The notes below the pieces were generated by a model, which saw nothing but the letters and a program-made list of their open reading frames with translations, did no database searches and was not told the DNA's origin. Source: Mesorhizobium loti (GTDB lineage Bacteria > Pseudomonadota > Alphaproteobacteria > Rhizobiales > Rhizobiaceae). Taken from it: DNA of 64,000 nucleotides. A program made the translations under genes and the position numbers. Where the stretch lies: NCBI RefSeq assembly GCF_001510895.1, contig NZ_LPWA01000120.1:174001-238000 (forward strand), written 5' to 3'. Shown piece after piece: positions 1 through 64,000 of this stretch; the stretch's first letter is position 1, and each line of letters starts with the position of its first letter.

Positions 1-1005
1 CCTTCTTGTCCTGGGTGATGAAGCCAAGCAGCGCCTCGGCATCGGGCAACTCGCCTGGAATGTCGGCCATGCGCCAGGGCAGGCCGACGGCGCGAAGATG
101 CGCTTCCACGCGCTCCGCGTCGTCCGGGCTCGCCAGGTTGAGGCGCGCCGAAAAACGGTGCGCCAGCGCCATGCCGATGGCGACGCCCTCGCCATGGACG
201 AGGCGGGAGCCGTCATAATTCGTGGCGGCTTCGAGCGCATGGCCGAACGTGTGGCCGAGATTGAGCAGCGCCCGGTCGCCGGTCTCGAACTCGTCGCGGG
301 CCACCACATCGGCCTTGGCGCGGCAGGCCTCGGCGATGGCTTCGGTCCGCTGCTCGCCGCCGGCGAATACTTTTTGCCAGTTTTCCTCCAGCCAGGCGAA
401 GAAGCCGGGACGGTCGATCAGGCCGTATTTGGCAAGCTCGGCATAGCCGGCGCGGAACTCGCGGATCGGCAGCGTGTCGAGCACGCCGGTGTCGGCCAGC
501 ACCAGCTTTGGCTGGTTGAAGACACCGACTAGGTTCTTGCCGCGGGCGCTGTTGATGCCGGTCTTGCCGCCGACGGAAGAATCGACCTGTGCCAGCAGCG
601 AGGTCGGCACCTGCACGAAATTCATCCCGCGGCGCACGATGCCGGCGGCGAAGCCGGCAAGGTCGCCGATGACGCCGCCGCCAAGGGCCACGACAACATC
701 GCGGCGTTCGAGCTTGGCGGCAAGCACGCCGTCGACGACCTCTTCGAGATGAGCAAAGCTCTTGGTCTTTTCGCCGGCCGGCAGCGTGATGACGGCCGCC
801 GGGATGCCGCCTTTTCCAGGCCGGCCTTCAGCGTTGCAAGATGCGCGGCGGCGACATTATCGTCGGTGACGATGGCCGCGCGCGTGCCGGGAAGGCGGCC
901 TGCGATTTCCGTTCCAGCGCCGGAGAGCAGGCCGGGGCCGATCAAAATGTCATAGGCGCGGTCGCCGAGCCCGACCTCGACCTTCACCGCTTCGGTATTG
1001 CTCAC
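1..1005 (-). CDS. aroB: 3-dehydroquinate synthase, 3' end cut by window edge, one frameshift
   Basis: Second enzyme of the shikimate pathway: cyclises DAHP to 3-dehydroquinate using NAD and a divalent metal, in the cytoplasm. The N-terminus begins at a GTG (1003-1005) that overlaps the aroK stop as GTGA. After about 65 residues the frame breaks in the short T run at 812-815. Adding one base there restores typical AroB sequence ([20 protein letters not shown] and the metal-binding GHTFGHALE region) down to the left edge. The C-terminal tail lies outside the window. It is the downstream partner of aroK in the usual rhizobial aroKB pair. The break is probably a sequencing error, since both halves are well conserved. 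Confidence 0.9.
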
Positions 1006-1613
1006 GGCTCCACCTCGTCGCTGGTGGTGATCGCGGCGATCCCGAGATGGGAACAAAGCGCGCACACCACCTCGCCGGCAATGATTTCCTTGCGGTCGTC
1101 GCGGGTCGGAACCGTGATGTCGGCCGTGGCATAGACCGGATAGCGCTCGCTCATCAGCCGCTCCAGCACACCGCGCGGATCGGGATTCTTCAGAAGCGGC
1201 CGGTTCTGCTTCTTCGAGACCCGCTCCATCAGGAGATCGAGATCGGCCTTCAGCCAGACCGAGATGCCGTGACCGGCGATCGCCTCGCGCGTCTGCGCGT
1301 TCATGAAGGCGCCGCCGCCGGTCGACAGCACCTGCGGGCCGTTTTCGAGCAGGCGCAGGATCACCCGCTGCTCCAGCGCCCGGAACTCGGGCTCGCCATA
1401 GCGCTCGAACAGCTCCGGCACGGTCATGCGCGAAACGCTCTCGATCTCCTGGTCGCTGTCGATGAAGGGCAGCGAAAGCATCGTCGCCACCTTGCGGCCG
1501 ATCGCCGTCTTGCCGGCACCCATCAGGCCGACAAAAACGATCGAGCGGCTGCCGAGCTGCTCGAGCAGCGCGACACGGCCTTCGTCCGGCGGATTTGCTG
1601 GCAGCGCGTTCAT
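1002..1613 (-). CDS. aroK: shikimate kinase
   Basis: Phosphorylates shikimate to shikimate-3-phosphate with ATP, fifth step of aromatic amino acid synthesis. The 203-residue protein has a P-loop GLMGAGKT at residues 29-36, the substrate-binding DSD at 52-54 and a GGG turn at 99-101, with the usual lid region around KKQNRPLL. It is about 25 residues longer than the minimal family at its N-terminus, as in other Rhizobiales. It is followed by aroB with a 4-base overlap, so the two are translationally coupled. The upstream gene is divergent, leaving about 190 bp for promoters. Confidence 0.95.
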
Positions 1614-1807
1614 GCGGAACCCTCTTTGCGCCGTATCGACATCAAAAGCCTGTTTGCGTCAAGCACGACGCCGCAAACCGGCCGGATCGCGCAGCTTTCC
1701 CTTGAGAACCTTCGTCGACAAATCCTTCGACCTTGAATTGGCCGGATTGGCGTCCCATAAGGGCACAGGGTTTGGAATCGCAGAACAAGAAGACGGGCGA
1801 AGACTGA

Positions 1808-1960
1808 ATGCCGACATTGTTTCGCTTTGTCGTGACGCTGGCGGTTCTTGCAGGCATTGCCTATGGCGCGATGTTCGCGCTGGCGATGTTCGTGGAGCCG
1901 AAAAAGGCGGAAATGAGCGTGCGCATTCCCGCCGAAAAGCTCAATCCCAAGAAAAACTAA
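1808..1960 (+). CDS. 50-residue single-pass membrane protein, unknown function
   Basis: A short frame starting at ATG 1808 encodes one hydrophobic helix (about residues 5-27, rich in L, A, V and F), then a short charged tail containing EPKKAEM and ending in NPKKN. The stop is 24 bp before xerD. I recognise this kind of small protein between aroK and xerD in rhizobia but know of no assigned function. The coding frame is clean and the composition fits a membrane anchor with a short polar tail. The role is unknown. Confidence 0.6.
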   Translation: MPTLFRFVVTLAVLAGIAYGAMFALAMFVEPKKAEMSVRIPAEKLNPKKN

Positions 1961-1984
1961 TAGAGAAGAACTGATCCCGGCCAG

Positions 1985-2898
1985 ATGAACAGCGCGGCCC
2001 GCATCGAAGCCTTCCTGGAGATGATGAGCGCCGAGCGGGGGGCGGCCGAGAACACGCTTTCCTCCTACCGCCGCGACCTGGAAGACGCTTCCGAAGCCAT
2101 CGGCGGCGGACTGGCGGGAGCGGGAGCGGCCGACATCCGCGCCTATCTGGACGAAATCGCGGCCAGAGGCTTCGCCCCGACCTCGCAGGCGCGCAAATTG
2201 TCGGCGATCCGCCAGTTCTTCAAATTCCTTTACGCCGAGGGTCTGCGCGGCGACGACCCGACCGGCACGCTGGACAGCCCGAGGAAGGGCCGGCCGCTGC
2301 CGAAGACCATGACCGAAGCCGAGACCGGCCGCCTGCTCGATCGCGCGGCCGAGGAAGCACACGGCGGCACGCCGGACGGCGATCGGCTGGCGGCGTTGCG
2401 CCTGCACGCGCTGGTCGAGTGCTTTATGCCACAGGCCTACGCGTTTCCGAGCTGGTCGGCCTGCCGGTGACGGTGGCGCAGCGCGACGACCGTTTCTTCA
2501 TGGTGCGCGGCAAGGGTGACAAGGAGCGCATGGTGCCGCTCTCGGCCAAGGCGCACGCCGCGATGCGCGCATGGCTTTCGGAACGGGCGGCCAGGCCGGC
2601 CTTCGCCAACAGTCCATATCTGTTTCCCGCGGCCTCCGACAGCGGCCACCTCTCCCGGCAGGTGTTCGCACGCGACCTCAAGGGATTGGCGGCCCGGGCG
2701 GGCATCGCCTCGGCCAAGATCTCGCCGCACGTGCTTCGCCACGCCTTTGCCAGCCATCTCTTGCAGAACGGCGCCGATCTGAGGGCCGTGCAGCAATTGC
2801 TTGGCCATGCCGATATCTCCACCACGCAGATCTACACCCACGTGCTGGAGGAGCGGCTGGTGCGGCTGGTCAACGACCATCATCCGCTTGCCGACTAG
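1985..2898 (+). CDS. xerD: site-specific tyrosine recombinase XerD, one frameshift
   Basis: Tyrosine recombinase that with XerC resolves chromosome dimers at dif. The N-terminal SAM-like core-binding domain (about residues 1-105, with LSSYRRDL and the KLSAIRQFF helix) is followed by the catalytic domain with R in ATGLRVSEL, the HVLRHAFA box, LGH, and the tyrosine nucleophile in TTQIYTHV. The frame is broken near 2419, where GAGTGC should read GAG-ATG-C; one missing base explains it. Length about 304 residues once repaired, normal for the family. It precedes accA and is a housekeeping copy, not a phage integrase. The break is probably a sequence error. Confidence 0.92.
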
Positions 2899-2995
2899 GC
2901 TCATATCGCTATGTGAGGGCGACGTTCCACCGCCCGGAGCCAGCATTTCTAAGGTTCCGCCTGCCATTGCCTTCCGACGGATCGGTCCGCCAAGC

Positions 2996-3946
2996 ATGTA
3001 CAATTACCTCGATTTCGAAAAGCCGGTGCAGGATCTGGAGCTGAAGATCCTTGAGCTGAAGAAGCTTGCCGAAAACGGCGAGGCGGTCGATGTCGCCGAC
3101 GAGATCAACCGGCTGGAGAAGCGTTCACGCGATGCGCTGCGCGACCTCTACAAGGCACTCACCCCCTGGCAGAAGGTGCAGGTCGCGCGCCATCCGGACA
3201 GGCCGCATTGCGTCGACTACATCAAGGGCCTGTTCAGCGATTTCACGCCTTTGGCCGGCGACCGCAATTTCGGCGACGACCAGGCGATCGTCGGCGGCTT
3301 CGCGCGCTTCCGCGGCGAGCCGGTGGCGGTGATCGGCCAGGAGAAGGGTTCGGACACGGCAAGCCGCATCAAGCACAATTTCGGCTCGGTGCGGCCTGAA
3401 GGCTACCGCAAGGCGGTGCGCCTGATGGAACTGGCCGACCGCTTCAAGATCCCGCTGTTGACGCTGGTGGACACTGCCGGCGCTTATCCCGGCGTCGGCG
3501 CCGAGGAACGCGGCCAGGCCGAGGCCATCGCACGCTCGACCTCGGCCTGCCTGGCGCTCAAGGTGCCGTCGATCTCCGTTGTCATCGGCGAAGGCGGCTC
3601 CGGCGGCGCCATCGCCATCGCCACCGCCAACCGCGTCTACATGCTGGAGCATGCCATCTATTCGGTGATCTCGCCGGAGGGCGCGGCCTCGATCCTGTGG
3701 CGCGACACCACCCGATCCAAGGATGCGGCGACCAACATGAAGATCACCGCCCAGGACCTGCTCGAGATGAAGATCATCGACGCCATCGTTCCCGAGCCGA
3801 TGGGCGGCGCCCAGCGCGCGCCGGAAACCGTGATTGCCGCCACCGGCGACCTCATCGCCAAAACGATGAAGGACTTTGCCGGCGCCAACACCGACTTCCG
3901 CGAGCAGCGCCGCGAGAAATATCTGGCGATGGGCCGCAGCCTCTGA
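2996..3946 (+). CDS. accA: acetyl-CoA carboxylase carboxyltransferase subunit alpha
   Basis: Half of the carboxyltransferase that makes malonyl-CoA, the first committed step of fatty acid synthesis; it pairs with AccD. The start at ATG 2996 gives MYNYLDFEKPVQDLE, the normal family N-terminus, and 316 residues, the usual length. Visible hallmarks are the N-terminal coiled helix (LEKRSRDALRDLYKAL), the acyl-CoA-binding stretch LVDTAGAYPGVGAEERGQ and the oxyanion turn GEGGSGGA. An open frame extends upstream to 2801 but that part overlaps xerD and is not family-like. Confidence 0.97.
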   Translation: MYNYLDFEKPVQDLELKILELKKLAENGEAVDVADEINRLEKRSRDALRDLYKALTPWQKVQVARHPDRPHCVDYIKGLFSDFTPLAGDRNFGDDQAIVGGFARFRGEPVAVIGQEKGSDTASRIKHNFGSVRPEGYRKAVRLMELADRFKIPLLTLVDTAGAYPGVGAEERGQAEAIARSTSACLALKVPSISVVIGEGGSGGAIAIATANRVYMLEHAIYSVISPEGAASILWRDTTRSKDAATNMKITAQDLLEMKIIDAIVPEPMGGAQRAPETVIAATGDLIAKTMKDFAGANTDFREQRREKYLAMGRSL

Positions 3947-4156
3947 CCCGGCCCGTGCCTTCAATTGTGGCCAGGATGACCAATTTCGCCACAAAAATGC
4001 CGCCGGATTCGGTTCAATGGAAATCGCCGTGAGGGGTTGGCCGAGGCTTGCGGTAAGGAATTTTCAAGGTTAACGGGCTTACGGTCCTGCAGTGTTCAGC
4101 CTGCTGGCCCGGCCATGCCGAAGCCGTTGGCCCGAGAGAAAGACGTAGCCGCACCG

Positions 4157-5451
4157 ATGTTTGCCAAGCTTGCCCGCACCGGAGTCCTGATTGCCGCGAT
4201 AGGCGTCGCCGGCTGCAATGATTCGTCGATGAAGGACTTCGCGCCGGAAGCCAACAAGCCGCTGCCCGACAAGATCCTTGCCGACATGAAGGCCAAGGGC
4301 ATGGTGCGCACCTCCTCGGTGATGGCGCGCATCTTCAAGGAAGAAGGCAAGCTGGAGATCTGGAAGGCCAAGACCAACGGCCGCTACGATCTCGTCGCCA
4401 GCTACGACATCTGCAAATGGTCGGGCAAGCTCGGCCCCAAATACACCGAGGGCGACCGTCAGGCGCCGGAAGGCTTCTACACGGTGCGTCCGTCGCAGAT
4501 GAATCCGCGCTCGAACTACCATCTGTCCTTCAACATCGGCTTTCCCAACGCCTATGACCGCGCCAACGGCCGCACCGGCGCCAATCTGATGGTGCACGGC
4601 GCCTGCTCCTCGTCGGGCTGCTATTCGATGACCGACGCGCAGATCGAGCAGATCTATGCCTTCGGCCGCGATGCCTTTCAGGGCGGCCAGACCGAGTTCC
4701 AGATCCAGGCCTTCCCGTTCCGCATGACCGCCGCCAACATGGCGCGCTACCGCAACGACCCGAACTACGAGTTCTGGAAGATGCTGAAGGTCGGCTACGA
4801 CAATTTCGAGATCACCAAGGTGCCGCCCAAGGTCGACGTCTGCGAGAAACGCTACGTCTTCAACCAGGTGGCGCCCGAGGGCACGACCTTCGACCCGACC
4901 GGCCCTTGCCCGGCAAGCACCCAGCCCGACTCGCTGAAGACGGCCTATGCCGATTACGAAAAGCGTTACGACGCGGCCTTCAGCTCGGCCGTCAAGTCGA
5001 GCACCCCGGCACCGAAGCCGACCATCGCCGGCATCAAGGAAGCCAGCATCGTTTCCGACTGGTCGAAGCGCCGCGCCCGCGGCGAGCGCGTGCCGATCGA
5101 CCCGCCTTCGATGAATACCGACGGCTCGGTGACAGAGACGACGCGCATGGGCCGCATCGATTCCCCGCTCGGCCGCAAGATGGCGGCGCTCGACGCGGAA
5201 AAAGAGGCCAAGCGCAAGGCCGAGGAGCAGCGGCTGGCGGCGATCGAGGCGGCCAAGGCCGCCAAGGAACAGGCCAAGGCGCAGGCTCTGGCCGAGAAGG
5301 AAGCCGCCAAGCAGGCGGCGCAGCAGCCGGTGGTCACCGCAGGCGCGAGGCGGCGCCGGCCCAGCCGACGGTTGAGACCCAGGCGGCAAGCGCCGACGAG
5401 GGCACGGTGTCGAAGCTGAAGAAGAAGCTGCTCGGCATGTTCGGCGGCTGA
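4157..5451 (+). CDS. L,D-transpeptidase (YafK-type) lipoprotein, one frameshift
   Basis: Predicted periplasmic murein L,D-transpeptidase. The start at ATG 4157 gives a 19-residue lipoprotein signal ending in VAG before Cys20. The catalytic YkuD-type core has the signature VHGACSSSGCYSMTD, where the second cysteine is the expected nucleophile. The C-terminal third is a low-complexity A/K/E-rich helix (about residues 345-395), probably a coiled coil lying along the wall or envelope. The frame breaks near 5343; adding one base gives the tail ending KKKLLGMFGG at 5451. An earlier ATG at 4115 is possible but would bury the lipobox. Confidence 0.82.
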
Positions 5452-5462
5452 GATTTTTTGCC

Positions 5463-5696
5463 TTGCCCAGGCCAGCCACCTACGATCTCAAAGGCCTGAA
5501 CTGCCCGCTGCCGGTCCTCAAGGCGCGAAAACGACTGGCGGCGATGCGGCCGGGAAGCCGACTGTGGCTGGAGACGACCGATCCGCTGGCCGTGATCGAC
5601 ATTCCAGCCTTCTGCGCCGATGCCGGCCATCAGCTGATCGAGACCGCCGCGGTTGCCGGCGGCCATCGTTTCCTGGTCGAGCGCGGCGTGGCCTGA
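5463..5696 (+). CDS. TusA/SirA-family sulfur carrier
   Basis: Small (77 residues) TusA-like protein. These carry persulfide sulfur on a cysteine in a CPxP motif for tRNA thiolation, molybdenum cofactor or other sulfur transfer. The motif LNCPLPVLKARK is at residues 13-24, with Cys15 as the expected carrier residue, followed by the two-helix/four-strand pattern. The only in-frame start near the N-terminus is TTG at 5463, 11 bp after the transpeptidase stop. Which pathway it serves cannot be read from the context. Confidence 0.8.
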   Translation: MPRPATYDLKGLNCPLPVLKARKRLAAMRPGSRLWLETTDPLAVIDIPAFCADAGHQLIETAAVAGGHRFLVERGVA

Positions 5697-5764
5697 GCAA
5701 TTCCAGGAAAAGTGCGCAGCGGTCGGGCTCGGCGACTTCGCCGTAGCCTTCCGTCCGGAATTGC
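5697..5764. repeat. intergenic palindromic repeat (GCAATTCC family), copy 1
   Basis: The arms GCAATTCC at the left and GGAATTGC at the right frame a 68-base unit starting one base after the TusA-like stop. The inner part (AAAGTG, CGGT, GGCTCGGCG) is shared with the partial copy at 9823. A short version is at 49091. Such units are common between genes in Mesorhizobium. Confidence 0.7.
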
Positions 5765-5781
5765 GCAAAACAAATACTGGC

Positions 5782-6891
5782 TTACAGCCCGGCGATCGCC
5801 AGCGGATTGGCTTCGAGCGCCGCCCGGTCCGGCGTGTCGATCGACGGCTTGTTGGTGAAGGCGGCGAACAGCCGCTGGATATAATCTTGCGGCATGTCGA
5901 GCGTGATCAGCACCAGCCGGGTGCCGCGCTCGCCATCCGGCCAGGCCGGCAGCCTCGCCGGCGGATGCAGGATCTTCTGCACGCCATGGATGACCAGCGG
6001 CCGTGATGGATCTTCCTGCAATTCGATCACACCCTTCATGCGCAGCAGCTTCTCGCCATGCGTGGAGCGCAGCAAATCGAGAAACATCTCGATCGCCGAG
6101 AACGGCACCGGGCCGTCATGCACGAGCGAGTGGGAGCGTACGCGGCTGTCGTGGCGATGGTCATGATGATGGTGGTCATGATCATGGCCATCATGGTGGT
6201 GGTGGTCGTGATCGTGCGCTGCCTCTTCGCCGAGCCAGCGCCGCACGTCGGCGCTCTTGGTCTCGGGGTTGTAGAGGCCGCAATTGAACAGTGCCGCAGC
6301 GCCCGTGGCGGGATCGTTGACGTCGAGCAGCAGCGCGCCCGGATTTATCTGATGAAGTCGTGCCCGCAGGATCTCGACATCCCTCGCCGCGGCAAGGTCG
6401 GTCTTGCTCAGCACGATGCGGTCGGCGACCGCCGCCTGCTTCAAAGCCTCGACATAGCCGTCGAGGGTGGCCTCGCCGTTGACGGCATCGACCAGCGTGA
6501 CGACGCCGTCCAGCCGGAATGCCTGCACCAGCGCCGGATGCGCCATGATCGACTGCAGCACCGGTGCGGGATCCGCAAGACCGGTGGTTTCGACCACGAC
6601 GCGCGCAAGCCTGGCGATGCGGCCGGTCTGCAGCCGGTCGACGAGATCGGCCAGCGTATCGACGAGATCGCCGCGCACCGTGCAGCAGAGGCAGCCGTCT
6701 GAAAGCTGGATGATGCCGTCCGAAGCCTGTTCGACCAGCAGATGGTCGATCGCCACCTCGCCGAATTCGTTGATGATGACGGCCGTGTCGGCGAGCGCCG
6801 GATCCTTGAGCAGCCGGTTGAGCAGCGTCGTCTTGCCGGCGCCGAGAAAGCCGGTAAGCACCGAGACCGGAATGGGAAAGATGCCGCTCAT
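5782..6891 (-). CDS. CobW/COG0523 GTPase, putative zinc metallochaperone
   Basis: G3E-family GTPase that is expected to load or buffer a metal, most likely zinc. Residues counted from the ATG at 6891: P-loop GFLGAGKTT (14-22), the metal-binding CLCC motif (Cys67, 69 and 70), guanine-specificity SKTD (162-165) and a very His/Asp-rich linker at about 226-248 before the C-terminal CobW_C domain. A GTG 12 bp upstream (6903) is an alternative start only 4 bp after dacA, so co-transcription with dacA is likely. The histidine-rich loop is typical of zinc-related rather than cobalt-insertion members. No Zur box was recognised nearby. Confidence 0.88.
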   Translation of the reverse strand: MSGIFPIPVSVLTGFLGAGKTTLLNRLLKDPALADTAVIINEFGEVAIDHLLVEQASDGIIQLSDGCLCCTVRGDLVDTLADLVDRLQTGRIARLARVVVETTGLADPAPVLQSIMAHPALVQAFRLDGVVTLVDAVNGEATLDGYVEALKQAAVADRIVLSKTDLAAARDVEILRARLHQINPGALLLDVNDPATGAAALFNCGLYNPETKSADVRRWLGEEAAHDHDHHHHDGHDHDHHHHDHRHDSRVRSHSLVHDGPVPFSAIEMFLDLLRSTHGEKLLRMKGVIELQEDPSRPLVIHGVQKILHPPARLPAWPDGERGTRLVLITLDMPQDYIQRLFAAFTNKPSIDTPDRAALEANPLAIAGL

Positions 6892-6906
6892 CTGCTGGAT
6901 CACCGG

Positions 6907-8071
6907 CTAGTTCGCGGCCTTGGCCGGCTGATCCCCTTGCGCCGCGGCGGAAGCGGTGGAGGCGGGTATGGCGCCGGCTGGCAGCGGCTTGTCGGGCCGC
7001 CAGGTCGGCAGCGGCACGTCGGCATAGTTCTGATCGGTCTGGTCGACGAAGGCCTTCGGCGTCGGCCCAGTGGCACCGCCGAGGCCGACCGCGATCAGCG
7101 TCGGATGGTCGAGCTTCACCTGATAAGGCGATTTCGGCTTGTCCTTGGCGGCAACGGTGGGTGCTGCTTCGGACTGCTCTTCTTTCGTCTTCTTCTTGCA
7201 GATCTCGTCATGCAGGTCGTTGGGCGACAGGGTGTCGCCATAGGGCTTGAGCGCCGCGAGCGTCGTCGAGCCGGCCGCCGGCGTATCGAAACCCTGGTCG
7301 AGCAGCTTGGCTGCAGTCTCCGCGCGGCTGATGGCGGATTTTTCGCCAAGCACCACGGCAACCAGCGTGCGGCCATTGCGCGTCGCCGAGCCGATCATGT
7401 TGAAGCCCGATGAGCAGACGAAGCCGGTCTTCATGCCGTCGCGCCCGGGTAGCGGCCGATCAGGAGATTGTAGTTCGGGAGCGCCTTCTTGCCGACGGCA
7501 AGCCCCTCGATGGAGAACCACGGCGCGTATTGCGGGAAGTCGTTGCGGAGCGCCGTCACCAGGACAGCGAGATCGCGCGCGGTCGTGTACTGGTCCGGCG
7601 AATAGAGCCCGTTCGGATTGACGAAATGCGTTCCGACCATGCCGAGCCTGGCGGCCTCCGCGTTCATGCGGTCGGCGAAGGCGCCTGCGATCCGCCGATG
7701 TTCTCGCCGACGGCCATGGCGATGTCGTTGGCCGACTTGACCAGCATCATCTTCAGCGCATTGTCGAGCCGCATCACCGAGCCCGGCTTGAAACCCATCT
7801 TGCTCGGCGGCTCGCCGGCGGAATGCTTCGTCACCTTGATCGGCGAATCGAGCGCCACCTCGCCGGCGGCGATCGCCCGGAACGTGACATAGGCCGTCAT
7901 CAGCTTGCTGAGCGAAGCCGGATACCAGCGCTTGAAGGCATCCTGGTGCTCCAGCACCTTGCCGCTCTTCAGGTCGAACAGCACCACCGGATTGGCGCGC
8001 GCAGCACCTGAAAGTACCGGTAGCGCCAGCGCCCCCGCAAGCAATAGGTTGAGGAAATGCCTTTGCCGCAT
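6907..8071 (-). CDS. D-alanyl-D-alanine carboxypeptidase (DacA/PBP5-6 type), two frameshifts
   Basis: Periplasmic serine peptidase that trims the terminal D-Ala from peptidoglycan pentapeptides. From ATG 8071 it has a signal peptide (hydrophobic residues 6-23, ARA-N cleavage region), the active-site SLSK (Ser53, Lys56), SAN at 113-115, and further on MKTG. The frame breaks near 7685 and again near 7443; one added base at each place gives continuous family sequence. The C-terminal region is P/A-rich. Both breaks sit in runs of G and C and are probably sequencing errors. It precedes the CobW-type GTPase on the same strand. Confidence 0.85.
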
Positions 8072-8286
8072 GATCAATTCCGAAATCGCCTCTTGCCGTA
8101 ATTGCCGCTGGCTCCGTAAGATTTCGTTACGCGACGGCCAGCATGGTGCGGACCGTCCCTCGATGCGGACCGCATTTATGCGGTGCTATTTACCCTATGT
8201 GACGCCAAAATGGCAAAGCGCCACACAATCACAATTGCTGGGCAACCGACCTGAACCGCCTGCCCCAACAAAGAAATGGACCGATT

Positions 8287-9450
8287 ATGCCAATTCTCAA
8301 CCGTGCCGCGGAAATGCAGGAAGAAGTCGCCGGCTGGCGACGCCATCTGCACCAAACGCCGGAGCTGAACTTCGACGTGTTTCAGACCTCCGCCTTCGTC
8401 ATCGACAAGCTGGAGGCCTTCGGCTGCGACGAGGTTGTGACCGGGCTCGGCAAGACCGGCGTCGTCGGCATCATTCGCGGGCGCAAGGGCGAGGGTCCGA
8501 CCATTGGGTTGCGCGCTGACATGGACGCGTTGCCGATCAACGAGATCTCCGGCAAGTCCTATGCGTCGACCGTCCCTGGCAAGATGCATGCCTGCGGCCA
8601 TGACGGCCATACCGCCATGCTGCTCGGCGCCGCCAAATATCTCGCCGAGACGCGCAATTTCGCCGGCGCTGTGGCGGTGATCTTCCAGCCTGCCGAGGAA
8701 GGCGGCGGCGGCGGCAACGAAATGGTCAAGGACGGCATGATGGAGCGCTTCGGCATCTCGAAGGTGTTCGGCATGCACAATATGCCCGGCCTTCCCGTCG
8801 GCGAGTTCGCCATCAAGCCCGGCCCGATCATGGCGGCGACCGCCGAATTCACCATCACCGTCAAGGGGCATGGCGGCCATGCGGCCATGCCGCACGGCAC
8901 CATCGACCCGATCGTCATCACCAGCCAACTGGTGAGCGCTTTGCAGACCATTGCCTCGCGCAGCACCGATCCGGTCGAGGCCGTGGTGGTGTCGGTGACC
9001 AAGTTCCACGCCGGCGACGCCTATAACGTCATTCCGGAGAAAGCCGAGATCGCCGGCACGGTGCGCACGCTGAAGAAGGAAGTGGCCAGGAAGGCGGAAG
9101 AGCGCATCCGCGCCATCTGCGCCGGCCTTGCGTCGGCCTTCGGCGCGACGATCGAGGTCGACTACGACGCCAACTATCCCGTCACCTTCAACCATGCCGA
9201 AGAGACGGTCTTCGCCAGCGATATCGCCGCCGACGTCGCCGGCGACGCGCATGTCCACCGCGCCATCCAGCCGGTGATGGGCGGCGAGGATTTCTCCTAC
9301 ATGCTGGAAGTGCGCCCCGGCGCCTTTATCTTCATCGGCAACGGTGACTCGGCCGGCCTGCACCATCCTGCCTACGACTTCAACGATGAGGTCATCCCGC
9401 ACGGCATGAGCTATTGGGTGCGGCTGGCGGAGACGGCGCTGGCCGCCTGA
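8287..9450 (+). CDS. M20-family amidohydrolase (hippurate hydrolase / HipO type)
   Basis: Cytoplasmic metallo-amidohydrolase that removes acyl groups from N-acyl amino acids or similar amides. The 387-residue protein has ADMDALPI (Asp80), the metal-binding HACGHDGHTA (Cys103, His105) and PAEEGG (Glu137, Glu138), a family-typical dimerisation domain and the late GGEDFSYML motif. Its exact substrate cannot be assigned; members act on hippurate, N-acetyl amino acids or indole-3-acetyl conjugates. It stands alone between divergent dacA and the tRNA. Confidence 0.93.
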   Translation: MPILNRAAEMQEEVAGWRRHLHQTPELNFDVFQTSAFVIDKLEAFGCDEVVTGLGKTGVVGIIRGRKGEGPTIGLRADMDALPINEISGKSYASTVPGKMHACGHDGHTAMLLGAAKYLAETRNFAGAVAVIFQPAEEGGGGGNEMVKDGMMERFGISKVFGMHNMPGLPVGEFAIKPGPIMAATAEFTITVKGHGGHAAMPHGTIDPIVITSQLVSALQTIASRSTDPVEAVVVSVTKFHAGDAYNVIPEKAEIAGTVRTLKKEVARKAEERIRAICAGLASAFGATIEVDYDANYPVTFNHAEETVFASDIAADVAGDAHVHRAIQPVMGGEDFSYMLEVRPGAFIFIGNGDSAGLHHPAYDFNDEVIPHGMSYWVRLAETALAA

Positions 9451-9581
9451 GCGCCTTTTTGCGGCGGCGGCGAGAGTTCACCTCGCCGCCCGCCGGCTGG
9501 CGTGATCGGGCATGATGCCGGGCGACCGTCAGCAACGCCTCTTGGCGAACCGGCCCGAAGCGTTTATGTGTCTGGCCGCGT

Positions 9582-9658
9582 GGTCCCGTAGCTCAGTAGG
9601 ATAGAGCGGCAGATTCCTAATCTGTAGGTCACAGGTTCGATTCCTGTCGGGATCACCA
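9582..9658 (+). tRNA. tRNA-Arg (anticodon CCT)
   Basis: A cloverleaf folds cleanly. The acceptor GGTCCCG (9582-9588) pairs with CGGGATC (9648-9654, one G-U), the anticodon stem GCAGA/TCTGT closes the loop TTCCTAA giving anticodon CCT, the T arm has ACAGG/CCTGT around TTCGATT, and CCA is encoded at 9656-9658. The 3' half is repeated at 18881-18907. Confidence 0.95.
9620..9646 (+). repeat. left copy of 27-bp direct repeat inside tRNA-Arg (putative att site)
   Basis: The 27 bases from the anticodon stem to the T stem are identical to 18881-18907 in the same orientation. Eight more bases continue the match with two mismatches. Integrases of islands commonly recombine in exactly this part of tRNA genes. 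Inference: attachment-site scar. Confidence 0.65.
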
Positions 9659-10099
9659 ATGAATTCAAAGAGTTGGTGTGTGACGATACGGGTGCTGTTC
9701 CCGTCGCGCTCCCATCAAGAGTTCGTTAGTCGTTCTTGCCGACCCCTGCCGGGCGACCCGAAGCTCTGCAACTTTGCCCGTTTCTCCAGCGTGTTGCGGT
9801 GTAGCGGCCGGTCGTTCCTAAGAGCAATTCCGGGAAAAGTGTGAAACGGTTAGGCTCGGCGCCTTCGCCGTAGCATGGTGCCGGTGCTCGATGTCGGCGC
9901 CGGCGTCCGGGCCTTAAGCCGCACGTCCACTGCTGGAAGAATGATGCCGCGCAAGTGTTGAGGTGCTTGCCGGCATGTTTCTGGTTGTGTTTCGGTAGGT
10001 CGCCATTCACACAAAGCAAACCGAATCTGAAATAGGGTGCCAGATTTGAAGCGGATCGAGCCCCGCGAACCGACAGAGCCGCAGTGAAGGACGAGGCTG
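9659..10099. other. intergenic stretch after the tRNA, no gene seen
   Basis: 440 bp without a convincing gene; the open frames here are short and unlike proteins. It holds a partial copy of the GCAATTCC palindromic repeat (about 9823-9875) that shares its left arm and inner part with 5697-5764 but lacks the right arm. An integrase gene, usual at this position in tRNA-borne islands, is absent. Confidence 0.5.
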
Positions 10100-11764
10100 A
10101 TGGATGAATGGCATCCAATCGAAGGTGTTGCGAACGCGGAAATTCTTGCGCTGATAAACAAACCCTCGATCACCAATTCAAACGCCTATCTGCTGCGTAC
10201 GCCACAGCGGCTGGTGATCTTTGATCCGGGCGCTGACCCGGCCCAGATTGATCGGCTGAACACGCTTGTTGCCGGTGTGCTCGAGGAAGCGCAGCGCGAG
10301 GTCTTTCTCATCCTGACCCACGCGCATATCGATCATTTTGCCGGCGTTGAAAGGTTGCGAACAGGGGCCGGCAAGCCGTGGACCCTTGTGCATCACGAAG
10401 GCGCCAGGGCCATCCGCGCAAAGGATCGCCGTCACACCTTGGCCATCCTCTATCGAAAGTTCGAGGTGCCCGACCTCGCCGTCGACGCCACTCTATTCGG
10501 GCCCGAGACGCTCCCCGGCCTGCGCCGCGAACAACGGCCTGGGCCGGACGGGCAGCCGATCCCGGTCGAGATCCTGCCGCTGGGCCCGGGCGTGGATCTG
10601 GAGATCTATGCGACACCAGGTCATTCGTCGTGCAGTTGCTCGTTCCGCATTGGCCGGCATCTCATCATCGGCGATGTCACCTTCGGCGCAAACCCCGGCC
10701 TCGCCGGGCTGATCGGCTGGAGCAGCGAAGGATTGACCTATTCCACCCGGCTGCTCCGCCAGATCATCGACGAGCATGCAGTCAGCATCTGTTGGACGGG
10801 GCATGGCGACGCCATGTCGGGGGCCTTGGCGACCAAGATGCTTGCGACGGTGGCAAGCCAGGTGGCCTCCTTTGGCGAGATTGCGGTCATCGACGAGGAG
10901 CGTATCACCCTGCTGCGCCGCTTCGCGACGGAGTTGCTGCATGAGATCGAGCGGCTTTTCACGCTGATCGGCGCCCGGCTGATGATCGTGGCGCATCACC
11001 TCGAGCTGCTGGAGGAAACCGTCGAGGCAGCGCGCCTTGAAAGCGCTCTCAACATTGACGCTGTGGAAGCGCAGCTCGGCGAATTCCGGCAATTCTGTAG
11101 CGCTTTCGAGCGCGGCGAGCAGCCGGAGCTATCGGTCGCGATGAAGGCGGCAGCCACCATGACGCGCCTGCGCCGCACCGTGGCCGAGTACAGGCAAACC
11201 GAGACCGGCTCGCTTTCTCCGGCGGCTCGTGCCGAACACCTTGTCGACGCCTTCCTGCAGGCCATACGCGGCCTCAGCTTCCAGGACGCCATCACACCGG
11301 TCAACCTGGCGGAGATGGTCGACAAGCTTGTGGCGGCGGAACAGTCCCCACCGTTCGGCGTCGACGACTTCATGGCCGCCAGCGACGATGACGAAGCCTT
11401 CCGCCGCCTGCTGGTCGGCAATCTGTCGTCCGCATCCATCCTCCGCGGGCGCGACATTGTCGTTCGGCACGACCGAAGCGAAGCCTGGGATGGAACAGCG
11501 GCGGCAAATGTACCGTGGCTGCAGAACATCCTGCTTTCCACGCTGGAGGCGATGGCCGCGGCGGAAGCAAACAAAAGGATCGACATTATCGTCGCGAAGG
11601 CGGCCGGCAGCGTTGCGATCGGCATTGCAACCGACCCGCCTGGCCCACCGCTGCCGGCCGTCAGGACGGAACTCTACCACCGCACCATGCAGCAAATGGG
11701 CGGCGGCTATGAGATTGAGGACGGTGCCGTCGTCATCAAATTACGGCTCGCCGGCGCCCTTTGA
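10100..11764 (+). CDS. metallo-beta-lactamase-fold hydrolase fused to a histidine-kinase-like C-terminal region
   Basis: 554 residues. The N-terminal part (about 1-245) is a metallo-beta-lactamase hydrolase with the metal motif HAHIDH at 74-79, a later TPGHS and IIGD, and WTGHGD. The middle (about 260-400) is helical and looks like a dimerisation/phosphotransfer-type bundle. The last 110 residues follow the pattern of a histidine-kinase ATPase domain in degenerate form: a helix in place of the N-box (LQNILLSTLEAM), a strand then DPPGPPLP in place of the G1 box, then MGGGYEIEDGAVVIKLRL. No clear phosphoacceptor His or intact N-box Asn was found. It is convergent with the partner-switch operon and inside the tRNA-flanked segment. 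Function unknown; a signalling role is inferred. Confidence 0.7.
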   Translation: MDEWHPIEGVANAEILALINKPSITNSNAYLLRTPQRLVIFDPGADPAQIDRLNTLVAGVLEEAQREVFLILTHAHIDHFAGVERLRTGAGKPWTLVHHEGARAIRAKDRRHTLAILYRKFEVPDLAVDATLFGPETLPGLRREQRPGPDGQPIPVEILPLGPGVDLEIYATPGHSSCSCSFRIGRHLIIGDVTFGANPGLAGLIGWSSEGLTYSTRLLRQIIDEHAVSICWTGHGDAMSGALATKMLATVASQVASFGEIAVIDEERITLLRRFATELLHEIERLFTLIGARLMIVAHHLELLEETVEAARLESALNIDAVEAQLGEFRQFCSAFERGEQPELSVAMKAAATMTRLRRTVAEYRQTETGSLSPAARAEHLVDAFLQAIRGLSFQDAITPVNLAEMVDKLVAAEQSPPFGVDDFMAASDDDEAFRRLLVGNLSSASILRGRDIVVRHDRSEAWDGTAAANVPWLQNILLSTLEAMAAAEANKRIDIIVAKAAGSVAIGIATDPPGPPLPAVRTELYHRTMQQMGGGYEIEDGAVVIKLRLAGAL

Positions 11765-11856
11765 GGTGCTCAGCCGTTGCTACGCGTCGGCGGACTGCCC
11801 CCGATCGGCCAGCTGACCGAGCAGCCCGGCAAGGTTCGCGGCTGGGCAAATGATCA

Positions 11857-12159
11857 TCACACGATTCTGAAAATCGACGAGAAGCCGGAGATGTCGAAGA
11901 CCTCCTTTACCGCTGGCTGAAGGTCGGACAGCAGGAGGTCCCTGCCCGCGGCCCGCATCTGCTTGGCCGCGATCAGCAGCGAGCGCAGGCCGGAACTCGC
12001 AACGTAGCTGACGCCCGCCATGTTGATGACGATCTGTGCCGACGTATCTCGAATGATGTCGACGACATAGGTTTCGAAGGTCTTGGCGTGCAGGGTGTCG
12101 AGCCTGCCGCTCACTTGCACGACAGTGCGGTCGGGATGGTCTTCATGGCTGATGTTCAT
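11857..12159 (-). CDS. STAS-domain anti-sigma factor antagonist (RsbV-like)
   Basis: Small STAS protein with the canonical strand VVQVSGRLD and the phosphorylation loop SYVASSGLRSLL; the first Ser of SSG is the expected phosphoserine. In partner-switch systems such a protein binds and is phosphorylated by an RsbW-type kinase. The RsbW-like gene ends about 33 bp upstream. I placed the start at ATG 12159 because an AGGA lies 8 bases before it; ATG 12180 and TTG 12192 are alternatives. It is the last gene of the seven-gene minus-strand operon. Confidence 0.85.
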   Translation of the reverse strand: MNISHEDHPDRTVVQVSGRLDTLHAKTFETYVVDIIRDTSAQIVINMAGVSYVASSGLRSLLIAAKQMRAAGRDLLLSDLQPAVKEVFDISGFSSIFRIV

Positions 12160-12192
12160 GGCATTCTGTCCTGTGGTCATCACGATTTGCAA

Positions 12193-12648
12193 TCAACCCT
12201 CGCCGGCAACACGGCTGCCTAGTGTCAGTTGGTTGCCGCTCCCCGTCCGGCAGTAAGAGAATTCGTCAAGCATGCTGCGCATCAGCCTGATTCCATGCCC
12301 GCCTATGACGGCGCTTTCGATAGAGTCCGGCAGCGGCGGCACCTCCACCAATGTCGGGTCGAACGATTTGCCGTTATCCGTGATTCTGAGCCGCACCATG
12401 TCGGGTGACCGGCTGTAGGAAAGCGAAATGGCGTTGTCCTTGGATGGCTCGTCGGCGAATGCGTGCGTGATCACGTTCGTGAGTGCCTCTTCCATGCTGA
12501 GCTGCAGGGCGAAACGGGCGCGTTCCGGCCAGCGGTCGCGTTCGGCAAGCGCCTCGAGCCAGCCGCTCGCCCGCGGCAATTCATCGACATCCACGCCAAG
12601 GTCCAGCCTGTCCGCCGTTGTCCCGAAACCGCCATCCCGGCCCACCAT
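12193..12648 (-). CDS. RsbW-like anti-sigma factor / serine kinase (HATPase)
   Basis: 151-residue GHKL ATPase of the anti-sigma kinase type. Motifs: N-box EEALTNVITHAF (53-64), G1 box ITDNGKSFDP (about 89-98) and the ATP-lid GGHGIRLMRSM (116-126). Such kinases phosphorylate a cognate STAS protein and sequester a target (often a sigma factor) when the STAS protein is phosphorylated. The RsbV-like gene follows immediately, so the two are a likely kinase/substrate pair. No sigma factor gene is in the cluster, so the target is either distant or not a sigma factor. Confidence 0.87.
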   Translation of the reverse strand: MVGRDGGFGTTADRLDLGVDVDELPRASGWLEALAERDRWPERARFALQLSMEEALTNVITHAFADEPSKDNAISLSYSRSPDMVRLRITDNGKSFDPTLVEVPPLPDSIESAVIGGHGIRLMRSMLDEFSYCRTGSGNQLTLGSRVAGEG

Positions 12649-12682
12649 GTCTCGCTCCTGGCTGCCTCGCGCTTGAGAAGGG

Positions 12683-13021
12683 TCAGGAAATCACCAGATC
12701 GACCGCCGGGTACAGCTTCTTGAGATTGGGCAGGGATTTCGATTGCCACGGAATGCGCGTCGATCCCTTCACGCTAAGCCCGATCTCGGCCTGCTTGCGA
12801 ACTTCGATGGTGAACTTCGCCAAGAGGTTGATGCCCGAGCTGTTGAGGAATTCGAGCTCGGTAAGATCGAGCACAATGGCTTTCGGCTTCGACGCCAGAA
12901 CCTTGTCCATCAGTTCGAGGATCGGCGCATAGGCTTCGGTTCCAGACAGGCGCATCGTACCCTCGTAGTGGATTTCCGGCCCCTCGCTCCACACGCGGTA
13001 CTCGTTGGTCTTGATTTCCAT
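12683..13021 (-). CDS. STAS-like regulator of the slr1659 type
   Basis: 112 residues from ATG 13021. The pattern is [20 protein letters not shown] followed by a basic [14 protein letters not shown] tail, which I recognise as the slr1659-type STAS family seen beside SiaB-like proteins. The SSG serines are the expected phosphorylation site. It takes the place that SiaC holds in the Pseudomonas siaABCD operon but is not the same family. It lies 27 bp after the SiaB-like gene. Confidence 0.8.
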
Positions 13022-13048
13022 GATGTGCAACCAGCTCCAAATTTCGGC

Positions 13049-13597
13049 TCAGGGAAGATCGAGCGCAGCGAAGGTTTCCAGCCTGATCCGATCGACGACC
13101 GCCGTATCGTCGAACGCCCAGCCGAGGCGCGCGCCATAGTCACTCATCAGGGTCAGAAGACCAAGTCCGGACCCGCTCGAATTCGAAGCGGCGGCATTGG
13201 CCTCGATGCGCTCAATGAGCAGGTCCCCCGGATCGCGGCTCGTCAACTCGACCAGCATTTTCTGAAAGCGCGCCGCAGTCTTGGAATCGACCATATTGGT
13301 GATCTTGACCTCGAAGCGGTCATCGTCAAGCGAGCTCTCCACGAGGATGTCCCCGGACGAACGAAACTTCACCGCGTTCTCCAGCAACTCGTTGACGAGG
13401 TAGCCGATGCCGTGGCGCGCCTCGTTATAGTCGTGTTGCAAGGCGATACGGCGAAGCGCGAAAAAATCGCCGAGGAAATCCGATGTCGTCGCGCAGTGAT
13501 GCCAGGCAAGATCGATCGGCCCGGCGGCAATCTGGAGCGTGTTGCGAAAGGCGGCCTTGCCGTTCAGAAACTCGGTGCTGCCGAAGCTCTTGTGCAT
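13049..13597 (-). CDS. SiaB-like ATP-binding protein (putative protein kinase)
   Basis: 182 residues with a HATPase fold: N-box NELLENAVKF (69-78) and a glycine lid GSGLGLLTLMSDYG (141-154). The surrounding sequence, starting with the ALQHDYNEARHGIGYLVNELLENA helix, is like the SiaB family of biofilm-regulating kinases. In Pseudomonas aeruginosa SiaB phosphorylates SiaC and SiaA reverses it (established for that system). Here the gene sits four bases after the SiaA-like phosphatase gene and just before the slr1659-type STAS gene, the same functional order. Confidence 0.8.
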   Translation of the reverse strand: MHKSFGSTEFLNGKAAFRNTLQIAAGPIDLAWHHCATTSDFLGDFFALRRIALQHDYNEARHGIGYLVNELLENAVKFRSSGDILVESSLDDDRFEVKITNMVDSKTAARFQKMLVELTSRDPGDLLIERIEANAAASNSSGSGLGLLTLMSDYGARLGWAFDDTAVVDRIRLETFAALDLP

Positions 13598-13601
13598 GCT
13601 T

Positions 13602-15965
13602 CTACCTGTGCCTCATCACGACAAGCGTGATGTCGTCATGGATCGTCTGCGTGCCGATATGCGCCATCACGTCGTCCATGATGCCCTTTATGATCTGCTC
13701 GGCATTGCCCTCTCTGTAGCGAAGCGCGCTCTCGCAAAGCCGGTCGGCGCCGAACAGCTCGCCACGCGGACTTTCGGCCTCGGTGACGCCGTCGGTGTGC
13801 AGGATGATGATGTCGCCGCTGTCGAAGCGCGTTTCGCGCGTCGCCAGGAAAGGCGAGATGTCGGCCTCCAGGCCGATGGGAAAGCCGAGATCGATGGTGT
13901 CGATGCGCTCGGTCTGGCCTTCGCCACGCAGGATCAGAACCTCCTCGTGCTGCCCCGAGATTGTCACCTTGCGATCCTCGTAGTCAAGGAAGGCGAGGGT
14001 CAGGTGCTTGTCCGAATTGGTGCGCGCGATGTTCTTGTATATGGCGCTGTTGAGCACTTCGAGGAAATGCTTGGGATCGTCGCTGCCCTTTTCCTGCAAG
14101 GCGCGCGCGACCGATTGCACCATCAGCATCAGCACGCCGCTCTCCAGCCCGTGGCCGGTGACGTCGCCGATGCCGACCTTGATGCGCGTCCCGTCGTGCA
14201 GAACGTCGTAGTAGTCGCCGCCGACCTCGTCGGCCGGCTTCATGTAACCGGCGATTTCGATCTTCGGAATGCCACTCAATTCATGCGCTTTCGGCAGCAC
14301 CATCATCTGTATTTGGCGGGCAACATCGAGCTCCGCACCGAGCCTGAGATTCTCGCTCTTCAGTCGGTCGTTGAGCGCGACGATTTCCCGATTGGCGCCC
14401 TCCAGTTCCGTGGTTCGCGCTTCGACCAGTCTTTCGAGATTTTCGGTATGGTAGCTGATCTCCTCAGCCATGCGGTTGAAGGCCACCCCGACCGCACCGA
14501 CCTCGTCGCGGGTCGGAATGTCGACGCGCACCGAGTAGTCCTTGTTCTGCAGGCGTCGCGCAGCCTCGGCGAGCGCGCTCAGCCCCGCCGTTATGCGCCC
14601 GGAAATCGCAAACACTGCCGCGAGCACGATCAGCAGCGACAGCAATACCGCGGCAATCTGCCAGAACAGGATGCTCGACGTGGCGCGCGAAATCTTCTGC
14701 TGAGCGTCGATCAGCGATGCATAGATTTCGCGTTCCGGCACCATGAAGCCGAGCGTCATCGCCTCGCGCCGCACCGGCTTGCCCGTGCTGTACATGTTGG
14801 TCGGCTCGAGCTGTTTCATCAGCACGATGTAGGGAATTTCCGTGCCGTCCTGTGACAGCGACAGCTTGTCGAAGACAACGCTGTCGTCCGTGGGCAGCGC
14901 AAGCTTCGCGATCGCGGCCTGACTGCTCTTCGACAGGTTTCTGTCGAAGCTCTGGCCGGTATCGAACTTGACGCCGAGCGTCCTCTCGCCCGCCTCGGTC
15001 ACGGCAAGCACATTGCCGTCCGACATCGACAGAAAGGCAAATCCGGTCTCGGCGATTTTGACGCTCTGGACGATCTCGGCCATCTGGTCGAGCGTCAGGT
15101 CGACCCCGACCACACCTGCTATGTCCTTCTTGTCGGGCGTCTCCAGCGGCTGAAAGAAACTGACGATGGTCTTGCCGGTGATGCCGTCGAGATAGGGCGC
15201 CAGCGTCGTGATCGGCGAGGCCACCGGACGCTTCGATGGCATCGCCATCCAGGACTGCCAGTTCTCATAAAGTCCTGGAAAGAAGAAGTCCCACCAATTC
15301 TGGCCATTGTGTCCAGGATAGACCCTGTCGAAGACCTCTCCCTGGTTGTTGTAGGGGGTCGAGCGCAAGATAGGAGCCTGCTTCGGCCCCATATAGTACA
15401 TCTGCAGCTTCGGCGGACCGGATTGCATGATGCCCGGTCCGAATATGTCGAAGGCGGCGCTCTGGCGGACTTCCTTGAGCGCTTCGGGCAACGGGGATTT
15501 GTCCGCGCCGAGCAGATAGCCCCAGACGGTGACCGCCGACTGCTCGCCTTGTCCGTTCTGCCACCAGTTTCCGCCCGGATTGTAGGTCAGCGGCGTCGTG
15601 ACTTTGCTGTCGCGCGCCAGGATATCGCCGAGCGTCGCTTGCAGATCGGGGTGGTCGACGGTGTTCTGCATCGCGCCCGCCAGCGCGTTGACCTCGGAAT
15701 GGTATTGATCGAACAGAAGGTTCGTCCGCTCGACCGTCGTCGTGATGTAATTCTGCAGATATTCGGACGTGGCCTTCTCCAGCCCGGCTCCGACCTCGTC
15801 GGCGGCATCGTGCGACAGGCGTTGCACGTTCCAGATCGCAATGCCGCTGCCGAGGATGAGGTCGAAGACGACCGCCGCGCCCACTACCATGATGAACTTG
15901 GCCCGGAAACTGCATGGCGCCAGCCGCCCAAGCGGCAGCCGGCCGCTGCCGGCGACGAGGCTCAT
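13602..15965 (-). CDS. SiaA-like membrane PP2C/SpoIIE phosphatase with sensor and HAMP domains
   Basis: 787 residues. A first membrane helix (about 22-46), a large periplasmic Cache-like sensor region (47-430, including VAGVVGVDLTLDQM), a second helix (about 433-455), a HAMP linker (455-508), a coiled coil (505-550) and a PP2C phosphatase domain with EVGGDYYD (580-587), GDVTGHGLESG (600-610), HTDGVTEA (723-730) and HDDITLVVM (776-784). All metal-binding aspartates are present. It should dephosphorylate a STAS partner in response to an external ligand. Its ATG overlaps the methyltransferase stop as ATGA, so the two are coupled. Confidence 0.9.
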   Translation of the reverse strand: MSLVAGSGRLPLGRLAPCSFRAKFIMVVGAAVVFDLILGSGIAIWNVQRLSHDAADEVGAGLEKATSEYLQNYITTTVERTNLLFDQYHSEVNALAGAMQNTVDHPDLQATLGDILARDSKVTTPLTYNPGGNWWQNGQGEQSAVTVWGYLLGADKSPLPEALKEVRQSAAFDIFGPGIMQSGPPKLQMYYMGPKQAPILRSTPYNNQGEVFDRVYPGHNGQNWWDFFFPGLYENWQSWMAMPSKRPVASPITTLAPYLDGITGKTIVSFFQPLETPDKKDIAGVVGVDLTLDQMAEIVQSVKIAETGFAFLSMSDGNVLAVTEAGERTLGVKFDTGQSFDRNLSKSSQAAIAKLALPTDDSVVFDKLSLSQDGTEIPYIVLMKQLEPTNMYSTGKPVRREAMTLGFMVPEREIYASLIDAQQKISRATSSILFWQIAAVLLSLLIVLAAVFAISGRITAGLSALAEAARRLQNKDYSVRVDIPTRDEVGAVGVAFNRMAEEISYHTENLERLVEARTTELEGANREIVALNDRLKSENLRLGAELDVARQIQMMVLPKAHELSGIPKIEIAGYMKPADEVGGDYYDVLHDGTRIKVGIGDVTGHGLESGVLMLMVQSVARALQEKGSDDPKHFLEVLNSAIYKNIARTNSDKHLTLAFLDYEDRKVTISGQHEEVLILRGEGQTERIDTIDLGFPIGLEADISPFLATRETRFDSGDIIILHTDGVTEAESPRGELFGADRLCESALRYREGNAEQIIKGIMDDVMAHIGTQTIHDDITLVVMRHR

Positions 15966-17137
15966 TGCGGCTTGCGTCCGGAGACGACCCAGATCGGCCA
16001 GCCGGCATAGCCCTTTGGATGCAGCGCCGCAAAAATGTGATCGTCGAAACCGCGCGCGAACCGCTCCATGAACGCCTTGCTGTCGCCGCGCCGCGCGGAC
16101 ATGTCTTGGGCAAACAGAACCTTCCAGGCATTGACGGTATCGGTAAAGTCCTGCGGATCGCCGTCCGTGTTGGTCACCATGAAGGTCTCAGCCCTGATGT
16201 CGCCGAAGCCGGCATCGATCATGGCCCGTCGGCTCTTGGGGCCGAATTCAAGGTCCATCGAAAAGTGAGCGAACAGCTTCGACAATTCGTTGTAGGTCCA
16301 CTGGATACTGTCGCCGCGCGGCTCGCCCAGGCAATGCGATATCTTCTCGTTGGTGACGTAGACCCGGCCGCCTGGCTTGCAGATGCGAAACAGCTCCGCG
16401 AGGATGAGCTCCGGCCGATCGAATATCTGCAAGGAATGGCGGCAGGTGACAAAATCGAACTGATCATCCTCGATCAGCATCTCGGAGGCGTCGCCATAGA
16501 TGTATTCGATGCCCTGCAGGCCAAAGTCGGCGGCGACCTTGCGGGCATAGTCGAGGCTCGAGCGTGAGTGATCGAGCGCAACCAGACGGGCAGGCTTGAA
16601 CTCCTTATGGACCAGCGCGGCGAAATCGCCGATGCCGCAGCAGATGTCGGCGACGGTCAATCCTTCACGCAGGCCGTGCCTCGGCAGGATGTCCTTCTCA
16701 TGCCGCCAGGTCATCTTTGTCTGGGTGCGCAGGATCGGGATGAACCCGCCCTCCTCCAGAAAAGCCTGCCCGGGATAGAATTCGTTGTCATACTCCTCGA
16801 CGGCGATGCTTGCATGCGCGCGCTGCAAGGCGCGGAACTTGCGCGTCGACCAGCCGACGACGCTCGATGTGATCACCAAAACCCTGAGATCCGGCCGCTC
16901 CTCGCACGCCTTCACCAAGAGGTTCGCCAGCATGTGGAAGGCGATGTTGTTGAGCCGAACCAGCCGCTTGACGTTGACGTAGAAGGTCCCTCTGACCATT
17001 GCCAGCGAGGTTTCGAGCATGCGGGCACAGCCGCTCAGTTCCTCGACCCGCTGCGGCCGCATGGAGCCGATGATCGCGAACTCCTGGTTGTTCTCATCGA
17101 AGCGTATGTCGAATGTCGACCTGGCGGTGTCGGACAT
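15962..17137 (-). CDS. STAS-like domain fused to class I SAM-dependent methyltransferase
   Basis: 391 residues in two parts. Residues 1 to about 125 resemble the slr1659-type STAS fold (FYVNVKRLVRLNNIAFHML), but the loop that carries the phosphoserines in the neighbour reads LNNIAF, so it is probably not phosphorylated. Residues about 130-391 form a methyltransferase with motif I VADICCGIGDFA (162-173), the acidic VALDHS, GDASEM, and FDFVTCRHSLQIFDR. The methyl acceptor is unknown. It lies between the degenerate HATPase protein (stop/start overlap at 17137) and the SiaA-like phosphatase (overlap at 15962-15965). A methyl-transfer output controlled by the switch is inference. Confidence 0.82.
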   Translation of the reverse strand: MSDTARSTFDIRFDENNQEFAIIGSMRPQRVEELSGCARMLETSLAMVRGTFYVNVKRLVRLNNIAFHMLANLLVKACEERPDLRVLVITSSVVGWSTRKFRALQRAHASIAVEEYDNEFYPGQAFLEEGGFIPILRTQTKMTWRHEKDILPRHGLREGLTVADICCGIGDFAALVHKEFKPARLVALDHSRSSLDYARKVAADFGLQGIEYIYGDASEMLIEDDQFDFVTCRHSLQIFDRPELILAELFRICKPGGRVYVTNEKISHCLGEPRGDSIQWTYNELSKLFAHFSMDLEFGPKSRRAMIDAGFGDIRAETFMVTNTDGDPQDFTDTVNAWKVLFAQDMSARRGDSKAFMERFARGFDDHIFAALHPKGYAGWPIWVVSGRKPQ

Positions 17138-17655
17138 CAGCGTCTCGTTTCTTCAAGCGACAGATCGGCGACCAGCCGGATGGCATCCTTCCCGACCTGC
17201 TCGACCGACATTGTCGCGGCATAGTCTACCGCCAGTTCGAAAAGGCCTATGTCGGGGTCGAGCGGACCTTCGGCGAAGAGCGCGCTCCTGTATTGCGTCT
17301 CGACGTCATCCTGCTGGAGCCGGTTCATGGCGTCCCGGTAGAATCGGGCACCCGCCGCGTCGCAAGGGATGATGAGCTCGATCCGGTCTCTTTTGCCAAG
17401 ACGCGAGACGCTGCAGGCAAAGCTGCCTCCCGGCCTGTGCACTCTGAAGACGGTCTCGAGCAGCTCGTTGAGGGCGGACGAAAGCAAGTTGGAATAGAGC
17501 AGCGAGTCGGTCCGGTTATGGCCGATCATGCGTGCGACATAGGATGACACGCGGTCGCAATAAGACCAATTCGAGGAGAAGACATCGACGTCCATGTCGA
17601 TCTGGAGAAGCCGTTCGAAATGCGCGCCGCAGGCATCCGATGCCGACTGAACCAT
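17137..17655 (-). CDS. degenerate SiaB/HATPase-like protein
   Basis: 172 residues, first gene of the minus-strand operon. The helix SNLLSSALNELLETVFRVHRP (about 55-75) matches the N-box helix of the SiaB-like neighbour (NELLENAVKF), but the ATP-coordinating Asn is replaced, and no glycine-rich lid follows. It therefore looks like a non-ATP-binding paralogue, perhaps a scaffold or docking partner for the STAS-like methyltransferase translated from the overlapping next gene. Function otherwise unknown. Confidence 0.65.
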   Translation of the reverse strand: MVQSASDACGAHFERLLQIDMDVDVFSSNWSYCDRVSSYVARMIGHNRTDSLLYSNLLSSALNELLETVFRVHRPGGSFACSVSRLGKRDRIELIIPCDAAGARFYRDAMNRLQQDDVETQYRSALFAEGPLDPDIGLFELAVDYAATMSVEQVGKDAIRLVADLSLEETRR

Positions 17656-17862
17656 GCCTCGCCCTTCTGCCGCAACCGCCGTCTTCGCCTGCGGGTCTGC
17701 TTGTTCGCGAGGTCAAGGGACGGGATGCCCGACCCTCGCGAAATGACCGGACAAGCAGATTGAGTCTCCGATTATAACGATACGGAAAGCCTATCTACCC
17801 GATCAATACCTAAGGTTGAAGCAACAGCTTGCTTGACGCACAGACAAGTGATTATCACTGAG
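17656..17862. promoter_or_regulatory. divergent promoter region of the partner-switch module
   Basis: About 200 bp between the minus-strand operon (start 17655) and the plus-strand PP2C gene. It is more A/T-rich than the flanks (for example GATTATAACGATACGG near 17772). Both transcripts must start here or nearby. No operator palindrome could be assigned with confidence. Confidence 0.4.
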
Positions 17863-18819
17863 ATGATGAATGAAGTATCAAACAGGCAAACGATTCGCGC
17901 GGCTTCTGCGGAAGCGCGAAGCGATTTCGACCTTGATCGCGATCACGAGCTTGCCGAGGCGCGTGCCGAAATCGCCAGGCTCTCCGCCGAGTACGACGAT
18001 CTGAAGTTGCTCTACGCCGCGCTGATGGAACACGGCGAGGCGGTCGAGGATCAACTGGCGGAAAGCAACCTCGCGCTACAGAAGACACAGGCCCGGCTGG
18101 ACGCCGAACTTGCCGACGCGGGGCGCTATGTGCTGTCGCTTTTGCCGGCGCCACGCACCGCCTCGCCCGTCACCGATTGGCTGCTGGTGCCGTCGACCGA
18201 ACTCGGCGGCGATTCCTTCGGCTATCACGCGATCGATGACGACCATATGGCGTTCTATTTGCTGGACGTCTGTGGCCACGGTGTTGGCGCCGCCCTGTTG
18301 TCGGCCGCTGTGATTAACGTGCTTCGCTCCTCGTCGCTGCCCAATGTGGACTTCCGCAAGCCGGACGGCGTGCTTGCCGCGCTCAACGAAGCATTTCCGA
18401 TGGAAACGCAGAACGACATGTTCTTCACCATCTGGTACGGCGTCCATTGCAGGTCCACCGCCACGCTTTCCTATTCGACCGGCGGGCATCCGCCGGCCAT
18501 CCACCTGCGCACCGCCGCCGATGGCGTGGTGCGGACCAGCCAACTCATCACCTACGGCGGGATGGCGATCGGCGCCTTTCCCGGCGTGGATTACGAGTTG
18601 AAGAGCTTCGTTGTCGAGCCAGGAGACCGCCTGCTGATCCTCAGCGACGGAACCTTTGAGGTGAACGGCGCCGACGGCGGCATGCTGAGTGTGAGCGACC
18701 TCGCGCAGTATGCGGCTGCGCACGGCGATGAGCCGAGCCAAATTCTTGAATGGGTGCGGTCGATGAACGGGACCGGGCCGTTGCCGGACGATTTTTCGCT
18801 GCTTCGGATACAGTTTTAA
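17863..18819 (+). CDS. cytoplasmic PP2C/SpoIIE-type phosphatase with N-terminal coiled coil
   Basis: 318 residues from ATG 17863 (TTG 17833 gives ten more). The first hundred residues are a charged coiled coil (AEARAEIARLSAEYDDLKLL...). The phosphatase domain follows with LGGDSFGYHAID, LLDVCGHGVGAALLS, LSDGTFEVNG and LPDDFSLLRI; each metal-binding Asp is present. There is no membrane helix, so this is a second, soluble phosphatase of the same module, read away from the operon. It probably acts on one of the STAS proteins. Confidence 0.87.
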   Translation: MMNEVSNRQTIRAASAEARSDFDLDRDHELAEARAEIARLSAEYDDLKLLYAALMEHGEAVEDQLAESNLALQKTQARLDAELADAGRYVLSLLPAPRTASPVTDWLLVPSTELGGDSFGYHAIDDDHMAFYLLDVCGHGVGAALLSAAVINVLRSSSLPNVDFRKPDGVLAALNEAFPMETQNDMFFTIWYGVHCRSTATLSYSTGGHPPAIHLRTAADGVVRTSQLITYGGMAIGAFPGVDYELKSFVVEPGDRLLILSDGTFEVNGADGGMLSVSDLAQYAAAHGDEPSQILEWVRSMNGTGPLPDDFSLLRIQF

Positions 18820-18880
18820 GGCCATGCTGCTTTGAGCCGGCATTGAGGACCAACCGGAAAGACCGACTGGCCAATTTCTG

Positions 18881-18907
18881 ATCTGTAGGTCACAGGTTCG
18901 ATTCCTG
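18881..18907 (+). repeat. right copy of 27-bp direct repeat from tRNA-Arg (putative att scar)
   Basis: Identical over 27 bases to 9620-9646, same strand, followed by CGGGGATC against TCGGGATC in the tRNA. The bases just before it weakly resemble the anticodon arm, but there is no 5' half, so it cannot fold as a tRNA. It lies between the PP2C gene and the first SGNH esterase, marking the right edge of the signalling island (inference). Confidence 0.65.
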
Positions 18908-19024
18908 CGGGGATCCCTACTTCTCCGGCAGGCTGTCGAAAAATGCGGGGCCGACAGTGCCGCGCCGGTCCCGCAATCGGCGCATCGGTCTGGAGGGGCC
19001 GATACGCGGCTGAGACTGCGATCC

Positions 19025-19705
19025 TCAGGCAACCTTGTGGTCAGGCTGGCGCGCGAAAATCTCCTGAACCTTGACGGCTATCGCCTTGCCGAGGTCGCGG
19101 TTGTTCTCGGCGGTGAAATGGATGCCGTCGCAGCCGCCGGTGGTGATGAAATCTCCGGCATTGAGGAAATCGACCTTTGCGAAGTCGGCCATGGCGCGAT
19201 ACTCGGCTGCGAGCGCGGCCGTCTTTTCATGGCCGCCCGCGAACATGCCCTGGAAGAAGGGATGCGGCATCGGGGTCAGCGGCGGCGGCGCGACCACCAG
19301 CGCTTGCGGGGCGGGATAGGGCGTGCCGACGCCGCCGGCGCTGGTAAGGATCTGGCCGACGAGCTTGGCCATGCCATTGGCGATCTCATAGGGTGTGCGG
19401 CGGAAGAACGACTTGGCGTCGTTGGTGCCGAGCATGACGATGACGAGGTCGAGCGGCAAGTGGCTGGCGATGGCCGACGGCAAATAGGCACTGCCGTTGA
19501 GGCGCGGATCGTTGGGATCGTCGAGGCTGGTGGTGCGGGCGCTTAAGCCCTCCTCGATCACGTGATAGCCGTCGCCCAGATGCGAGGCCATCGCACCCGT
19601 CCAGCGGTCCTCATAGGAGTAGCGATGCGTTGGCGAACCCTCCATGACCGGAATCCAGCCCCAGGTCAGCGAGTCCCCAAAACACAAAATCGATCTCTTG
19701 GTCAT
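19025..19705 (-). CDS. SGNH/GDSL-family hydrolase (esterase), copy 1
   Basis: 226-residue cytoplasmic SGNH esterase. The catalytic Ser is in FGDSL (Ser12), the Gly/Asn block in VMLGTNDA, and the C-terminal Asp/His in DGIHF. The nearby sugar importer suggests it removes acetyl or other acyl groups from imported oligosaccharides (inference). It shares the stretch VIEEGLSxRTT with the second esterase at 24772, so the two are paralogues. It lies 65 bp downstream of the permease gene on the same strand and may be the last gene of that operon. Confidence 0.87.
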   Translation of the reverse strand: MTKRSILCFGDSLTWGWIPVMEGSPTHRYSYEDRWTGAMASHLGDGYHVIEEGLSARTTSLDDPNDPRLNGSAYLPSAIASHLPLDLVIVMLGTNDAKSFFRRTPYEIANGMAKLVGQILTSAGGVGTPYPAPQALVVAPPPLTPMPHPFFQGMFAGGHEKTAALAAEYRAMADFAKVDFLNAGDFITTGGCDGIHFTAENNRDLGKAIAVKVQEIFARQPDHKVA

Positions 19706-19770
19706 GTCTCCAATCCATTTCCTGTATGCGATTGACTATTGGCCGTTCCGGCCTCGTCCCCCAAAAACGG

Positions 19771-20724
19771 TCACGTTGACCTGGTCCTGATCCCGTAGAG
19801 GATCGCCGCGAGCAGGATGATGAGACCCTGCGCGATCAGCTTGCCGGGCTCGTCGACGCCGAAGGTGGTCATCACGACGAACAGCAGCGCGAACGACAGC
19901 ACACCGAAGAAGGGCCCCCAGACGCCGCCTTCCCCGCGGCCGAAGACGACGCCGCCAAGGATGGTCGCGGCCACCGCCAGGATCGGCAGGTCGAGGCCGA
20001 CCCTGACGCTGCCGACGGCGATCGAGGCCGTCTGGACCAGAGCAGCTATGCCCGCGAACAGGCCGGCGAGCGTGTGCGCAAGCACTACGGTGCGGGCGAC
20101 CGGGACACCGGAGAAATGCGCCGCCTGCACGCTCTCGCCGACCGAGGTGACGTAGCGGCCGAAGACCGTGCGCGACAGGAACAGCGACAGAAGCGCCGAA
20201 ACCGCCAGCCAGAAGATCACCGGCGTCGGCACCGGACCGAGCTTGGTGTTATAGATGTCGCCGAACATGCCCGGCACATCGCCGGGCGGCTTGCCGCTCG
20301 ACAGATACTGCACGATCCCGACGAGGACGATGCCGACCGCAAGCGTGACGATGACGGCCGAGACGCGCCTGACCCCGACCATCACACCGTTGAAGAGGCC
20401 GACGGCGAGGCCGATGGTCAGCGCCAGGACAATGAAGAAGATCATCGAGGCGCCGGGAAAGACGCCTGAGGAGATCGTATAGTTGATGAGCAGGATGACC
20501 CCGCCGCCCGACAGGTCGATGCTTCGCACCCGCATCACCAGAAGCTGGCCGAGCACCAATATGCCGAGCGGCACGATCTGGCGCACGAATATGCCCATGA
20601 CGTTGAGATTGAGCATGTTCGGCCGCGCGATCCACAGGACCAGGAGCAGCACGGCAAAGACGTAGTAGGCCGGGGGGATGCGCAGCAGGCGGCGCATGAC
20701 GGGATTGGCGAGCGCGGCAGCCAC
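19771..20724 (-). CDS. sugar ABC transporter permease (ribose/RbsC type), subunit 2
   Basis: 317-residue inner-membrane permease with about nine hydrophobic segments and the BPD_transp_2 signature region (SVGESVQAAHFSGVPVART, the EAA-like loop that contacts the ATPase). It is the last transporter gene of the operon and directly abuts the other permease. Two different permeases beside one tandem ATPase point to a heterodimeric channel, as in the AI-2, rhamnose and some pentose importers. The substrate is not identifiable from sequence alone. Confidence 0.9.
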   Translation of the reverse strand: MAAALANPVMRRLLRIPPAYYVFAVLLLVLWIARPNMLNLNVMGIFVRQIVPLGILVLGQLLVMRVRSIDLSGGGVILLINYTISSGVFPGASMIFFIVLALTIGLAVGLFNGVMVGVRRVSAVIVTLAVGIVLVGIVQYLSSGKPPGDVPGMFGDIYNTKLGPVPTPVIFWLAVSALLSLFLSRTVFGRYVTSVGESVQAAHFSGVPVARTVVLAHTLAGLFAGIAALVQTASIAVGSVRVGLDLPILAVAATILGGVVFGRGEGGVWGPFFGVLSFALLFVVMTTFGVDEPGKLIAQGLIILLAAILYGIRTRST

Positions 20725-21687
20725 TTACAGCCCCATCTTCTTGCGCGATTGCAGCGCAACCACCAGAAGCAGGATCGCGCCTTTGATGGTGGTCTGGATA
20801 AAGGGCGACACATTCGTCAGGTTCATGCCGTTGGCGAGCAGCGCCATGACGAGCGCGCCGATGACAGTGCCGTGCAGGCTGCCGATGCCGCCGGAAAGCT
20901 GGGTGCCGCCGATTGCGACGGCCGTGATCGCGTCGAGTTCGAAAAGCAACCCGACATTCGGGTCGCCCGAGACGATGCGCCCGGCGAGGAAGACGCCGGC
21001 AAGGGCCGCGAAGCAGGCACAGATCACATAGGCGAGGATGATGTTGCGCCTGTCGGCGATGCCGAAATTATGCGCCGCATCCTCGACGCCGGACGACACA
21101 CCGCCGCCGATCGCGAAAAGATGCAGTCCGAAGCGGGAGCCGTAGGCGAGCTTCCACGCGATCGCGAGGGTGAAGACCCCCCAGAATACCGGCATGGGCA
21201 CGCCGAGGATGGACCCGGCCACGGCGCTAATGACGATATCCGGCACTGTGCCGCCCGAAACCGGCCGCAGCACCCGCGTGATGCCGAGCAAAATGTACTG
21301 CATCGACAGTGTCGCGATGATCGGATGCACGTTGAAGCGCGTGATGATGAAGCCGTTGGTGAAGCCGACCAGCGCGGCCAGCACGAACACGGCCGGGATC
21401 AGCACCCAGGCGGGCCCGCCGAGGGCGAGCACCGCCGTCGTGAAGCTGATCATCGACCCGACCGAAAGATCGAGTCCGCCGAGCAGGATGACGAACATCT
21501 GGCCGACCGCCGTGATGACGAGCGGCATCGCCTGTGGCACCAGATTGAGCAGGTTCTCCCCATTGAGGAACTGCGCGGTCTCGAGGCTGAGCCAGAGCGC
21601 GATCGCCAGCGCGATCAGCAAGGGCAGCATCCACATGCCCTGCCGCGATCCCCTCGCGCCCGTCAGGCGCCTGCTAATGGCCGTCAT
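20725..21687 (-). CDS. sugar ABC transporter permease (ribose/RbsC type), subunit 1
   Basis: 320-residue permease of the same family, with the QFLNGENLLNLVPQAMPLVITAVGQMFVILLGGLDLSVG segment typical of the family start and multiple membrane spans. Its ATG overlaps the end of the ATPase gene by four bases, and its stop touches the start of the second permease, so all three are coupled. It acts in the inner membrane with the tandem ATPase and the periplasmic binding protein. Confidence 0.9.
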   Translation of the reverse strand: MTAISRRLTGARGSRQGMWMLPLLIALAIALWLSLETAQFLNGENLLNLVPQAMPLVITAVGQMFVILLGGLDLSVGSMISFTTAVLALGGPAWVLIPAVFVLAALVGFTNGFIITRFNVHPIIATLSMQYILLGITRVLRPVSGGTVPDIVISAVAGSILGVPMPVFWGVFTLAIAWKLAYGSRFGLHLFAIGGGVSSGVEDAAHNFGIADRRNIILAYVICACFAALAGVFLAGRIVSGDPNVGLLFELDAITAVAIGGTQLSGGIGSLHGTVIGALVMALLANGMNLTNVSPFIQTTIKGAILLLVVALQSRKKMGL

Positions 21688-23237
21688 CGGCGCTCACCTC
21701 CCTTCCCATTGGCCTCCCCATTGGCGCTGAGCGCGGCGTCGAGGATGTTGTGCTCCGTGGCGTCGGCCGCCGGCATTTCCTTCACGATCGTATCGTTGTG
21801 GACGACGCAGATGCGGTCGCAGAGCCCGATCAGCTCGACCGTCTCGCGCGACAGCACCAGCACCGCGCCGCCCTTCCGCGCAAAGTCGCGCAGCAACCGG
21901 TAGATCTCGGATTTTGCGCCGATGTCGACGCCGCGCGTCGGCTCCTCGACGAGCAGGATGTCGATGTCGGCGCTGAGGTAGCGGCCAAGCAGCACCTTCT
22001 GCTGGTTGCCGCCGGACAGCGTGCCGACGGCGGCGGCCGGACCGCCGGCCTTCACCGCGAGGCTCGACATCGTGTCGGCAATCAGTCGCTGATAGCCTGC
22101 GGCAAAAGCCAGTTCCGACCGTTTCGAATGGAGCGCGGCGGCAATGTTGTGCGCGACGGAGAGGCCGAGGAACAGCCCGTCCTCCTTGCGATCCTCCGGC
22201 ACGAAGCCGACGCCCATCGCCTGCAGCCGGCGCACCCCGCCGCCAGGCGGCACCGGCAGCGGCAACGGCTTGCCCTTGACCGTCACGCGGCCTGCGAAAG
22301 GATGGTATTGGCCGATCAGCGAGCGCAGGAAGCGCTGCTGGCCCTGCCCTTCCAGGCCGGCCAGCGCGACGATCTCGCCGCGGCTGAGCGATAGCGAGAA
22401 CGGTCTGGAACGCTCGGTGATACGGAAATCTTCGACCGCCAGCACGACGGGTCCTGTAGCGTCGCCGCGTTGCGGAAAGAGGTCGGCAAGCTCGCGGCCG
22501 ACCATCATCGCGATCAGCGAGGCAGGCGTCATCTCGGCGACCGGCCTGGTGCCGACGAGTTCGCCATCCTTGAGAACGGTCACCGTGTCACAGATGGCAA
22601 AGATCTCGTCCATGCGGTGCGAAATGTAGACCACCGCCTTGCCCTCATCCTTGAGCCTGCGGATGTGGCGGTTCAACACTTCGACATCGGCGGCGTTCAG
22701 CGCCGCCGTCGGCTCGTCGAGAATGAACACGCTGGCCTCGGTCATGATGCCGTGCGCGATCTCGACGAATTGCCGCTCCGCAATGCTAAGCCTTGAGACG
22801 AGCGTGCCCGGATCGAGCGTGAGGCCAAGCTCGGCAAGCGCCTTGCCCGCCTCGCGCCGCATGCGCCGGTGGTCGACGCCGCCAAAGGCCGTGATCGGCT
22901 CACGGCCGAGAAACATGTTCTCGGCGATCGTCAGGTTTGGCAGCAGCGACAGTTCCTGGAACACGGTCGAGATGCCGGCTTCCAGCGCATCCTTCGGCTT
23001 GTGGAAGACGACCTGGCGCCCGTCGCGCAGGATGGCGCCGCCGTCCGGCTGGTGAACGCCCGCGAGGATCTTCATCAGCGTCGACTTGCCGGCGCCGTTC
23101 TCGCCCATCAGCGCGTGGACGGAGCCGGACTGGAGCGTGATCGAGACGCCCTTCAGCGCCGCCGTGCCGGCGAACGCCTTCCGGATATCGGACATTTCGA
23201 CTAGGGTTTTCTCGACAGAGGTTTTCACGACCAGCAC
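21684..23237 (-). CDS. sugar ABC transporter ATP-binding protein, tandem NBD (RbsA/MglA type)
   Basis: 517 residues with two nucleotide-binding domains. Domain 1: Walker A GENGAGKST (45-53), Walker B LDEPTAALN. Domain 2 lacks a clean Walker A (GLEGQGQQR) but has LSGGNQQKVLLGRYL and EEPTRGVDIGAKSE, as is usual for this family. It powers uptake by the two permeases downstream. The GTG at 23237 starts the longest form; the GTG nine bases later is also possible. Confidence 0.92.
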   Translation of the reverse strand: MLVVKTSVEKTLVEMSDIRKAFAGTAALKGVSITLQSGSVHALMGENGAGKSTLMKILAGVHQPDGGAILRDGRQVVFHKPKDALEAGISTVFQELSLLPNLTIAENMFLGREPITAFGGVDHRRMRREAGKALAELGLTLDPGTLVSRLSIAERQFVEIAHGIMTEASVFILDEPTAALNAADVEVLNRHIRRLKDEGKAVVYISHRMDEIFAICDTVTVLKDGELVGTRPVAEMTPASLIAMMVGRELADLFPQRGDATGPVVLAVEDFRITERSRPFSLSLSRGEIVALAGLEGQGQQRFLRSLIGQYHPFAGRVTVKGKPLPLPVPPGGGVRRLQAMGVGFVPEDRKEDGLFLGLSVAHNIAAALHSKRSELAFAAGYQRLIADTMSSLAVKAGGPAAAVGTLSGGNQQKVLLGRYLSADIDILLVEEPTRGVDIGAKSEIYRLLRDFARKGGAVLVLSRETVELIGLCDRICVVHNDTIVKEMPAADATEHNILDAALSANGEANGKGGERR

Positions 23238-23306
23238 CGCTGCATCCAGGAAGATCTCCGTGGCGCGGGCGACGTCGTCGCCGCCCGCGCCACGATGGCG
23301 CCACCC

Positions 23307-24379
23307 TTATTTCTTGGCGTAGAACTCCTTGAGCTTGTCCTCGGGCAGCTCCGACGGCCACCAGACATTGGCCGAGAGATCGTCGCGATAGTATTTCTTG
23401 ACCTTGTCGAGGTCCCAGCCCGGCGGGTTGTAGTCGTAGTGCTTCTTCAGCTCCTTGCCTTCGAGGAGCGCCACGGCGGCGCGGATGCCGGCAGCGCCTT
23501 GGGCCGGGCTGTATTCCGCCGAGATCGACTTGAAGCCGTCGGCGATCCACTGGCCGAAGAAGCCGTTGTTGCCCTCGCCGGTGATCGGCGGGATCTTGGC
23601 GCCGAACTGCTTGAAGACGTCGACGCAGGCACGGGTCATGTCGGCGCCCGAGGACCAGATGCCGTCGACCTCGGGGTTGTTCAAATAGAGCGTCTCGCAG
23701 AGCTTCTTGGCCTTGTCGTACTGCCAGTCGCCATGCTCCTCGGCGATGATCTTGACGTCGGTCCCCTTCAGCGCCTGCAGCAGGCCGTTGTAGCGGTTGG
23801 TGTCCTCCGGATGGCCGGCAAGCCCGCGCAGCACCCAGATGTTGCCCTTGCCGCCGAGGTCCTTGACCAGGAAGTCGCCCATCACCTTGCCGAAATGCTC
23901 GGCGCCGCCCTGGATCTCGGTGGTGAAGGCGTCGCTCTCGATGCGGCCGGTGTGCACGATGACGGGGATTCCGGCCGCGACCGCCTTGGCGATGCTGGCG
24001 TCCGCCGAAGTCGACGTGACCGGCTGGACGATGATGGCGTCGACCTTCTGGGCAATCAGGTCCTCGATGTCGGCGACCTGTTTTTCTGGTCGAAGCCGGC
24101 ATCGAGCAGGATGAACTTGGCAATGCGCTTGTCCTTGGCGGCCGCCGCCTCGGCTTCATGCGCGACCTGGACCGTCCAGGTGTTGGCGTTGACGCCGAAA
24201 TGGCTCATGCCGATGACCCAGGGGGCGTCCTTCTTGAACTTCCCGGCCTCGACCGTCGGGTTGTCGCCCGCGCGGGCCGTCACCCCATCCAGCAGGGGCA
24301 CGTCGTCGGCGAACGAGGGACCGCACAACATCGTGGTCGCGATCACCGCCGCTGCGATTGATTGGATAATCCGTTTCAC
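23307..24379 (-). CDS. sugar ABC transporter substrate-binding protein, one frameshift
   Basis: Periplasmic binding protein of the ribose/type 1 family. A signal peptide (MKRIIQSIAAAVIATTMLCGPSFA) is followed by GMSHFGVNANTWTVQVAHEAE. The frame breaks in the T run at 24081-24085; one added base gives KKQVADIEDLIAQKVDAIIVQP, then VHTGRIESDAFTT, ADMTRACVDVFK and a C-terminal lobe ending EFYAKK. About 356 residues when repaired, normal for the family. It is the first gene of the importer operon. The break is in a homopolymer and is probably a sequencing error. Confidence 0.88.
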
Positions 24380-24771
24380 TGAGCCATCCTCCTTCTCAAG
24401 CTCCTCCGACCCTGGATGCCAGGGTCACGACTTCCCCATCGGCGTCCGGCCATGGCCAAGCGCCGCACCGCCGGGCGATCCCGGCACTGCTTCAAGCTCA
24501 TTGCTCAACCCGCACGCCAAGCGCTGGAGACATGGTCCAGCGTTGCCGCCATGGGTCAAGGCAGCCGGTCGGCGCAAAGGGTTCGGGGCATTCCTCCCAG
24601 GCTCACTTCAACCATCGATCCGCCGGCCTGTCAATAATTATTCAGAGTGATGGATTATTTTCGCCGCTTGCGCTACCTTTCCGTCAAATGGCAGGGTTGC
24701 GGCGTGGCGGACGACCGACTCTCGTCCGATAACCTCTGCAAATCAGAACTTTGGCTAGATCGGAGAGGAGC
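24380..24771. promoter_or_regulatory. divergent control region between sugar importer and esterase/ROK genes
   Basis: 390 bp with no gene. A markedly A/T-rich patch (about 24631-24665, containing AATAATTATTCAGAG) suggests promoters. The second esterase has a strong ribosome site, GGAGAGGAG, just before ATG 24772. The ROK regulator is expected to bind here, but its operator was not identified. Confidence 0.45.
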
Positions 24772-25421
24772 ATGCGATCGGTCTTGTGCTATGGCGACTC
24801 CAACACGCATGGGCAGGTACCCGGCGGCACGCCGCTGGACCGCTACGGTCCGGCTGAACGCTGGCCGGGCATCATGGCAAGGGAGCTGGGCGCGGGCTGG
24901 CATGTCATCGAGGAAGGCCTGAGCGGCCGCACGACGGTGCGCGACGATCCGATCGAAGGGGCCCACAAGAACGGGCGCACCTATCTGAGGCCGTGTCTGC
25001 AGAGCCATGCCGTTCTCGACCTGGTCATCATCATGCTCGGCACCAACGACCTCAAGGCACGCTTCAACCAGCCGGCTTCGGAAGTGGCGATGGCCATGGG
25101 CTGCCTGTCTACGACATCAAGGAGCTGAAGCCGGGTCCTGGCGGCAGCGTGCCCGAGATCATGATCGTGTCGCCGCCGCCGATGCTGGACGACATCAAGG
25201 AATGGCGGTCGATCTTCGCCGGCGCGCCGGAGAAATCGCGGCAGCTGGCGCTCGAATTCGAGATCATCGCCGATTCGCTCGAAGTGCATTTCTTCGATGC
25301 GGGCTCGGTCGCCACCTGCGACCCTCTCGACGGGTTCCATATCAACAGGCAGGCGCATGCGCTGCTGGGCAGCGCGCTGGCCCGCGAAGTCGAAGCAATC
25401 GGGTGGCCGGATGAGAAGTGA
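24772..25421 (+). CDS. SGNH/GDSL-family hydrolase (esterase), copy 2, one frameshift
   Basis: Paralogue of the esterase at 19025. Ser10 is in YGDSNTHG, IIMLGTNDL provides the Asn block, and DGFHINRQAH holds the catalytic Asp/His. The frame breaks at 25106-25107; inserting one base gives GCLVYDIKELKPGPGGSVPE and continuous sequence to 25421, about 217 residues. The start is ATG 24772, preceded by GGAGAGGAG. The stop overlaps a GTG that opens the longer frame of the ROK gene, so the two are co-transcribed. Probably acts on the imported sugar (inference). Confidence 0.83.
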
Positions 25422-25462
25422 CGGCGGCATATTGGACACGACCGATTGCGAAAGGGCGCACG

Positions 25463-26566
25463 ATGCCTGACATGCGCTTTGCGCCGCCCAATCCGCTCCG
25501 CATCGCGGACCGCGCCAGCGGCCTCAACGCCGTCAGCGTGCGCAGCTACAACGAGCGCCTCGTGCTGTCGCTGCTGCTCCAGAGCAAGGACATCACCCGG
25601 CTGGAGATCGGCGAGCGGACCGGCCTGTCGGCGCAGACGGTGTCCGTCATCGTCCGTTCGCTCGAGCAGGAGGGGCTGATCGCCAAGGGCGAGGCCCAGC
25701 GCGGCCGTGTCGGGCCGCCGACGGTGCCGATCTCGCTCAATCCGGAGGGTGCCTATTCCGTCGGCATCAGTGTCGGCCACCGCCAGGTGGAGGTCGTGCT
25801 TGTCGACTTCGTCGGCTCGATCCGCTCGCACACCGTGCTGCCGTTCTCGGCGGCAGCGCAGGACACCAACCATCCGCAATTCATGAGCGCCATCGCCACA
25901 GCCATCGCCGATCTGCCGCAGCACCTCCACTCGCGCATCGCCGGCATCGGCCTCGCCTTGCCCGGCGATCAGGCGGAACTCGAGCTGACCCCCATGGCGG
26001 CCCGCGAGCGATTCGACGCCCTGCAGGAGGAAGTCGAAAGGGAGATTGGGTACCCCGTCTACGTCCAGAACGACATCACCGCCGCTGCGGGCGGCGAGAG
26101 TATGTTCGGCGTCGCCAAGCATCTTTCGGACTATCTGTTCTTCTATCTTGGCGCCCGCCTGCACAGCCGCCTGGTCCTCAACCATCAAATCTACAACACA
26201 GCAGCCGCGGTAAGCTTCGACGTCGGCATCCTGCGCCTGGAGGAGGAGATCAAGAGGAGCGGCAGCTCGCCCTCCGAGCTCTGGGAACGAGGCGCCGGCT
26301 GGCCTTCGTTTGGCGAGGCCGAGACCGCGTGGCAGCGCGAGCTGGTGGAGCAGATGAAGTCGTCGATAGGGGCGCTGAAACAGTTCGTTCCGGTAACCTC
26401 GGTCGTCCTGTCCTCTTACGCGCCGCAAGCGGTCTGCAAGGCGATCTGCCGGGAGCTGCAGCAGGCCATGCCGGGCATAACCGCCATCGCCGGCAATATC
26501 GAACGCTCGCCCAAGGCAGTGGGAGCGGCAAGCCTTCCGTTCAGCTCGCGCTTCATGGTGGAATAG
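25463..26566 (+). CDS. ROK-family transcriptional regulator
   Basis: About 367 residues. A winged helix-turn-helix (residues about 27-85: YNERLVLSLLLQSKDITRLEIGERTGLSAQTVSVIVRSL) is followed by a ROK domain (GIGLALPGD; VQNDITAAAGGES). The zinc motif CxCGxxGC of typical ROK kinases and repressors is missing, and the glycine-rich phosphate region is weak, so it is a regulator that binds sugar rather than a kinase. The ATG at 25463 is preferred; an in-frame GTG at 25418 overlaps the esterase stop. It should control the divergent sugar importer. Confidence 0.85.
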   Translation: MPDMRFAPPNPLRIADRASGLNAVSVRSYNERLVLSLLLQSKDITRLEIGERTGLSAQTVSVIVRSLEQEGLIAKGEAQRGRVGPPTVPISLNPEGAYSVGISVGHRQVEVVLVDFVGSIRSHTVLPFSAAAQDTNHPQFMSAIATAIADLPQHLHSRIAGIGLALPGDQAELELTPMAARERFDALQEEVEREIGYPVYVQNDITAAAGGESMFGVAKHLSDYLFFYLGARLHSRLVLNHQIYNTAAAVSFDVGILRLEEEIKRSGSSPSELWERGAGWPSFGEAETAWQRELVEQMKSSIGALKQFVPVTSVVLSSYAPQAVCKAICRELQQAMPGITAIAGNIERSPKAVGAASLPFSSRFMVE

Positions 26567-26573
26567 ACGCTCA

Positions 26574-26606
26574 GAGCAGTTCAGCCTCAATCGCCGAACT
26601 GTTCTA
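26574..26606. terminator. hairpin between convergent genes, possible bidirectional terminator
   Basis: The arms GAGCAGTTC and GAACTGTTC (near-perfect inverted repeat) enclose about 14 bases, followed by TAATTTAACTATTG. It sits in the 52-bp gap between the ROK gene and the convergent anti-sigma gene. It may also be one of the palindromic repeats common in this genome. Confidence 0.45.
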
Positions 26607-26618
26607 ATTTAACTATTG

Positions 26619-27551
26619 TTAGCCCGGACTGCCCGCCGCCGGATTGGCGATGATGGCGGCCCGGAAGCGGGCGACGAAATCGTCGAGCGCCGGCCGCTCG
26701 GCGTCCGAGATCGCCCAGTAGGAGAAGGCGCCGTCGGTCCAGTGGACCAAGAGGAAGCCGCCCGCCGAAAGATCGTCCGCCACCGGCACCGATTTGGCTT
26801 CGTTCTGCCGCGGCGCCGCCACCAGGGTGATCAGATGCTCGTGGTGGCGGTAGACGAGCGCCGGCATCGGCCTGTCGCCGATCACCTCGACGCGTCCGCC
26901 AAGCAGCGCGTAGCCGTCCTTGGCCATGTCGGGCGCCGGCGGCGACACGCCGATCCGGCCGTCGAGCCACGGCTTCACTGTATGCCGGTCGGACGACACG
27001 ATGTCGACGGGCGTTGCCGCAAGCAGGCTGCGGCGATGGCCGTTGGCGACGGCGACCGCGAAACTGTCGGACGCATTTTCCACCATCAGCCATTGCGTCG
27101 CGCCGCTGGCGAGAAACGCCGTCAGCACGATCGAGGCCGCCATCTGGCGCCAATCGAAGGAGTTGAACCAGCGTGCCGAAGCGCGCGGCCGCATCGCGAT
27201 GACCTTGCCCTGCTGCTGTTGCGGCTGGGCGGATGGCTGCGACTGTGCCTTCACAGCTTCGGCCTGCGCGGCCTCGGTTTCATCGGAAGCCTTCACCTCG
27301 GCGATGGCCGCGATACGCGCCAGGAAATCGTCGCTGACCACGGCGCGCGGCACGCTGGCGACAGCGCCGCGCAGCGCGAGGATGCGCGCATGCTCTGCGG
27401 CAAGGTCTGGATCGGCGGCGATGCGCCGCTCGACGGCAAGGGCCGCCGCGGCGTCGAGCTCGCCGTCGACAAGGGCGTGGATCATCAACTTCATATCCTG
27501 CGGGTCTTCCGGCAATCCATCCTCACGCGGGCGATTTTCATGCGGGCTCAT
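26619..27551 (-). CDS. anti-sigma factor with one membrane helix
   Basis: 310 residues from ATG 27551. The N-terminal cytoplasmic part holds the typical IHALVDGELDAAAALAVERRIA helix of anti-sigma domains, then a low-complexity Q/A/E stretch, a membrane helix (about 140-158, MAASIVLTAFLASGATQWLMV) and a periplasmic domain of about 150 residues. It overlaps the upstream ECF sigma gene by 14 bases, so it should hold that sigma factor inactive at the membrane. The signal is unknown; the decayed cupredoxin upstream hints at a copper or redox link (weak). Confidence 0.83.
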   Translation of the reverse strand: MSPHENRPREDGLPEDPQDMKLMIHALVDGELDAAAALAVERRIAADPDLAAEHARILALRGAVASVPRAVVSDDFLARIAAIAEVKASDETEAAQAEAVKAQSQPSAQPQQQQGKVIAMRPRASARWFNSFDWRQMAASIVLTAFLASGATQWLMVENASDSFAVAVANGHRRSLLAATPVDIVSSDRHTVKPWLDGRIGVSPPAPDMAKDGYALLGGRVEVIGDRPMPALVYRHHEHLITLVAAPRQNEAKSVPVADDLSAGGFLLVHWTDGAFSYWAISDAERPALDDFVARFRAAIIANPAAGSPG

Positions 27552-28107
27552 GGCGCCCTCCAATGTCCGTCATCAGCAGGCCGCGGGCCCTTGCCAGCCG
27601 CGACATCACCGTGCCTTGCGGTACGCCGAGCATGGCCGCGATCTCGCGATAGCTGAGGCCGTTTATGTCGCGCAGCACCAGCGTTTCGCGAAACACGTCC
27701 GGCAGCCTCGCAATCGCTGCTTCCACCGCCGCCGAATTCGCCTTGGCGATCAGCGCTGCCTCCGGGCTGTCGGCGTCCTTGTCAGGCGGCGGCGACACGT
27801 CGTCGAGATCGGCGAGATCGCCGACGGCGACCACTGCGCGGGGACGGTTGCGCGCCATCCAGGTGTAGGAGGCGTTGCGCACGATGGTGAGCAGCCAGGC
27901 GCGCGAATTGCCGCCGGCAAAGCCGGCAATGCCGGCATGCGCCTTGAGGCAGGCTTCTTGCACGACATCCTCGGCGTCGGCGGCGTTGCCGGTCAGCCAG
28001 CGGGCGAGTGACAGCGCATCGCCGAGATGCGGCAGCACCACTTCGGCAAAACGCGCGGCCAGCATCTTTTCGCTCAACACCGTTCCACCGTCAGGCGCTC
28101 CCGCCAT
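27538..28107 (-). CDS. ECF-type RNA polymerase sigma factor
   Basis: 189 residues from ATG 28107. Region 2 (LARWLTGNAADAEDVVQEACLKAHAGI...SRAWLLTIVRNASYTWMAR) and region 4 (LPDVFRETLVLRDINGLSYREIAAMLGVPQGTVMSRLARAR) are complete. The reading frame stays open upstream to 28290, but that part overlaps the cupredoxin remnant and is Pro/Arg-rich, so the start at 28107 is preferred. It pairs with the anti-sigma gene that overlaps its end. The regulon is not visible here. Confidence 0.9.
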   Translation of the reverse strand: MAGAPDGGTVLSEKMLAARFAEVVLPHLGDALSLARWLTGNAADAEDVVQEACLKAHAGIAGFAGGNSRAWLLTIVRNASYTWMARNRPRAVVAVGDLADLDDVSPPPDKDADSPEAALIAKANSAAVEAAIARLPDVFRETLVLRDINGLSYREIAAMLGVPQGTVMSRLARARGLLMTDIGGRHEPA

Positions 28108-28123
28108 GGCTTTGCGGCCACCT

Positions 28124-28438
28124 TCAGCGGGCGGCGGCGATCTGTCCCTGCTCGTGCGGGTGAAGATCGCGATTGCAGGCGAAGGCGTCTGCTTGGGTGG
28201 AGGTGAAGGCATAGGTGTCACCGGAGTCAAGCGTCTCGGAAGAGAACGGCGCATCGCCGGCCGCGACGAGATGCGGGATGTCGCCGTCATTGTCGTGGAT
28301 CTCTTTTGCTGCGGTTCGCATGGATCAGGGCCGGCGGCGGCGCGGTGGTGCCCGGAGCACGCTTGCCCGGCTCATTCGCTCCAACCGGCGGTGGCTGACG
28401 CCTTGATCCGCCGCGGCCTCATTGCGATGCTTGTCCAT
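28124..28438 (-). pseudogene. decayed cupredoxin (amicyanin/plastocyanin-like) gene
   Basis: The C-terminal half reads like a blue-copper protein (DGDIPHLVAAGDAPFSSETLDSG..., DLHPHEQGQ), but the frame is stopped by TGA just before it. The 5' part, from ATG 28438 with a good AGGAG site, is in another frame and encodes an Arg-rich, leader-like peptide. At the copper site Cys is replaced (NRDLHPH where NCDLHPH is expected), and the Met ligand after HPH is Glu. The gene therefore looks truly decayed, not just miscalled. It lies directly upstream of the ECF sigma gene. Confidence 0.5.
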
Positions 28439-28617
28439 GTCGATCTCCTGCGGCACGCTGTGGTGCATGCCCGGAAGACCGGCGGGGCCAGCAATTTATT
28501 CCCGAAACGATCAATATTTTCGATCACGCCAATGTGATCGCTCAGCTGCGCGGCATAGAATGCCGGCGCCGATCCTGTCAGCGTCGTAGCAGGCCCGTCT
28601 TCAGTGGACTGCGGCGC

Positions 28618-29676
<1,059 letters not shown>

Positions 29677-29711
29677 TGCGTGTCTCCAAAAAGTGACGGC
29701 GGATCAGGCGC

Positions 29712-30533
29712 TTAGCCGCCCTTGACCGCGCCGGCGGTCAATCCGGCGACGATCTGCCGTTGCGCGAACATGGTCAGCACCAGCACCGGCAGCGTCACCA
29801 CGAGCGCGGCGGCGGCGAGCGGCCCCCAGCTCACCTGTTCGTAGGACAGCATGTTGTAGACCGCGACGGGCAATGTCCGCGTCTCGCGGCTGGCGAGCAC
29901 CACGCCGAAGACAAAATTGTTCCACGAGAAGATGACGGACAGGATGAAGGCGACGACGATACCCGGCTTGGCGATCGGCAGAGTTACCAGCCGGAACACC
30001 TGCCAGGAGGAAGCGCCGTCGATATTGGCCGCCTCTTCCAGTTCCATCGGCGTCGTCTCGAAATAGCCGATCATCACCCAGACCACGATCGGCACCGTCA
30101 CCACCAAATGGATAATGATCTGCGGCCAGAGCGTGCCGAGGATGCCCAGCCACTGGAACAAAAGGAACAGCGGAATGAGATAGGACAGCCCAGGCGTCAT
30201 GCGGGCGATCATGATGACGATCGCAGAACGTTCCGCCTTGAGCCTGGCGATGCCATAGCCGGCCGGCACGCCGATCAGCAGCGCCAAGAGCGTCGCCGTG
30301 CCGGTCACCAGCACCGAATTCCAGAGGTAAAGCAGGAAATTGTTCTCCTCGAACACCTTGGCGTAGTTCAACCAGGCGAAGCGCTCGGGGATCAGGATCG
30401 GCGGGTAGGCGCCGTTGTCGATCTCGAACTTCAGCGACAGCGAGACCATCCAGAGAAAGAACAGGATCGCCGGCGAAACCAGCACCAGCGCCGCGAAGAA
30501 CAGGCCCAGCTTGTTGAGCAGCCGCGAGCTCAT
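29712..30533 (-). CDS. sugar ABC transporter permease (MalG type)
   Basis: 273 residues with six hydrophobic segments and the EAA loop EEAANIDGASSWQVFRLVTLPIAKPGI that docks the ATPase. It starts immediately after the stop of the MalF-type permease, so the two are coupled and form the inner-membrane channel together. The ATPase gene follows 35 bp downstream. Confidence 0.92.
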   Translation of the reverse strand: MSSRLLNKLGLFFAALVLVSPAILFFLWMVSLSLKFEIDNGAYPPILIPERFAWLNYAKVFEENNFLLYLWNSVLVTGTATLLALLIGVPAGYGIARLKAERSAIVIMIARMTPGLSYLIPLFLLFQWLGILGTLWPQIIIHLVVTVPIVVWVMIGYFETTPMELEEAANIDGASSWQVFRLVTLPIAKPGIVVAFILSVIFSWNNFVFGVVLASRETRTLPVAVYNMLSYEQVSWGPLAAAALVVTLPVLVLTMFAQRQIVAGLTAGAVKGG

Positions 30534-31472
30534 CTATTTGCCCTCCGCGTCGACCCATTGCGAGCGCTGGCGCAGCATCAAGAGGATGAAGGACAGCGCC
30601 ACGATGACGATGAAGAAGACCACGGCCATGGCCGAGCCATAGCCCATGTCGTAATAGGAAAAGGCGGTGTTGTAGAGGTAGATGTTGATGGTCTCGGAGG
30701 CGGTGCCGGGCCCGCCCTGGGTCATCGCATAGATGATGTCGAAGCTCTTCAGCGCATCGATGGTGCGGATGATGACGGCGATCATCAGGAACGGCGCGAT
30801 CATCGGCAAGGTGAGATAGCGGAATTGCTGCCAGGCGTTGGCGCCGTCGATCTCGGCGCTCTCGAACGGCTCGCGCGGCACGGATGCCAGCCCGCCCAGC
30901 ACGATCAGCATCACCAGCGGAGTCCACTGCCAGGTCTCGACCGCGACCAGCGAGGGGATGACGGTATTGGCGTTGAAGATCCATTCCTGCGCCGGAATAC
31001 CAACCAGCGACAGAAGGTAGTTGAGCACGCCGAGCTGCGGATGGAACATCATCGTCCAGACCAGCGCCACGGCGACGGGTGTGGCCATCATCGGCATCAC
31101 GAAGACGCCGCGCAGCAGGCCGCGCAGCGGAAATTTCGCGTCGAAGATCAAGGCGGCGACGGTGCCCAGGAACATCGGCGCGACGACCGACAGGAAGGTG
31201 TAGGTCAAGGTATGCCAGAGCGATTCCCAGAAGCGTGGATCGGTCGCCAGGCGCAGGTAATTTTCCATGCCGGCAAAGCTGCGCGACTGGCCGAGCGTCC
31301 AGCTGTTGACGCTCATCCACAGCGTGAAGGCCCAGGGAAAGACGATCACGGCGCCGACGACGACGAGCGCCGGGACGACGAAAGGCCAGTAGTTGGGAGC
31401 CAGCCGCATCGGCTGGCTCCCTTCGATGGCTTGCGTCGTCGCCCCCGCGCGTTCCGGGGCGATGGCGGACAT
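30534..31472 (-). CDS. sugar ABC transporter permease (MalF type)
   Basis: 312 residues, six membrane spans, EAA loop ESAEIDGANAWQQFRYLTLPMIAP. The ATG at 31472 overlaps the stop of the binding-protein gene (TGATG). A much longer frame runs through this point from the binding-protein gene, but only this part is permease-like. It forms a heterodimer with the MalG-type protein. Confidence 0.92.
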   Translation of the reverse strand: MSAIAPERAGATTQAIEGSQPMRLAPNYWPFVVPALVVVGAVIVFPWAFTLWMSVNSWTLGQSRSFAGMENYLRLATDPRFWESLWHTLTYTFLSVVAPMFLGTVAALIFDAKFPLRGLLRGVFVMPMMATPVAVALVWTMMFHPQLGVLNYLLSLVGIPAQEWIFNANTVIPSLVAVETWQWTPLVMLIVLGGLASVPREPFESAEIDGANAWQQFRYLTLPMIAPFLMIAVIIRTIDALKSFDIIYAMTQGGPGTASETINIYLYNTAFSYYDMGYGSAMAVVFFIVIVALSFILLMLRQRSQWVDAEGK

Positions 31473-32809
31473 CAGCCTTGCTCGCTCCTGTCGAGAACCG
31501 GCTGGAACTGCTCGGTCGCCTTCTTCAGCTCGTCGGCCGGATCGGCCCCGGCAATCATGTTGGTCAGCGCCACGCCATAGATGTCGCGGAACTCGGTGAC
31601 AGGGATGATGACCGGCAGCGCCAGCCGGCTGATGTTGCCGGAGCCGACCACGGCGTCCAGCCAGCTCGGCGGCATGGTGACGCCCTCGCGCACCTTGGGG
31701 TCTTCCAGCACCGACTTGCGGAACGGCACGCCGGCGCCGGCCTGCAGCAGGCGCGCGCCCATGACCGGCGACACCGCCCACTGGCAGAACAGATAAGCCG
31801 CTTCCTTCTTCGTGCTGGCGGACGTCACGCCGATGCCGTCGCCGAAAGTGCCGGCGGCATGCGCCTTGGGGCCTTTCGGCATGACGCCGTAGCCGACCTT
31901 GCCGACCACCCGCGACTTTTCCGGATTTTCCATTGGCGGCGCGAAGCCCACGCCGTCGAACCACATGCCGATCTTGCCCTGCAGGAAGGCGGACTGCGCC
32001 TCGGCCCAGTTGAAGCCGGTAACGCCGGGAGGCGCCGCCTTGGTCATCAGCCGCTGATAGAGGCCGGCGGCTTCGATCGCTTCCGGCGACGTGGTGCGCA
32101 GCTTGCCGTCGCTGTCGAGCGGCGTCGTGTCGTAGCCGAGCATCAGCGACGTCCACACCGGCGTGTTGGCGTTCTTGAGGCCGCGGGCGACGAAGCCGAA
32201 CGTGTTGCTCGACGGGTCCGTCAGCGCTTCGGCGGCGGCCACCAGCTGCTCGAAGCTTTCGGGATATTTCAGCCCCTTGGCTTCGAACAGCTTCTTGTTC
32301 CAGTAAAGGATCCAATAGTCGACCGAGAACGGCAGCGAGCGCAGCACGCCCTGACCGTCCTTGGCGAACTGCATGCCGGCCTCGGCGAAGTCGCTTTCGA
32401 TCAGCCCCGGATCGGTCAGGCCTGGGTCGGCAAGGTAGCCGGAAATGTCGGCCAGCCAGCCGCCCTTCTCGAACTGCCGCTTCTGCACGTGGTAGCTCAG
32501 ATGCACGACGTCGAAGCTCGGCTTGCCGGAGCTGAGCTCGATCACTGTCTTCTGGCGCTGCTGCTGTTCAGGCGTCGCCTCCGCGTTGACCTTGATGCCG
32601 GTCAGCTCCTCGAACTCGGCGAGGTTCTTCAGGATGGTGTCGCTGCGCGGGCTCTTGACCAGATTGACGTCGAGCGTCGTGCCGGCAAACCGCTTCCAGT
32701 CGACGCCCGCGGCAAAGCTCGGACGAAGACCGGCAAGACCGGCGGCGGCGAGCGCGGCGGTTCCCCGGAGCAGCTGCCTCCTGGTTGGATTGAACGGATT
32801 GGACGACAT
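31472..32809 (-). CDS. extracellular solute-binding protein, CUT1 sugar type
   Basis: 445-residue periplasmic binding protein (family 1). From ATG 32809 there is a twin-arginine leader (TRRQLLRGTAALAAAGLAGL), then a mature domain with EFEELTGIKVNAEATPEQQQRQKTVIELSSGKPSFDVV and DYWILYWNKKLFEAKGLKYPESFEQL. The ribosome site GGAAGAAA precedes the ATG. An open frame upstream of the ATG is not family-like. It brings the substrate to the MalF/MalG channel. The substrate is unknown; the DapA-family aldolase in the operon suggests a keto-sugar acid or similar. Confidence 0.92.
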   Translation of the reverse strand: MSSNPFNPTRRQLLRGTAALAAAGLAGLRPSFAAGVDWKRFAGTTLDVNLVKSPRSDTILKNLAEFEELTGIKVNAEATPEQQQRQKTVIELSSGKPSFDVVHLSYHVQKRQFEKGGWLADISGYLADPGLTDPGLIESDFAEAGMQFAKDGQGVLRSLPFSVDYWILYWNKKLFEAKGLKYPESFEQLVAAAEALTDPSSNTFGFVARGLKNANTPVWTSLMLGYDTTPLDSDGKLRTTSPEAIEAAGLYQRLMTKAAPPGVTGFNWAEAQSAFLQGKIGMWFDGVGFAPPMENPEKSRVVGKVGYGVMPKGPKAHAAGTFGDGIGVTSASTKKEAAYLFCQWAVSPVMGARLLQAGAGVPFRKSVLEDPKVREGVTMPPSWLDAVVGSGNISRLALPVIIPVTEFRDIYGVALTNMIAGADPADELKKATEQFQPVLDRSEQG

Positions 32810-32873
32810 TTTCTTCCTCCCGGTTGGTGTCGTTGTCGATTGCGCCGCGACGATCGCGGCGCGGTCCTGTTCC

Positions 32874-33533
32874 TCAAATCTGCAGCGCCAGCCGGCGCGC
32901 ATTGTTGATGTGCTGGCTGATCGCCTCGACCGCCTTCTGCGGATCGCGCTTCTCCAGCGCATCGATCACCGCCAGATGCTCGCGCATGACCGGCACGACG
33001 CGGCCGTCGATGCGGAACCGCTCCTGGTGGATGAGTCGGATCTTCACCGAATTGACCAGGTAGGCCTTGGCGATGATCTCGTTGTCCAGCGCACTGATGA
33101 AGGTGTCATGCATCGCCCAGTCGATATTCTGCGCCTTGGCTTCCATTTCCGGCGTCGCCGTCTGCGCCAGCGCCTGGGCAAGCATCTCCTCATGCTCGCG
33201 CCTTAGACGCGCAATCTCGGCGTCGGAAGCATTGACGGCAAACAGCGCGACCGCCTCGCGCTCCATGAACAGGCGGAACTGGAAGGCTTCTCGGATCAGG
33301 CTGATGTCGATATGCGCGATCTGCATGCCGCGCTGCGGAATGGTGGTCAGCAGCCCCTCGGCCTCGAGCCGCGGCACGATCTCGCGAATGGCGCCAAGCG
33401 GCAGGCCGGTGAAGGCAACCAGCTCGCGCTGCGACACGAACTGGCCGGGTCTCAGGTCGCGGGCCAGGAGATGCCGCGTGAAGCTGGCATAGGCCTTTTC
33501 CCTCAGAGTTGCCGGTTCGCTCGTTTCGTCCAT
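32874..33533 (-). CDS. GntR-family regulator (FadR subfamily, FCD domain)
   Basis: 219 residues. The winged helix (about 10-75: REKAYASFTRHLLARDLRPGQFVSQRELVAFTGLPLGAIREIVPRLEAEGLLTTIPQRG) is followed by the all-helical FCD ligand-binding domain, whose metal/ligand histidines include WAMHDTF and MREHLAVIDAL. It lies inside the operon between the aldolase and the binding protein, so it is likely autoregulated and controls the transporter. A palindrome of the FCD-GntR type is seen before the aldolase gene (34496-34505). Confidence 0.9.
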   Translation of the reverse strand: MDETSEPATLREKAYASFTRHLLARDLRPGQFVSQRELVAFTGLPLGAIREIVPRLEAEGLLTTIPQRGMQIAHIDISLIREAFQFRLFMEREAVALFAVNASDAEIARLRREHEEMLAQALAQTATPEMEAKAQNIDWAMHDTFISALDNEIIAKAYLVNSVKIRLIHQERFRIDGRVVPVMREHLAVIDALEKRDPQKAVEAISQHINNARRLALQI

Positions 33534-33554
33534 GCCGATCCTGCGTCCTTGCCG

Positions 33555-34454
33555 TTAGGCCGCTTGCGTCGCAAACAGCCTGTCGTAAGCGGCGCCAAGT
33601 TGCTGCCGCTCTTGCAACGCCACTGGTTCGAGCGGCGGCCGAACCGTGAGCCAGCGTTCGTCGCCGGCCTGGCGCGCCACCATGGCCTTCACCGCCGGAA
33701 TGACCGGACGCCTGAGCAGTTCGAGGACGAAGCCCTCCACACGGGAATCGTCGCGCCCGCTCTCGATCATGGCGCGAAGCTCGCGAGCGGCGAAATTGGC
33801 CATGCCGGAAATCGCGCCCTGGCCGCCGATCCGCACCGCCGGCGCCAGATGCCGTTCGTCGCCGATCAGAATGATTAAGTCGCCATGCGCCTTGAGCAGC
33901 GCTTCGCTATAAGCCCAGTCGCCGCCGGAATCCTTGACCCCGGCGACCACGCCTGGATACGCCTTGCGCAGCCGGCCGATCAGGCCGAGCGACAGCTGCA
34001 CCGTCGTGACCGAGGGGATGTTGTAGAGCAGCATGCCGCGGGCGAGCGGACCGAGCGCCGCGAACACCGCCGCAAACCAGCCGAACAGCCCATCGTCGCC
34101 GACATTCTTGAAGTAGCTCGGCGGCGCCAGCAGAATGTTGCGGGCGCCACGCTGCAGGGCCTGGCGAGATTGCTCCGCGGCGTCCTCCGCCGCATCGACC
34201 AGCACGCCGGCGACCAGCTGGTCGGCCGGAATACCCGCCGCAAGCATGGCGTCGATGACCGGCTGCCGCTCCGCCGTGCCGACGGAAGCACCTTCGCCGG
34301 TGGTGCCGAACAGCGTCACGCTGCTGCAGCCGGCATCGAGACAAGCCTGGGCATGCGCGGTCATCAGCGGAATTGCAATCCGCCCGGATGCGTCGAAAGG
34401 CGTTGTGAGGGCAACCGACAGACCAAAGCGCGAAGCCACCTGCAAAGTCTCCAA
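33555..34454 (-). CDS. dihydrodipicolinate synthase-family aldolase
   Basis: 299 residues. Family hallmarks: GTTGEG (50-55), the proton-relay Tyr in YNIPS (Tyr144) and the Schiff-base Lys in GVKDSGGDW (Lys174). Members of this family in catabolic operons cleave or dehydrate 2-keto-3-deoxy sugar acids, hydroxyproline products and similar compounds, rather than making lysine. The position as first gene of a sugar-importer operon with a GntR regulator supports a catabolic role. The exact substrate is open. Confidence 0.88.
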   Translation of the reverse strand: METLQVASRFGLSVALTTPFDASGRIAIPLMTAHAQACLDAGCSSVTLFGTTGEGASVGTAERQPVIDAMLAAGIPADQLVAGVLVDAAEDAAEQSRQALQRGARNILLAPPSYFKNVGDDGLFGWFAAVFAALGPLARGMLLYNIPSVTTVQLSLGLIGRLRKAYPGVVAGVKDSGGDWAYSEALLKAHGDLIILIGDERHLAPAVRIGGQGAISGMANFAARELRAMIESGRDDSRVEGFVLELLRRPVIPAVKAMVARQAGDERWLTVRPPLEPVALQERQQLGAAYDRLFATQAA

Positions 34455-34495
34455 TTCATCAATATGCGCGCAGTCGTATCATGCTGACATGTTAG

Positions 34496-34505
34496 TTGTA
34501 AACAA
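34496..34505. promoter_or_regulatory. candidate GntR (FCD-type) operator TTGTAAACAA
   Basis: TTGT and ACAA arms around AA, 41 bp before the ATG of the aldolase gene and in the gap shared with the convergent end of chrA. It fits the TNGTNNACNA pattern known for FadR-subfamily regulators. A single short site, so tentative. Confidence 0.3.
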
Positions 34506-34554
34506 GCTCATGGATCACGCTTGGCTGCGACCGGAAACAATCCACCCGGAAACT

Positions 34555-35940
34555 TCAAAACGCCTGCAGGGCCAGTCCCGCCAAGGCCGATCCGGCCAGC
34601 GTTGGCAACATGCCGGCTTTCAGCCTGAGCATGGCGACCATCGCCGCCGCCGACAGCAGCGCCGCGCGCCAGTCGAGCGAGGAGAAGACCGGAACCTCCA
34701 CGCCCCAGCCGACACTTTCGACCTTGCCGAAGACGACATGCAGCGCGAACCACAGCGCAAGGTTCATCACCACGCCGACGACCGCCGCCGTGATCGCGCC
34801 GAGCGCCGCCGACAGCGCCTTGTTCTGCCGCAACTGCTCGATGTAGGGCGCGCCCAGGAATATCCAGAAGAAGCAGGGCACGAAGGTAACCCAGAGCGTC
34901 AATACCGCACCCAGCGATCCGGCAAGCAAAGGGCTGATCGCGCCGGCATGGCGATAGGCGGCGGCGAAGCCGACAAATTGCAGCACCAGGATCAGCGGCC
35001 CGGGCGTCGTTTCGGCAAGCCCGAGCCCGTCGACCATTTCGCCGGGCGAAAGCCAGCCGAACGAGGTCACCGCCGCCTGCGCGACATAGGCGAGCACTGC
35101 ATAGGCGCCGCCGAAGGTGACGACCGCCATCAGGCTGAAGAAGCCGCCGATCTGCGCCCACACGCTCCCCGGCCCTGTCAGCGCGGCGATCAGCGCCACC
35201 GGTCCGAGCCAGAGCGGCAGCCAGATGGCGATGGTGCGGGCTGCATGCCATCTGGTCGGCACGGTGTGGCCGAGCTCGCCGCGCTCGAACATCAGGTCGA
35301 CCACGCCGCTTCTGTCGGCAGCGGCATTGCCCTTGCCGTGCGCTGAGCCCGAAAACAGCCCTGGCGCAAAGCGATTGCCGATCCAGCCGATGAGGCCTGC
35401 AGCAAGCACGATCAAGGGGAACGGCAGCTTGAGGACATAGATGGCGAGGAAGGCCGCCACCGCCATTGCAACCATGGCCCGGTTCTTCAGCGCTCGCTTA
35501 CCGATGCGGATCACCGCCTCGACCACGACCGCCAGTACCGCCGCCTTGACCCCGAAGAACAGCGCCGCGATGACCGGCGCGTCGTTGTAGAGCATGTAGA
35601 AACTGCTCAGGGCGAGCATGACCAGCGCGCCCGGCAGCACGAACAATGTTCCGGCGACGAGGCCGCCTGCCGTCCGGTGCAGCAGCCAGCCGACATAGAC
35701 GGCAAGCTGCTGCGCCTCTGGCCCCGGCAAGAGCATGCAGTAGTTGAGCGCATGCAGGAACCGCTCCTCGCCGATCCACCGGCGCTCCTCGACGAGCTCC
35801 TTGTGCATCAGCGCGATCTGGCCCGCCGGCCCGCCGAAGGAAAGCAGGCCGATCTTTGCCCACAGCCGCGTCGCTTCGCGAAAGGTTGGCGCGGCCGGGA
35901 CCTCAACCGGCCGCGCGCCGTCTTTGGCAGCCACGGTCAT
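34555..35940 (-). CDS. chrA: chromate transporter ChrA, two-domain form
   Basis: 461-residue inner-membrane transporter of the CHR family that expels chromate. Two homologous halves are visible, the first with LLSFGGPAGQIALMHKEL and PGPEAQQLAVYVGW, the second with VTFGGAYAVLAYVAQ and ETTPGPLILVLQFVGF. Each half has about five or six membrane spans. The ATG overlaps the stop of the upstream chromate-resistance gene as ATGA. The long two-domain form is the common type in proteobacteria. Confidence 0.93.
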   Translation of the reverse strand: MTVAAKDGARPVEVPAAPTFREATRLWAKIGLLSFGGPAGQIALMHKELVEERRWIGEERFLHALNYCMLLPGPEAQQLAVYVGWLLHRTAGGLVAGTLFVLPGALVMLALSSFYMLYNDAPVIAALFFGVKAAVLAVVVEAVIRIGKRALKNRAMVAMAVAAFLAIYVLKLPFPLIVLAAGLIGWIGNRFAPGLFSGSAHGKGNAAADRSGVVDLMFERGELGHTVPTRWHAARTIAIWLPLWLGPVALIAALTGPGSVWAQIGGFFSLMAVVTFGGAYAVLAYVAQAAVTSFGWLSPGEMVDGLGLAETTPGPLILVLQFVGFAAAYRHAGAISPLLAGSLGAVLTLWVTFVPCFFWIFLGAPYIEQLRQNKALSAALGAITAAVVGVVMNLALWFALHVVFGKVESVGWGVEVPVFSSLDWRAALLSAAAMVAMLRLKAGMLPTLAGSALAGLALQAF

Positions 35941-36755
35941 TGTGCTCTGCCCCCGACCGGCCAGTTATGCGTCTCCTCGGTGGCATCGCGGCACCAGCGG
36001 AAGAAGGCATCGTAGAGGAGCATGCCGGCTTCGAGCTGCTCGAGATCGTCGCGGAACATGCGCGACAGGCCGAGCGAGGCGGCGAGGAATCCGGCCGCCT
36101 GCGGGACGAGGTCGAGGCGCGCCGTGTCCGCCCCGCGCACGATCAGCGCTAGGCGGTCGAGTGCTTCGATGCGCAGGCCGAATTCCTCGATCATCGTGTC
36201 GAAGGTGCAGCGCTCGCCGCGATGGCTCCAGAACACGCCCTCGATGTCGAAGGGGACCGCGCCGAAGCGCTCGGCCACCAGAGGCACCTCGGCCGGATCG
36301 ACGAACAGGAACACCGCGTCGGGATCAACGAAGCGGCGGATCAACCAAGGGCAGGCGATGCGGTCGACCTTAGGCCGCGAACGGGTGACCCATACGGTGC
36401 GCCCTTTTTCGTCTCGGGGCGGGATCGCGCTGGCTGTCACCAACGGCGCGCCGGCGGCGGCCCAGGCCTCGAAGCCGCCCTCCAGCGATTCCGCCGGAAT
36501 GCCTTCATGGCGCAGCCATGCGGCCACGCCTTGCGAGAGCTTCTGGCCCCTCTGGCAGATGACGACGACTTTTGATCCGGCGAACTCGGCCGCCCAGGCC
36601 GAGACGGTTCTGAAATCGCGCCGGCGGGAAGCCGGCAAGAGGCGCGGATCGGCCGGAAAGTCGTCATCGATGCGTACGTCGATGAGAACCGGCGCGTCCG
36701 GCAGGCCGACGAGACGGGAAAGCTGCGGGACAGTGATTGCTGTAGTTGATGGCAT
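35937..36755 (-). CDS. rhodanese / chromate-resistance (ChrB C-terminal) fusion protein
   Basis: 272 residues from ATG 36755, which has a GGAGG ribosome site. Residues 1 to about 110 are a rhodanese domain with the active-site loop VVVICQRGQKLSQG (Cys67). The rest matches the C-terminal domain of ChrB-type chromate-resistance proteins (VWVTRSRPKVDRIACPWLIRRFVDPDAVFLFV, the CTFDTMIEEFGL segment). The regulatory N-terminal domain of classical ChrB is absent. It is co-transcribed with chrA and probably supports chromate or sulfate-stress tolerance; the role of the rhodanese part is unknown. Confidence 0.87.
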   Translation of the reverse strand: MPSTTAITVPQLSRLVGLPDAPVLIDVRIDDDFPADPRLLPASRRRDFRTVSAWAAEFAGSKVVVICQRGQKLSQGVAAWLRHEGIPAESLEGGFEAWAAAGAPLVTASAIPPRDEKGRTVWVTRSRPKVDRIACPWLIRRFVDPDAVFLFVDPAEVPLVAERFGAVPFDIEGVFWSHRGERCTFDTMIEEFGLRIEALDRLALIVRGADTARLDLVPQAAGFLAASLGLSRMFRDDLEQLEAGMLLYDAFFRWCRDATEETHNWPVGGRAQ

Positions 36756-36902
36756 GGCGTCCACCTCCTGAACAAAGAGAGTTTGGACGCGATCGTTGGG
36801 CTGACGCCTCACGGGGTCGTCGCGGGGAACCCCTTATCGGAATGCTGGAACGGTCCCCGCCAATTGTCAAGGAAGGCGCTTTCCGGCGCGAACGCCGTTA
36901 CC

Positions 36903-37691
36903 TTATTGCGCCGTCCAGCCGCCATCCATCGGCAGGGTCGTGCCCGTCATCTGCTTGGCGGCATCCGAGCACAGGAACAGTGTCAGCGCTGCGAGTTCCT
37001 CGACGGTGACGAACTCCTTGGTCGGTTGCGCGGCGAGCAGCACGTCGTGCTTCACCTGCTCCTCGGTCATGCCCCGTGCCTTCATCGTGTCGGGGATCTG
37101 CTTCTCGACCAGCGGCGTCCAGACATAGCCGGGGGCGATCGCGTTGACGGTGATGCCGTCCTGCGCGACCTCTAGCGCCACGGTCTTGGTCAGGCCGGCA
37201 ATGCCGTGCTTGGCCGAGACATAGGCCGACTTGAACGGCGAGGCGACCAGCGCGTGCGCCGACGCCGTGTTGATGATGCGCCCCCATTTGCGGCTCTTCA
37301 TGCCGGGCATCACCGCCTTGATCGCATAGAAGGCGGCAAGCAGGTTGATGCGGATGATCGCTTCCCACTTATCGTCGGGAAACTCCTCGATCGGCGCGAC
37401 ATGCTGGATGCCGGCATTGTTGACCAAGATGTCCAGGCTGCCGAACGCTTCTTCAGCCTCGTGGATCATGGCGGTGACCGCGGCGCCGTCCATCATGTTG
37501 GCGCCCGAATAGCGGCACTTGACGCCGAAATCCTTCTCGATGCCGGCGCGCTCCTGCTCGATCGCCGCGGCATCGCCCAGGCCGTTGATGGTGACGTTGG
37601 CGCCCTCGGCGGCAAAGGCGCGGGCGATTGCAAGGCCGATGCCGCTGGTCGAGCCGGTGACGAGCGCATTCTTTGAAGACAAGGAACCCAT
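36903..37691 (-). CDS. bdhA: 3-hydroxybutyrate dehydrogenase
   Basis: 262-residue short-chain dehydrogenase that interconverts 3-hydroxybutyrate and acetoacetate with NAD. TGSTSGIG (12-19) is the cofactor loop, NNAGIQHVAPIEEFP and SAYVSAKHG the active-site regions with Tyr and Lys. The sequence YVWTPLVEKQIPDTMKARGMTEEQV is characteristic of the 3-hydroxybutyrate group. The start at ATG 37691 gives the usual length; the frame is open further upstream but not family-like. It is divergent from the acetoacetate decarboxylase gene, with about 220 bp between them. Confidence 0.93.
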   Translation of the reverse strand: MGSLSSKNALVTGSTSGIGLAIARAFAAEGANVTINGLGDAAAIEQERAGIEKDFGVKCRYSGANMMDGAAVTAMIHEAEEAFGSLDILVNNAGIQHVAPIEEFPDDKWEAIIRINLLAAFYAIKAVMPGMKSRKWGRIINTASAHALVASPFKSAYVSAKHGIAGLTKTVALEVAQDGITVNAIAPGYVWTPLVEKQIPDTMKARGMTEEQVKHDVLLAAQPTKEFVTVEELAALTLFLCSDAAKQMTGTTLPMDGGWTAQ

Positions 37692-37910
37692 GGGAGATCT
37701 CGCAAGAGGAGGGAGGGACTGTTGAGGCAGATAGTTTGTGCGACGCAACATGACAATGCCACGGCCACATGTCGGCGCTATTACAGGGTTGCCACGACTT
37801 TGCCGGCTCGATGACGCGCCGTCTTGCGGCTGACACGGCACTGTCACGCTGCCATGCAACATATTTGCCAGCGCATTCGCGCGGGGTCATTTTCAAACAC
37901 GGGGACCAAC

Positions 37911-38693
37911 ATGGAAATCGCCGATGTCTGGAAGCGCGCCTATGCCATGCCGCTCACCAACCCGTCCTTCCCGCCCGGCCCCTACCGTTTCTTCGACCGC
38001 GAATACATCATCATCACCTACCGCACGACGCGCGAGGCGCTGGAGGCGATAGTGCCGGCGCCGCTCGAGATCGATGAGCCGCTGGTCAAATACGAGTTCA
38101 TCCGCATGCCGGATTCGACCGGCTTCGGCGACTATACCGAGACCGGCCAGGTCATCCCCGTGCGCTTCGGCGGACAGCATGGCGGCTATGTCCATTCCAT
38201 GTATCTCGACGACGACGCGCCGATCGCCGGCGGGCGCGAGCTCTGGGGTTTCCCGAAGAAGCTCGCCAACCCCAAGATCGTGCATGAGGGTGAAGTGGTG
38301 GTGGGCACGCTTCACTATGGCAGCGTGCTCTGCGCCACCGGCACGATGGGCTACAAGCACCGCGAGGCCGACCATGATTCCGTGCTCGCCTCGCTCGCAG
38401 CACCCAACTTCCTGATCAAGATCATCCCGCATGTCGACGGCAGCCCGCGCATCTGCGAGCTGGTGCGCTACTACCTGACCGATGTGACGCTGAAGGAAGC
38501 CTGGACGGCGCCGGCCGCGCTCGACCTTCGGCCCCATGTCATGGCCGACGTGGCCAAGCTGCCGGTGCTGGAAGTCGTCTCGGCCGTCCATTTCACCGCC
38601 GATCTGACGCTGGGACTCGGCGAAGTCGTCCATGACTATCTCGCTGACCAGTCGGCGACCAGAGCAATCCAGCCGGAGAAGGCTCGTGCTTGA
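37911..38693 (+). CDS. acetoacetate decarboxylase
   Basis: 260 residues. Converts acetoacetate to acetone and CO2 through a Schiff base; the expected Lys is Lys116 in [12 protein letters not shown]. The ATG at 37911 follows GGGGACCAAC. The N-terminal [26 protein letters not shown] is typical of the family. Its product and substrate tie it to the divergent 3-hydroxybutyrate dehydrogenase. The patatin gene starts before its stop codon, so the two are coupled. Confidence 0.92.
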
Positions 38694-39845
38694 ACGCACC
38701 CGGAACAAGGCTATCGCCGCCACCATCGAAGAGATCACCTCGCAATATGACCGCATCGCCCTGGTGTTCCAGGGCGGCGGCGCGCTCGGCGCCTATCAGG
38801 CCGGCGTCTATCAGGCGCTTGCCGACGCCGGCTGCGAGCCGACCTGGCTCTCCGGCGTTTCGATCGGCGCCATCAACGCCTCGATCATCGCCGGCAACGA
38901 GCCGAGCCGGCGCCTGCAGCGGCTGGAGCAATTCTGGCAGACGATCTCGGGTCGCAAGATCTGGGCCTATACGCCCGAGGGCGACGTCTATCGCGACATC
39001 CGCAACCGCACCTCGTCATGGATGACGATGACCATGGGCCAGCCCGGCTTCTTCAAGCCGCGCAATCCGAACCCATGGTTCCAGCCGCCTGGCGCGGACG
39101 GCGCAACCAGCTTCTACGACACCGCCGAACTGAAGGAGACGCTGGAAAACCTGATCGACTTCGATGTGTTGAACGACGGCAAGAAGCGGCTGAGCGTCGG
39201 CGCGGTCAATGTCAGGACTGGCAACTTCGTCTATTTCGACACCGACAAGGTGCGCATCGGGCCGGAGCATATCATGGCGAGCGGCGCGCTGCCGCCGGCC
39301 TTTCCCTCGATCCGCATCGAGGGCGAGTACTACTGGGACGGCGGCATCGTTTCCAACACGCCGCTGCAATACCTGCTCGACCAGGAAGAGGACCGCTCCT
39401 CGCTCGTCTTCCAGGTCGATCTGTTCAGCGCCCGCGGCGTGCTGCCGCGCGGCATGGCCGACGTGCTGTCGCGCCACAAGGACATCATGTATTCCAGCCG
39501 CACGCGTCAGAACACCGACAATTTCCAGCGCATCCATGCGCTCAAGATGAAGCTGCTCGATGCCTTGAAGCGCGTTCCGCCGGAACTGCTGAAAGAGGGC
39601 GAGCAGGAACTGATTGCCGATTATTCCGACGCCGGCGTGGTCAACATCGTCCACCTGATCTACCAGCACAAAGGCTACGAGGGCCACGCCAAGGACTATG
39701 AGTTCTCGGGCACCTCGATGCGCGAGCACTGGGAGATGGGCCTCGAGGACACCGAGCGCACGCTGCGCCACAAAAAGTGGCTGATGCTGCGACCAATACC
39801 GAGGGCGTCGCCATCCACGACCTGCACCGCGAAGACCCGACCTGA
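38686..39845 (+). CDS. patatin-like phospholipase (DUF3734 type), one frameshift near the end
   Basis: About 386 residues from GTG 38686, which overlaps the decarboxylase stop. Ser/Asp lipase: oxyanion GGGALGAYQ, nucleophile GVSIG (Ser59) and the catalytic Asp in [13 protein letters not shown] conserved C-terminal region ([39 protein letters not shown]) marks the DUF3734 subgroup often found beside 3-hydroxybutyrate dehydrogenase in rhizobia. Near 39795 one base is missing; adding it gives a tail ending HDLHREDPT at 39845. It may act on storage polymer or membrane lipids. Confidence 0.87.
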
Positions 39846-40251
39846 TACTTGCGTGCGGCATAAGTAGAGTAACCTCAGGAAACAATGGCCAGCGGCCGGC
39901 GCTACCCAAGCTCTCGTGCGACCTCACTCCTCGTAGGCGGGCTTTGCGCGCGAAAACAATCCTTCGCCGGTTTCGGTCGGACCGATACTGCGCATTTGAG
40001 CTGTCCCGACATGCGCCTCAACGACGCGCACCGCTTGGCTGAGCCGATAGAGCCACCCCCGGTTCCGCGGCAGCTCGGTGAAAACTGCGGGGCAGAGCAA
40101 CGCTTGGGAATGCTCCACGCCGTCAGCGCACTCGCCGGACTATGAAGTTCTTCTTCACAGCACATCAACATTATCGCCAATAGCCGCTTGCGGGGAGCGG
40201 GTCTACTTCTGAGCGTCAGCAAAATGAGCTGGGCTCAACGGAGTACCGCCG
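39846..40251. other. intergenic stretch with possible remnant of a MarR-type regulator
   Basis: 405 bp with no intact gene. On the minus strand, 39924-40118 encodes 64 residues whose end (RSIGPTETGEGLFSRAKPAYEE) resembles the wing and dimer helix of MarR-type regulators, but there is no complete DNA-binding helix and the N-terminal part is frame-broken or absent. Treated as a likely remnant, not a gene. Confidence 0.3.
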
Positions 40252-41166
40252 ATGACCACCGAATCTGTTCGCTCTGCTGTCGTTCCGTCGCGCGAGGCGT
40301 GGCACGGTCTGCTCTGGTTTGCGCCGCTCATGGCGCTGTGGACACTGTTGATCTACAATTGGCCGTCGATTCCCGCCAGCGGCATTCCAACCACGTTCCA
40401 CCAGCTCGCGGCCCACGGGCTGATCGCGCTGGGATTGTGGCTCGGCCTCGAAAGCACGAGCCTGACACCGGGCCAACGCCGTGCGACCTGGTCGGCGATC
40501 ATGATCCCGGACACGCTATGGCTCGCCGTCGCCTGGAGCGCCGCGATCAATGGCGTCTTCCATCCGGACACCACGTCTCTGCCGGTGTTGCCGTTGGCGA
40601 TCTTACTGCCGGTGGTCATCGGCGCTCCGCCGTTGCTGTTTTCCAAGCGGATCGGGCAGGTGCTCGACGCGATGCCGGCGAGCTGGCTCGTCGCGCTTCA
40701 GCTCTACCGCGTATTCGGCGGTTGGGCACTGGCAGCCTGGCTCCACGGTGCATTGCCCGGCGTATTCGCGGTACCGGCAGGCATCGGCGACATGCTGACC
40801 GGACTTTTCGCGTTGCCGGTGGCGATCGCGGTGGCGGCCGGCACAGCCGAGGGCCGGCGGATAGCATGGCTCTGGAACATCCTCGGCCTTGCCGACTTCG
40901 CAGTCGCGGTCACCATGGGCATGATCACCTCGCCCGGCCCGTGGCAGTTGATTGTTCCTGACGTGCAGAGCATCGGCACTGGCAACTATCCGGGTGTGCT
41001 GACCCCTGCTTTCGTGGTGCCGAGCTCAATCCTGCTGCATGTGTTGTCGCTACGCCAGTTGCGCCGTCGTAACAGGAAGGTTGCGCGAAGACCCGACCTG
41101 ACGGCGCCGGCGATCCAGGCCGGGTCGCGGCCCGGAGCCTTCGAGGTCGGAGACCCTAGAATTTGA
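40252..41166 (+). CDS. multi-spanning membrane protein, unknown function
   Basis: 304 residues with about seven hydrophobic segments (LLWFAPLMALWTLLIYNW, HLIALGLWLGLES-like, LPVLPLAILLPVVIGAPPLLF, WALAAWLHGALPGVFAVPAGIGDMLTGLFALPVAIAVAAG, ILGLADFAVAVTMGMI, PAFVVPSSILLHVLSL) and a basic C-terminal tail. I do not recognise the family. ATG 40252 is the first start. It overlaps the end of the convergent CorA-type gene by 11 bp. The composition suggests an inner-membrane protein; no catalytic motif is seen. Confidence 0.7.
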   Translation: MTTESVRSAVVPSREAWHGLLWFAPLMALWTLLIYNWPSIPASGIPTTFHQLAAHGLIALGLWLGLESTSLTPGQRRATWSAIMIPDTLWLAVAWSAAINGVFHPDTTSLPVLPLAILLPVVIGAPPLLFSKRIGQVLDAMPASWLVALQLYRVFGGWALAAWLHGALPGVFAVPAGIGDMLTGLFALPVAIAVAAGTAEGRRIAWLWNILGLADFAVAVTMGMITSPGPWQLIVPDVQSIGTGNYPGVLTPAFVVPSSILLHVLSLRQLRRRNRKVARRPDLTAPAIQAGSRPGAFEVGDPRI

Positions 41167-42184
41167 GATCGGCGCCGGCCCGCAACAGCAGCCAGTAGAA
41201 CAGACCGGTCGCCCCAGCCGCGAGCAGCAGCGCCAGCAGGAAGCCGCCATGCGTGTGCGTCAGCGGCAGCTCGGCGGTGTTCATGCCGAAAATGCCGACG
41301 ATCAGCGTTCCCGGCAGAAGCAGCGCGCTCATTACCGCCAGCGCTTTCAGGCTGCGGTTCGATTCGTCCGCGAGCTCGGCCGCGACCTCTTCCTGCAGCA
41401 GCCTTGCGCGGTCGTTGACCATGACGACCTCGCGGTCGAGCCTTTTGAGGCGCGCGGACAGGCGGCTCAGTATATCATGCGCGCCTGCCGACAGCTCCCA
41501 GCCGGAGCGGTTCTCCTCCTGGAACAGCGCCGCCTGCGCCGAGATCGGCCGGTGCAGCGAGACCGTGAGCCGGCGCACGTCCTTGATCCTGCGCCGCTCG
41601 TCGGCAAGCCGCTCGGTGACGAGACGATCCTCGACATCGTCGAGCTGCTTGGTCGCCGCGGCCAGCCGCTCGCTTGCGCTCCGGCAAAAGGCGAGCACGA
41701 TCGCGCTGAACAGCTCGAATGCCGTTGCCGGCCTAACACCTTCCGACAGCGTCTTGCGCACTTCCTCTACGGCGGCCAGCGAGTGGCGGCGGCCGGTCAC
41801 CAGCAGCCGGTCCGTCACGGCGAAATGCAGCCGGCCGATGGTGGTCGACCGGCGTCCGATCTCGCCATGCAGATCGGCGGCGATGCCATGCACGACGCCC
41901 TTCTCATGCGCCAGCGCCATGCTGTCCTCATGGCCTTCGAGGATTGCATGCGCCGATTGCGGCAGCGCGCAGGCATGGTTGATCCAGGAATGCGCCCGCT
42001 GGTCGATGAGGTCGACATGCAGCCACACCCAACCGTCCGGACCGGCAAGCGCGGCCTCAATGTCCTTGGGAGCGAGAGGCTGCGGCGCCGCACCGGCGCT
42101 GCCGAAATAGGCCCAGACCAGCCCGGGCGCATGATGCCGGCTATCGTCCCAGGCAAGCAGTGTCAGATGCGATGCGTCATTCAT
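41156..42184 (-). CDS. CorA-superfamily metal transporter (ZntB type)
   Basis: 342 residues. A soluble N-terminal funnel (AWDDSRHHAPGLVWAYF..., SMALAHEKGVVHGIAADLHG), long helices (RIKDVRRLTVSLHRPISAQAALF; SRLSARLKRLDREVVMVNDRARLLQEEV) and two C-terminal membrane helices joined by the signature GIFGMNT (GMN motif). It moves divalent cations across the inner membrane; ZntB-type proteins transport zinc, CorA magnesium. The N-terminus is closer to ZntB. Confidence 0.88.
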   Translation of the reverse strand: MNDASHLTLLAWDDSRHHAPGLVWAYFGSAGAAPQPLAPKDIEAALAGPDGWVWLHVDLIDQRAHSWINHACALPQSAHAILEGHEDSMALAHEKGVVHGIAADLHGEIGRRSTTIGRLHFAVTDRLLVTGRRHSLAAVEEVRKTLSEGVRPATAFELFSAIVLAFCRSASERLAAATKQLDDVEDRLVTERLADERRRIKDVRRLTVSLHRPISAQAALFQEENRSGWELSAGAHDILSRLSARLKRLDREVVMVNDRARLLQEEVAAELADESNRSLKALAVMSALLLPGTLIVGIFGMNTAELPLTHTHGGFLLALLLAAGATGLFYWLLLRAGADLKF

Positions 42185-42267
42185 GGCCGCCGCTCATGGA
42201 CATGCCCGAAACCGTGGCGGCGCCGTAACGGCGCCGCCGGTATTATCGTCGACGCATGACCTGCCGC

Positions 42268-43868
42268 TCAGAACACCTGGCGGAAGATCACGAACAGCAC
42301 GAAAGCCAGCGCGACCGAGCAGGGCAGCGTCAGCGCCCACGCAAGCAGAAGGTTGCGCACGGTCGCCCACTGCAGCCCGGAGCCGTTCGCCGCCATCGTG
42401 CCGGCGACGCCGGACGACAGGACGTGGGTGGTCGACACCGGCAGGCCGAGACGATCAGCCATGCCGATCGTGATCATCGCCACCAGCTCGGCGGCGGCGC
42501 CCTGGCCGTAGGTCAGGTGGCTCTTGCCGATCTTCTCGCCGACGGTGACGACGATGCGCTTCCAGCCGACCATGGTGCCGAGGCCGAGCGCCAGCGCCAC
42601 GGCGATCTTCACCCACAGCGGAATGAACTTCGTCGCGTTGTCGACCGCCTTATGGTAGTCCGTCACCGCTTTCAGGTCGGCGTCCTGCATCGGCAGCAAC
42701 TTCTTCTTGTCGATCAGCTTCAGCGCTTCACCGATCAGATAGATGTCGTTGCGGGCGTTGCTGACCAGGTCGGTCGGCACCTTGTCGACGGTAGCGTAGG
42801 GCTGCAGTTCGGCGGTCGTGTTGTGGATGTAGGTCTGCAGCGCGACGGTCGTCTGGTCGTTCCATGACTTGCTGCGCACAGCCTCTTGAACCGCGGCCTT
42901 GGCGTCGGCGACGGTGACACCCGGCTTGACGTATTTGCCGAGCGCCTGCTCGACGGAAACCGAGGCCGACTTGTAGGCGTCGAGATAGTTGACGTCCGGC
43001 GTGCGGTTGAGCGCATAGGCGGTCGGCACCACGCCGATCAGGATCAGCATGATCAGGCCCATGCCCTTCTGGCCGTCGTTGGAGCCATGCGCGAAGCTGA
43101 CGCCGGTGCAGGTGAAGATCAGCAGGGCGCGGATCCACCATGGCGGCGGCGTGTTGCCCTTCGGCGCCTCATAGAGCGCCGGATTGCGCACCAGGAGCTT
43201 CATCACATAGAGCAGGAGGGCGGCAGCGAAGAAGCCGACGAGGGGCGAGACCAGCAGCGACATGCCGACATTGCTCGCCTGCCCCCACTCGACGCCGCTG
43301 GTGGCGCTCCCGGCCGGCGCCATGAACTGGTTGGCGAGGCCGACGCCGATGATCGAGCCGACCATCGTATGCGAGCTCGACGCCGGCAGGCCGAGGAACC
43401 AGGTCCCCAGGTTCCACAGGATTGCCGCCACCAGCAGGGCGAACACCATGCGAAGCCGGAAGATGAACCGACCTGCAGGATGAGCTCGACCGGCAGCAGC
43501 GACAGGATGCCGAACGCCACCGCGCCGCTCGAGGTCAAGACGCCGAGGAAGTTGAAGACGCCAGACCACATGACGGCGAATTCGGCCGGGAGCGATCGGG
43601 TGTAGATGACGGTGGCCACCGCGTTGGCGGTATCGTGGAAGCCGTTGACGAATTCGAAGCCGAGCGCGATCAAAAGGGCGATGCCGAGCAGGATCCAAGG
43701 CACCGTCTTGGCGATCGCCAGGTCCTGGCTCAGCGCGTAGCCGACATAGATCAGGCCGGCCAGAACCAGCACGCCGAAGGCCGGCAGGAACCACTTCGCC
43801 CCGCTCGATTGTTCAAGCGGATGATCCGGTCTCGGAATCCCCGCCTCACTGGAAACCACGTCCACCAT
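42268..43868 (-). CDS. inorganic phosphate transporter (Pit family), one frameshift
   Basis: Low-affinity phosphate (metal-phosphate) symporter. The N-terminal half has FVNGFHDTANAVATVIYTRSL, the repeat signature of PiT carriers; the C-terminal half has FAHGSNDGQKGMG and LPVSTTHVLSSGVAGTM. Between the halves the frame breaks near 43451; one added base yields FAMVFALLVAAILWNLGTW. About 533 residues with a large cytoplasmic loop. The start at ATG 43868 has GGAGTGGGAC before it. The repaired protein is complete, so the break is likely a sequence error. Confidence 0.9.
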
Positions 43869-43949
43869 TGTCCCACTCCATTTGCATTGCAGCAAAGAAC
43901 CGGGAAGAACGCTATGTCCCCAGGATGAAGCTGGTGTGACGCCTACAAC

Positions 43950-44483
43950 CTATGCGGCTATCGCGAGAAGCGAAGCAACGAGCAGCTTGCGCTCCTCCGG
44001 CGAGAGCACGTCGGAATCGAAGAGATTCATGCTGCGCAGTCCTTCGATGGCAAGGAAGCAGACCAGCAGCGAGCCAAGGTCGTCCGTCTCGCCTTTCAGC
44101 CGTTCGAACAGCTGCCGCTTGAACGCCTTTATCGGCGTCAGGAAATCCGGATCCTCGGCGATCGCGGAAAACATCCAGGTTGCCGAAGGTTTTGGCTTCT
44201 CGCAATCATCGGCCGACAGCCGTATGTAGGCCGCGAGCACGCTTTCGTCGCTGGCCTCGGCCACGCGGTCTTCGAGCGCCTGTTCGAAGGCATTGAGATA
44301 GTTCTCGACCAGCCCCTGCATCAGCTTGGCCTTGGTCGGGAAATTGTAGAGCAGGCCGCCCTTGGAGACGCCGGCGCGGTTGGCAACGGCATCGAGCGAC
44401 AGGCTCCCCGGACCGGCCTCGCGCGCCACGTCGGCGGCGGCGGCCAATATTCTGTCGCGCGAGTTTGCCCTACGAGCTTTCAT
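43950..44483 (-). CDS. TetR-family repressor of the efflux pump
   Basis: 177 residues. Helix-turn-helix at the N-terminus (SRDRILAAAADVAREAGPGSLSLDAVANRAGVSKGGLLYNFPTKAKLMQGLV) and a variable C-terminal ligand domain. It is divergent from the RND pump genes and a perfect 14-bp palindrome lies between the two, next to a TTGACA box, which is the expected operator. It should repress the pump until a toxic compound binds. Confidence 0.9.
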   Translation of the reverse strand: MKARRANSRDRILAAAADVAREAGPGSLSLDAVANRAGVSKGGLLYNFPTKAKLMQGLVENYLNAFEQALEDRVAEASDESVLAAYIRLSADDCEKPKPSATWMFSAIAEDPDFLTPIKAFKRQLFERLKGETDDLGSLLVCFLAIEGLRSMNLFDSDVLSPEERKLLVASLLAIAA

Positions 44484-44514
44484 CACGCCTCCCCTTACAT
44501 TAGCTTATGCAGAA

Positions 44515-44541
44515 TTGACAAGACCGTCCAGACGGTACAGT
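44515..44541 (+). promoter_or_regulatory. RND pump promoter with overlapping TetR operator
   Basis: TTGACA at 44515-44520 is followed by the perfect palindrome ACCGTC-CA-GACGGT (44523-44536) and a weak TACAGT -10 box. The operator lies in the spacer, so the repressor would block RNA polymerase directly. About 90 bp upstream of the adaptor start. Confidence 0.55.
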
Positions 44542-44631
44542 AAGGCGCCCGAAATATGAAATCGGGACCTATCGCCGATATGTGTCCCGGCATTGCTCGT
44601 TTTGCCGGCTGCCGGCTCGAGGGGACTGTCT

Positions 44632-45930
44632 GTGAAGCGCTTTTTTACTATCGCCGGATTCTTGCTTTTGCTCGTCCTTGTTTGCGTCGGCATCGTAGGC
44701 TTCAATTTCATGCGAGATGCCGGCATCAAGCAATTCTTTGCTACCATGAAGCCCCCGGCCGCGACCGTCTCGACCGTCGTCGCGAAGCCTTCGAACTGGA
44801 CGCCCGGCGTCGAGGCGATCGGCACCGTCAACGCGGTGCGCGGCGTCGACCTGACCGTCGAGACAGCCGGCATCGTCAAGGACATCCTCTTCCACGCCAA
44901 CCAGAAGGTGGCGGCCGACGCCGTGCTTTTGCAGCTCGACGATGCCGTCGAGAAGGCCGATCTGGTGGCGCAGAAGGCGCAGGCCGCGTCCGACCAGGCG
45001 GCGCTGACCCGCGCGCTCGAATTGCAGCGGCGCGGCGTCGGCACCGACGCCACGCTCGATGCCGCGCGCGCGGCGGCGGACGCTTCGGCCGCGCAGGTGA
45101 ACAAGCTGCAGGCCGTGCTCGACCAGAAGCAATTGTCCGCGCCCTTCACCGGCACGGTGGGCATTCCGAGGATCGACATCGGCCAGTATCTGGCGCCGGG
45201 CAACTCGGTCGTGACGCTGCAGGACCTGGACACGATGCGGGTCGACTTCACGGTGCCGGAGCAGCAACTGCCGTTGCTGAAGATCGGCCAGGCGGTACGG
45301 ATCGGCGGCAACGTGACCGAGATGCCCTTTGCCGGCTCCATTCGTGGCATCGATCCCAAGATCGACCCGGCGAGCCGGCTGGTGTCGATCCGCGGCGAGG
45401 TCGCCAATCCGGAAGGCAAGCTCACCCCGGGCCAGTTCGTGCAGATCCGCGTCGAGCTGCCTGAGGAAAACAACGTCATCTCGGTGCCGCAGACGGCGGT
45501 GACGTCAAGCCTTTACGGCGACTATGTCTTCGTGGTGGTGCCGGCCAAGCCCGCTGATGCCGGCGCTGCTCCGGCGAAACCGGAAGATCAGAAAGCTGGC
45601 GCGGAGAAGCCTGCCGGCGACGCCGCCAAGCCGCAAGCCGATGCCTCGAAGCCGGCCGCCGGCACGGCAAAGCCCGCGGAGGACGCAGCAAAGCCCGCCG
45701 ACAATGCTCAGAAGCCGGCCGAGGCCGGGCAGCAGCCGGCGCTCGTTCTGTCGCAGGTGTTCGTCAAGCTCGGCCGCCGCAACAACGGCATGGTCGAGAT
45801 CACCGATGGCTTGAAGGCTGGCGACCAGGTCGTCACCGCTGGCCAGAACCGGCTCTTCAACGGCATGTCCGTTGCCGTCGACAACACCATCGATCCCAGC
45901 AAATCGGCGAACAAGCAGGTTCAGCAATGA
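44632..45930 (+). CDS. RND efflux membrane fusion (adaptor) protein
   Basis: 432 residues from GTG 44632. A membrane anchor (VKRFFTIAGFLLLLVLVCVGIVG) is followed by lipoyl and barrel-sandwich strands (VEAIGTVNAVRGVDLTVETAGIVKDILF), a coiled hairpin and beta-barrel (GKLTPGQFVQIRVEL). An unusual insertion at about residues 303-368 is almost entirely Ala, Pro, Lys and Asp/Glu (AKPADNAQKPAE and similar), splitting the membrane-proximal domain. Its stop overlaps the start of the pump gene. No outer-membrane channel gene is adjacent, so a shared TolC-type channel is likely. Confidence 0.9.
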   Translation: MKRFFTIAGFLLLLVLVCVGIVGFNFMRDAGIKQFFATMKPPAATVSTVVAKPSNWTPGVEAIGTVNAVRGVDLTVETAGIVKDILFHANQKVAADAVLLQLDDAVEKADLVAQKAQAASDQAALTRALELQRRGVGTDATLDAARAAADASAAQVNKLQAVLDQKQLSAPFTGTVGIPRIDIGQYLAPGNSVVTLQDLDTMRVDFTVPEQQLPLLKIGQAVRIGGNVTEMPFAGSIRGIDPKIDPASRLVSIRGEVANPEGKLTPGQFVQIRVELPEENNVISVPQTAVTSSLYGDYVFVVVPAKPADAGAAPAKPEDQKAGAEKPAGDAAKPQADASKPAAGTAKPAEDAAKPADNAQKPAEAGQQPALVLSQVFVKLGRRNNGMVEITDGLKAGDQVVTAGQNRLFNGMSVAVDNTIDPSKSANKQVQQ

Positions 45931-48900
45931 GCTTTTCCGATATCTTCATTCGCCGGCCCGTCCTGTCGACGGTGCTGGCCTGCATGATCCTGCTCCTGGG
46001 CTTCCAGGCCATCTTCAACCTGTCGATCCGCCAGTATCCTAAAGTTGACGAGACGGCGATCACCATCACCACCGCCTATCCCGGCGCCAGCGCAGACCTG
46101 ATCCAGGGCTTCATCTCCGCGCCGATCGCGCGCGCCGTCGCTTCGACCGAGAACATCGACTACGTGACCTCGTCGAGCCGCCCGTCTTCGAGCACGGTGA
46201 CCGTGCAGATGAAGCTAGGCTCCAATCCCGACGTTGCGCTGGCCGAGGTGCTGTCCAAGGTTCAGGGCGTGCGCGGCACTTTGCCTGATGCTTCCAAGGA
46301 TCCGGTGATCGTCAAGGGCACCGGCCAGCAGTTCGCGATGATGTACATCTCGATGCAGAATCCGAACATGACAAAGGAGCAGCTGACCGAGTACATCGAG
46401 CGTGTCGTGCGGCCCCGCATTTCGACGGTGGAAGGCGTCGCCGATGTGCAGATCTTCGGCGCCGAGGAATATTCGATGCGCGTCTGGATCGACCCGGTCA
46501 GGCTTGCCGCGCGCGGCGCCACCGCCGCCGACGTGCTGACCGCGATCAACAACTCCAACTTCCTGTCCGCGCCGGGCAACACCCAGAACGAGTATGTGGT
46601 CTCCTCGATCACGGTTCACTCGACCTTGCAGACGCCGGAGGCTTTCTCCCAACTGCCGATCCGTTCGACGGACGGCCAGGTGGTGCGCCTGCGTGACGTG
46701 GCGCGCGTCGAGCTTGGCGCTGCAAGCACCGACACCAGGGTGAGCTTCAACGGCAAGCCCGGCACCTTCCTCGCTATCTTCCCGACGCCGGCCGCCAACC
46801 CGCTGACGACGGCAGCAGCGGTCACCAAGCTCGTGCCGGTGATTCAGGAGACGCTGCCGAAAGGCATGACGATCGAGGTCGTCTACGATTCGACTGAGCA
46901 GATCAGTGCCTCGATCGAGGAGGTGTTCAAGACCATCGTCGAGGCTGTTGCCATCGTCATCGTGGTCATTCTCTTGTTCCTCGGCTCGTTCCGCTCGGTG
47001 ATGATGCCGATCGTGACCATTCCGCTGTCGCTGATCGGTGTCTGCTTCATCCTGTTTTCGATCGGCTACTCGATCAACCTCTTGTCGCTGCTCGCCATGG
47101 TGCTGGCGATCGGCCTCGTCGTCGACGACGCCATCGTGGTGGTGGAGAACATCCACCGCCACATGGAGGAAGACCACATGTCGCCGATGCAGGCGGCCTT
47201 CAACGGCATGCGCGAGATCTTCTCGGCCATCGTCGCCATGACCATCACGCTCGCCGCCGTGTTCGCGCCGCTTGCCTTCACCGGCGGCCTGACCGGCGCG
47301 TTGTTCCGTGAGTTCGCGGTCACGCTGGCCGGCTCCGTGGTGCTGTCAGGCCTGATCGCCGTCACCATCACGCCGATGATGTCGGCGCGCCTCCTGAAAC
47401 CTGGCGCGCACGGCCGCTTCCAGCGCATCGTCGACGGCACTTTCAGCCGCGTCGAGCGCGTTTACGAGCGTGCGGTCACCGCCTCGCTCAGGAACCGCCC
47501 GGTGACGCTGATCATCGTCGTCGCCTTGGTCGCCCTTACCGGCTTCATGTTCACCAAGACCTCCAGCGAGCTGCGCCGGAGGAGGATCAGGGCTTCCTGC
47601 TCTCGATCGTGACCGCGCCGCGCTATGCGACGTCGGACTACACCGAAACCTACGTCAACCAGATCCTCGGCCTGGTGAACGATATCCCGGAGACCAGGGC
47701 GCAGTTCTCCGCCGTAGCCTTCGGCGGCTCGACCAACAGCGCCTTTGTCGGCTTTGCTTTCAAGGACTGGGCCGAACGGCAGCGCAGCTCGAAGGAGATC
47801 CAGGCCGATATCACCGGCCGCCTGGCCAAGGTGGCGGGCGTCGAGGCCTTCGTCTTCGCGCCGCCTACGCTGCCCGGTTCCGGCGGCGGCCTGCCGATCT
47901 CCATGGTGGTGCGTTCGACCGGTGACCCGTCCGAGGTCTTCGACGAGGCGGAGAAGATCAAGAACAAGGCGCAAGCTTCCGGCCGCTTCATCGTGGTGCA
48001 GAACTCGATGGCCTATGACGCGCCTCAGGTGACCGTCACCATCGACCGCGAGCGCGCGGCCGCACTGAACCTGCCAATCGCCGACATCGGCCGCACGCTG
48101 ACGCTGCTGGTCGGCGGCGCCGAAGTGGCGCAGTTCGACCGCGACTCCAACAGCTACGACATCATCCCGCAGGTGCCGCAGGAGTTCCGCGACAATCCGG
48201 AGAAGCTCGGCGAATATTTCGTGCGCAGCGTGGACGGCAAGATGGTGCCGCTGTCGGCTGTGGTGAAGATTTCGACCAACGCCTCGCCGGCCGCGATCGA
48301 GCAGTTCAACCAGCTGAATTCCTCGACGATCTCGGCCCTGCCGCTGCCGGGCGTCACCACCGGCGACGGGTTGAAGGTGCTGGAGGATCTTGCCAGGGAA
48401 ACGCTGCCCGACACCTTCTTCATCGATTATTCCGGCCAGTCGCGACAGGAAAAGGAGCAGGGCAACACCATCCTGATCGCCTTCACCGCCGCCGTGATCG
48501 TCATCTACCTGGTGCTGGCCGCGCAGTTCGAGAGCTTCCGCGATCCGCTGATCATCATGATGGCGGTGCCGCTATCGATCTTCGGCGCCATCGTGCCGCT
48601 TAACATCGGCCTCGGCACACTCAACATCTACACGCAGGTCGGCCTGATCACGCTGATCGGCCTCATCACCAAGCATGGCATCCTTTTGGTGGAATTCGCC
48701 AATCAGCAGCGAGAGATCCATGGCATGCGGCGGCGCGATGCGATCATCGCCTCGGCCAAGGTGCGCCTGCGGCCGATCCTGATGACGACGGCGGCGATGG
48801 CGCTCGGCGTGGTGCCGCTGATCATCTCCAGCGGCGCCGGCGCCGCGGCCCGTTACTCGATGGGCCTCGTCATCTTCACCGGCATCCTGGTCGGCACGAT

Positions 48901-49009
48901 GTTCACGCTGTTCGTCGTGCCGATGTTCTACACTTTCATCGCCAGCAAGGATCTGCCGCACCTTGCCGAGAAGCCGGATCCGAAGCTGATGCCGGCGCTG
49001 CCGACCTGA
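45927..49009 (+). CDS. RND efflux pump inner-membrane transporter, one frameshift
   Basis: AcrB-type proton-driven exporter, about 1027 residues when repaired. The N-terminus has SFSDIFIRRPVLSTVLACMILL, and the proton-relay Asp pair is in GLVVDDAIVVVENI (near residues 400-401). Membrane-spanning GLITLIGLITKHGILLVEFANQQRE marks the second half. The frame breaks near 47573; one added G gives SELAPEEDQGFLLSIVTAPRYA. The ATG overlaps the adaptor stop, so the pair is coupled. A rho-independent terminator follows at 49032. The substrate is not visible. Confidence 0.93.
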
Positions 49010-49031
49010 CAGATACGACCTGAGAAACGAA

Positions 49032-49061
49032 AAGAGGCCGGAGAAATCCGGCCTCTTTTTT
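49032..49061 (+). terminator. rho-independent terminator of the RND operon
   Basis: AAGAGGCCGG and CCGGCCTCTT form a perfect 10-bp stem around a short loop and end in a run of T. It lies 23 bp after the pump stop. Confidence 0.9.
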
Positions 49062-49090
49062 GGCGGTCGCCCCACGGCTTCGGCACCCAA

Positions 49091-49123
49091 GCAATTCCGG
49101 GAAAAATGTCCGTCCGGAATTGC
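49091..49123. repeat. short intergenic palindrome (GCAATTCC family)
   Basis: GCAATTCCGG and CCGGAATTGC arms around 13 bases. Same arms as the repeat at 5697. It lies between the terminator and the L,D-transpeptidase. Confidence 0.65.
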
Positions 49124-49174
49124 GTCAGGAATGAGCCCGAAGGCGGCAACCTGCCTGCTACTTGACCCAACCCG

Positions 49175-49627
49175 TTACTTGACGATGACGATGCTGGTAT
49201 TGGCGCGGCCAAAGGCCTCGACGAGCTGATAGAAGTCGGCCGCGGCATCGGGATGCAGCCGCACGCAGCCATGCGAGGCCGGACTGCCGAGGCGTTTGAT
49301 GGCATAGGTCGCGTGCACGGCATAGCCGCCGCTGAAGAACACCGAATGCGGCATCGGCGCGTTGTCGTATTTCTTCGAATACCACATCTCGTGCATGCGC
49401 GTCGGCTTGAACGATCCCGTCGGCGTGATGTGCGCCCTGTCGCCCGTCGACACCTTCCAGGTGAAGGTCGGCCGGCCGTCGACCGTGACCTCCATGATCT
49501 GCTGCGACAGCGAAACCCGGGCGACGATCTGATTGGCGTGGGCGGCATTGCTGGCGAAAAGCAGTGCAGCGCCGGTCAGCGCGGCGGCGGCAATGTTGAT
49601 GAGCTTGGCTGAAATGGCGGTATGCAT
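49175..49627 (-). CDS. L,D-transpeptidase (YkuD domain)
   Basis: 150 residues from ATG 49627 with a signal peptide (AAAALTGAALLFASNAAHA). The YkuD domain has NQIVARVSLSQQIMEVTVDG, the histidine of GYAVHATYAIKRLG and the nucleophile in SPASHGCVRLH. It cross-links peptidoglycan peptides (3-3 links) or anchors lipoprotein in the periplasm. A second transpeptidase (YafK type) is at 4157. The longer frame upstream of this ATG is not signal-like. Stands alone; no operon partner. Confidence 0.92.
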   Translation of the reverse strand: MHTAISAKLINIAAAALTGAALLFASNAAHANQIVARVSLSQQIMEVTVDGRPTFTWKVSTGDRAHITPTGSFKPTRMHEMWYSKKYDNAPMPHSVFFSGGYAVHATYAIKRLGSPASHGCVRLHPDAAADFYQLVEAFGRANTSIVIVK

Positions 49628-49965
49628 GACGATCCCTCTCTTTGTCCGGTCCCGGCCGGCTTCAATTTCGATGGGCCGTCTTATCGTGAGCACCTGTTTC
49701 AAGCTTATTTCGCTTGATGCTCGTTTCTGTTTCGAATCCGTTTCTCGAAGTTAATGGAACTACCCAACGGAATCGGCTTGTGGAGGGCGTATGATTAACG
49801 AGAAACCAAGCAAATACGGAAAACGAAAGCACATATGCCTCTGATACGAAAGCTATTTCGCCGATCTCGAAACCAAATTGCAACAAAACGCGGCTTGCGC
49901 GGCATGATGCGGATACAGGCCGGCGGCAATGTCGACGCAACGGGAACAGACATCAGCAAACGAAA
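49628..49965. other. intergenic stretch, nothing recognised
   Basis: 338 bp between the L,D-transpeptidase start and a small membrane-protein gene. It is more A/T-rich than its surroundings (for example around 49740-49830), consistent with two divergent promoters. No gene, RNA or operator was seen. Confidence 0.4.
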
Positions 49966-50298
49966 ATGGGCAGGAAATCGAACCTACGCTCCTGGCTTTT
50001 CAGGATAAGCGTCGCGGCAGTCATCCTCGGTGGCGCCGGCTCCGTCGCCGGCAACCCTGTGACGACGCTTGGCGCGATGAATTCCGGCGAGGTTTCGACA
50101 CTGCACGCTGCACTGTTCATCGCCACGGTCTGGATTGTTTCCAGCCTGCGCGTCAACCGGCTGAGGGCCCTCTGGCGGGTCGGCTTTCGGCTGATGAGGA
50201 CGCGCGGCCCCTCCGGCTACTTGCTGCCGAGAGGACCGAAGGCCCGCGCCGCAGCGGGGGGCTCCGTCAGCGGCGCGGGCGCTTCGGGAGTTTCCTGA
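49966..50298 (+). CDS. small hydrophobic protein, unknown function
   Basis: 110 residues from GGCAGG-preceded ATG 49966 with two hydrophobic segments (FRISVAAVILGGAGSVAG; LHAALFIATVWIVSSL), then a basic region and a Gly/Ala/Ser-rich tail. The first segment could be a signal or anchor. I do not recognise the family. Coding is plausible from composition and length but not proven. Confidence 0.5.
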   Translation: MGRKSNLRSWLFRISVAAVILGGAGSVAGNPVTTLGAMNSGEVSTLHAALFIATVWIVSSLRVNRLRALWRVGFRLMRTRGPSGYLLPRGPKARAAAGGSVSGAGASGVS

Positions 50299-50332
50299 AG
50301 CACTGACGACTATCGAATTTGGGGATTAAGAC

Positions 50333-50497
50333 ATGAAGACCAAGCTCGCAGCCTCGGTGCTGTCCGCACTGCTCTACGCTCAAGGCCTGCTTGGCTTTGC
50401 CGCGCTGGCAACGGTGCTCCTCAAGGAGCGCGCCCACGCCGAGATCTCCGCCAAAACCGACATGCCATCCGGCCCTTCGGTCCTTGTGGTGCGTTGA
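50333..50497 (+). CDS. 54-residue exported or membrane-anchored peptide, unknown function
   Basis: ATG 50333 follows GGGGATTAAGAC, a good ribosome site. The peptide begins MKTKLAASVLSALLYAQGLLGFAALATVLL, a typical signal or single membrane helix, then ERAHAEISAKTDMPSGPSV and a short end. The run AHA-E could be a signal-peptidase site. It lies 35 bp after the previous small gene, possibly the same transcript. Function unknown. Confidence 0.55.
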   Translation: MKTKLAASVLSALLYAQGLLGFAALATVLLKERAHAEISAKTDMPSGPSVLVVR

Positions 50498-50501
50498 GCA
50501 C

Positions 50502-50606
50502 TGGCATCGGACCCAAAAGTGCAAAGCGGTTTTGGGAAATTCCGATGCCAAACCGAAAACCACATCGGATCCAAAAGTGAAAGCCGGTTTTGGGGAATCC
50601 GATGCC
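50502..50606. repeat. two tandem intergenic palindromes (GCATCGGA / CCAAAAGTG family)
   Basis: Copy 1 (50502-50550) has TGGCATCGG and CCGATGCCA arms; copy 2 (50562-50606) has ATCGGAT and ATCCGAT arms. Both share CCAAAAGTG and CGGTTTTGGG inside. The same inner sequence returns at 52151. These are dispersed hairpin repeats. Confidence 0.75.
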
Positions 50607-50637
50607 AGATCAGAGCGATACCTTAGCCGCCCTCGCC

Positions 50638-51318
50638 TCAGTCGGTGCGCGGCGTCGGCGGATCGAAGCGATAGCCGGCGCCTCTGATCGTGGTGATGGT
50701 CTCGGTATCGAGCTTGCGGCGCAGCCTTACAATGCGCGAATCGATCGAGCGGTCGAAAGCGTCGGCATTCTCGGCAGGAGCGGCGGCAATGATGTCGTCG
50801 CGCGTCAGCACCTTTCGCGGGCTCGCCAGGAACAGCCTGAGCAGCGCCACCTGGCCCGGCGACAGCTGGTCCTCGGCGCCCGAACGATGCATGACCATGG
50901 CCGACCTCAGGTCGACGGTGGCGTTCTCCAGCACGATCAGTTCCTGCGGATTCCGACCACGCCGCATCAGCAGACCGCCGATACGCGCCGCGAGCTCTCG
51001 GACGTTGAGCGGGCTTTCGATCACGTCGGCGGCGCCGAGTTCCAGCGCCAGCACCTTGTCGACGAGGTCGCGTGGCCGGCAGATCAGGATGAAGTCGGAA
51101 CCGCCGCCATAGCGCTTGAGCAGCTCGCGCCCTTCCGCCTGGGTCACATCGTCACCGACGACCACGACATCGATGCCCCCTGCCGAAAGCAGCGACTCCG
51201 CCTCCCAGGGCTGTCGCGCCTGGCGCACGTCGTGCCCGCGGCGCTCAAGATGGTCGGCAAGGTCGCTGGCCACCACTTCGGCAACGGACACAAGCGCGAC
51301 GACGGATCGTGCTGCCAT
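50638..51318 (-). CDS. OmpR-type response regulator lacking the phosphorylation site
   Basis: 226 residues from ATG 51318. The N-terminal receiver-like domain has Gly55 where the phosphoacceptor Asp should be (VVVVGDDV), no acidic pair after the first strand and Ser in place of the conserved Lys (VIESPLN). The C-terminal winged helix is intact (GQVALLRLFLASPRKVLTRDDIIAAA, DSRIVRLRRKLDTE, TIRGAGYRFDPP). It probably works without phosphorylation, by dimerisation or protein contact. It is divergent from a normal OmpR-type regulator with 93 bp between them. Confidence 0.85.
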   Translation of the reverse strand: MAARSVVALVSVAEVVASDLADHLERRGHDVRQARQPWEAESLLSAGGIDVVVVGDDVTQAEGRELLKRYGGGSDFILICRPRDLVDKVLALELGAADVIESPLNVRELAARIGGLLMRRGRNPQELIVLENATVDLRSAMVMHRSGAEDQLSPGQVALLRLFLASPRKVLTRDDIIAAAPAENADAFDRSIDSRIVRLRRKLDTETITTIRGAGYRFDPPTPRTD

Positions 51319-51411
51319 TTTCTTCACCCCGCCACAGACAACTCGAGATCAGCGCTGGACATCATGTTTATACCCAATCTACTTTCCGCTGAAAGCGGGA
51401 GCGAGACCATT

Positions 51412-52140
51412 GTGAAGGCGCGCATCATCGTCGTCGAGGACGAGCCGGATCTGAGGGAGGCGGTCGCCGAATATCTCGGCGCCAACGGCTATGACGTCGC
51501 CACGGCCGAGAACGCCGCGGCGGCGCGCAGCCTGCTCGACGCGCAATCCTTCCACCTCGCCATCCTCGACATCGCCATGCCCGGCGAGGACGGTCTGTCG
51601 CTCGGCCGCTGGCTGCGCTCCAAGACCCAGATGGGCATCATCTATGCTACCGCCGCCGGCACCGCGCTCGACCGCATCGTCGGGCTGGAGCTCGGCGCCG
51701 ACGATTACATCGTCAAGCCCTATGAATTGCGCGAAGTGCTGGCGAGGGTCCGCAGCGTGCTGCGCCGTGTGCCGCAGCCGGCAGCGCCGCAGGCCGCGAA
51801 GGCCGAGGCCGGCGCTCGCCGTTTCATGAATTTCGGCGGCTTCCAGGCCGATTTCGACGGCAGGCTGGTCACTGGCGCCAACGGCGCGGTCATCGAGATG
51901 GCCAAGAGCGAGTTCGATGTGCTGGAGGTTTTCCTGACCCGCGCCAACCGGCTTTTGACGCGGGCTGCGATCTCGGAAGCGATCGGCTTCGTGGAAGATC
52001 CCGAATCGTCGCGCGCGGTCGACATCCGCATCATGCGCCTGAGAAAGAAGATCGAAGCCGATCCGGCCAATCCGAAATTCCTGCGCACGGTGCGCGGCGA
52101 GGGCTATATCTTCTCGCTGCCGACCGGCGACGGCAATTGA
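51412..52140 (+). CDS. OmpR-type response regulator
   Basis: 242 residues from GTG 51412. The receiver is complete: acidic residues in VVEDEPD, phosphoacceptor Asp53 in AILDIAMPGEDG, Lys102 in VKPYE. The DNA-binding domain follows (SEFDVLEVFLTRANRLLTRAAISEA, VDIRIMRLRKKIE, TVRGEGYIFS). An ATG 48 bp upstream (51364) is an alternative start. The hybrid kinase about 140 bp downstream is its probable partner, so this is likely a two-component system with an extra relay step. Confidence 0.92.
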   Translation: MKARIIVVEDEPDLREAVAEYLGANGYDVATAENAAAARSLLDAQSFHLAILDIAMPGEDGLSLGRWLRSKTQMGIIYATAAGTALDRIVGLELGADDYIVKPYELREVLARVRSVLRRVPQPAAPQAAKAEAGARRFMNFGGFQADFDGRLVTGANGAVIEMAKSEFDVLEVFLTRANRLLTRAAISEAIGFVEDPESSRAVDIRIMRLRKKIEADPANPKFLRTVRGEGYIFSLPTGDGN

Positions 52141-52150
52141 ACCAGCCTAA

Positions 52151-52198
52151 TGCATGTCGCCCAAAGGTGCGCAGCGGTTTTGGGAAAACGACATGCAT
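52151..52198. repeat. intergenic palindrome (CCAAAAGTG family)
   Basis: TGCATGTCG and CGACATGCA arms around CCCAAAGGTGCGCAGCGGTTTTGGG. Same inner sequence as 50502-50606 but different arms, as expected for compensatory change in a hairpin. Confidence 0.7.
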
Positions 52199-52211
52199 CA
52201 AAACAAAGACT

Positions 52212-52255
52212 TAAAGCGCGTCGCTCGAATCCGTTTCGACGTAACGCGCTTTAAG
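52212..52255. repeat. intergenic palindrome with TTAAAGCGCG arms
   Basis: TTAAAGCGCGT and ACGCGCTTTAA arms form a long stem around about 22 bases. This type of palindrome is common in Mesorhizobium and relatives. It ends 22 bp before the hybrid kinase start. Confidence 0.65.
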
Positions 52256-52277
52256 CGGCTCCGGAAGACGGCCGACC

Positions 52278-54376
52278 ATGACTGCTGAGGCAGCACGCAC
52301 CGATATGCAGGGTTCCCGGCAGGGCGCCGCGATGGCGGCCGTCCATGTCGTTCGCCGCCTGCGCGAGGCGGGCGACTGGCAACGTGAGATGGACGGCATA
52401 TTGGAGACGCTCTGCCGCTCGATGGATTGCCAGCGCGGCATCCTCTTCCGCCTGCGCGAATTGCCGGGCGAGGGCTTCGCCCAATCGGTCGCCGCCTATT
52501 GGATCGATCGGGCCTTCGGCGGCGAGCTCGCATCGCCCACGGTGATCATGCAGTCGATCATCAACTCCGATCCGCTGCTGGAACGGCTGCAGGAGGACGA
52601 GCGCCAGGGCAAGGTCTTTGCCGGCCACACGCGCAACCTCGACGGTTTCCTGCGGGCCGATTTCGAGAAGCAGAGCATAAAATCCTTCATTTCCGTATCT
52701 GTCTTCGCCCACGGCCATCTTTGGGGCACGCTCGCCGTCAACGACTGCGTCGCCGAACGCGAATGGACCGACGAGGAAGAGGCGACGCTTCACATCATCG
52801 CGCTCGCCATCGGCGACGCCATCGAACGCTCGCCCTCCGAGGCGCATGCCAGCGAGGTGATCCGCCGCACAATGCTGCAGGCCTCGCTCGACGCCATCAT
52901 CGTCATCGACGAGTCGGGCTCCATCATCGAATTCAATCCGGCCGCGAGAAGATGTTCGGCTTCAAGCGCAGCGACATCCTCGGCAAGGACCTGATCGACA
53001 CGATCGTGCCGCACTACTACCGCAAGGGCTATGCCTCGGGCGCGGACTACATGGCCGGCCGTGGCGCGCCGATGGTCAACCAGCGGCTGGAGACGGTGAC
53101 CCAGAACGCGGCCGGCGAGATCTTTCCGATCGAATTGACCGCGACCGAGATGCGGGTTGCCGACCGCCGGCTGATCTTCGGCTCGATCCGAGACCTGCGT
53201 GAAAAGCTGCGCGCGGAGGAAGAGATCAACCGCCAGCGCGAGAAGCTGCACCAGAACGAGAAGATGGCGGCGATGGGCTCGCTGCTCGCCGGCGTCTCGC
53301 ACGAGCTCAACAATCCGCTGGCGGTGGTGGTGGCGCAGTCGACACTGCTGCATGAATTCGCGAGCGACCCGCAGACCAAGGTGCGCGCCGAGAAGGTGCG
53401 CGCCGCCGCCGAGCGCTGCGGCCGCATCGTCAAGAGCTTCCTGTCGATGGTGCGCCTGCATCCGACGGAACAGGCCGAAACCGACCTCAACCAGGTGATG
53501 CGCGCCGCGCTTGAGGTGACCGCCTATGGCGCACGCTCCAGCGGCATCATCATCGACACCGATTTCGCCAACGGCCCGCTGCTTGCCATGGCCGACGCCG
53601 ACCATGTCACGCAGGTGGCGGCCAATTTCCTCATCAACAGCCAGCATGCGCTGGCCGGCGTTAGCGGCGAACGGCGCATCAAGGTACGGACCTTCCGCAG
53701 CGAGCGCGGCAATCCCGGCTTCTCCGTCGAGGACAACGGCCCAGGCATTCCCGAGGCGATCCGCTCGCGCATTTTCGAATCCTATTTCACCACCAAGCCG
53801 GTCGGCGTCGGCACCGGCATCGGCCTGTCGATCTCGAAATCGATCGTCGAGCGTCACAACGGCAACATCTGGTTCGAGGAGGTTGAGCCGCATGGCGCGC
53901 GCTTCGTCGTCCAGCTGCCGGCAATTACCGGAGACGCCGCCAAGACCGGCGAAGGCCCGGCGCGCTCGAGCGGGCTGCGCCATGCGCTGATCATCGACGA
54001 CGAGCCCGACGTCGCCGCCTCGCTCTCCGACATACTGGAGCTGATGGGAGTGAAATCGCGCGTCGTCGCAAGCTGGACGTCGGCCGGCGACGTGCTGAGC
54101 GGGCAGATGCCGCCAGACATCGTCTTTTCCGACCTGCGCATGCCGGGCACCAGCGGCATATCGATCTACCGCGAGCTGCTGGCCGAACGGCCGGGGCTGG
54201 CGCAGCGCTTCGTTCTGGTCACCGGCGACCTGATCGGCGCCAAGGCGGAAATCGAGGCGCTGCCACCGCCGCAGCGGCCGCACATCCTGGAGAAACCGTT
54301 CTCGACACTCGACGTCCGCGGCATCCTTTCGACCGTTGCCGACGATGTCGCTGCCGACAACGGCGCTCACATCTGA
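52278..54376 (+). CDS. hybrid sensor histidine kinase (GAF-PAS-HisKA-HATPase-REC), one frameshift
   Basis: About 699 residues when repaired. Residues about 30-185 form a GAF-like domain (ILETLCRSMDCQRGILFRLRE), 200-305 a PAS domain (DAIIVIDESGSIIEFNPAAEKMFGF), then HisKA (GVSHELNNPLAVV, His near 341), HATPase (NFLINSQHAL; EDNGPGIP; GTGIGLSISKSIV) and a C-terminal receiver (IIDDEPD; Asp near 618 in VFSDLRMPG). The frame breaks at about 52945 inside the PAS domain; one added base joins it. No membrane helix, so it senses a cytoplasmic signal. Likely partner of the regulator at 51412. Confidence 0.9.
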
Positions 54377-54426
54377 GCCGAGATCGCAACCGAGGCGTGG
54401 CCGAGCTTTGAGCTCGCACCGCCGTA

Positions 54427-54604
54427 GGCTCGGTCGAGATTCAGGTCAGGCCGAGCCGAGAAGAGTGGATTCCGAGAACCGGAGCGGAGCGTACTTCAGT
54501 ACGTGAGCACCGGAAGCGCAGGAAACCGCTCTTCGCAGGCCGGCCTCACCTGAATATCGACAGAGCCGGAAAAGAGGCTCCCGACCGACGTAGCGGCGGG
54601 AGCC
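54427..54604. other. long structured intergenic element, candidate ncRNA or repeat
   Basis: The 27-base arms 54427-54453 and 54541-54567 are inverted repeats with only three mismatches. Between them lies a smaller hairpin (GCGTACTTCAGTACGTGAGC, near 54488-54507) inside a GAGAACCGGAGC / GAGCACCGGAAGC frame. A third stem, GGCTCCCG / CGGGAGCC, follows at 54576-54604. Such a compact fold between two genes suggests a stable RNA, an mRNA end or a mobile repeat. No open frame is likely. Confidence 0.5.
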
Positions 54605-54638
54605 TGACTGGAGCGCGGAGGGTGCGCTCAGGGGAGCT

Positions 54639-55049
54639 CTAAAAGACGTTCGGCGTGTTGGTGAGCGGCGCCGCGTTGGCGATCATGCGCACCGCGCGGG
54701 CCCTGTGCTGACCGGATTGCTCGGCGATGGCGCGCAGGCATTCGGCGTTTTCGGCGCCCCAGTTCTGACCCTTGCAGGCAAAATCGACAGCCGGCTCCGG
54801 CAGGCGGGCGGTCTTGAGCGTGGTCGGCGCGCCCTCCACGACATTGGCCGGCGGATTGAGCGAGGCGAAAGCCGGACCGGCTGCCGGGGCGGCCACCATG
54901 CTGAGGAAGGCGCAAACGCCGATCAGCATGAACATCGCCATCGGATGGTCGCTGGCGCGCTGGCGCAGCGCCAGCTTCGGCCGGCGATCATTGCGCTCCG
55001 GGCCATAGGCGAGGCGACTGGCGCCAGCGGTGTGGACTTTCGCAAACAT
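54639..55049 (-). CDS. small membrane-anchored protein, unknown function
   Basis: 136 residues. A basic N-terminus (about 35 residues), a membrane helix (MAMFMLIGVCAFLSMVAAPAAGPAFASL, about 37-64) and a soluble tail with two cysteines (DFACKGQNWGAENAECLRAIAEQSG) that may form a disulfide in the periplasm. I do not recognise the family, but the CKGQNWGAENxEC spacing looks conserved. The start could be the first ATG or the internal Met near residue 37. Confidence 0.6.
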   Translation of the reverse strand: MFAKVHTAGASRLAYGPERNDRRPKLALRQRASDHPMAMFMLIGVCAFLSMVAAPAAGPAFASLNPPANVVEGAPTTLKTARLPEPAVDFACKGQNWGAENAECLRAIAEQSGQHRARAVRMIANAAPLTNTPNVF

Positions 55050-55521
55050 CGGTTGTTCCCTTCGTTATCTTTCTTTTTCCTGTAAAACGAACGTAATCGC
55101 GCCACGTAACCGCCGAATGGTAGGGCGCGATTGCCCGTGTAACAGGATTGAAACAGGGATTTGGATCGCCACCCTTCCACCCTGCTTGCTGCCAGCGGAC
55201 ATTCATCGCCACCGGTTTGGGAGACACATGCGCCTGCCGGATGCGAGGGACTGTAAGCGACCTCACACAGGCGTCGAATTGGGCATGGCTGTCGCGATCA
55301 TCCGATGCGCGAGACGTGCCGGACGGGCGTCCAGCGACACCCGAATCCGTGGCCGGAACCGCTGTTTTACATCCCCGGTTAAGGCCCGGATTTTCCGGGA
55401 TTTTTCTGGCTTAGGCGGCCTCAAGGTTGCCGCCACGGAATTTTCATATTCTCACAACCCATTGCATTTCAATGCAAAATATGCTTTTATTGAATGAGTA
55501 TTCAACAAAAAGAGCACTCTT
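55050..55521. promoter_or_regulatory. control region of the Rieske oxygenase gene
   Basis: 470 bp without a convincing gene. Close to the start codon are an inverted repeat TTGCAT-TTC-ATGCAA (about 55472-55486) and the 16-bp palindrome TTGAATG-AGTA-TTCAA (55490-55505). The second also occurs at 58400-58415, in the other promoter region of this cluster. Confidence 0.55.
55490..55505. promoter_or_regulatory. candidate BetI/TetR-type operator, copy 1
   Basis: TTGAATG-AGTA-TTCAA, 16 bp before the Rieske ATG. Identical half-sites and spacing to 58400-58415. The BetI-like regulator at the right edge of the window is the natural candidate to bind it. Confidence 0.55.
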
Positions 55522-56724
55522 ATGAACCCGCACCTCCGTGACGTGGCGATCCCCAATGATTGGGACCGGCGGGGTTTGCCGGGGTGGAGTTATCATTCCA
55601 ACGCGCTGCTCGAGATCGAGAAGGAATACGTCTTCCGCAATCACTGGCAGATCGCCGGCCACGTTTCCGACGTGCCGAATGCGGGCGATTATCTGACCAT
55701 GGACGTCATCGGCGAGCGCGCGCTGATCGTGCGCGGCAAGGACGGCGTCGTGCGCGCTTTCAACAATATGTGCCGCCACCGCGGCAGCCGCGTCGTCGCC
55801 GACAGCCAGGGCACCTGCAAGAATGCGCTGGTCTGCCCGTTCCACGGTTGGGTCTACAATCTCGACGGCACGTTGCGCGGCGCGGCGCGCCCGCGCTCCT
55901 TCCCCGAACTGGACAAGACCGAGTTCGGCCTGATGCCGCTCGACCTTGAAATCTGGATGGGCTTCATCTTCATCCGCTTCCGCAAGGGCGGCCCGCAGCC
56001 TTCGGTGGCCGAGCTCTTGAAGCCGATCGAGGCCGAGATCGCCCACTACCGGGTTGCCGACATGGTGCCGTCCTGGGGCATCTGGACGCAGAAATCGCCG
56101 GTCAACTGGAAGTCGGTGCGCGACGTCGACAATGAGGGCTATCACGTCGCCATGGCGCATCCGGCGCTGCAGGACCTCTATGGCGCGACCTATTTCGACG
56201 AGCCTTTCATCAATGGCGTGTCGCGGTCCTTCGCCACCTACAACCCGCATGCCGGACGGCGCTGGAGCGTTCGCGAATACATCAAGCTCGCCCCCGAGGC
56301 GTCGCACCTGCCGGAGCATTTGCGCAGGGCCTGGATCTATTACGGTATCTTCCCCAACAACGCGCTTTCGATCATGCCGGAATCGGTGCAGTTCTATCAG
56401 GAGTTCCCGCTGTCCACCGGCGAGACGCTGCTGCGCGGCGCGATCTATCGCTACAAGGACGAGACAAGAGAGCAGGCGGCCGCACGCTATCTCGCCTACC
56501 GCATCGACCGCGACACGATGAACGAGGACGTGCAGCTTTCAGTCTGGTCGAACGAATCCATGCTGTCGGAAGCCTTTGGGGGCTTTTACCTCTCCGACCT
56601 CGAATACGGCGTGCGCACTCACCACGACCATCTGCGCAGGCAGGTCCCGGTGCTGAACCGTGAGACGGCGCCCGAGGAAAAGGAAATGTGGGCGCTGAAC
56701 GATGCGCTGAGGTCGAGGGGGTAG
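55522..56724 (+). CDS. Rieske non-heme iron oxygenase, alpha subunit
   Basis: 400 residues. The Rieske [2Fe-2S] ligands are Cys84-x-His86 (MCRHRGSR) and Cys105-x-x-His108 (CPFHGW); the mononuclear iron site has NEGYHVAMAH (His208, His213). The residue that bridges the two centres is Glu205 instead of the common Asp. Family knowledge: Glu at that place occurs in carnitine monooxygenase (CntA) and related quaternary-amine enzymes. No reductase gene is next to it. The neighbours (amine oxidase, aminotransferase, polyamine-type importer) support oxidation of an N-methylated or amine substrate. Confidence 0.88.
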   Translation: MNPHLRDVAIPNDWDRRGLPGWSYHSNALLEIEKEYVFRNHWQIAGHVSDVPNAGDYLTMDVIGERALIVRGKDGVVRAFNNMCRHRGSRVVADSQGTCKNALVCPFHGWVYNLDGTLRGAARPRSFPELDKTEFGLMPLDLEIWMGFIFIRFRKGGPQPSVAELLKPIEAEIAHYRVADMVPSWGIWTQKSPVNWKSVRDVDNEGYHVAMAHPALQDLYGATYFDEPFINGVSRSFATYNPHAGRRWSVREYIKLAPEASHLPEHLRRAWIYYGIFPNNALSIMPESVQFYQEFPLSTGETLLRGAIYRYKDETREQAAARYLAYRIDRDTMNEDVQLSVWSNESMLSEAFGGFYLSDLEYGVRTHHDHLRRQVPVLNRETAPEEKEMWALNDALRSRG

Positions 56725-56733
56725 AAGCTGCTG

Positions 56734-56891
56734 ATCTCCCCCCTTGAGGGGGAGATGGCCGCGAAGCGGCCAGAGGGGGTCGCTGCGCGTGGAGCGCCGA
56801 CGCCCTCTGTCGTCGCGGAAGGCGCAGGCGCTCTATGTGAGACGACCCCCTCTGTCGCCTTTGGCGACATCTCCCCCTCAAGGGGGGAGAT
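56734..56891. repeat. 158-bp palindromic element (MITE-like) between convergent genes
   Basis: Terminal inverted arms 56734-56782 and 56843-56891 (about 49 bp each) are near-complementary. Each arm is itself a small hairpin (ATCTCCCCC...GGGGGAGAT). The centre is a GC-rich 60-bp spacer. It fills almost the whole gap between the Rieske gene and the aminotransferase. Non-autonomous repeat (inference). Confidence 0.75.
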
Positions 56892-56897
56892 TGACCG

Positions 56898-58316
56898 TCA
56901 CCCCCGCCAGACACCCTCGTTCCTCAAATCATCCATCGTCCGCGAAATCCCCTCGCGCAGGATCGCCACCATATCGTCGACCTGCTCGCGGCTGATGATC
57001 AGCGGCGGCGACATCACGCACATGTTGATCAGCGGCCGCACCAACAGGCCGAGCTCGTGGCAATGCGCGTCGATGCGTTTGCCGACATCCTTGTCGAGTT
57101 GCAGCGGGTCCTTGCTCTCGCGATCGGCGACGCATTCGACGCAAGCCATCAGGCCGACGCCTCGCACCTCGCCGACCAGCGGCAGTTCCTCGAGCGTCTT
57201 CAGCTGCGCTTGGAAATAGGGCGCAATCTCTCGCGCATGCTGAAGCACGCCCTCTTCCAGGAGGTCGAAGTTCTTCAGCGCAACGGCGCAGCCGATCGGA
57301 TGGCTTGTGTAGGTGAGGCCATGACCGAACAACGCGTCGGGATGGTTGGAGCGGCGCAGTTCCTCCAGCAGCCGCTCGGAGATGATGACGCCGCCGAGCG
57401 GGAAATAGCCCGAGGTGACGCCCTTGGCGAAGGTGATCATGTCCGGATCGATGCCGAACATGTCACCCGAGGCAAAGACGTGGCCGAGCCGCCCGAAGCC
57501 GGTCACCACCTCGTCCGAGACGTAGAGGATGTCGTTCTCGCGGCAGATCTCGCGGATACGCTTGAGATAGCCGTCCGGCGGCACGACGACGCCGCCCGAA
57601 GCCTGCACCGGCTCGCCGACAAAGGCGCCGATCCGGTCGGCGCCGACGCGCGCAACGGTGTCGCGGAACTGATCGACGAGGAAATCGGTGAAGGCGGGAA
57701 CGCTCATGCCTTGCGGCCGCCGGAACGGGTTGGGCGATGACAGCTTCACCACCAGTTCGTCGGCGCCGTCCATCCAGTCGCGGTCGCGCGGACGGCCGTT
57801 GAGCGAGGCCGACAGGTAGGTCGAACCGTGATAGGCACCGCCACGGCTGAGGATCAGCTTCTTTTCCGGCCGGCCGCGCACATTGTTGTAGAACTGCATG
57901 AAGCGCAGCGCCGTCTCCACCGCCGACGAGCCGCCGGTGGTGAAGAAGGTATGGCTGAGGTCGCCCGGCGCGGCGTCCGCAATGCGCCGGGCAAGCTCGG
58001 CCGAAGGCGCGTTCATCGTATACCAGGGCGTGTTGTAGGAGAGCGCCATCGCCTGGTCGTACATGACCCGCGCCAGTTCCTCGCGACGATGGCCGACATT
58101 GATGCACCACATACCGGCGGGGCCGTCGATCAGCCGCTTGCCGGAAGCGTCGGTGATGTAGATGCCGTCGCCCTCGCCGATCAGCGCGCGCGCCTCGGCG
58201 CCGACGGAGCCGGCATAGGGCCAGGGCTGGACGAGATGGCGCTTGGCGAGCTCGACCGCGTCGTCGCCGCCGGCGTCAACCATTTCCCTCGCCTTGATCT
58301 CTCTTGCAGCCGCCAT
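56898..58316 (-). CDS. class III PLP-dependent aminotransferase
   Basis: 472 residues. The PLP lysine is in FAKGVTSGYFPLG; FFTTGGSSAVETALRFMQ and DEVVTGFGRLGHVFAS are the cofactor regions. The family includes omega-aminotransferases acting on putrescine, beta-alanine, GABA and taurine. From ATG 58316 the length is normal; the frame extends 36 bp further upstream. Its location beside a polyamine-type importer suggests that it transaminates the amine released by the oxidase or oxygenase (inference). Divergent from potB; the promoter region carries the shared palindrome. Confidence 0.92.
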   Translation of the reverse strand: MAAAREIKAREMVDAGGDDAVELAKRHLVQPWPYAGSVGAEARALIGEGDGIYITDASGKRLIDGPAGMWCINVGHRREELARVMYDQAMALSYNTPWYTMNAPSAELARRIADAAPGDLSHTFFTTGGSSAVETALRFMQFYNNVRGRPEKKLILSRGGAYHGSTYLSASLNGRPRDRDWMDGADELVVKLSSPNPFRRPQGMSVPAFTDFLVDQFRDTVARVGADRIGAFVGEPVQASGGVVVPPDGYLKRIREICRENDILYVSDEVVTGFGRLGHVFASGDMFGIDPDMITFAKGVTSGYFPLGGVIISERLLEELRRSNHPDALFGHGLTYTSHPIGCAVALKNFDLLEEGVLQHAREIAPYFQAQLKTLEELPLVGEVRGVGLMACVECVADRESKDPLQLDKDVGKRIDAHCHELGLLVRPLINMCVMSPPLIISREQVDDMVAILREGISRTMDDLRNEGVWRG

Positions 58317-58399
58317 CTTAGCCTCGCATCGTTGCGGAATTTCCCTGGACACGAAAAGAAGCGGAAAACCATGGAAAGTCAGCCTTTCCTCACTTCATT

Positions 58400-58415
58400 T
58401 TGAATGTCCGTTCAA
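58400..58415. promoter_or_regulatory. candidate BetI/TetR-type operator, copy 2
   Basis: TTGAATG-TCCG-TTCAA in the divergent aminotransferase/potB region. Half-sites and spacing match 55490-55505 exactly; the four central bases differ, as expected for a dimer-binding site. Confidence 0.55.
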
Positions 58416-58596
58416 TCAATATTACAGAAATAGCGCTTGATTTCAATCGGCGGATACGTTCATGATGAAAGAAAGCCGGCAAGCCGGGGAGCGATCGCTC
58501 CGGGCAAAAAAATTGGGAACACGGCGCCAGTTAATGGGAAGGCCGCATGGCGGGACAGTCCGAGCCAGCAACTGCAATCACGCCCGGAGCGCTGCA

Positions 58597-59513
58597 ATGA
58601 CGGCGGCCGCGGAAGGGTCGCCCCCGCTCACCATCGCGGGAGCCAGACGAAGTCCCCTTCTGCAATCGGAAGCTGTCCAAGGTTTTGCCCTTATCAGCCC
58701 CACATTCGTCTACGCCCTTATCCTTCTCGTCCTGCCGATCCTGGTCGTCATCGCGCATTCCTTCTGGACGCAGGACTATCTCACCATCGACCACACATTC
58801 ACGCTGGAGAATTACCGGATCGCGCTGACCGAACCGATCTACCGTGACCTGCTCTGGCGCTCGCTCTACATCTCGCTGACGGTCAGCCTGCTCACGGTGG
58901 CTCTCGCCTACCCGATCGCCTATTTCATTTCCTTCCATGGCGGCCGCCACAAGAGCCTCTGGCTGTTCCTCATCACCATCCCGTTCTGGACCAGCTACCT
59001 TTTGCGCGTGATGTCGTGGAAGGTGATCCTCGGCTATAATGGCGTGCTCAATTCCGGCCTGATGGGGCTGGGCATCATCGACGAGCCGTCGACGGCGCTG
59101 CTCTACAATTCCAGCGCCGTCATTATCACGCTCACGCATGCCTGGGCGACCTTCGCCATCCTGCCGATCTTCGTTTCGCTGGAGAAGGTCGACCGCACGC
59201 TGGTCGAAGCGGCGACCGACCTCGGCGACGGGCCGCTGCGCTCCTTCCTGCGCGTGACCTTGCCGCTGTCGCGCCCGGCGTCATCTCCGCGGCGCTGATC
59301 GTCATGATCCCGACCGTCGGCGACTACGTCACGCCGAAGCTGGTCGGCGGCAAGGACGGCGTCATGATCGCCAACGCCATCCAGGCGCAGTTCGGCAAGG
59401 CGTCGAACTGGCCGCTGGGTGCAGCACTTTCCGTCACAACCATGGTCATCGTCTCGATGATGGCCGGCGCCACTGTGCTGGTCATCCGCGCTCTGCAGAG
59501 GCTGGCTCGATGA
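58597..59513 (+). CDS. spermidine/putrescine-type ABC permease (PotB), one frameshift
   Basis: About 305 residues from ATG 58597. Six hydrophobic spans (FVYALILLVLPILVVIAHSFW..., IPFWTSYLLRVMSWKVIL), then the EAA loop EAATDLGDGPLRSFLRVTLPLS, where the frame breaks near 59274. One added base gives PGVISAALIVMIPTVGDYVTPKLVGG to 59513. PotB-type permeases carry polyamines, betaines and other cations. It is coupled to the PotC-type gene (ATGA overlap). Confidence 0.88.
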
Positions 59514-60331
59514 CTGCGGTGAGACGTTTCCTGCCTGGCTGGCTGTCGAGCTACGCTGCCCTCTACATCGCCTTCCTCTATTTGCCGGTGATCTTCCTGC
59601 CGATCTTCTCGATCAACACCGCGGCGACGCCGAAATTCCCGCTCTCCGGCGTCACGCTTCATTGGTACGAGGACCTGCCGCGCACGCCGGCGCTGATCGA
59701 CGCCACATGGAACAGCCTTTTGGTCGGCATCTCGGCTTCGATCCTGTCGACGTTGCTCGGCATCCTTGCCGCCCGCTCGATCACGCGCTACAGCTATCCC
59801 GGACGCCGAACCATCAACGGGCTGATCATGGCGCCGCTGGTGCTGCCCGAGGTGATCGTCGCCATCTCGATGCTGCTGGTGATGCTGCAGCTCGGCGTGA
59901 GCCTCTCGCTGTTCACCGTCGTCCTCGGCCATGTGCTGGTCTGCATCCCCTATTCGATGACGGTGCTGACCTCCGGCTTCGAGGGTTTCGATCGCAGCCT
60001 CGAGGAGGCCTCCGCCGATCTCGGCGAGAGCGCCTTCGGCACCTTCCGGCGGGTGACGCTGCCGATGGTGGCGCCGGCGATCATCTCCAGCCTGCTCGTC
60101 TGCTTCACCATCTCGCTCGACGAATTCATCATTGCCTTCTTCCTGACCGGCACCGAGGCGACGCTGCCGATCTACATCTGGGGCCAACTGCGTTTCGCGG
60201 CCAAGCTGCCCGGCGTGCTGGCGCTCGGCACCTTGCTGCTGGTGGCCTCGTTCGTGCTGATGACCATTGCCGAAATCCTGCGCCGCCGCGCGGCGAGACG
60301 CACCCAGAACGACGGAGGCCTCTATGCTTGA
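59510..60331 (+). CDS. spermidine/putrescine-type ABC permease (PotC)
   Basis: 273 residues, six spans (YIAFLYLPVIFLPIFSINTA..., GLIMAPLVLPEVIVAISMLLVML), EAA loop EEASADLGESAFGTFRRVTLPMVAPAI. Pairs with the PotB-type protein as the channel. The ATG overlaps the previous stop, and the ATPase start overlaps this stop by eight bases, so the transporter is one operon. Confidence 0.93.
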   Translation: MTAVRRFLPGWLSSYAALYIAFLYLPVIFLPIFSINTAATPKFPLSGVTLHWYEDLPRTPALIDATWNSLLVGISASILSTLLGILAARSITRYSYPGRRTINGLIMAPLVLPEVIVAISMLLVMLQLGVSLSLFTVVLGHVLVCIPYSMTVLTSGFEGFDRSLEEASADLGESAFGTFRRVTLPMVAPAIISSLLVCFTISLDEFIIAFFLTGTEATLPIYIWGQLRFAAKLPGVLALGTLLLVASFVLMTIAEILRRRAARRTQNDGGLYA

Positions 60332-61442
60332 GCGGGTCCACTCCGAGCGCACCCAATCGGATCGTGCCATGATCGAGATCCGCGAGGTCACCCGCAGCTA
60401 CGGCGCCTTCAAGGCGCTGGACGATGCATCGCTGGCGATCAGGGAGGGCGAGTTCTTCTCGCTGCTTGGCCCCTCCGGCTGCGGCAAGACCACGCTGCTG
60501 CGCATGATCGCCGGCTTCGACACGCCGACCAGCGGCTCGATCGCCGTCGACGGCCAGCCGATGGACGGCATCCCGGCCAACCGGCGGCCGACCAACATGG
60601 TGTTCCAGAGCTATGCGATCTTCCCACACCTGAATGTGGAGCAGAATGTCGCTTACGGCCTGAAGCGTCTGAAGCTGCAGGGCGGCGAGGAAAAGCGCCG
60701 TGTCGAGGAAGCGCTGGCGCAGGTGTCGCTGACCGGCCTCGGCAACCGCCGCGCCACCGAGCTCTCCGGCGGCCAGCGCCAGCGCGTGGCGCTCGCCCGC
60801 GCGCTGGTCATGCGGCCCAAGGTGCTGCTGCTCGACGAGCCGCTCTCGGCGCTCGACAAGAAGCTGCGCGAGCAGATGCAGGTCGAGCTGCGCCGGCTGC
60901 AGCAGGCCGTCGGCATCACCTTCGTGCTGGTCACGCACGACCAGTATGAGGCCTTGGCGATGTCGGACCGCATCGCCGTGATGTTCGGCGGCAAGATCGC
61001 GCAGGTCGCTTCGCCGAAGGAGATCTATCAGCGCCCGGTCAACCGCCAGGTCGCCGATTTCCTCGGCGGCATGAACTTCGTCAAGGCCGAGGTCGTCGAG
61101 GAGAATGGCGCGTCACTTGTGCTCGACACGCTCGGCTTCGGCCGCGTCAAGACCGATAAACCCAAGACCTTCGTGCGCAATGGCGGCGCGGCCACGCTCG
61201 GGATCAGGCCGGAGCGGCTGCGCGTTTTGTGGGACAATGCGACGGCCAAGTTCGAGGTCGCCGGCAAGGTTGTCGAGCGCCACTATTTCGGCGAGATCAC
61301 GCATCTGATCGTCGAGATACCCGGACTGGACAAGCCGCTTTCGGTGACCGAGACCAACGATTTCGGCGCCGACGACATTCCGGTCGGCGCGCCGGTCCGC
61401 CTTGCCTACGATCCCGAGGCCCTGGTCGCGATGGCGGACTGA
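60324..61442 (+). CDS. spermidine/putrescine-type ABC ATPase (PotA)
   Basis: 372 residues from ATG 60324 with GGAGG before it. Walker A GPSGCGKTT, signature LSGGQRQRVALARAL, Walker B VLLLDEPLSALD, VTHDQYEALAMSD, then a C-terminal TOBE domain (LGIRPERLRV). It drives import through PotB/PotC. Its end overlaps the convergent amine oxidase gene by 37 bp, an unusual but clean overlap. Confidence 0.93.
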   Translation: MLERVHSERTQSDRAMIEIREVTRSYGAFKALDDASLAIREGEFFSLLGPSGCGKTTLLRMIAGFDTPTSGSIAVDGQPMDGIPANRRPTNMVFQSYAIFPHLNVEQNVAYGLKRLKLQGGEEKRRVEEALAQVSLTGLGNRRATELSGGQRQRVALARALVMRPKVLLLDEPLSALDKKLREQMQVELRRLQQAVGITFVLVTHDQYEALAMSDRIAVMFGGKIAQVASPKEIYQRPVNRQVADFLGGMNFVKAEVVEENGASLVLDTLGFGRVKTDKPKTFVRNGGAATLGIRPERLRVLWDNATAKFEVAGKVVERHYFGEITHLIVEIPGLDKPLSVTETNDFGADDIPVGAPVRLAYDPEALVAMAD

Positions 61443-62704
61443 ATCTTGGTGGCCGCGATGCGGCCGGCCACGATCGCGCCTTCGACATAGCCCGGAAATG
61501 ACGGCGAGAGTTCCGAAGCCGAGAAGTAGACCGGCGGCGCGCCGGCAAGCATGGTACGCTCGGCGTTCCTCGCGGTCACGTCGACGATGAGATCGCTGTA
61601 GGCACCGCCGCTCCAGCGATCGTGCGTCCAGTCGCGTGAGCTGAAATCGACAATGTCGGCAGCTTCCGGGCCGAGTGCTTGCTCGAGCCTTGCCGTCAAT
61701 TCCGCGCGTAACGCCGCATCGCCGAGCGTGTGCCAGCGTCGCGCAAGAGGCCCGCCGATAAAGACGATAAGCGCGGCATGGTCGAGATCCTTGCTGGCAT
61801 CGCAGGCAAACAGCCCCGGCTGATCGCGCCACATGACCATGCCGCGCAGATTCCGCTCGCGCCAGAATGGTCTGGCATAGCGCACCAAGATCTTGATCAC
61901 CGCGCCGCTTTCCCAGACGCCTAGAGCCTTTGCAAGCTCCGCCGGCAAGGCGGGCGCAAATTCGAGCTTCGCTGCCGTCGCCGGCGGCAGAGCAATCAGC
62001 ACCTTGCGTGCTTCGATCACACCGCGGGCCGAGACGACACGAACGCCTTGCTGCCCGTGCTCGATCCGTGTCGCTGGTTCGCCAAGCCGCAGCCGATCGC
62101 CGAGATCACCCGCCAGATCATCGGCCAACGACTGCATTGTATCGCGCAAGAAATACTGCAGCTCGAACACCTCGTTGGTGATGCGGCGATCGTTGTCGAT
62201 CAGGTACCATAACGGCACCTTGTCCAACGCCAGGCACCACAGGCCTTCGATCATCGAACGGAAGGCGGCCTTGGCGTCGGCCGTGTCCTTCTGGCGCTCG
62301 AGCCACGTCGCAACGGTCAGCCCGGCGATCGAAGGATCGTCCGGCTCAATCCTGTTCATGCGCTCGCGGATCGCCATCGCGATCTGATAGGTCCGCTCGG
62401 CATCCTCGGCCGACATCGACGGATGGGTGATGAACTCGCCATCGACATAGGTCTCGACCAATGCCCTGCCGCGCGCCTCCGACAGCGCCATCACCTCGGG
62501 CATGTCCTCGCACAGGAACTGGCCGCCGCTGTCGATCAGCTCGCCAAGCCCGTTTCGCATGGCCTCCACGCGGCCGCCGACACGGTCGCGCGCTTCCAGG
62601 ACAAGGAAATCGACGCCGGCGCGCTTCAATTCGAGCGCGGCCGACAGGCCGGTGAAGCCGGCGCCGACGATTGCAACGTCGGTCCTTTCGGTTCTGCTGC
62701 TCAA
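61406..62704 (-). CDS. FAD-dependent amine oxidase
   Basis: 432 residues from TTG 62704, which overlaps the binding-protein stop (TTGA). FAD-binding VAIVGAGFTGLSAALELKRAG and LEARDRVGGRVEA at the N-terminus, and PSFPGYVEGAIVAGRIAA at the C-terminus, mark the monoamine/polyamine oxidase family. It releases an aldehyde, ammonia (or amine) and H2O2. The longer upstream frame overlaps the binding-protein gene and is not family-like. Substrate inferred from context to be an imported amine. Confidence 0.9.
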   Translation of the reverse strand: MSSRTERTDVAIVGAGFTGLSAALELKRAGVDFLVLEARDRVGGRVEAMRNGLGELIDSGGQFLCEDMPEVMALSEARGRALVETYVDGEFITHPSMSAEDAERTYQIAMAIRERMNRIEPDDPSIAGLTVATWLERQKDTADAKAAFRSMIEGLWCLALDKVPLWYLIDNDRRITNEVFELQYFLRDTMQSLADDLAGDLGDRLRLGEPATRIEHGQQGVRVVSARGVIEARKVLIALPPATAAKLEFAPALPAELAKALGVWESGAVIKILVRYARPFWRERNLRGMVMWRDQPGLFACDASKDLDHAALIVFIGGPLARRWHTLGDAALRAELTARLEQALGPEAADIVDFSSRDWTHDRWSGGAYSDLIVDVTARNAERTMLAGAPPVYFSASELSPSFPGYVEGAIVAGRIAATKIQSAIATRASGS

Positions 62705-63783
62705 TAGCCGGCCTTGATCTTCTCGAACTCGGCGATCATCTTGAGCTTGAGCTCGGAAGGCAGCGGCTGCTGGAACAGCGTCTTGTCGACCCACTTTTCC
62801 ACATTGTCGTAGCCCTTTTCCTTCAGCACCGCCTGGTCGACGCCGGCCATGCCCTTGGCGTTGGCCTGGCCGTAGCCCCAGTCCTTGACCAGCACCTTGG
62901 CGACGTCCGGATCGTTGACGGCGTTGAGATAATCATAGGCCTTGTCGGCGTTGCCGGGCGCATCCTTGAAAAGCACATAGCCGCACACCCAGGTCGACAT
63001 GCCCTCGTCGGTGTCCTTCTTCGACTTGATCGGCACGCCGGCCGCGACCGACTGCACCGTGGCGTCGTTCCAGGCCCAGGCAAGGTCGACCTCACCGCCG
63101 GAGAGCAGCTGCACGATGTCGGTGGTGTCGGTCCAGTAGGACCGTACGTTCTTGTGCACCTGGCGCAGGAAGTCCGACGCTTGTTTGAACTGCTCGTCCG
63201 TCATCTTCGTCCAGTCCTTGAGCCCGATGGCAAGGCTGGCCAGCGCATAGGCGTCGTCGACATTGTCGCCGATCGAGACCTTGCCCTTGAACTTCGGATC
63301 GGCGAAGGCCTTCAGCGACTGCACGTCCTTCTCGTCGACCTTGTCGGAATTATAGGTGAGCTGGGTGTCGCCCCAGTCCCACGGCATGAACCAGGCCTTG
63401 CCGTCGGGAGTCGTGGCGAGATTCTTCATCGCCATGATGCCCGGATTGAGGTCCTTCCAGCCGGCGATCTTGGAGGTGTCGAGCGGCTGCAGCAGGCCTG
63501 CCTCGCGCCACTTCACCACGCTCTGCGAGCAGGGATGGCCGAGGTCGGCCTTGAAGCCCGAGCGGATCTTTTCGAACGCCTCGTCCTCGTCGCCGAAGAA
63601 GGCGAAGGTCGGCGAGTCGCCATCCTTCTCGACATATTTCGGATGGAAGCTCGGATCCTCATAGCCGGACCAGTCGAACACGATCAGGCCCTTGTCGGCG
63701 GCAACGGCGAATGCCGCCGCCGAAGCCGCCAGCGCGCCGGTGAGCGCCAATGTCAATGTCAGACGTCGGCTGAGTGTCTTCAT
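62701..63783 (-). CDS. spermidine/putrescine-type binding protein (PotD)
   Basis: 360 residues with a signal peptide (LTLTLALTGALAASAAAFAVA). Mature family features include GLIVFDWSGYEDPSFHPKYVE, WFMPWDWGDTQLTYNSDKV and GEVDLAWAWNDATVQSV; the tryptophans and acidic residues are the kind that hold cationic amines. The permease and ATPase genes lie beyond the amine oxidase on the other strand, so the importer is split into two facing units. Coupled with the amine oxidase gene. Confidence 0.92.
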   Translation of the reverse strand: MKTLSRRLTLTLALTGALAASAAAFAVAADKGLIVFDWSGYEDPSFHPKYVEKDGDSPTFAFFGDEDEAFEKIRSGFKADLGHPCSQSVVKWREAGLLQPLDTSKIAGWKDLNPGIMAMKNLATTPDGKAWFMPWDWGDTQLTYNSDKVDEKDVQSLKAFADPKFKGKVSIGDNVDDAYALASLAIGLKDWTKMTDEQFKQASDFLRQVHKNVRSYWTDTTDIVQLLSGGEVDLAWAWNDATVQSVAAGVPIKSKKDTDEGMSTWVCGYVLFKDAPGNADKAYDYLNAVNDPDVAKVLVKDWGYGQANAKGMAGVDQAVLKEKGYDNVEKWVDKTLFQQPLPSELKLKMIAEFEKIKAGY

Positions 63784-63831
63784 GCTGTTCCATCCTCTTT
63801 TGGTCTTGCCGGTCTTGGCGGCCGGCTGTTG

Positions 63832-64000
63832 CTAACCGTAATGTTTCGGGAAGGCCGCCGCCAAAAACGCGTTGGCCGCCTGCAAGGCTGTTTCGCGTGT
63901 CGTGTCCTCCGTGCCCATCATCAGCCGCAGCCACAGACCCTCGAGCATGGCGCTAAGCGCCAGGGCCATGACCTGAGGCTCATAGGCGTAGCCGCCGCTT
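63832..64000 (-). CDS. C-terminal end of a TetR-family regulator (BetI-like), cut by window edge
   Basis: The last 55 residues of a regulator whose N-terminal DNA-binding part lies outside the window. The end (ALALSAMLEGLWLRLMMGTEDTTRETALQAANAFLAAAFP) is typical of BetI-like TetR proteins that sense choline and related amines. It is upstream of potD on the same strand. It is the best candidate to bind the palindromes at 55490 and 58400. Confidence 0.7.
   Translation of the reverse strand, partial: SGGYAYEPQVMALALSAMLEGLWLRLMMGTEDTTRETALQAANAFLAAAFPKHYG

Follow-up and report, generated by a model that had tools for sequence, protein, structure and literature searches.

Is the cluster of signalling genes beside a tRNA-Arg gene of Mesorhizobium loti an old part of the chromosome, or did it arrive as an island? 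The first-pass annotation of this region, a 64,000-nucleotide stretch that we call the window, had noticed a repeat of the 3′ half of the tRNA beyond the cluster, and had proposed that the genes between the two copies form an island that has lost its integrase.

A repeated tRNA half and an empty site

ARAGORN identified a single tRNA in the window, tRNA-Arg(CCT), at 9582-9658 on the plus strand. Sequence comparison agreed with the annotation that 27 bp within this tRNA (9620-9646) recur exactly, on the same strand, at 18881-18907, and that the next eight bases contain two mismatches. The repeat is in fact wider, since 9608-9654 and 18869-18915 share 41 of 47 bases (87%). The distal half copy (18869-18915, plus strand), a decayed attR, lacks the 5′ half; as the annotation had held, it is no tRNA, and ARAGORN calls none there. 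When up to one mismatch was allowed, the 27-mer occurred twice in the source genome (G000; 7.46 Mb, 185 contigs), both times at this locus and not at many unrelated ones. Of the 146 genomes of the genus, 145 contain one or more copies (one mismatch allowed), while the same pattern read backwards gave 0 matches in all 146. Since the 27-mer occurs only twice in the source genome and the backwards control found nothing, a chance match is excluded.

The 9.2-kb segment between the copies (9659-18868) contains 61.1% GC, compared to 64.8% on its left and 64.4% on its right. The left-flank gene (8287-9450, plus strand), which we take from the earlier annotation to be of the amidohydrolase type, is a conserved neighbor of the tRNA: positions 9300-9700, spanning the end of this gene and the tRNA, were matched in all 146 genus genomes (E ≤ 0.001), and the gene region is ~86-94% identical in DNA in the relatives compared. 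On the right is a gene (19025-19705, minus strand) that, on the same basis, presumably encodes an SGNH-type esterase. It was found in 11 other genus genomes with 94-97% protein identity, in nine of them on the contig that carries the tRNA.

The empty site that the annotation had said to look for exists in one relative, G004, where the tRNA-Arg is followed directly by the right flank of the window. Positions 18874-26000 align without a break to positions 2841-9937 of the G004 locus L033 (90% identity over 7.1 kb), and 106 bp separate the tRNA from the SGNH gene. When the distal copy and its downstream sequence were aligned to the tRNA half and downstream sequence of relatives, 110 of 131 columns were alike for G004, 100 of 132 for G083, and 95 of 137 for G057; in the latter two the joins are short, with local matches past the repeat of 66 bp and 15 bp, respectively, and G004 is the only relative with a full two-flank empty site. 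The locus thus has two features of tRNA islands, an intact tRNA gene with the insertion at its 3′ half and a direct repeat, here decayed, at the far end. In eight further relatives both flanks are on a single contig and enclose different inserts (0.6-13.4 kb) that lack a second half copy, so the site has also been reshaped in other ways.

On one explanation, the cluster has long belonged to the chromosome, and the distal copy is either left over from a tRNA duplication or a coincidental match. In favor of this explanation, many Rhizobiales have a core of the cluster. We nevertheless consider it highly improbable. Within the genus, the cluster was seen at this tRNA in one of 146 genomes, that of the window, and in 0 of the 145 others, a count that includes drafts, above all G132, in which the site is not fully readable; most relatives therefore do not carry the cluster in place. 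(The G132 cluster is found on a contig of 7.1 kb, and in the tRNA-Arg of that genome unrelated sequence takes over where the 5′ half ends.) The two-copy count of the 27-mer, the empty site, and the arm homology described below also argue against an old chromosomal cluster, and the last two rule out a tRNA relic. The cluster could be old only if G004 had lost the segment by a deletion with ends precisely at the repeat, and such a deletion would itself resemble site-specific excision.

The tRNA-Arg(CCT) gene is a much-used slot in Mesorhizobium. At least two copies of the 27-mer were found in 30 of the 146 genomes. Twenty second copies could be placed on the contig of the tRNA, and 19 of these, including that in the window, are on the same strand downstream of it, 1.8-140 kb away.

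An attachment arm and an integrase family

Adjoining the distal copy on its left is a 35-bp sequence (18837-18871, plus strand) that resembles the attachment arm at the end of other Mesorhizobium islands in the same tRNA. It agrees with the consensus of eight other arms at 28 of 35 positions; the best score among the other 127,929 positions of the window was 20 of 35. In total, 13 half sites in 11 genomes bear the arm, counting two (L145 and L151) that were assigned by eye and whose ungapped match to the window is poor (15/35 and 13/35). At the other end of the segment, the sequence that follows the tRNA resembles the post-tRNA sequence of many genus genomes, unlike the TCAGTCAC-type arm found at this place in G088. 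The left end therefore gives no independent indication of the element family.

Beside seven of the 13 arms we found tyrosine integrases of one family, five intact (G028, G048, G074, G134, and G144) and two broken (a second site in G074, and G075). The family protein (L127 type, 438 amino acids) contains Arm-DNA-bind_3 and Phage_integrase domains, and the intact genes start ~180 bp from the half copy. The arm-bearing sites without an integrase are those in the window, G082, G088 (two sites), and G107, together with G136, which retains a 25-amino-acid scrap. A broken member of the family is also present in the source genome, on a different contig (G000:C116:41805-42630). More distant relatives (56-60% identical) adjoin the half copy of a different tRNA at all five loci examined. 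Of the plasmid-encoded relatives, one, on a Bradyrhizobium plasmid, is 56% identical and the rest are remote, among the best 8 of 23 matches.

Within the segment, neither a motif search of positions 9000-19500 nor tblastn of the whole window with five integrases gave a convincing match or remnant, and we rejected a hidden integrase. The tblastn search did match positions 2377-2874 (best E 3e-10, to other integrases), which correspond to a gene outside the segment. Ten open reading frames from the segment, of which nine are genes and one is probably spurious, were scanned with Pfam, and no relaxase or conjugation genes were detected. As an integrase is absent inside the distal end, we call the segment a remnant and not a working member of the family.

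Taken together, the arm homology, the family integrase beside seven of 13 arms, and the lack of one in the window make it most likely (probability about 0.88) that 9659-18868 is the remnant of an element of the integrase family found in G028, G048, G074, G134, and G144, whose integrase was later lost. In the usual model of tRNA integration, the integrase would join the attachment site of the element, a tRNA-Arg 3′ half, to the chromosomal tRNA gene, with crossover in the 45-bp stretch of the tRNA gene from the anticodon loop to the CCA that both share. The tRNA would be rebuilt with the 3′ half of the element, so that the present half from the anticodon loop onward (the attL side) would have come with the element, and the displaced chromosomal half would have become the distal copy. 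Deletion of the integrase gene would have left the arm behind, and the distal copy, free of selection, would have decayed.

Support for the proposal that the cluster is an island thus comes from the empty site, from the homology of the arm, and from the integrase-bearing relatives. As for its lost integrase, the gene is absent here and relatives with the same arm carry a tyrosine integrase exactly there; the loss, like the direction of exchange and the order of events, is our inference, since movement in trans or a later exchange of contents would give the same picture. Possibly, the element never had an integrase and was a satellite-like segment integrated by that of a co-resident element. 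The broken family integrase elsewhere in the genome is consistent with this, as is the frequency of arm-bearing sites that lack the gene, but the scrap in G136 and the broken genes at the second G074 site and in G075 reveal decay in place, and one insertion followed by one deletion is the simplest history. We therefore consider integration in trans unlikely.

The cargo and its distribution

The two copies enclose all nine genes. The first encodes a 554-amino-acid protein with an MBL-fold hydrolase domain (10100-11764, plus strand; PF00753, E 1.8e-15, residues 26-209). Its C-terminal half matches no known family, and its predicted structure (mean pLDDT 40.7) is too poor for use. Relatives were found only in its own genome, both among the 146 genus genomes (E ≤ 1e-60) and among 397 genomes of the order (E ≤ 1e-40), and it had no plasmid match at E ≤ 1e-5.

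The next seven genes are on the minus strand. They encode an anti-sigma factor antagonist-type STAS protein (11857-12192; PF01740, E 5.9e-19; TIGR00377, 76.1 bits, cut-off 53.45); an RsbW-like HATPase_c_2 switch kinase (12193-12648; PF13581, E 2e-22) that matches RsbW equivalogs only below their cut-offs; a STAS regulator of the slr1659 superfamily (12683-13030; NF047705, 142 bits, cut-off 100), whose phosphoacceptor motif contains SS, as in 80 of 80 homologues; a SiaB-like switch kinase of the slr1658 superfamily (13049-13597; NF047703, 173 bits, cut-off 100), which has the N-box Asn, again in 80 of 80 homologues; and a 787-amino-acid SiaA-like sensor phosphatase (13602-15965) with HAMP (PF00672, E 8.2e-13) and SpoIIE (PF07228, E 6.9e-38) domains and a Cache-like region (PF02743, E 6.5e-7, below cut-off). 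These are followed by a UbiE-like methyltransferase (15962-17137; PF13649, E 3.5e-18) with an N-terminal slr1659-like domain (NF047705, E 4.6e-9, residues 7-111, below cut-off), in which the phosphoacceptor Ser is kept in seven of 76 homologues, and by an slr1658-like protein (17137-17655; NF047703, E 1.2e-8, below cut-off) that is a probable pseudokinase, with Asn at the N-box column in 0 of 76 homologues. The last gene, on the plus strand, encodes a 328-amino-acid SpoIIE phosphatase (17833-18819; PF07228, E 2.2e-38) and stops 61 bp before the exact repeat core. Judged by these domains, the cargo is a SpoIIE/STAS partner-switch-like module with a methyltransferase, plus the MBL-fold protein.

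Matches to the 787-amino-acid phosphatase (E ≤ 1e-100) occur in 51 other genomes of the genus; their identity does not exceed 69%, and none was seen near this tRNA. The window protein groups with proteins from two Shinella and one Mesorhizobium metagenome-assembled genome (bootstrap 100, SH-aLRT 100), and the G132 phosphatase groups with it. A tree that forced the window together with eleven Mesorhizobium rows was rejected (p-AU 4e-59; 33 of 80 loci plus the window, with all 80 in the quick tree), but this is not clean evidence for transfer, because those eleven rows are not one clade (five changes). We rejected a plasmid origin: megablast of the segment gave 23 plasmid records with identities of 60-80%, the best among the top ten covers 23%, and the MBL-fold protein had no match.

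Since the MBL gene and the phosphatase module differ in distribution, the segment may be a mosaic, and the cluster could have come into an already formed island, or taken the place of its earlier contents, through later recombination, in which case the half copy would mark only the older event. Inserts at this site differ between near relatives, and L140 and L151 have unlike sequence to the left of their arms, as such exchange would predict. Given that none of the ten frames scanned matched a transposase and that all nine genes fall between the copies, we regard later entry as doubtful, and favor a remnant that arrived with its cargo.

PADLOC returned one match, mad2 (E 1.4e-20), confined to the methyltransferase fold (residues 150-289), which we took as generic, and no other MADS proteins among eight of the nine segment proteins (all but the slr1659-type STAS); we therefore rejected a defence island.

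Comparison with known elements and switches

Integrative and conjugative or mobilizable elements adjacent to tRNA-Arg have been reported in Mesorhizobium, and most of the 79 elements described carry tyrosine integrases (Colombi et al., 2021; PMC8627217). Integration into tRNA-Arg is thus already known in the genus, and it is the cargo here that is unusual. The genus and the kind of site are shared with the window, while the available part of that report does not specify the particular tRNA-Arg gene. Its elements are conjugative or mobilizable, whereas integrase, relaxase, and conjugation genes are all missing from our segment. A further comparison is with the five elements that carry the 438-amino-acid integrase, which have the same tRNA, core, and distal arm. 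Those elements retain the integrase, and their integrase-side half site lies 87 kb (G028), 95 kb (G134), or 140 kb (G074) from the tRNA, compared to 9.3 kb from copy to copy in the window. What began as a repeat seen by eye is now documented as an integration event by an empty site, an integrase family, and an attachment arm, the last of which can serve as a sequence tag for finding other integrase-less remnants.

The cargo resembles SiaABCD of Pseudomonas aeruginosa, as far as the available descriptions go, in that a HAMP-SpoIIE phosphatase, a SiaB-like kinase, and a STAS partner are encoded together. The 787-amino-acid phosphatase scored 122 bits against the SiaA equivalog (cut-off 700), and the SiaB subfamily model gave 24.8 bits (cut-off 85), while the slr1658 and slr1659 superfamilies, named for a Synechocystis pair in the material available, were matched above cut-off by the kinase and its STAS partner. 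By analogy only, the kinases and SpoIIE phosphatases may set STAS phosphorylation, with the methyltransferase as the likely output. As N-box Asn is found in 0 of 76 homologues of the second SiaB-like protein and the phosphoacceptor Ser in only seven of 76 of its putative partner, this second pair would bind without phosphorylation. We tentatively suggest, as a speculative possibility, that the island is a mobile, self-contained partner switch in which an intact SiaB-like kinase/STAS pair is joined by a co-evolved second pair that couples the switch to methylation. If the cargo works in this way, islands can be vehicles for the spread of a partner-switching regulatory module. Compared to SiaABCD as described in those sources, the segment lacks a SiaD-type diguanylate cyclase, as none of the ten frames scanned has a GGDEF domain; in its place are a second SiaB-like protein, which lacks the N-box Asn, and the fusion of a STAS-like domain to a methyltransferase.

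A tRNA-Arg repeat and an empty site in a relative

The tRNA-Arg(CCT) gene at 9582-9658 is the only tRNA that ARAGORN found in the window. The first-pass annotation had reported that 27 bases of its 3' half recur exactly on the same strand and are followed by eight bases with two mismatches. Both observations held (9620-9646 and 18881-18907), and the whole repeat is wider, with 41 of 47 bases (87%) shared between 9608-9654 and 18869-18915. As for the possibility, raised in the same annotation, that the 27-mer is scattered over many unrelated loci, the window's own genome (G000) contains two copies at up to one mismatch, both of them here. The 27-mer read backwards, used as a control, matched in none of the 146 genomes of our genus (Mesorhizobium) set. 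A separate 53-nt intergenic repeat (9822-9874 and 5695-5747, 87%) was also seen; its first ~30 bases occur in loci of other genomes as well.

The left flank and tRNA were matched in all 146 genomes. The SGNH-type esterase gene of the right flank (19025-19705, minus strand) was found in 11 other genomes at 94-97% protein identity, and in nine of these it shares a contig with the tRNA. The empty site that the annotation had proposed looking for occurs in one relative, G004, where the sequence that follows the window's distal copy lies directly after the tRNA. There, tRNA and SGNH gene are 106 bp apart, and the alignment to window positions 18874-26000 is unbroken at 90%. The distal copy and its downstream sequence match the G004 tRNA half and downstream sequence in 110 of 131 columns, compared to 100 of 132 in G083, where the local match stops 66 bp past the repeat, and 95 of 137 in G057, where it stops 15 bp past the repeat.

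In eight other relatives with both flanks, the tRNA and the right flank are separated by different content of 0.6-13.4 kb, and a search allowing up to four substitutions detected no second half copy in their inserts. Thus, the site between tRNA-Arg and the right flank is variable. Of these relatives and the window, all with both flanks on one contig, only the window shows the telltale half copy. The inserts adjoining tRNA-Arg in near relatives at loci L035, L037, and L038 contain no half copy; among their genes, as named by eye, are those for transporters and oxidases.

Half copies, arms, and integrases at tRNA-Arg across the genus

The 27-mer is present at least twice in 30 of the 146 genomes. 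In a placement that leaves out G126, G129, G133, and G143, 20 second copies map to the tRNA's own contig; 19, including that of the window, are 1.8-140 kb downstream and share the tRNA's strand, and the exception, in G050, is on the opposite strand 1.78 Mb distant. An additional 27-mer lies on a different contig in G021, G048, G095, G113, G122, and G144, and G047 and G088 contain further copies. Of the 22 half copies in the loci examined, not counting the window's own, 16 keep an exact 45 bp from anticodon loop to CCA, while the sequence to the left differs, which is the pattern expected from crossover in the anticodon loop. ICEs and IMEs adjoining tRNA-Arg are described in Mesorhizobium in a passage of Colombi et al. 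(2021; PMC8627217); the tRNA-Arg passage in PMC11837538 is on Sinorhizobium replicons. At loci L127 (near oriented position 7161) and L150 (near 9873), both within large contigs, the half site is flanked on both sides by element-type sequence. These sites, which resemble the attachment site of a circular element, may represent tandem or unusual integration.

Immediately to its left, the window's distal copy has bases similar to the ones that precede the distal copies in G028, G048, G074, G075, G082, G088, and G107. Compared to a consensus of eight such arms, built without the window, positions 18837-18871 agree at 28 of 35 places; the next-best score among the other 127,929 window positions on both strands is 20 of 35. 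Individual arms match the window at 13 to 27 of 35 places, the lowest-scoring two (L145 and L151) having been assigned by eye. In all, 13 half sites in 11 genomes bear the arm, counting the window, a second site in G074, and sites in G134, G136, and G144.

In G028 and G048, a gene for a 438-aa protein with Arm-DNA-bind_3 and Phage_integrase domains starts ~180 bp from the half copy, and this integrase occupies the equivalent position in G074, G134, and G144. A broken integrase adjoins the arm in G075 and at the second G074 site, and the G136 site retains only a 25-aa scrap. The stretches examined in G082, G088 (both sites), and G107 gave no integrase match at E <= 1e-3, and tblastn of the family against the window gave nothing better than chance-level values. 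Across the genus, integrase matches (E <= 1e-60) occur in 12 of 146 genomes. Five of the 12 have members that are no more than 56-60% identical, and G144 has one such member too; at each of five loci examined (L162-L166), these cousins adjoin the half copy of another tRNA. Two further integrases (L134 and L148; 34% identical to each other) adjoin half sites with other arms at tRNA-Arg. L170 (G144; 12305, plus strand) and L171 (G134; 9288, minus strand) have a second, different tRNA-like half or decayed gene at the opposite end of the integrase gene.

Elsewhere in the window's own genome, a different contig carries a broken integrase that belongs to the close family (G000:C116:41805-42630; L169 8812-9631). 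In the surrounding 19 kb, no half site matches at 29 or more of 45 places. A mercuric-reductase-like gene (named by eye) lies nearby.

Starting from the observed repeat, empty site, arm, and pairing of arm with integrase in relatives, we infer the following history. An element would have been integrated at tRNA-Arg by a member of the 438-aa family, and the tRNA would have been rebuilt with the element's own 3' half. A deletion reaching up to the arm would have removed the integrase, and the distal copy would then have decayed.

The cargo and its signaling proteins

Nine genes lie between the two tRNA copies (9659-18868). They encode an MBL-fold protein; a STAS protein; an RsbW-like ATPase; a slr1659-type STAS protein; a slr1658-type kinase; a Cache-like/HAMP/SpoIIE phosphatase; a methyltransferase with an N-terminal slr1659-like domain; a second slr1658-like protein; and a second SpoIIE phosphatase. 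The 554-aa MBL-fold protein (10100-11764), whose C-terminal part has no credible Pfam family match, had no other match in the 146 genus genomes (E <= 1e-60) or in 397 genomes of the order (E <= 1e-40). Among the papers listed in literature searches, none was evidently about this integrase-less island or its cargo, and we make no wider claim.

The larger, Cache-like/HAMP/SpoIIE phosphatase has matches in 51 other genus genomes (E <= 1e-100) at no more than 69% identity. None was seen near tRNA-Arg in these genomes, although in drafts such as G132 the position is not fully readable; the nearest match on the same contig is ~180 kb away, in G021. In G132, a metagenome-assembled genome (MAG), the contig with a related cluster is 7.1 kb long, and unrelated sequence interrupts tRNA-Arg where its 5' half ends (L181, G132:C482, around locus positions 7050-7350, minus strand; L182, G132:C25). 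This arrangement could reflect a misassembly or a further event at this tRNA. In a phosphatase tree, the window's protein forms a fully supported group with those of two Shinella species and of the Mesorhizobium MAG Bin.005 (G132). The common unit among 80 named loci, some of which are cut by contig ends and thus lack part of it, is a core of five genes that runs from the second slr1658-like protein through the slr1659-type STAS protein.

The N-box Asn is present in 80 of 80 homologues of the first slr1658-type kinase, as is SS in all 80 homologues of its slr1659-type STAS partner. For the second slr1658-like protein, the N-box Asn is found in none of 76 homologues. In the STAS-like domain of the methyltransferase, Ser occupies the first phosphoacceptor position in 7 of 76 and Thr the next position in 43 of 76; the window's domain has neither. 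One possibility, judged from these residues, is that the second slr1658-like protein and the slr1659-like domain of the methyltransferase (15962-17655) are a pseudokinase and its fixed partner. RsbV/RsbW/RsbU and SiaABC are partner-switch systems and, by analogy with them, the cargo may act as a partner switch.
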